From NCBI GenBank assembly GCA_023254365.1, contig JALRLQ010000025.1, positions 1 to 19,815 of the forward strand: DNA of 19,815 nucleotides, given 5' to 3'. This document shows positions 1 through 19,815 of this stretch, in pieces (positions within the stretch are counted from its first letter, which is position 1; each line of letters begins with the position of its first letter). This DNA is from Candidatus Poseidonia sp. (GTDB lineage Archaea; Thermoplasmatota; Poseidoniia; Poseidoniales; Poseidoniaceae). The translations under genes and the position numbers were made by a program. The notes under the pieces were generated by a model. That model had not been told where the DNA came from. It saw nothing but the letters and a program-made list of their open reading frames with translations, and did no database searches.

Positions 1-277
1 CTTCCCCAACCTCGAGGTCCTCAACTCCTACTGGGTCGGCCAAGATGGGAAGCACAAGTACTACGAGGTCATCCTCATCGACACGCACCACCCTGCCATC
101 GTCAACGACAAGCAGTTGGGTGTCTTCTCTCGAGCCAACGGCAAGACCTCCCACCGAGGACGTGCCTACCGTGGCAAGACCTCCGCTGGCAAGCGCGGTC
201 GTGGTCTGCACAACAAGGGCAAGGGCGCTGAGAAGCTGCGACCTTCGCTCCGTGCCAACCTCAACCGTGGCAAGTGA
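1..277 (+). CDS. rpl15e: 50S ribosomal protein L15e, C-terminal part (5' end outside window)
   Basis: This reading frame enters from upstream of the window (first full codon at base 2) and ends at TGA 275-277, giving 91 residues. It starts [20 protein letters not shown] and continues with [14 protein letters not shown], then a very basic Gly/Lys/Arg tail ending in LRANLNRGK. The [10 protein letters not shown] and YEVILID..HPAI stretches are hallmarks of L15e, an RNA-binding protein of the large ribosomal subunit found in archaea and eukaryotes but not bacteria. The usual family length is about 190 residues, so roughly half is present. It is followed by a terminator-like hairpin, so it appears to close its own transcription unit. 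It is the strongest single marker that the DNA is archaeal. The family call is secure. Confidence 0.95.
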
Positions 278-296
278 CGCCAACCTATCAGCGTTC

Positions 297-336
297 AACA
301 ACGCTGTTTTTTCGGTGAAAGAGGCGTTGTTTTATT
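297..336 (+). terminator. Hairpin and T-run terminator after L15e
   Basis: A perfect 8-bp inverted repeat is formed by AACAACGC (297-304) and GCGTTGTT (324-331). Six consecutive T (307-312) lie in the loop, and a second T-rich run (330-336) lies directly downstream. T-runs are the main termination signal in archaea, so this fits the end of the ribosomal protein transcript. Confidence 0.6.
329..336 (+). promoter_or_regulatory. Candidate TATA box for the PRC-barrel/rnz unit
   Basis: The T/A-rich octamer GTTTTATT is centred about 28 bases before the ATG at 361. An archaeal TATA box at that distance would place the transcription start at or very near the ATG, meaning a leaderless mRNA. That agrees with the absence of a Shine-Dalgarno in front of 361. 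The element overlaps the 3' arm of the upstream terminator. Inferred from spacing and composition only. Confidence 0.3.
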
Positions 337-360
337 GAGGGTCATGCACCCCACACCTCC

Positions 361-621
361 ATGGTCGTTGGAACCGAGGTCATGTCCAATTGGGCGGGTC
401 TCGATGTTTACCTGCCCAACGGACGTAAACTTGGCGTCGTCTACGACGCCGTGATCGATGCAGACGGCCTTCAATGCACCCACCTGTTCGTGCGTGAAAC
501 ACCCGAAGATTTGGTGGAAGGCTCCATTCCTCTGGCTGTTCCCTGGCGCTGGATTCGCGCCATTGACGAAATCGTGCTCTTGCGTTGGTTCCCACCGACG
601 CCGATCCCCATTCAATCCTGA
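361..621 (+). CDS. Small PRC-barrel domain protein
   Basis: An 86-residue protein that is essentially one PRC-barrel: a first strand pair LDVYLPNGRKLGVVYDAVID (residues 14-33), a middle strand around CTHLFVRE, and the closing IPLAVPWRWIRAIDEIVLL (residues 55-73). This 'P..WI..I.D.I.L' ending is typical of stand-alone archaeal PRC-barrel proteins. In haloarchaea such proteins (CdpB1/CdpB2) bind SepF in cell division; others are linked to RNA metabolism. I cannot tell which applies. ATG 361 has no Shine-Dalgarno but sits at leaderless distance from a TATA-like element. A second in-frame ATG at 382 has GAGGT only one base upstream, too close for a normal site, yet would still give the full domain. 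The gene lies 9 nt before the RNase Z-like gene and is probably cotranscribed with it. Confidence 0.75.
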   Translation: MVVGTEVMSNWAGLDVYLPNGRKLGVVYDAVIDADGLQCTHLFVRETPEDLVEGSIPLAVPWRWIRAIDEIVLLRWFPPTPIPIQS

Positions 622-625
622 GGTG
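619..625 (+). promoter_or_regulatory. Stop codon fused to Shine-Dalgarno (TGAGGTG)
   Basis: The TGA that ends the PRC-barrel gene is the first part of TGAGGTG. Its GAGGTG lies 5 nt before ATG 631. A terminating ribosome therefore covers the next initiation site, a translational-coupling arrangement. It also fixes 631 as the start of the downstream gene. Confidence 0.6.
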
Positions 626-630
626 CTCCC

Positions 631-1773
631 ATGGCGTTTGACGTGCACGTGTTGGGAACGGCCTCTGCTCGGCCAACGCCTGAGCGGGCCGTGAGTGGCA
701 GTTTGGTCAAGGGCCCCGACGGTATTGCGGTCGTGGATTGCGGCGAGGGCTTTCAAACACGGTTTGCCCGTCAGCGTCGTCGTCTCAAAGCGCACGGCAA
801 GGGGGATTCGCTCAAGCCCAGCAACGTGGACGTGCTGGCGTTCACCCACGGCCACCTCGACCACACGTGGGGCACCCTTCCGTGGCTGCAATCGATGGGC
901 TTGGAGAATCGGCAAACGCCGTTGCTCGTCATAGCACCGACCTCGATGACCGCCATCAACGCGTTGATTGAAGGTACCCCGTTCCCAGACGATGTTCCAC
1001 CGGCTGACCTTGCCCGTCAATTCGTGATGTGGTTCTCGCTCGGTGCAGCCAGTCTCGGATTCCCCGTCCGGTGGGTCTTGGGGGATGTTCAGGCGGACCA
1101 TTGGGTTGAAATCAACCCCGAAACCTCTGTCGTTTCCGTCTTGGAGGCGATGCCGCAACCCCATCGCTGGAAACGAACAACCCTTGTCGCTCACGCGACG
1201 ACCCACACCGTACCGTCGTGCGGTTGGTTACTGGAACAAGGCCCCACGCCCGGGACGTTTGACCGTGAGCGAGCCGATGAATTGGGGTTGACGACCAAGC
1301 AGCGAGCGCGACTGGCTCAAGGTGAAGACGTTCGAGGCAGCGACGGCAACCTGCTCGAGTCGGTGTGGTTCAGGGGCCCCGATCTCCCCCCCGTCAGCGT
1401 GTTGATCTCGGGCGACACGGCCTCCAGTCCAGCCACATGGCCGGCAGGGTTGGCGCCCACCCTGCTCATTCACGAAGCGACCTTCCTCAACGAACAGCAG
1501 GACAAAGCCCACGAGCATCTTCATTCCACCACGGTGGGTGCGGTTCAATCAGCTCGCGCCATCAACGCCAGGTACCTCGCCTTGACCCATTATAGCAACC
1601 GCATCAAGGACAGCGATGAGGTCAAGGGTGAAGCCATGACGGTGGCGGACGGGTTGCCGTTGGTGGCGCTCAACGACAACGACCGGTTGAAACTCAGCGA
1701 TGCCGGGTTGCTTGCCCACCTTGAATGGAGCGAACAGGGCTGGAGCCGAGTGAGCATCCCACCCAATCGTTGA
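631..1773 (+). CDS. RNase Z-like metallo-beta-lactamase fold hydrolase
   Basis: This 380-residue protein starts with VHVLGTASARPTPERAVSGS and VVDCGEGFQ, matching the N terminus of ribonuclease Z, the tRNA 3'-end processing endonuclease. The metal motif is T72-H-G-H-L-D-H78. Further signatures are THTVP (H192), 'RLAQGEDV..DGNLL', ISGDT (D262), LLIHEATF, H298-S-T, and LTHYSNR (H320), all in RNase Z order. It is longer than typical archaeal RNase Z (about 300 residues), with extra sequence at about residues 100-190, roughly where the substrate-gripping arm lies. The metal motif reads HGHLDH instead of the usual H.HGDH. tRNA 3' trailer cleavage is therefore likely but not certain; a related MBL phosphodiesterase is the alternative. 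Start set by GAGGTG 5 nt upstream. The next gene begins one base after its stop. Confidence 0.8.
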   Translation: MAFDVHVLGTASARPTPERAVSGSLVKGPDGIAVVDCGEGFQTRFARQRRRLKAHGKGDSLKPSNVDVLAFTHGHLDHTWGTLPWLQSMGLENRQTPLLVIAPTSMTAINALIEGTPFPDDVPPADLARQFVMWFSLGAASLGFPVRWVLGDVQADHWVEINPETSVVSVLEAMPQPHRWKRTTLVAHATTHTVPSCGWLLEQGPTPGTFDRERADELGLTTKQRARLAQGEDVRGSDGNLLESVWFRGPDLPPVSVLISGDTASSPATWPAGLAPTLLIHEATFLNEQQDKAHEHLHSTTVGAVQSARAINARYLALTHYSNRIKDSDEVKGEAMTVADGLPLVALNDNDRLKLSDAGLLAHLEWSEQGWSRVSIPPNR

Positions 1774-1774
1774 A

Positions 1775-4375
1775 ATGAACTCCACCAATACCGTGGGTAT
1801 GCGCTGGCTCGCTGTGCTGCTTGCCGTGACCGCCCTCATGGTGGCACCGATGGGTGCACTGGCTGATGCAGGCCGCGCTGCACCCGATTGCATCACGATG
1901 TCTGCCCAAAACCTCCAACCGACCATGGACATCGATGGCGATGTGTGCGTCATCGTGGCGTTGGGCACCCTGCAGCCGGGCGACGTGTACGCGATGAACA
2001 TCATCGTGGTCGACGACGCCATCGACCTGTTGTTCTTTGACGAAAACGGCTTGCAACCCTACGAATTGGGCCAATCCTACCGAGCGTCCATGGCCCAACC
2101 TGCCAGCACCGAATCGGCTCTCGGGGCGTTTGAATTCCACTGGAAGGTCCCACCCTCCATTTCGGCCAAGCAATGGTACATGGTCTTGGACAATCAGGCC
2201 CACGACGGTGATGCAGGCCAAGGCGATCAGGGTGGGGCTCGAAGCACCGTTTCCGCCAGCGTCACGGCGGTGAATCAGGCCTATTGGACGCCTTTCAACA
2301 ACCTGGTCGGCGTGGATACAGGCGGGTACGAAGTCCTCCTCTCGGGCGACGACCTTCGCTTGGATGCAGGCACCATCGTCGTGGTCTCGGCTTGGGATTT
2401 GGAATCCGTCGGCGACGTGTACCTCCAAACCAGAACCATGCACGACCGCTATGTCGCACAGGCCGTTGGGGTGCAATACATCGACGGAGGCGACCTCCAA
2501 GCCGTTGCGTCGCCCCGTTCCTTGACCTGGCAGGTTCCGTCCTCGCTCGAGGGTGAAGAATTGCTTTTGGTGGTGGACAACACCGATACTCCGCTGGGCG
2601 GTGGAAACGGTTCACAAGACCTTCGGATGACCGTACGTTTGGAACTCGCACCCCCGTTGACGCCGGTGGTCAATGACGACCAATCCGGCACGGTGTCCAT
2701 TGGCGAATCGGTCCGCTTGGATGCCTCCCTCACCCCCAATCGTTTGGGGCAACAAGGCACCTTTTCGTGGGACCTCGATGCCAACGTCGACAGCAACGGG
2801 GATGGCAACGACACCAACGATGTTGACGCGACGGGGCTCTCCCTCACGACCTCGTGGGACGCCATTGGCGTCAAGACCATCACCGTTCAGATGACCGCAC
2901 CTTCAGGCGAAGTGGCCTCGACAACGCACCAACTCACCGTGGTTGACACGGAAGACCCGGTGGCAAAAATTCAGACCAACGCCGTTCCAGTGTCCGGCGG
3001 ATGGCGCGTTGATGTGAACACGCCGGTCACGCTCAACTGTGCATCGAGCAGCGATGACGATGCGGTGGCCGGTTGCTCATGGGTCGTCGACGACGAGGAG
3101 GCAGGGACCAACACCACCTTGTCGTTCACGTGGGACGAGGTAGGCGAGCATACCGTCGTGCTGACCGTGACCGACCCGAGCGGCAACACGGGGACGTCCA
3201 TCGCCACGATTCGCAGCATCGACCCGTCGATTCCATCGGTTTCGCCCGTCAACGGCACGACCTTCCCCACCACGGCAACCCAAGGCGACCGTCTTTCATT
3301 CACCGTGGTGGTCAACGACAACTACGACACAGCGTCTTCGCTCCGTGTCCACTGGGACCTTCAACCCACCATAGACACCGACGGAAACGGCGACCCGAAG
3401 GACGACCCTGACCGAACAGGATTGAGCCCGACCATCGCCTTTGACCGCACCGGCCAGCAGGACATCGTGGTCACGGTGTTTGACGGCTCGAACAACTCCG
3501 ATTCCTTCGCGTTTTCCGTGACCGTTTCTGCCGATGCCAGCGCAACCTCCTCCCCTGCCATGATGCTGGGTGGTCTCCTCGTCGTGCTCTTGTTGGTTGG
3601 AGCAGGGTTGTTTGGATTCAGGTTCTATCAACGCCGCCTTGCGTTGGACATGCTGCTCAACCGCGACCTGAGCGTTGAGGAGGCCAAAGCCCACATGGCG
3701 CTGGTGGCGCAGAAAACCCGCTTCCCCTTGTTGGCCAAGGCTGAAGCCTATGCTGGTCTCGACCAGGGCGAGGTACGACCGCAAGCCGAACGAGAGGCGA
3801 TGGCGAAGCAAGCGGAGTTCGATTCGATTTATGGAGCGACCGAAAGCGTTGATCAAACCACAGCCTTTGCTCCTCCCGCCTATGCTTCTGTGCCGATGTC
3901 TCAAGCCAGTAGTCAGGCGGCAGCAGAAGCAGCGGCGCTGCTCTCCGATGACGGTGGCATGGGCGTGGTCGCTGCTTCTTCTCCCCAAATGGATGCGTTG
4001 AGCGCCTTGATGGACGAGGAGGAGGAGGTCCAAGAAACAGTGACTGAACCGGCTCCGACTGCGGGAGTTTCCATGCCTGAGGGCTCCGGCGGCGTTTCCA
4101 TCCCGAGCAGCGCTGCAGGCGTTGCCCTCCCCGCCTCGACTGCTCCGCCCCCGACCGGTGGCGGCGTTGCGCTACCGACAGCCGGTCCCGAGCCGACGCC
4201 AGCAGCATCGGCTGCCAGCCCAACGCCACCTCCTGCCCCCGCACCCGCCTTGGTCCGCCACACCTGTTCGGCTTGCCAAGCCGTGTTTGAGATCGACATG
4301 CCGGCCGGATTGAACGAGGCACTGGTGGGCTGTCCTGGCTGCGGTGTTGACCAACACGTTCGACTCGGCGCGTGA
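1775..4375 (+). CDS. Membrane-anchored PKD-domain surface protein with cytoplasmic zinc-ribbon tail
   Basis: An 866-residue type I membrane protein. Residues 1-30 are a signal peptide (hydrophobic core then MGALA); M9 at base 1799 is a possible start. Residues about 43-165 and 180-290 are two related beta domains sharing 'W.VP.S...L..DN'. Three PKD/Ig-like domains follow (about 297-390, 393-480, 485-586), with Asp-rich loops around 336-352 and 533-547 that may bind calcium. One membrane span lies at about 596-616, followed by FRFYQRR, which puts the C terminus inside. The cytosolic part has a helical segment (620-690), a Pro/Ala/Gly-rich linker with GV(S/A)xP repeats, and a zinc ribbon C831-x2-C834-x18-C853-x2-C856. 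Its role is probably surface binding or adhesion with an intracellular zinc module. It starts one base after the RNase Z stop, with no visible Shine-Dalgarno, so it is likely translationally coupled. Confidence 0.8.
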   Translation: MNSTNTVGMRWLAVLLAVTALMVAPMGALADAGRAAPDCITMSAQNLQPTMDIDGDVCVIVALGTLQPGDVYAMNIIVVDDAIDLLFFDENGLQPYELGQSYRASMAQPASTESALGAFEFHWKVPPSISAKQWYMVLDNQAHDGDAGQGDQGGARSTVSASVTAVNQAYWTPFNNLVGVDTGGYEVLLSGDDLRLDAGTIVVVSAWDLESVGDVYLQTRTMHDRYVAQAVGVQYIDGGDLQAVASPRSLTWQVPSSLEGEELLLVVDNTDTPLGGGNGSQDLRMTVRLELAPPLTPVVNDDQSGTVSIGESVRLDASLTPNRLGQQGTFSWDLDANVDSNGDGNDTNDVDATGLSLTTSWDAIGVKTITVQMTAPSGEVASTTHQLTVVDTEDPVAKIQTNAVPVSGGWRVDVNTPVTLNCASSSDDDAVAGCSWVVDDEEAGTNTTLSFTWDEVGEHTVVLTVTDPSGNTGTSIATIRSIDPSIPSVSPVNGTTFPTTATQGDRLSFTVVVNDNYDTASSLRVHWDLQPTIDTDGNGDPKDDPDRTGLSPTIAFDRTGQQDIVVTVFDGSNNSDSFAFSVTVSADASATSSPAMMLGGLLVVLLLVGAGLFGFRFYQRRLALDMLLNRDLSVEEAKAHMALVAQKTRFPLLAKAEAYAGLDQGEVRPQAEREAMAKQAEFDSIYGATESVDQTTAFAPPAYASVPMSQASSQAAAEAAALLSDDGGMGVVAASSPQMDALSALMDEEEEVQETVTEPAPTAGVSMPEGSGGVSIPSSAAGVALPASTAPPPTGGGVALPTAGPEPTPAASAASPTPPPAPAPALVRHTCSACQAVFEIDMPAGLNEALVGCPGCGVDQHVRLGA

Positions 4376-4390
4376 AAAGAAACCGTACCC

Positions 4391-4412
4391 CGTAAACCCC
4401 CGCTTGTTTACG
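4391..4412 (+). repeat. 7-bp perfect inverted repeat upstream of the giant gene
   Basis: CGTAAAC (4391-4397) and GTTTACG (4406-4412) are exact reverse complements separated by 8 nt. The repeat lies 16 nt after the stop of the PKD gene and 46 nt before the ATG I chose for the giant gene. It could be an operator or an RNA hairpin. There is no T-run after it, so it is not a convincing terminator. Confidence 0.5.
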
Positions 4413-4457
4413 CACAAAGGCGAATGCTTCTCAAAGGAGGAGCCGTGTGGTTTTGCC

Positions 4458-7400
4458 ATGGATGAGCCCGCGCTACGCGTCCTTCGTGCAGGGCTCCCGC
4501 AGCCACGGCGTCGTGGTCGCTTGGCCGTGATGCTCGTGAGCATCATGCTCCTGTCCATGATGCAACCGGTTTCAGGCAACGCTTCTGTGGCTCGAGACGA
4601 CTTCGGTGTGTTGGATGCGTATGCTGCGACGTTGGCCGATCGTGCAGCGGAAGGTGAGTCGCTCATCGCCCTGCAGGGGGCACAATCCTCGTTCGCTCTT
4701 CTTGACGCCTCCAAGCGAGAAGTCCGCCCCGGCGATGCTCTCGCTGACGCTGAGAGTTACCTCGACCAGGTGGAACTGCGTGACACCACGCCGCTTGAAA
4801 TCGACCATCCTCGGCCTTACGAATTCCTCATCGATGTCTCCACCCATCCCGAGGCTTGGCCCTACAACCTGTGGCAGACCCTGTTTTCGGTGGAAAATCT
4901 CGGACTCAACAACTTGTTGGGCGTTGGCATCAACACCTACGCCATCTACGTCAACTTCTCCTCTCGTAACAACGGGCCGTCCTACGAAGCATGGGATTCG
5001 GGTACCTTCACAGGTGAACTGTTGGTGGGAACCAACCTGGTTCTTTTCGAAAACTACGTTGACATCGATGGCGATGGTACCGATGACCTCTCCGTGGCGC
5101 TCACCCTGCGCGGCTTGACCACACAGGGTGAAGGATGGGGCATTGAATTGGGTGGTGGTTTGATTCCCGTGCCGACCGAACTGTGGGTTCGACCCACCTT
5201 CCAGTGGGCGGTCAACGCCTTGAACATCAACGACCCGCTGTGGGATGAACTCGAACATCTCGAAGTGTCGCTGATGAAGGGGTTGGCGTTTGACATCACC
5301 TTGTCCAACTCTGAATCCTACGCTGTGGTGATTGACACCCGGTTCACCCAACCTCCTGCAGACGTGACCTTGGGCGTCGGCATTGAACGCATCTCCTTTG
5401 ACATCAGCGGCACCTTCACCAGCGCTGCGCAGTTGGCCTTTGCCCTGTTGGGCGGCAACGTCAACTCGAGTGATTTGGCGTTGACGGGTGTGACGGCACC
5501 GTATGCCGTGCGTCTTTCCAATCCCAACGCGCCGGGAGGCTCTCAACAAACGGACTGCAGCGAGACGTTCAACTACGACCCGGCGACCGATTCAACGGCC
5601 GAAAGCCGGGAGCACAAGTGCGGCATCGGCATCGGCGTGGGCTACGTTCACTTCGGAGAGGTGCAGCAAGATTCGTCCATTCCCGTGCTTGAAGTGGCCT
5701 ACTTGGATGTCGGTTTCCATCCCGAAGAGGGCAGCACCCTGATTCCAAGCGAAGTTGACCTCACGTTGCGCAACGACAACTACGGCGAGAACACCTTTGA
5801 CACCGTTGAGATCTATTCGGACGTCGGTTCCGACGTGTACATTCACTACTACGAGGACCGCTCGGAGGTTCCCGAAGGCGACAGCCCCTTCGGCAACATC
5901 ACCGATTCGCGCCTGTGGATTCGCGGCCTACCGTCGGGCACGATGCACGATGACGAAATCGCCGCCATTTTCACCACCATCGGCGAGGCGCCGGGCTCAG
6001 CCAACTTACCCGGTGAGATTCCTGACCGGCTTTCGCTGATCATCGCCATCAAGAATTTCTCAGGGGACGGCACTCAGAACGTCAACGACCCGACGCTCCC
6101 GGTGAACCCTGCTCAACCGCCCAACACGCTGTTTTTAATCGCCGGAACGGAATCCATTGACCGGTTTAGCTACGTTTCAACCTTCAAACGAGCCGGCTAC
6201 TCCGGTGATTCTTCATCGATGGTTGTGGAGATGGAGAACCTTCCCCGCGTGATTGTGATTCAGGGAAGTTTCCTCATTTCCTCGACAGGGGTGAGTCGAA
6301 TCAACTACGACAACCCCAATCTCAACACCATTGCCCAACTCTTGGACAACGCGCTGCTGACCATCATCGAGGTGGTGCTTGATATCGGGACCATTCTCAA
6401 CGGCCTGCCCACGGCGGTGGTCGGAACCGCTGGCTCAACGGGCGGGGAAATTGACATTCGGTGTTACAACCAGGTCAAGAAGAGCCTTCCAAACAGCAAC
6501 CGGGAACCGATGGAGATCGAACAACTTCTGTTTGCCCTCGCCAGCAGTCCGCAGCCCTGGTTGCCTGAAATGGATCACATCCTTCTGTCTGAAGACACCA
6601 ACATCGAGGTGGTTGATGGGCGCCTTGGCCCGGTTGATCCTCTGGTGCCGGTCGCCATGAGCATGCGAATCGGCGGCATCACCCATGTCCGCCACGCCTT
6701 CGACCCCATCAACGAAATTCGAGACATGCAGCTCGAAGGCACGCCCAGCGGCTCCTTGCTCATTGGCCACATCAAGCACGATGACGGAGATTTGGACTCG
6801 GCGGTCAAGCAATCCACCACCGTCTCCAACCGACCGGGCGACTTCAACATCTTGCAGGAAGCCGAATCGCTGCAGTATGAAGCCAGCGAACCCATCGGCA
6901 CCATCACCTACGGTGGCCAGTCCGGTGACCAGCGCAACGCGATTCGTCTCACCGGCCTTCCCGAAGCCTTCACGCTGGTGCTTGGCGACACCGTTGGCTA
7001 CATCGCCGATGCGCCCATGGACAGTTTGCAAGTCCAAATGACCAACGCCACCACGCCGTTGACGATGGACGGTGACCACGTTCGCTTCTGGGTGGACGAA
7101 GACACGGCCCAAGCCAGTCTGAGCGTACAGCTGTCCGACATCACCTCCATTCAACGGCTCAGCCCCCTGGTGCCCGGAGCATCAGGGCCTGAGGGCAACT
7201 CGCAAGTGGCCCTCGTTCGCTCCACCTCTTCTCCGTTCAGCGTCTCGTTCGAAGACGAATCAACCTACGACGACCCCTTCAAGGGCTTGAACGGCAAGGT
7301 GTACTTTGACCCGCTTCCCGCCAACATTTCGCTCACCCTTCCTTCTGAAGTGGATTCGGATGGGTTGGAACTTCCAACATTTGGCGAGGAAGAGGGCATT

Positions 7401-9122
7401 GAAGCCCTGTCGTTCTTCCTCGGTGACATCGTTGACTTCGGGCGCGTGGTCAACGATTTCGTTCACAGCCTGACCGTTGACGTTGGCGGTGAAATGGGTG
7501 GTAACGAGGATTTGAACCTCGGATTGGACTTGTTTACGGGAGAGGCGTTCAACATGACCGTTGACCTGAGGAAGGGGTCCAACCTCAACGCTGAGCCAGC
7601 GTGGATGCACGGCATCGGTATGGAGGCGGTTGAGCAAACCCGCTTTGCCACCAACCTTTCGCGAATGCCCACGTTTACGCTGACCAGTCGGGAGATCATG
7701 GCCACGCTGTTGGCTGACGGTCAAATCGATGAGAGCGAACGGCCCCAAGCCCTTTCGGTGCTGAACGCCGCCAACATCACCGCCGCAGAACCGCTTGTGT
7801 TGGCGATGGAGGACGGACGGGTGTTTGCGGAGGAAATAGCAGGCGTGAACCTGACCTTGCTCGAAGACCAGGGCATCACGCTCCAGGACCGTCGCTCCTG
7901 GCACCTGCGAGCGTGGCTTCCATCGTTGCCCGCAGGGACGATTGAACTGGTCTACGATTTCCGGATGCTCGGCGGTGTGCCAACCTACGAAATTGACCTC
8001 AGCATGTCGCAGTGGCAACCCATGTACCCTCAACTCACCATCGTTGCCAACGGGTTGGAAGGTCAAGACATCGAACTCTTCATCGATGGTTTGGATACCA
8101 CCATGCCCCGCAACGTCGAAATCAACGCCTTGTTCTCCACGCAAGAGAACCTCACCGTCCCTCGGGTTTCGGTTGACATGCACTACGACGCCGGCGTTCG
8201 TCTCAAATCCGCTCATGCGATTCTCATCGACCACCAAGCCTTGACCCGGGTCGAAGCCCTTGTCGTGGGCATCCCTCAATCGACGGACGTGTCCGCCGTT
8301 ATCGGTGACGTGCTGATCCTTGATTTGGTGGTCCCCGAAGAGCACCGCATCAACGGGCATTCTGCCGATTCGCTGATGCTGCAGCAACTTCGCTACATCG
8401 ACGGTTTCTGGTGGCCCTCCACCGCCTTCATGCGCGACCTGCCCGGTGAAATGCACCTGGCCACCGAACCCGACACGCGGTTCGACATCCGAAAACAAAC
8501 CGCCTTCCAAGGCATGCGAACGCTGGATTATTCCTCCAACACCGACGACATGGACCTGTACTTGGAGGCCAGCGGTCGCGCCATCGATTCAAAGGGCGAC
8601 GTGCTGATGCTCGCTGAGGACCTTCCGACCCGCTTCGTGCTCGAACTGACCGACGATTACGGGATGCGGGTGGATTCGTCAGGCGTTGGCGTGAAACGGG
8701 TGTATGTCAGGCAAACCGATGTTCCCGCTGCCCCCGGTGTGACCATCGAACGGGTGGAGGTGGTCGGCCAGAACCTCAAGGGTGCCACCATTCACATTTA
8801 TTCTGGACCGGGCCAATACCCGCTCATCGTGATCGACGATATCACCGACGGGCGATTGGTGGCGAGCGCTGAGGTGTACATCGAGCCGGGGTATGAATTC
8901 CCTCTCTTTGGTGATTTCAAGTTTGAAGGACGAGGTGTGTTACTGGATGCTCAGTTCACGGGCATCATCCCAACCGCCTCTTCGTTGGGGGTTAACGGCA
9001 TCGTCACCGACCTCTCGCTGGTCGGTTCGCTGACCGGTGAATTTGTGGAAACACGGCACATCATGGTGGTCGACCCCATCAGTTCTGCCATTGCCAGTGG
9101 GTTGGCGTTCATATTCGGGTGA
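4458..9122 (+). CDS. Giant secreted beta-rich protein of unknown function
   Basis: A 1554-residue protein I do not recognise. ATG 4458 is chosen because it gives a clean signal peptide: RRRGR, then a core LAVMLVSIMLLSMMQ ending in PVSG. The frame is open from 4344, but that start would add 38 non-signal residues overlapping the upstream gene. GGAGG at 4436-4440 is 17 nt away, longer than ideal. The mature protein is rich in alternating hydrophobic residues and Asp/Asn/Gly turns, suggesting long beta sheets. A calcium-type loop DIDGDGTDD lies at 202-210. Only three cysteines are present (C367, C388, C669); the first two may form a disulfide. There is no typical C-terminal anchor; it ends with the short hydrophobic ISSAIASGLAFIFG. 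The 194-aa membrane protein begins 4 nt downstream and may be its partner. A surface polymer, adhesin or lipid-binding sheet are all possible; none is demonstrated. Confidence 0.75.
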   Translation: MDEPALRVLRAGLPQPRRRGRLAVMLVSIMLLSMMQPVSGNASVARDDFGVLDAYAATLADRAAEGESLIALQGAQSSFALLDASKREVRPGDALADAESYLDQVELRDTTPLEIDHPRPYEFLIDVSTHPEAWPYNLWQTLFSVENLGLNNLLGVGINTYAIYVNFSSRNNGPSYEAWDSGTFTGELLVGTNLVLFENYVDIDGDGTDDLSVALTLRGLTTQGEGWGIELGGGLIPVPTELWVRPTFQWAVNALNINDPLWDELEHLEVSLMKGLAFDITLSNSESYAVVIDTRFTQPPADVTLGVGIERISFDISGTFTSAAQLAFALLGGNVNSSDLALTGVTAPYAVRLSNPNAPGGSQQTDCSETFNYDPATDSTAESREHKCGIGIGVGYVHFGEVQQDSSIPVLEVAYLDVGFHPEEGSTLIPSEVDLTLRNDNYGENTFDTVEIYSDVGSDVYIHYYEDRSEVPEGDSPFGNITDSRLWIRGLPSGTMHDDEIAAIFTTIGEAPGSANLPGEIPDRLSLIIAIKNFSGDGTQNVNDPTLPVNPAQPPNTLFLIAGTESIDRFSYVSTFKRAGYSGDSSSMVVEMENLPRVIVIQGSFLISSTGVSRINYDNPNLNTIAQLLDNALLTIIEVVLDIGTILNGLPTAVVGTAGSTGGEIDIRCYNQVKKSLPNSNREPMEIEQLLFALASSPQPWLPEMDHILLSEDTNIEVVDGRLGPVDPLVPVAMSMRIGGITHVRHAFDPINEIRDMQLEGTPSGSLLIGHIKHDDGDLDSAVKQSTTVSNRPGDFNILQEAESLQYEASEPIGTITYGGQSGDQRNAIRLTGLPEAFTLVLGDTVGYIADAPMDSLQVQMTNATTPLTMDGDHVRFWVDEDTAQASLSVQLSDITSIQRLSPLVPGASGPEGNSQVALVRSTSSPFSVSFEDESTYDDPFKGLNGKVYFDPLPANISLTLPSEVDSDGLELPTFGEEEGIEALSFFLGDIVDFGRVVNDFVHSLTVDVGGEMGGNEDLNLGLDLFTGEAFNMTVDLRKGSNLNAEPAWMHGIGMEAVEQTRFATNLSRMPTFTLTSREIMATLLADGQIDESERPQALSVLNAANITAAEPLVLAMEDGRVFAEEIAGVNLTLLEDQGITLQDRRSWHLRAWLPSLPAGTIELVYDFRMLGGVPTYEIDLSMSQWQPMYPQLTIVANGLEGQDIELFIDGLDTTMPRNVEINALFSTQENLTVPRVSVDMHYDAGVRLKSAHAILIDHQALTRVEALVVGIPQSTDVSAVIGDVLILDLVVPEEHRINGHSADSLMLQQLRYIDGFWWPSTAFMRDLPGEMHLATEPDTRFDIRKQTAFQGMRTLDYSSNTDDMDLYLEASGRAIDSKGDVLMLAEDLPTRFVLELTDDYGMRVDSSGVGVKRVYVRQTDVPAAPGVTIERVEVVGQNLKGATIHIYSGPGQYPLIVIDDITDGRLVASAEVYIEPGYEFPLFGDFKFEGRGVLLDAQFTGIIPTASSLGVNGIVTDLSLVGSLTGEFVETRHIMVVDPISSAIASGLAFIFG

Positions 9123-9126
9123 GACC

Positions 9127-9711
9127 ATGGCTGGACCGTCTGCAGAAGCCTTGCGCCAAGGGGGAAGCCCTCCCGAGGGCGACGACCTCGAAGCATGGGA
9201 GGCTGCTCAGGAAGCAGCGAAACTCTTGACCGCCCTTTCCCGTGAAGTCACGCCAACGCGCGTGGCGATGGCAGGGGCCGTGCTGTTCTTGCTGATCACG
9301 ATGACACTGAGCGGCTGGTACTGGTTGCTTCCTCGAGATTCCGTTACGGTGGAGACGCACTACATGCAGCGGGGCGGTCATCTGGTGATGACGGAACTTC
9401 ACAACGACGGCAGCCGGTCCATCACCGATGTTGTCCTCGACATTGAATTCCACACCTTGGAAGGCGAACTCATCGAAACGATGTCCCTTGAGGTCAACGA
9501 AATGAACGCCCACTCCTCCATCTCTGGAGATGAGTTGGAAATGATGGTCATCGGCTACACCATATGGGGTGAATACACCCTCACCATCAACATCGAGTAC
9601 AGGGATTACACCGGCCAGTTGCGCCAAGCCTCTTGGACGCACGACGTCGGCGAGTGGTCGCAAGAAATCTTCACCGACAAAGCAGACCGGCACGTGTGGC
9701 CGATCAATTGA
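9127..9711 (+). CDS. Signal-anchored membrane protein of unknown function
   Basis: A 194-residue protein. Residues 1-45 form a charged N terminus (acidic EGDDLEAWEAAQEAAKLL, then basic SREVTPTR). Residues 46-68 are one membrane span. The remaining 126 residues look like an extracellular beta-sandwich with phrases such as 'VMTELHNDGSRSITDVVLDI', common in Ig-like domains of surface proteins. The positive residues before the span predict N-in/C-out topology, opposite to the neighbouring C-terminally anchored proteins. ATG 9127 follows the giant gene's stop by 4 nt with a weak GGTGA-type site, so the two are probably coupled. The frame stays open upstream to 9037, but those residues are read out of frame from the giant gene's end and are not signal-like. 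No family recognised; it may tether the unanchored giant protein. Confidence 0.7.
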   Translation: MAGPSAEALRQGGSPPEGDDLEAWEAAQEAAKLLTALSREVTPTRVAMAGAVLFLLITMTLSGWYWLLPRDSVTVETHYMQRGGHLVMTELHNDGSRSITDVVLDIEFHTLEGELIETMSLEVNEMNAHSSISGDELEMMVIGYTIWGEYTLTINIEYRDYTGQLRQASWTHDVGEWSQEIFTDKADRHVWPIN

Positions 9712-9755
9712 CGGTGAACAAAGGCTCGATACCGAAGCGATATAGGACGGCAACT

Positions 9756-9760
9756 GGAGG
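9756..9760 (+). promoter_or_regulatory. Shine-Dalgarno that sets the subtilase start
   Basis: GGAGG lies 7 nt before ATG 9768. It selects that start over upstream in-frame ATG codons (from 9633), which would overlap the 194-aa gene and put non-signal sequence ahead of the signal peptide. A TATA-like GATATAGG (9739-9746) lies nearby but is too close to give a transcript that includes this site. Confidence 0.65.
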
Positions 9761-9767
9761 CGATTTT

Positions 9768-12700
9768 ATGGCAGGGGCAGTGCAACGAACCTCTGCCGTT
9801 GTCTTCGTGGTACTGCTCGTCCTTTCAACGAGCAGTTCGCTGTTCCACGACGATGGTGAACGGGGCACAGAACCGCTATCGCTTTCACCAGAATGGGTTC
9901 AATTTGACGTCAAAGAAGGCGTTTATTTTGACGCCGAAGGGGTGCTCGACGACCGCCTTGTGAACGAACACAGGGACGCGCTTGCCATTGGCCCGTTCGG
10001 CACCTTTGACAGCAACGGCTTGCAGTTGGCCCGTCCCGTTCCCTCATCGCTGCTCGAACCCCGTCTCGACCTGTTGTTGGTGCTCGTATCCAACGACCTT
10101 CGCCTTCAGGATGTTCGCCAAGAATTGGCAACCGTTGACGGACTGGCGGTTCGCGAGTACATCGCTCCCTCCGGCCTGCTGATTCAGGGCACGCCGCTGG
10201 CCCTTCAACAAGCGGAAGCCCACCCTGCCCTGCTGGCAAGCCACGCCGTTCCCATCGGCATGTTGGTGGACGGCCCGTTGCTCGATATGGTGCTCTTGAC
10301 CGAGGGCGAATCGGTGTTGCAAGAGATGTTGCTTCGCATCGATGGCTGGCGCGACGACCTCGGCCCCATCGAAACCGTCGATTTGGTCGACGAGAACGAT
10401 GGCCGCCTCACCCAATCCTTGGGCGACGTGGCCCGGCAAGCCATGGTGGAGTCCCGAGCCTGGGACGATGGCCGTTACGAAGGAACGCTGCGCAACGTAC
10501 CCTTGGAACAGGTCTTGATGCAACCTTCGCTGATGCAGTTGCGAGCCGATCCTGCCTTTGCGGCGTTCAACGACCAGTCCCGAAGCCACATGCAAACCAA
10601 CACCATGGCCACCTACTTCACCACCGACTTGGACGGTTCAGGTCAAATTGTGGCGGTGGCGGATGCCGGTCTTGACGAAGACCACGGCGATTTTGGCACC
10701 CGAGTCGTCGGTTCCTACGATGTCATCGGTGACGGCAGCACCGCCGACAAGCACTCTGGCCACGGCACCCACGTCTCCTGCACGGTGCTTGGTGACGGTT
10801 TCCGCGGCGGCTACGGTGGCGTGGCTCAGGCGGCTGAATTGTATTTCCAAGCCATGGAAAACGACAACACCGGCAACTTCCAGTCGCCCTCCCTCAACAA
10901 TTTGCTCAACACGGCGTACAACGCAGGTGCACGTACCCACACCAACTCGTGGGGCTCGTCCGCTGCCAGCCAGCAGTCAAAGTACAACTCCGAAACCGAG
11001 GACGTTGACTCCCGAGCCAACCACTACGACCGCTACTACAACGGTGTTGAGGGGTTGACCATTCTCTTCGCCGCAGGCAACGACGGACCGGGAAGCAGCA
11101 CCGTCTCACCCCCAGCCACGGCCAAGAACGTCATCGCCGTTGGCAACCACAAGAACCGGTACAGCGGCTCGCCGGACGTGATGATGGGCGGCTCGTCAAG
11201 AGGGCCCACCGAAGACGGCCGCATCAAACCCGATTTGGTGGCACCTGGCGGATACGTGCGCTCCTGTCGTGCCCAAGAGGCGACGGACACCAGCGGCTCA
11301 ACCTGGTCCAACACCTACTATCTGGAATACACGGGCACGTCGATGGCCACGCCCAACGCCGCCGGCGCTGCTGTGATGATTCGGGAGTACCTGATTGAAA
11401 TCGCACAGCGTCCTTCTCCCCAAGGTGCCTTGGTCAAGGCGCTCATGGTGCTGGGTGCTCAAGACATGGGCAGCAGGGACATCCCCAACAACGACGAGGG
11501 ATGGGGCAGGGTCAATTTGCGCAACACCCTTGCCCCTTCCAGCGGGCAGGGCATCTGGGTCGACGACCGTTCCGTGATGTCGGGCACCGGCAACAGCAAG
11601 TCCTATTCCTTCAACGTCACACAAGCCTCGGGGCTGTTCAAGGTGGTGCTGACGTGGTCCGACGAGCGGGGTTCCCGCTTTTCGACCGCTCAACTGGTCA
11701 ACGACTTGGACTTGGAAGTCACGGCACCGGATGGAACGGTGTACCTTGGCAACGATTTCGCCAACGGCCGTTCGGCCACAGGCGGCAGTCGGGACAATGT
11801 CAACAACCTCGAGGTGGTGTTGATCGACGCGGCTGCCATGGGAACCTGGACGGTCAAGGTCAAGGATGCCCAGCACAGCGGGGCGAAAACCCAGCCCTAT
11901 GCCATCGCCGTGTTGGGCCATGGCGTCAACGACCTTCGCCCGGACCCCAAGGTGGTGCCCGAAGACTTTGCCATGGACGTTGGCATTCCACAAGTGGACG
12001 ACCCGGTGCAGTTGACGACCTCGTTCTTCAATTTTGGAAACGTCAAGGCCGACATGTTCCCCATTGCCTTCGAAGTGGACGGCACCGAAATCTCCCGACG
12101 CTCCATCGAGCTCGGCGCAGGTTCGAGCAAAGTGCTGATGTGGTCGTGGACACCGCAATCCTCGGGGTCAACCACCCTTTCTTTCATCATCGACCCCGAT
12201 GACACGATGGAGGAAATTCGTGAAGACAACAATCGCCTGGACGTTCAAGTCAACGTGACGGCGCCGGGTGTGAAATTGGAAACGGCTACGCCGACCAAAA
12301 CTCTGCAATCAAGCGAAATCACCACGACATCGTGGAATGTTTCCCTCACAAACACGGCGCTGATTCCCACCAACGCCTCCATGCAAACCGGCCAAGTCAC
12401 CCACTTGCAATCCGGCCAAACCATGCCGTGGTACATCGGAAGCACCGACTCCAATTTCACCATGGACGGACAAGCCTCCGAGTACATCACCGTCACCTTG
12501 GTTCATCCCTCTCCACCCAACCCCGGCACCTACCGAATCGATTTGCTTGGCCTTGATGTGGACAACGGCGTCAGTTATCCGTTAAATCTGGACCTCGAAG
12601 TTCCCGATTTACCCGAAGCGGCGTTGGAATTTGATTACGAAATCGTCCCCGTCCATCCATCCGAACCGACCAACATCACGGTGCGATTTTACAACAACGG

Positions 12701-14336
12701 GAACGCCCCCATCGGCTACGACCTGTTCTTGGAGGCGCCTGCCGGGTGGCAAGCCGGTTTCACCAATTTGGGTAGCGAAGCTGGGGCAACGTCCGGTTCA
12801 ACCGGCTTGATCAACAGCGAAGCCTACCGTGCAGTGGGCCTCACCTTTACGCCTCCACAAGTGATGACTGCAGCCGGGGCCGAACGGATTGTGAAACTCA
12901 CCGCCGTCAGCCAAACCGAACAGCAAGAGTTGACGCTGTTCGAGATTCCTATTCAAGTCCTTACCGTGCGAGAAATGTTTGTCAACATCGAGTCCTCCAT
13001 CGGTGTTCAACGCCCCGATTCGACCCTGACCTTGCGCTATTCCCTTGAGCACAAAGGCAACGTCGACATGCGTCTTACGCCCTCGTTTTCGCTCCCCACC
13101 GGCTGGTCGGTCACGTCCGCCCTCACCCCCATCGATTTGCCTTGGGCCACCAGCAAAAATTTGCTGTTCACGCTCGAGGCAGGCAGCAACGCTCGTTCCG
13201 GTGACATAGTGCTCAACCTCGACAACGGTTCGACCCGCTTCACCTGGGAAGGGGTGTTGAACGTCGAGGTGTTGCCCGAACCTTCGCTGACCTTTGTCGG
13301 GTTGGAACTGGCAGACGGCACCTCGTATGGCTCGCCTCAAGGCGCAGGCTCGCATCCATCGGGCGAATCCATGACCTTCACGTGGTTGCTCAGCAACGGT
13401 GCCGAGACCGAATGGTCGCCAAGCGCAAGCCTCCAGACAGACTCCGGCTTGTTTGGCGACTGCACGCCGGTTCAACCCGTCGGCCAAAACGATGTATCAC
13501 CCGTGGTCTGCACGGTGCTGATCGCCGCCAACATGGCGCCCATGTCCGAACCATCCTTCACCCTGGTGCTCAGCGATGGCGGCGTGGAGTTGTCAACCAC
13601 GGTCGGCCTCTTGGTGGCCGCCAACGAACAAGTCCGTTGGGATGTAGGGGCTGTTCCCTCGTTCATCACCGGGGAAGAGCGCTCCATCACGGTTCAAATC
13701 GTCAACACCGGAAACGTACCCCTGCAGCGACAATTGGTGATCGACACCCCGGACACCTGGACGGTGGTTGTTGACGGGTCGGACATCGTGGCGCTCGATG
13801 ACGGTCAGGACGCCTTCGTTCGGCTTCTTGTCCGAGCCGATTCGCCCGGAAGCGCAACGCTTGGTTTGGGGTTGGCTGAGAGCACCGCCACCGATGCCAC
13901 GTATTCCATCACCGTCACCGCCACTGGCGAACCGGTAGGCACCAGCAGCAGCGCAGGATTGAGCACCACCGTTGCGCTGTCCATGTTCGGGGCCATCTTG
14001 CTGATGGCCTTCCTCGCTCTGGGGATACAAGCGATGCGCTCCCGTGAGGAAGGTGCAACCGTGGCCAAGCCTGCCGCCCCCTTCCAGCCCCTCGCTGTTC
14101 AACCCGCCCAAGTCCCCGCACCGGTGGCTCAAGCCACCCCTGCACCTGTGCAACCGGCGTCAGCCAACCCACCACCGATGTGCTGGACGTGCCGTGCCCC
14201 CATTACCACCGCCATGATCGGATGCCCCTCATGTGGCGCCCGATACCACGGGGACGGATCAACTGGATGCAACGCGAACGAGCTCGAGGTGTGTGTGAAT
14301 TGCAGTGCTCCTGCGGACCGCTTCGTTCAGGCTTGA
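9768..14336 (+). CDS. Subtilisin-family (KP-43-like) surface protease with CARDB/Ig domains, membrane anchor and RING-like zinc tail
   Basis: A 1522-residue S8 serine endopeptidase. Residues 1-24 are a signal peptide; about 30-285 look like a propeptide. The catalytic triad is D299 (VADAGLD), H332 (SGHGTHV) and S525 (GTSMATP); the oxyanion Asn is N438 (FAAGNDG). HTNSWG, SSRGPTEDGRIKPD and the beta-sandwich at about 590-715 (VLTWSDE, LVNDLDLEV) match KP-43-type subtilases. A CARDB domain (about 720-830: 'NFGN..', 'IREDNN') is followed by about five Ig/NEW3-like domains (834-1390). A membrane span lies near 1401-1424, then basic MRSREE, a Pro/Ala-rich linker and a cytosolic zinc tail: C1472-x2-C1475-x10-C1486-x2-C1489-x4-H1494-x6-C1501-x7-C1509-x2-C1512, resembling prokaryotic RING fingers. 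It likely degrades external proteins while tethered to the cell. All catalytic residues are present. Confidence 0.9.
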   Translation: MAGAVQRTSAVVFVVLLVLSTSSSLFHDDGERGTEPLSLSPEWVQFDVKEGVYFDAEGVLDDRLVNEHRDALAIGPFGTFDSNGLQLARPVPSSLLEPRLDLLLVLVSNDLRLQDVRQELATVDGLAVREYIAPSGLLIQGTPLALQQAEAHPALLASHAVPIGMLVDGPLLDMVLLTEGESVLQEMLLRIDGWRDDLGPIETVDLVDENDGRLTQSLGDVARQAMVESRAWDDGRYEGTLRNVPLEQVLMQPSLMQLRADPAFAAFNDQSRSHMQTNTMATYFTTDLDGSGQIVAVADAGLDEDHGDFGTRVVGSYDVIGDGSTADKHSGHGTHVSCTVLGDGFRGGYGGVAQAAELYFQAMENDNTGNFQSPSLNNLLNTAYNAGARTHTNSWGSSAASQQSKYNSETEDVDSRANHYDRYYNGVEGLTILFAAGNDGPGSSTVSPPATAKNVIAVGNHKNRYSGSPDVMMGGSSRGPTEDGRIKPDLVAPGGYVRSCRAQEATDTSGSTWSNTYYLEYTGTSMATPNAAGAAVMIREYLIEIAQRPSPQGALVKALMVLGAQDMGSRDIPNNDEGWGRVNLRNTLAPSSGQGIWVDDRSVMSGTGNSKSYSFNVTQASGLFKVVLTWSDERGSRFSTAQLVNDLDLEVTAPDGTVYLGNDFANGRSATGGSRDNVNNLEVVLIDAAAMGTWTVKVKDAQHSGAKTQPYAIAVLGHGVNDLRPDPKVVPEDFAMDVGIPQVDDPVQLTTSFFNFGNVKADMFPIAFEVDGTEISRRSIELGAGSSKVLMWSWTPQSSGSTTLSFIIDPDDTMEEIREDNNRLDVQVNVTAPGVKLETATPTKTLQSSEITTTSWNVSLTNTALIPTNASMQTGQVTHLQSGQTMPWYIGSTDSNFTMDGQASEYITVTLVHPSPPNPGTYRIDLLGLDVDNGVSYPLNLDLEVPDLPEAALEFDYEIVPVHPSEPTNITVRFYNNGNAPIGYDLFLEAPAGWQAGFTNLGSEAGATSGSTGLINSEAYRAVGLTFTPPQVMTAAGAERIVKLTAVSQTEQQELTLFEIPIQVLTVREMFVNIESSIGVQRPDSTLTLRYSLEHKGNVDMRLTPSFSLPTGWSVTSALTPIDLPWATSKNLLFTLEAGSNARSGDIVLNLDNGSTRFTWEGVLNVEVLPEPSLTFVGLELADGTSYGSPQGAGSHPSGESMTFTWLLSNGAETEWSPSASLQTDSGLFGDCTPVQPVGQNDVSPVVCTVLIAANMAPMSEPSFTLVLSDGGVELSTTVGLLVAANEQVRWDVGAVPSFITGEERSITVQIVNTGNVPLQRQLVIDTPDTWTVVVDGSDIVALDDGQDAFVRLLVRADSPGSATLGLGLAESTATDATYSITVTATGEPVGTSSSAGLSTTVALSMFGAILLMAFLALGIQAMRSREEGATVAKPAAPFQPLAVQPAQVPAPVAQATPAPVQPASANPPPMCWTCRAPITTAMIGCPSCGARYHGDGSTGCNANELEVCVNCSAPADRFVQA

Positions 14337-14400
14337 CGAGTACCAGAATTTGACGCAATTCAGGCACAGGGTTTTGATAGGAGAACGCTGAGCGCAAGGC

Positions 14401-17295
14401 ATGGAGCATGGTGCGACCGCGAACGGTGCTCAGCGAAAGGCGCTGCTGTTGGTGGCGTTGATGTGCACGGCCCTGCTCCCGCTTGTCGCTCCCGTCGCTT
14501 CCGCCGACGGTGGCCGAGCCATCTCGGTCCAACTCACTGCCATCCCAACAGCCCTTGAGGTCAATCCTGGAGAAGGTGGAGAATACACCATCCGTCTACG
14601 CAACAACGGCGACAACCCAATCACCGTCCAGTTGGCCACCGCCGAAGAGGCCGGTGGCGACTGCGGGGGGTACGCTTCAACCATCACGCAATTCACCGGC
14701 CCCATCGACGCCGGTCAAGTTGAGGAAACCACGTTGAACGTGACCTTGACCCAAACCGCAGAAGGCAGTTGCAAAACCACGGTGACGGCCAACATCAACG
14801 AACAGGTCACGCCACCCGATGTCGCCGACCCACCCACGCAGGAAACCGTCGAAGTGACCACCACCGCTGGAGACGGCTCCGGCAGCGCTCTGTTTGGCGT
14901 GGACCTCATCATTGCAGAAAGTCAGCGAGACAAGAACTGGCAGGGCCAGAGCGAGGTGGACTACGTGGTCACGGTGGAAAACACCGGACGCAGTAACGAA
15001 ACCATCAACCTCGCCGTGACGGAAGGCACCGGCCCCGGCTGCGGCTCGGCTTCCGAATTGACGGTAACCCTGAGCGAAACCACCGTCCAAGTTGACGAGG
15101 AAGAATCCGAAACCGTCACCGTCACGGTGGAAGTCCCTGACGGGCAATCCGCCGACAAATACTGTTGGGAAATCGAAGGCGTCGTGGCCAACGACCCTGC
15201 TCAAGAAGCCAAAGACGTCGAAGATTTCAGTTTGACCGTTCCCGAACTCAAAGAATGCACGGTCGCCCTGAGCAAGACCTCGGTCAGCGTGAACCCAGGG
15301 GCGACGGTCACCATCACCGCCACCTACGCCAACACTGGCAACGCCAACTGGATCGTCCATGCGGCCGGTGCAGGTCCAAAAGCCTCGCAATGGGTCAGCG
15401 TTGACGGTGCCTCCTCGGGCAACCTTCCCTACGACGACGGGAACGGTGAGCGCGAGTTTGATTTCCTCATCAGCCCTGATGATTCGGTCACCGCTGGTTC
15501 GGAAACCGTCGTGACCATCGTCGGCAAAGAGAGCGCAACAGGGCCCATTAAGGAAGACTGCCAAGCCGACCTACGCATCATCGTCGGCCAGTCTCGAGGG
15601 GCCAGCATTTCGGTGGCGACCTCGCTGTTGTCCAACATCGAACCGGGCAGCAACAAATCCACCACATTGACCGTCACCAACCAAGGCAACGGCCAAGACA
15701 ACCTGCGCATCGCTTCCTCCATTGCGCCCACCGGATGGGCCGTGCAGTTGGAACAGACCGCCGTTTCGGTCGGTTCAAGGCACGGCAACGAGAAGTCGGT
15801 CACCGTCGATTTGACGGTGCGCGTCCCAACCAATGCACTGGCCACTGAAGAGGTCGAGTTGACCTTCAGCGTCCTGCCTTCAAGCGGCGGTGCGGCCTAC
15901 GACTCCGTGGTGCTGAAGGTGACGGTAGCGGCCGTTCACGGTTTTGAAATCGACACGCCCGCCACCGACCAAACGGGACGTTCTGGCACCGAAGTTCGCT
16001 TCCCCATCGATTTGGAAAACCAAGGCAACGTCCGAGACACCATCGGCGTGTCCGTCGTTTCGCAGACCGCCAGCCCTGCGTGGGGGACCTCGTTTGAAAC
16101 CGTCGACGGCATGCCGTTCACGGAAATCGACATCGAACCGCAAACCACCACACGCGTCTACTTGGTGGTCAGCATCGATGGCGAGGAAGAACTCGAAAAC
16201 TCCCGCATCACGGTTCGCATCCGCAACAAGGACGACCCCAACAGCCAGGACCGTGACAACGACGGTATTCCTGACAACCAGCGTCAAGGCGAGTTCCTCG
16301 CCATCCTTTCCGACCGCGAATTCTCCATGGACCTTCGTCTCGAGAACACCGATACGGCCACATCGGCCTCGGTCGTTCTTCCACCGAGCGGTGAGAAAAC
16401 CATCGGCATGTGGGTTCGAAACACGGGCGACGGCAACGACGATGCGGTGTTCACCCTCGGTGGTTTGGAAGGCATCGCCACCCGTTCCATGACCGCCTAC
16501 GGTCTTCCGGTAACGGGCGAGTTGGCCGTGCCCAAAGGGTACGGGATTTGGGACATCACCAACGCCACCTACGTCATGGAATCCAGCGGCCAACCCTACT
16601 TGCTGAGCGATCAAGACGCGGCTGAAATGAAGATGCTCGATCTCGGTTTGACCTTTGAGGACTACCGAGCCCAGCCCTACGAGGTCTACATCGAACTCAC
16701 GCTTCGGGTCAACCCAGGGGCGCAAACCGGGCAGGGAGGCGTCCTCGAAATTCTCGTCACCAGCGTTTCCAACGCCGCCGACCGAAGCGGGTTGGTGACG
16801 GTGTCGCTTGAAGTCAGCATCATCCACGAAATCACCTTCGTTGAGGAAGGCGTTCGGCAAGAGCTTGACATCGTTTACGGGCAAAAGGCTGCGGTGAAGG
16901 AAATCTCCATCCTTAACACGGGCAACGTGCGGACCGAAATTCGGGTCTTTGCGTCCGAGAACCTTCGTGGCTGGTCGGTGTTGCTCGACAGCGACAACCT
17001 CGATTGTCAGACCGAAAACAGCGACTTGGTGTGCATGGTGGACGAAGGCGAGCGCCTCTACGTCAACGTCACCATCCGAGCACCCTACGGGGCTGAAATG
17101 GAAGATCTGTACAAATTCACGGTATCAGCTGAGCCCACCGAGACGGGTGTGCTCGACCGTCAGAACATCGAATTTGCCGCTCAAGGCATGCCCGCAGAAG
17201 GCGTGCTCGGCCTTTCTTCAACCACGCTGGCGCAAGCCGGTGGGGCTCTCCTCGTTGTGCTGCTGCTTCTGGTGGCCATCGGCCGTCGCAAGTGA
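14401..17295 (+). CDS. C-terminally anchored surface protein of tandem CARDB/NEW3-like domains
   Basis: A 964-residue protein. Residues 1-35 are a signal peptide (QRK, then ALLLVALMCTALLPLVAPVA). The body is a string of about six to seven Ig-like domains, each marked by an 'N.G(N/D)' strand turn: RNNGDNP (68), ENTGRSN (193), ANTGNANW (310), NQGNGQDN (427), NQGNVRDT (540), NTGDGNDD (674), NTGNVRTE (839). These resemble the NEW3/CARDB domains of archaeal surface proteins (COG1470-type). A calcium-binding DRDNDGIPDNQ loop of thrombospondin type 3 style lies at 617-627. The C terminus is one membrane span (947-960) followed directly by GRRK, so there is no cytosolic domain. Likely a structural, adhesive or S-layer-like protein. 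ATG 14401 is the first possible start after an in-frame TGA at 14389; GGAGA at 14380-14384 is 16 nt away, unusually far. It may share targets with the subtilase upstream. Confidence 0.8.
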   Translation: MEHGATANGAQRKALLLVALMCTALLPLVAPVASADGGRAISVQLTAIPTALEVNPGEGGEYTIRLRNNGDNPITVQLATAEEAGGDCGGYASTITQFTGPIDAGQVEETTLNVTLTQTAEGSCKTTVTANINEQVTPPDVADPPTQETVEVTTTAGDGSGSALFGVDLIIAESQRDKNWQGQSEVDYVVTVENTGRSNETINLAVTEGTGPGCGSASELTVTLSETTVQVDEEESETVTVTVEVPDGQSADKYCWEIEGVVANDPAQEAKDVEDFSLTVPELKECTVALSKTSVSVNPGATVTITATYANTGNANWIVHAAGAGPKASQWVSVDGASSGNLPYDDGNGEREFDFLISPDDSVTAGSETVVTIVGKESATGPIKEDCQADLRIIVGQSRGASISVATSLLSNIEPGSNKSTTLTVTNQGNGQDNLRIASSIAPTGWAVQLEQTAVSVGSRHGNEKSVTVDLTVRVPTNALATEEVELTFSVLPSSGGAAYDSVVLKVTVAAVHGFEIDTPATDQTGRSGTEVRFPIDLENQGNVRDTIGVSVVSQTASPAWGTSFETVDGMPFTEIDIEPQTTTRVYLVVSIDGEEELENSRITVRIRNKDDPNSQDRDNDGIPDNQRQGEFLAILSDREFSMDLRLENTDTATSASVVLPPSGEKTIGMWVRNTGDGNDDAVFTLGGLEGIATRSMTAYGLPVTGELAVPKGYGIWDITNATYVMESSGQPYLLSDQDAAEMKMLDLGLTFEDYRAQPYEVYIELTLRVNPGAQTGQGGVLEILVTSVSNAADRSGLVTVSLEVSIIHEITFVEEGVRQELDIVYGQKAAVKEISILNTGNVRTEIRVFASENLRGWSVLLDSDNLDCQTENSDLVCMVDEGERLYVNVTIRAPYGAEMEDLYKFTVSAEPTETGVLDRQNIEFAAQGMPAEGVLGLSSTTLAQAGGALLVVLLLLVAIGRRK

Positions 17296-17374
17296 GGAAG
17301 GTTTCCAGCCGTTCATTTCGCGGTGCAATCGTGACCCTGCGAGGCTGTGAACCCCCTCGTTCTGCCCCCTGTTG

Positions 17375-17413
17375 CTTGAAGCCTCTTGACAACGCTTATT
17401 GAGGGGCCTCAAG
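17375..17413 (+). promoter_or_regulatory. Long hairpin in the leader before nuoA
   Basis: Bases 17375-17389 pair with 17399-17413 around a 9-nt loop: 14 of 15 positions pair (11 Watson-Crick, 3 G-U, one A-C mismatch at 17380/17408). The 3' arm is itself a near-palindrome, TTGAGG-GG-CCTCAA (17399-17412). GAGGGG (17401-17406) could alternatively pair with CCCCTC at 17353-17358. No T-run follows, so a simple terminator is doubtful; an attenuator, operator or end of the upstream transcript are options. The 161-nt spacer 17296-17456 otherwise holds no gene I can support. Confidence 0.5.
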
Positions 17414-17422
17414 TCGCAACAA

Positions 17423-17446
17423 GCAGAGAGCGTATGCGTTCTCTGT
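17423..17446 (+). promoter_or_regulatory. 24-nt quasi-palindrome just before nuoA
   Basis: Perfect arms CAGAGA (17424-17429) and TCTCTG (17440-17445) flank a self-complementary core. All 12 base-pair positions pair if three G-U pairs are allowed. As RNA it makes a stable hairpin with loop TATG, 10 nt before ATG 17457; as DNA it has the form of an operator. A TATA-like GCTTATTG (17394-17401) would put the transcription start at about 17425, so this element would lie at the very 5' end of the nuo mRNA. Confidence 0.5.
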
Positions 17447-17456
17447 GGGTGTATCC

Positions 17457-17936
17457 ATGTCAGGACTCGAATCGGTGCCTAGTGCCTATCTCTCCATTGG
17501 TTTCTTGACCATCGTCGGCATCATCATGCCCCTGACGAACTTCATTATCACCTGGTTGGTTCGACCGAAGGTCGATCCTGCTCGCCCCCACATCACCCGC
17601 TCTTACCTTTTGGAGGGCTACGAGCGAGACCACAGCCTCTACCCTCGCCGATTGACCACCTTTGAGTGCGGCAGCGAGCCCGTTGGCGAGGCCATGATTC
17701 AATTCCACTTCCAGTACTACTGGTACGCCATCATCTTCCTTGTGTTTGACGTGGCGTTCATGTTCCTCGTCTTGGGTGGCATGGTCGCTTCCGACGCCAC
17801 CGCCGAGGGCGTGGTTGACCGAGAAGCCGCCGTGGCCAAGGCCACCGATGCTTTGGTGACGCTGGGCATCTTCTTCGCCACCATGTCGCTGGGCGTGTGG
17901 TACGTGTTCCGTAAGCGAGGTCGCATTTACATCTGA
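17457..17936 (+). CDS. nuoA: Complex I subunit NuoA (ND3-like)
   Basis: A 159-residue membrane subunit of respiratory complex I, part of the quinone-site/proton-channel junction. Three spans are visible (about 11-35, 88-110, 132-151). The family signature F69-E-C71-G-S-E-P-V-G-E-A-M...FHFQYYWYAIIFLVFD is present, with C71 matching the ND3 loop cysteine. Two oddities are seen. The first loop (36-68) is longer than in E. coli. The conserved Glu of the FD(V/L)E motif in the second core span is Ala (F97-D-V-A100). ATG 17457 follows GGGTG at a 5-nt spacing; an in-frame GTG at 17445 is the alternative start, adding four residues. First gene of a tight nuoABCD operon. Confidence 0.93.
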   Translation: MSGLESVPSAYLSIGFLTIVGIIMPLTNFIITWLVRPKVDPARPHITRSYLLEGYERDHSLYPRRLTTFECGSEPVGEAMIQFHFQYYWYAIIFLVFDVAFMFLVLGGMVASDATAEGVVDREAAVAKATDALVTLGIFFATMSLGVWYVFRKRGRIYI

Positions 17937-17940
17937 GGTG
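17934..17940 (+). promoter_or_regulatory. Stop codon fused to Shine-Dalgarno (TGAGGTG) between nuoA and nuoB
   Basis: The TGA ending nuoA runs into GGTG, so GAGGTG (17935-17940) sits 7 nt before the nuoB ATG at 17948. Same coupling device as at 619-625 and 19195-19201. Confidence 0.6.
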
Positions 17941-17947
17941 ATGAACC

Positions 17948-18541
17948 ATGGCAGGACAAGACGAAAACTACGCTGCATTCAACAGTCGCGCCCTCGTTGA
18001 GATGGTGGGCGATGTCACGGACGAAGCTCTCAAGGCCACCCGAATCAAGCAGTTCCTGAGCGTTCTCGCTGGTCGCTACTTCAACTGGGCCGGCCGCAAG
18101 TCGTTGTTCACACTCCACTTGGGCATCAAGTGCTGCGCCATTGAGATGGCCGCTGCTGCTACGCCTCGTTTCGACGGCGACCGTTTCGGTGTGCTGTTCC
18201 GCTCTTCGCCTCGTCAGTCCGACGTGCTGCTCGTCAACGGTCCCATCAGCAAGAAGTTCGCCGACAAGATCGTCCGTCTCTGGGAGCAAATGCCCGAGCC
18301 CAAGTACTGCATCGCCATGGGCGAGTGCGCTATCTCGGGCGGGCCGTACTTCCAATCCTACAACATCCTCGAAGGCGTGGACACCGTCATTCCTGTGGAC
18401 GTCTACATCCCCGGATGCCCACCTCGCCCTGAAGCCCTCATCGACGGCTTTGGACTGCTTCGCGAGAAGATCATTCGTATCGGTGCTGCCCCAAGCAGCG
18501 GCCGCAAGGGCGACAAGCCGATCATCGTCGGGGAGGACTGA
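17948..18541 (+). CDS. nuoB: Complex I subunit NuoB (PSST), N2 cluster protein
   Basis: A 197-residue peripheral-arm subunit holding the terminal [4Fe-4S] cluster N2, which hands electrons to quinone. The four ligands are in place: the adjacent pair C62-C63 in GIKCCAIEM, C127 in MGECAISGG, and C157 in VYIPGCPPRPEAL. The core also has SPRQSDVLLVNGPISKK and QMPEPKY, as in the family. Length is normal for short archaeal and bacterial forms. It has a good Shine-Dalgarno and is 11 nt after nuoA. Nothing suggests decay; function is assured if the complex assembles. Confidence 0.96.
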   Translation: MAGQDENYAAFNSRALVEMVGDVTDEALKATRIKQFLSVLAGRYFNWAGRKSLFTLHLGIKCCAIEMAAAATPRFDGDRFGVLFRSSPRQSDVLLVNGPISKKFADKIVRLWEQMPEPKYCIAMGECAISGGPYFQSYNILEGVDTVIPVDVYIPGCPPRPEALIDGFGLLREKIIRIGAAPSSGRKGDKPIIVGED

Positions 18542-18543
18542 CC

Positions 18544-19197
18544 ATGGGCATGCGCGTCACCAACGAGCAAAGCGACATGGCTGCGGAGGCTGCGGTTCAA
18601 CAAGTGGCGGACCGCTTCTCCGGCTCCGACGTGGCCGCAACGGTGGAGCACCACGCCAACGCCCACAAGATGGCGTTTGTTCGCATGACTGTCCCGCCCC
18701 AGCATTGGACGGCCGTCGCAAAGTTTCTCCGATTCGACGTCGGCGTGAACTACTGCTCGATGGTGACCGGCACCCACTTCCCCGAAGGCGGAGCAGACCG
18801 AGGTTGGGAAGTGGCCTATCACTTGATGCGCCAACCCGTGACCGACCAGGCCCCGCACACCAACACCGTCCACGTTGCAGAAACCCTTCGAGGCGATGAT
18901 ATCCCGTTGGAGTTTGAGGTGCTGATCACCCTTCCACAAACCGAATCCCCCAGCGTCCCCAGCGTGCAGAGCGTGTGGGTTGGTGCCGATTGGAACGAGA
19001 AAGAAACCTGGGACCTTGTTGGCATCCAGTTTGAGGGCCACGAAAACATGCACCGGGTGCTCAACCCCCACGACAGTCCCGAAGGTTTCCACCCGCTTCA
19101 GAAGCAACACAAGATTCGCTACCACGACTTCAACGAAATGTACGACGACGCTCAGGGCTTCGGTCGAAAACCAACCGACGAGGGTCGCGTAAAGTGA
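18544..19197 (+). CDS. nuoC: Complex I subunit NuoC (30 kDa)
   Basis: A 217-residue soluble subunit that packs against NuoD at the base of the peripheral arm. The C-terminal half carries the family signature: V144-W-V-G-A-D-W-N-E-K-E-T-W-D-L-V-G-I161, then F163-E-G-H-E-N-M-H-R-V-L-N173 and EGFHPLQK. This matches the usual 'E.(R/K)E..DL.GI.F.GHP.L.RIL' with Glu in place of the Pro after GH. The N-terminal half (MAFVRMTVPPQHW...VNYCSMVTGTHFP) is the alpha/beta part. It begins 2 nt after the nuoB stop; GGAGG overlapping the end of nuoB serves as its ribosome site. It is a separate gene, not the NuoCD fusion of E. coli. Confidence 0.94.
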   Translation: MGMRVTNEQSDMAAEAAVQQVADRFSGSDVAATVEHHANAHKMAFVRMTVPPQHWTAVAKFLRFDVGVNYCSMVTGTHFPEGGADRGWEVAYHLMRQPVTDQAPHTNTVHVAETLRGDDIPLEFEVLITLPQTESPSVPSVQSVWVGADWNEKETWDLVGIQFEGHENMHRVLNPHDSPEGFHPLQKQHKIRYHDFNEMYDDAQGFGRKPTDEGRVK

Positions 19198-19201
19198 GGT
19201 G
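19195..19201 (+). promoter_or_regulatory. Stop codon fused to Shine-Dalgarno (TGAGGTG) between nuoC and nuoD
   Basis: The TGA ending nuoC is followed by GGTGAT, creating GAGGTGAT with 3 nt before the nuoD ATG at 19207. This confirms the nuoD start, which has no other ATG nearby in a suitable position. Confidence 0.6.
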
Positions 19202-19206
19202 ATACG

Positions 19207-19815
19207 ATGGCACAAATGTGGATTACCATGGGACCCCAGCACCCGATGACGCACGGTCTGTGGACGCTTCGTGTGAAGGTTGACGGTGAAACCGTTGTCG
19301 ATACCGAGGCCGAACTCGGCTACATTCATCGCGGTGTCGAGAAGATTGCCGAAGCACGTGACTTCACGCAAATCACCCCGTATTGTGACCGGCTCTGCTA
19401 CGTGAGCGCCATGACGTGGGCCAATTCCTACATCTATGCCGCTGAGGATTTGCTCGAAGTTGAGGTGCCCGAGCGTGCAGAATACATTCGTCTCATCGCT
19501 GCAGAATGTCAACGCCTTGCCTCCCACTTGATGTGGTTGGGCGCTTACGGGCCCGATATTGGCAGTTTGACCCTGATGACCTGGTGCATGCGAGACCGCG
19601 AGATGTTCCTCGACCTCCTTCAGGAATTGGGCGGCTCTCGAATGCACTACAACTACCCCCGTGTTGGCGGTGTGAAGCGCGACATTCCTGTCGGGTTTGC
19701 CGACCGCCTCATCGCGAAAGTCAAGTTGTTTGAGCACCGCATTGACGAGTACGAGATGATGCTTGACGAATCGACCATCTGGCTCGTTCGTCTGCAGGGC
19801 GTCGGCTACGCCAAG
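19207..19815 (+). CDS. nuoD: Complex I subunit NuoD (49 kDa), N-terminal 203 residues
   Basis: Open to the end of the window, so the 3' half (usual length about 370-410) is missing. NuoD forms most of the quinone pocket with NuoB. Family motifs: G9-P-Q-H-P-M-T-H16-G, GYIHRGVEKIAE (38-49), ITPYCDRLCYVSAM (56-69), ASHLMWLG (105-112), YGPDIGS (114-120, D117), SRMHYNYPRVGGV (144-156). By alignment to bovine NDUFS2 from memory, H16 equals quinone-ligand His59, Y65 equals Tyr108 and D117 equals Asp160. The residue before Y65 is Cys (C64) where the family has Asp (DRLDY). Last gene of the visible operon; nuoH and nuoI are expected downstream but not seen. Confidence 0.95.
   Translation, partial: MAQMWITMGPQHPMTHGLWTLRVKVDGETVVDTEAELGYIHRGVEKIAEARDFTQITPYCDRLCYVSAMTWANSYIYAAEDLLEVEVPERAEYIRLIAAECQRLASHLMWLGAYGPDIGSLTLMTWCMRDREMFLDLLQELGGSRMHYNYPRVGGVKRDIPVGFADRLIAKVKLFEHRIDEYEMMLDESTIWLVRLQGVGYAK

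Follow-up and report, generated by a model that had tools for sequence, protein, structure and literature searches.

A RING-like zinc tail on a surface subtilase of Marine Group II archaea is a candidate docking module for a cytosolic partner

The window, by which we mean the whole stretch of 19,815 nucleotides analysed here, encodes a surface protease from Marine Group II (MGII; Poseidoniales) archaea that is anchored in the membrane and ends in a predicted Prok-RING_1-like treble clef, apparently on the cytosolic side. This small domain is probably a docking module for a partner inside the cell. It is conserved, seems to be cytosolic, occurs once per genome and is exchangeable for other short tails, a combination that a docking or peptide-binding module explains best; recruitment of a cytosolic partner, originally suggested beside trans-envelope signalling, is the reading that we also favour.

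The subtilase (P0002, 1522 aa) occupies positions 9768..14336 of the forward strand, on which all the features described below also lie, and is read as an open frame from Met 9768 to the stop at 14336. Its hydrophobic N-terminus (9768..9845; hydropathy peak 2.01) is a probable signal peptide. The Peptidase S8 catalytic domain follows at 10635..11507 (Pfam PF00082, 144.7 bits, cut-off 21.8), then a CARDB Ig-like domain at 11997..12239 (PF07705, 45.4 bits, cut-off 22.7) and a NEW3/NPCBM-associated Ig-like domain at 13668..13838 (PF10633, 31.6 bits, cut-off 24.4). Both the Pfam score and the catalytic motifs place the protein in the Peptidase S8 family; under strict patterns, the D, H, N and S motifs were recognized in 70, 75, 75 and 71 of 76 sequences, respectively. 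The closest solved chains to the S8 region are SubHal (5fax_A) and the protease 1wmd_A, which are alike in the S8 domain and the domain next to it (matched over residues 286-715). Unlike the window subtilase, these chains of 433-434 residues have neither a membrane span nor a zinc tail. The window protein has one strong span at about residues 1402-1420 (13971..14027; Kyte-Doolittle hydropathy 2.48), followed by positive charges, then by a linker rich in Pro and Ala (Pro/Ala/Val/Gln; 14031..14174) and finally by the zinc module (14175..14333), which AlphaFold2, superposition, profile matching and ligand conservation together suggest to be a C4HC3 RING-like binuclear treble clef. A database protein, P0003, shares 98% identity with the window subtilase over residues 1390-1522. 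The original prediction of a C-terminal span, a Pro/Ala linker and eight ligands between C1472 and C1512 describes this end accurately, its positions being exact when counted from Met 9768.

That prediction also placed the protease outside the cell and the tail inside. In each of the 76 sequences compared (the window and 75 loci), the tail side of the span has more Lys and Arg than the outer side, with means within 15 residues of 3.1 and 0.16, respectively; the reverse topology, which would contradict the proposal, was not seen. Judged by this charge bias, the zinc tail is cytosolic and the protease extracellular. The linker, which would then also be cytosolic, ranges from 18 to 93 residues across the family and evolves fast, with a mean identity of 0.21 (600 sampled pairs, 61 sequences).

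The presumed zinc ligands, C1472, C1475, C1486, C1489, H1494, C1501, C1509 and C1512, form the pattern C-x2-C-x10-C-x2-C-x4-H-x6-C-x7-C-x2-C, and only four other cysteines occur in residues 1-1471. A scan of contigs for relatives retained 80 of 226 loci, 79 of them labelled as Poseidonia, Poseidoniales or Euryarchaeota-type. The contig of the remaining one (L068) is labelled as a Rhodobiaceae bacterium and has the MGII gene row, which is likely a binning error. The C-terminus is complete in 75 of the 80 loci, the other five running past the contig end. The eight ligands are complete in all 75 readable orthologues, which fall into three length classes, so the ligand set is not due to chance. 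These classes, H-x6-C-x7-C, H-x5-C-x5-C and a compact H-x2-C-x4-C, account for 54, 9 and 10 sequences of alignment A1 (n=73). The cysteines are therefore retained by close homologues, as the original prediction demanded, and the module is absent from nine distant orthologues (see below). The ligands are also present in 12 of 12 divergent orthologues, themselves chosen by a tail-profile match, in which the linker varies in length and composition. Conservation extends beyond the ligands, for instance to the CGxRYH core and to a Phe close to the C-terminus. Pooled over 75 close, non-independent pairs from 61 full-length sequences, dN/dS rose from 0.022 in the protease domain through 0.11 in the tail and 0.25 in the span to 0.37 in the linker; the zinc tail is under purifying selection. 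A database search that used the tail region as query yielded 21 proteins at E <=0.01 among 435 candidates. The S8 domain is present in 19 of the 21; two proteins, of 970 and 999 aa, have CARDB and NEW3 only.

AlphaFold2 modelled the window tail with a pLDDT of 95.3 and a second tail type with 90.9, and RING, U-box and ZZ domains can be superposed on these tail models. On 3lrq, a chain titled U-box domain of human E3, two of them superpose at 1.6 Å over 47 and 1.3 Å over 46 residues, and the best RING/U-box chains align with the tail models from end to end at 1.3 to 1.9 Å. Foldseek gave weak matches: for the window tail the best E was 0.026 and the first match a rubredoxin at 3.9 Å, and for the compact tail the best was a rubrerythrin (E 0.37). 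Likewise, a PDB search with the tail profile yielded weak matches only, the best being 2nb9 (E 2.4e-4), which covers part of the domain. The predicted fold is a cross-braced RING-like binuclear treble clef, in agreement with the RING-like fold originally proposed.

Comparison of profiles relates the tail to a prokaryotic family. Aligned by hhalign with nine Prok-RING_1-type tails of other Thermoplasmatota, the tail profile reached 97.2%; a zinc-ribbon control reached 70.9% and covered about half of the domain. The C4HC3 order is common to the window family and the nine tails, one of which (L219) was scanned and scores 57.7 bits with Prok-RING_1 (PF14446). The window tail itself obtains 16.8 bits, below the gathering score of 29.1, which makes it a divergent relative of Prok-RING_1 and not a formal member. 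The same model matches 16 of 25 diverse tails at E <=0.1 (best 2.5e-4), and no match above the cut-off was found in 60 class genomes. The Prok-RING_1 C-termini of Thermoplasmatota (L219-L226) have the same ligand order, Cys-x2-Cys pairs, CxxCGAxYH core and C-terminal position. They differ in the spacing from His to the next Cys (2, against 6 in the window tail) and in their carriers, which have no span by hydropathy, whereas the window tail is borne by a secreted subtilase that has a span. Kinship of the tail with Prok-RING_1-type domains is thus supported at the level of sequence profiles. The resemblance to prokaryotic RING families noted in the original prediction holds for ligand order, fold and profile alignment, but not for the Pfam score.

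Formal Pfam membership in Prok-RING_1, DZR, PHD or IBR was considered and rejected, the window tail lying below the cut-offs. PHD (PF00628) scores 14.0 bits on it (cut-off 24), C1 (PF00130, cut-off 26.5 bits) is absent from its Pfam matches, and an NCBIfam scan of the tail gave no match. Weak PHD and C1 matches occur in 12 and 8 of 25 diverse tails, respectively. Four further tails have Prok-RING_1 (2/4) or DZR (2/4) as their first Pfam match, all below cut-off.

Similar ends were observed on other proteins. The L219 to L226 proteins of other Thermoplasmatota are long (~1000-1600 aa), have no clear span and end in Prok-RING_1-type domains, with at most three matches per genome. A different MGII CARDB surface protein of 1354 aa (L176, 990-5051) has a span and its own C4HC3 tail, on which Prok-RING_1 scores 22.9 bits, below cut-off. 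The architecture recurs in L227 and L228, proteins of 975-978 aa with a span and a C4HC3 tail, the former also with Big_13; the L227 tail, scanned by itself, scores 27.4 bits with Pfam C1, above the cut-off of 26.5, and does not reach that of Prok-RING_1. L172 (genome G009) is a protein of 172 aa with a compact C4HC3 end and no span by hydropathy.

Subtilases with the same tail, which the original prediction proposed to seek in MGII genomes, are indeed found there: besides the 75 readable loci, the tail profile matches 85 of 118 class genomes at E <=1e-3, exactly once in each, and most of the open frames concerned measure 1400 to 1680 aa, although these carriers were counted by the tail profile and not each by its S8 domain. 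With a broader profile, 122 of 389 phylum genomes match at E <=1e-4. Of these genomes, 108 match strongly (E <1e-14), once each and mostly in frames near 1500 aa as judged by the profile alone, and 14 match weakly, in other proteins.

Twenty tail-negative class genomes, and then 12 of 13 others, were searched for the orthologue. Among the first 20, an orthologue-level match was found in G042 only (residues 9-1382, 41%); a paralogue of ~1600 aa is present in G024 and also in G042. The 12 further genomes gave nine orthologue-level matches, of which that in G111 is cut by the contig end. Nine class genomes thus have an orthologue (~40 to 50% identity) without the RING-like module, two of the nine being less sure, and the RING-like tail is found in 85 of 94 class genomes with a readable C-terminus. 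The orthologues of G042, G074, G088 and G117 end in an acidic stretch and a PGWLWD...PDP motif, those of G079 and G085 in short tails, helical-looking by eye, with a GWS core, and that of G109 in another type, likewise helical-looking by eye. No recognizable tail module was seen in G059, whose second copy is cut by the contig end, or in G047, whose sequence was joined from two contigs. A Pfam scan of the WLWD and GWS tails gave no match. Short helical-looking tails with GWSxxQ or GYPEExA cores, in place of the zinc module, end the subtilase orthologues L231, L232 and L233.

The WLWD type is itself widespread: it is matched by 72 of 98 class genomes at E <=0.01, often in frames of 1400-1500 aa. 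The proteins inspected end in the WLWD motif after a span, and one that was scanned has Big_7 and beta-helix domains. PGWLWD...PDP also ends another set of MGII surface proteins of ~1420-1490 aa; the loci with this tail (L178, L202, L203, L230, L204, L205 and L206) include both subtilase orthologues and other surface proteins.

In a quick, midpoint-rooted tree of 39 protease sequences, built with the tail columns excluded and with no outgroup, sequences with the RING-like tail occur to either side of the root. All four with the WLWD tail group in a single clade (99), and both with the GWS tail in another (100), which stands beside a RING-tailed sequence; four tail changes suffice. Read most simply, the ancestor already had the RING-like tail, which was later replaced on two or three occasions and lost at least once; the placement of G109, on a long branch near the root, is ambiguous. 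That nine orthologues bear another tail or none speaks for a docking module that can be exchanged, and against an enzyme.

The subtilase belongs to a conserved row of genes. Upstream in the window lie a PKD protein (1775..4375; Pfam PKD_4, 40.4 bits, cut-off 27), a large secreted protein of ~1550 aa (4458..9122, putative start Met 4458), for which neither Pfam nor NCBIfam gave a match up to E 1, and a small single-span membrane protein with an N-terminal cytosolic helix (9127..9711, putative start Met 9127). Downstream are an Ig-like surface protein (choice-of-anchor T; 14401..17295; NCBIfam NF041740, 101.6 bits, cut-off 70), which ends right past its C-terminal span and has no cytosolic domain, and, at 17445..19815, genes that we take, from resemblance and not from HMMs, to be the complex I genes nuoA, nuoB, nuoC and the start of nuoD. 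The PKD protein has a span near its end as well, from which an Ala/Pro linker leads to a C4 zinc-ribbon tail (4247-4372); this tail is conserved in the seven sequences of alignment A5, divergent genomes included. Two proteins of the row thus bear tails of a zinc-binding type.

Near the subtilase in 80 loci, many of them cut by contig or locus ends, the large secreted protein and the small membrane protein were each found in 71, the Ig-like protein in 74 and nuoA, nuoB, nuoC and nuoD in 65, 65, 63 and 61, without any change of strand or gene order. The order is also kept in nine of nine divergent-genome regions, one of them that of G042, whose tail differs; the WLWD-tailed G074 and G088 show it too. 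Three orthologues with a different tail (G042, G074 and G088) are thus located in the conserved row, and the different short tails on seven orthologues, three of them verified in the same row, fit exchangeable docking modules. We infer that the row encodes one assembly. The small membrane neighbour was considered as the partner of the tail and set aside, its cytosolic helix being alike in 23 RING-tailed and three WLWD-tailed loci.

Other explanations concern either what the domain is or what it does. A double zinc ribbon in place of a cross-braced RING-like domain is very unlikely. In single-sequence Pfam scans, DZR (PF12773) is the best match to the window tail, at 22.2 bits, and is matched by 24 of 25 tails, below its cut-off of 27.3 bits wherever bit scores were given. 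However, the fifth ligand is a His, the profile aligns with Prok-RING_1-type tails and, in contrast to the end-to-end alignment of RING/U-box chains, rubredoxins cover only residues 12-47 of the compact tail model, a comparison made with rubredoxin and not with a DZR structure. It is harder still to believe that the tail is a RING-type E3 conjugating a ubiquitin-like protein to membrane or nascent proteins. Ligase RINGs contact their E2 through a hydrophobic residue, a Pro and a basic linchpin. Among 73 tails, Ile, Leu or Met stands before the second Cys in six only, Pro after the seventh ligand in none and Lys or Arg after the eighth in three. With these typical E2-binding residues missing, we rejected an E3 identity and do not expect ubiquitin-ligase activity, although the fold is RING-like and the C4HC3 order is that of prokaryotic RINGs, as stated in a review (PMC11354881). 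No match to the E2 family PF00179 was obtained in 116 class genomes, nor in any control genome, so that this absence carries little weight.

The module could also be a mere cytosolic stop or stabilizing cap that anchors the protein and shields its C-terminus from degradation. Some orthologues have an unrelated module or none, and the Ig-like neighbour terminates just after its span, as such a cap would allow; the conserved CGxRYH core and the Phe near the end nevertheless seem to exceed what a plain cap would need, and we regard this explanation as unlikely. Trans-envelope signalling, in which substrate or cleavage outside would act on the inner RING-like domain, or a partner inside would gate the protease, would accord with the constant position by the complex I genes (61 to 65 of 80 loci) and with the several different short tails of the orthologues. 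We find it quite unlikely, as a single span and a linker as variable as this one would transmit a conformational change poorly and no effector gene was recognized within the gene row.

Returning to the docking module, the zinc domain would bind a peptide or protein partner inside the cell, and this binding would hold the protease, and perhaps other proteins of the row, at one place in the membrane; the docked assembly may possibly also report its state inward. One may speculate, as an idea that is on balance doubtful, that MGII cells have a surface digestion complex, encoded beside complex I, whose inner plug-in socket takes a RING-like, WLWD or helical tail, coupling digestion to machinery inside and making a ubiquitin-free use of the RING fold.

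Eukaryotic membrane RING proteins, which act as ubiquitin ligases, have the same layout as the window subtilase, with an outside or lumenal domain, a span and a cytosolic RING; unlike them, the window tail is without E2-binding residues. Burroughs and colleagues reportedly linked prokaryotic B-box, AN1 and LIM treble clefs to membrane-associated peptidases in 2011. In these, a RING-like treble clef likewise works with membrane peptidases or membrane proteins, but they belong to other treble-clef groups, and the carrier here is a large extracellular subtilase. The pairing of prokaryotic B-box domains with membrane peptidases is also described in a further article (PMC4506424). According to the original prediction, no characterized protein was known to have the combination; this statement has to be narrowed, as the domain class and its pairing with membrane peptidases were already known, whereas the extracellular subtilase as carrier looks new. 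In our searches of the open-access literature we found no paper on the subtilase/RING-like architecture, its wide conservation in MGII or the exchange of tails, although one may still exist.

Marine Group II archaea are described as abundant, uncultured protein degraders, and one article counts a subtilase, without specifying which, among their highly transcribed protease genes (PMC9723583). A conserved protein with a protease outside and a RING-like domain inside offers a handle on surface protein digestion in MGII cells, and orthologous proteases with different inner tails provide a natural experiment on RING folds without ubiquitin.
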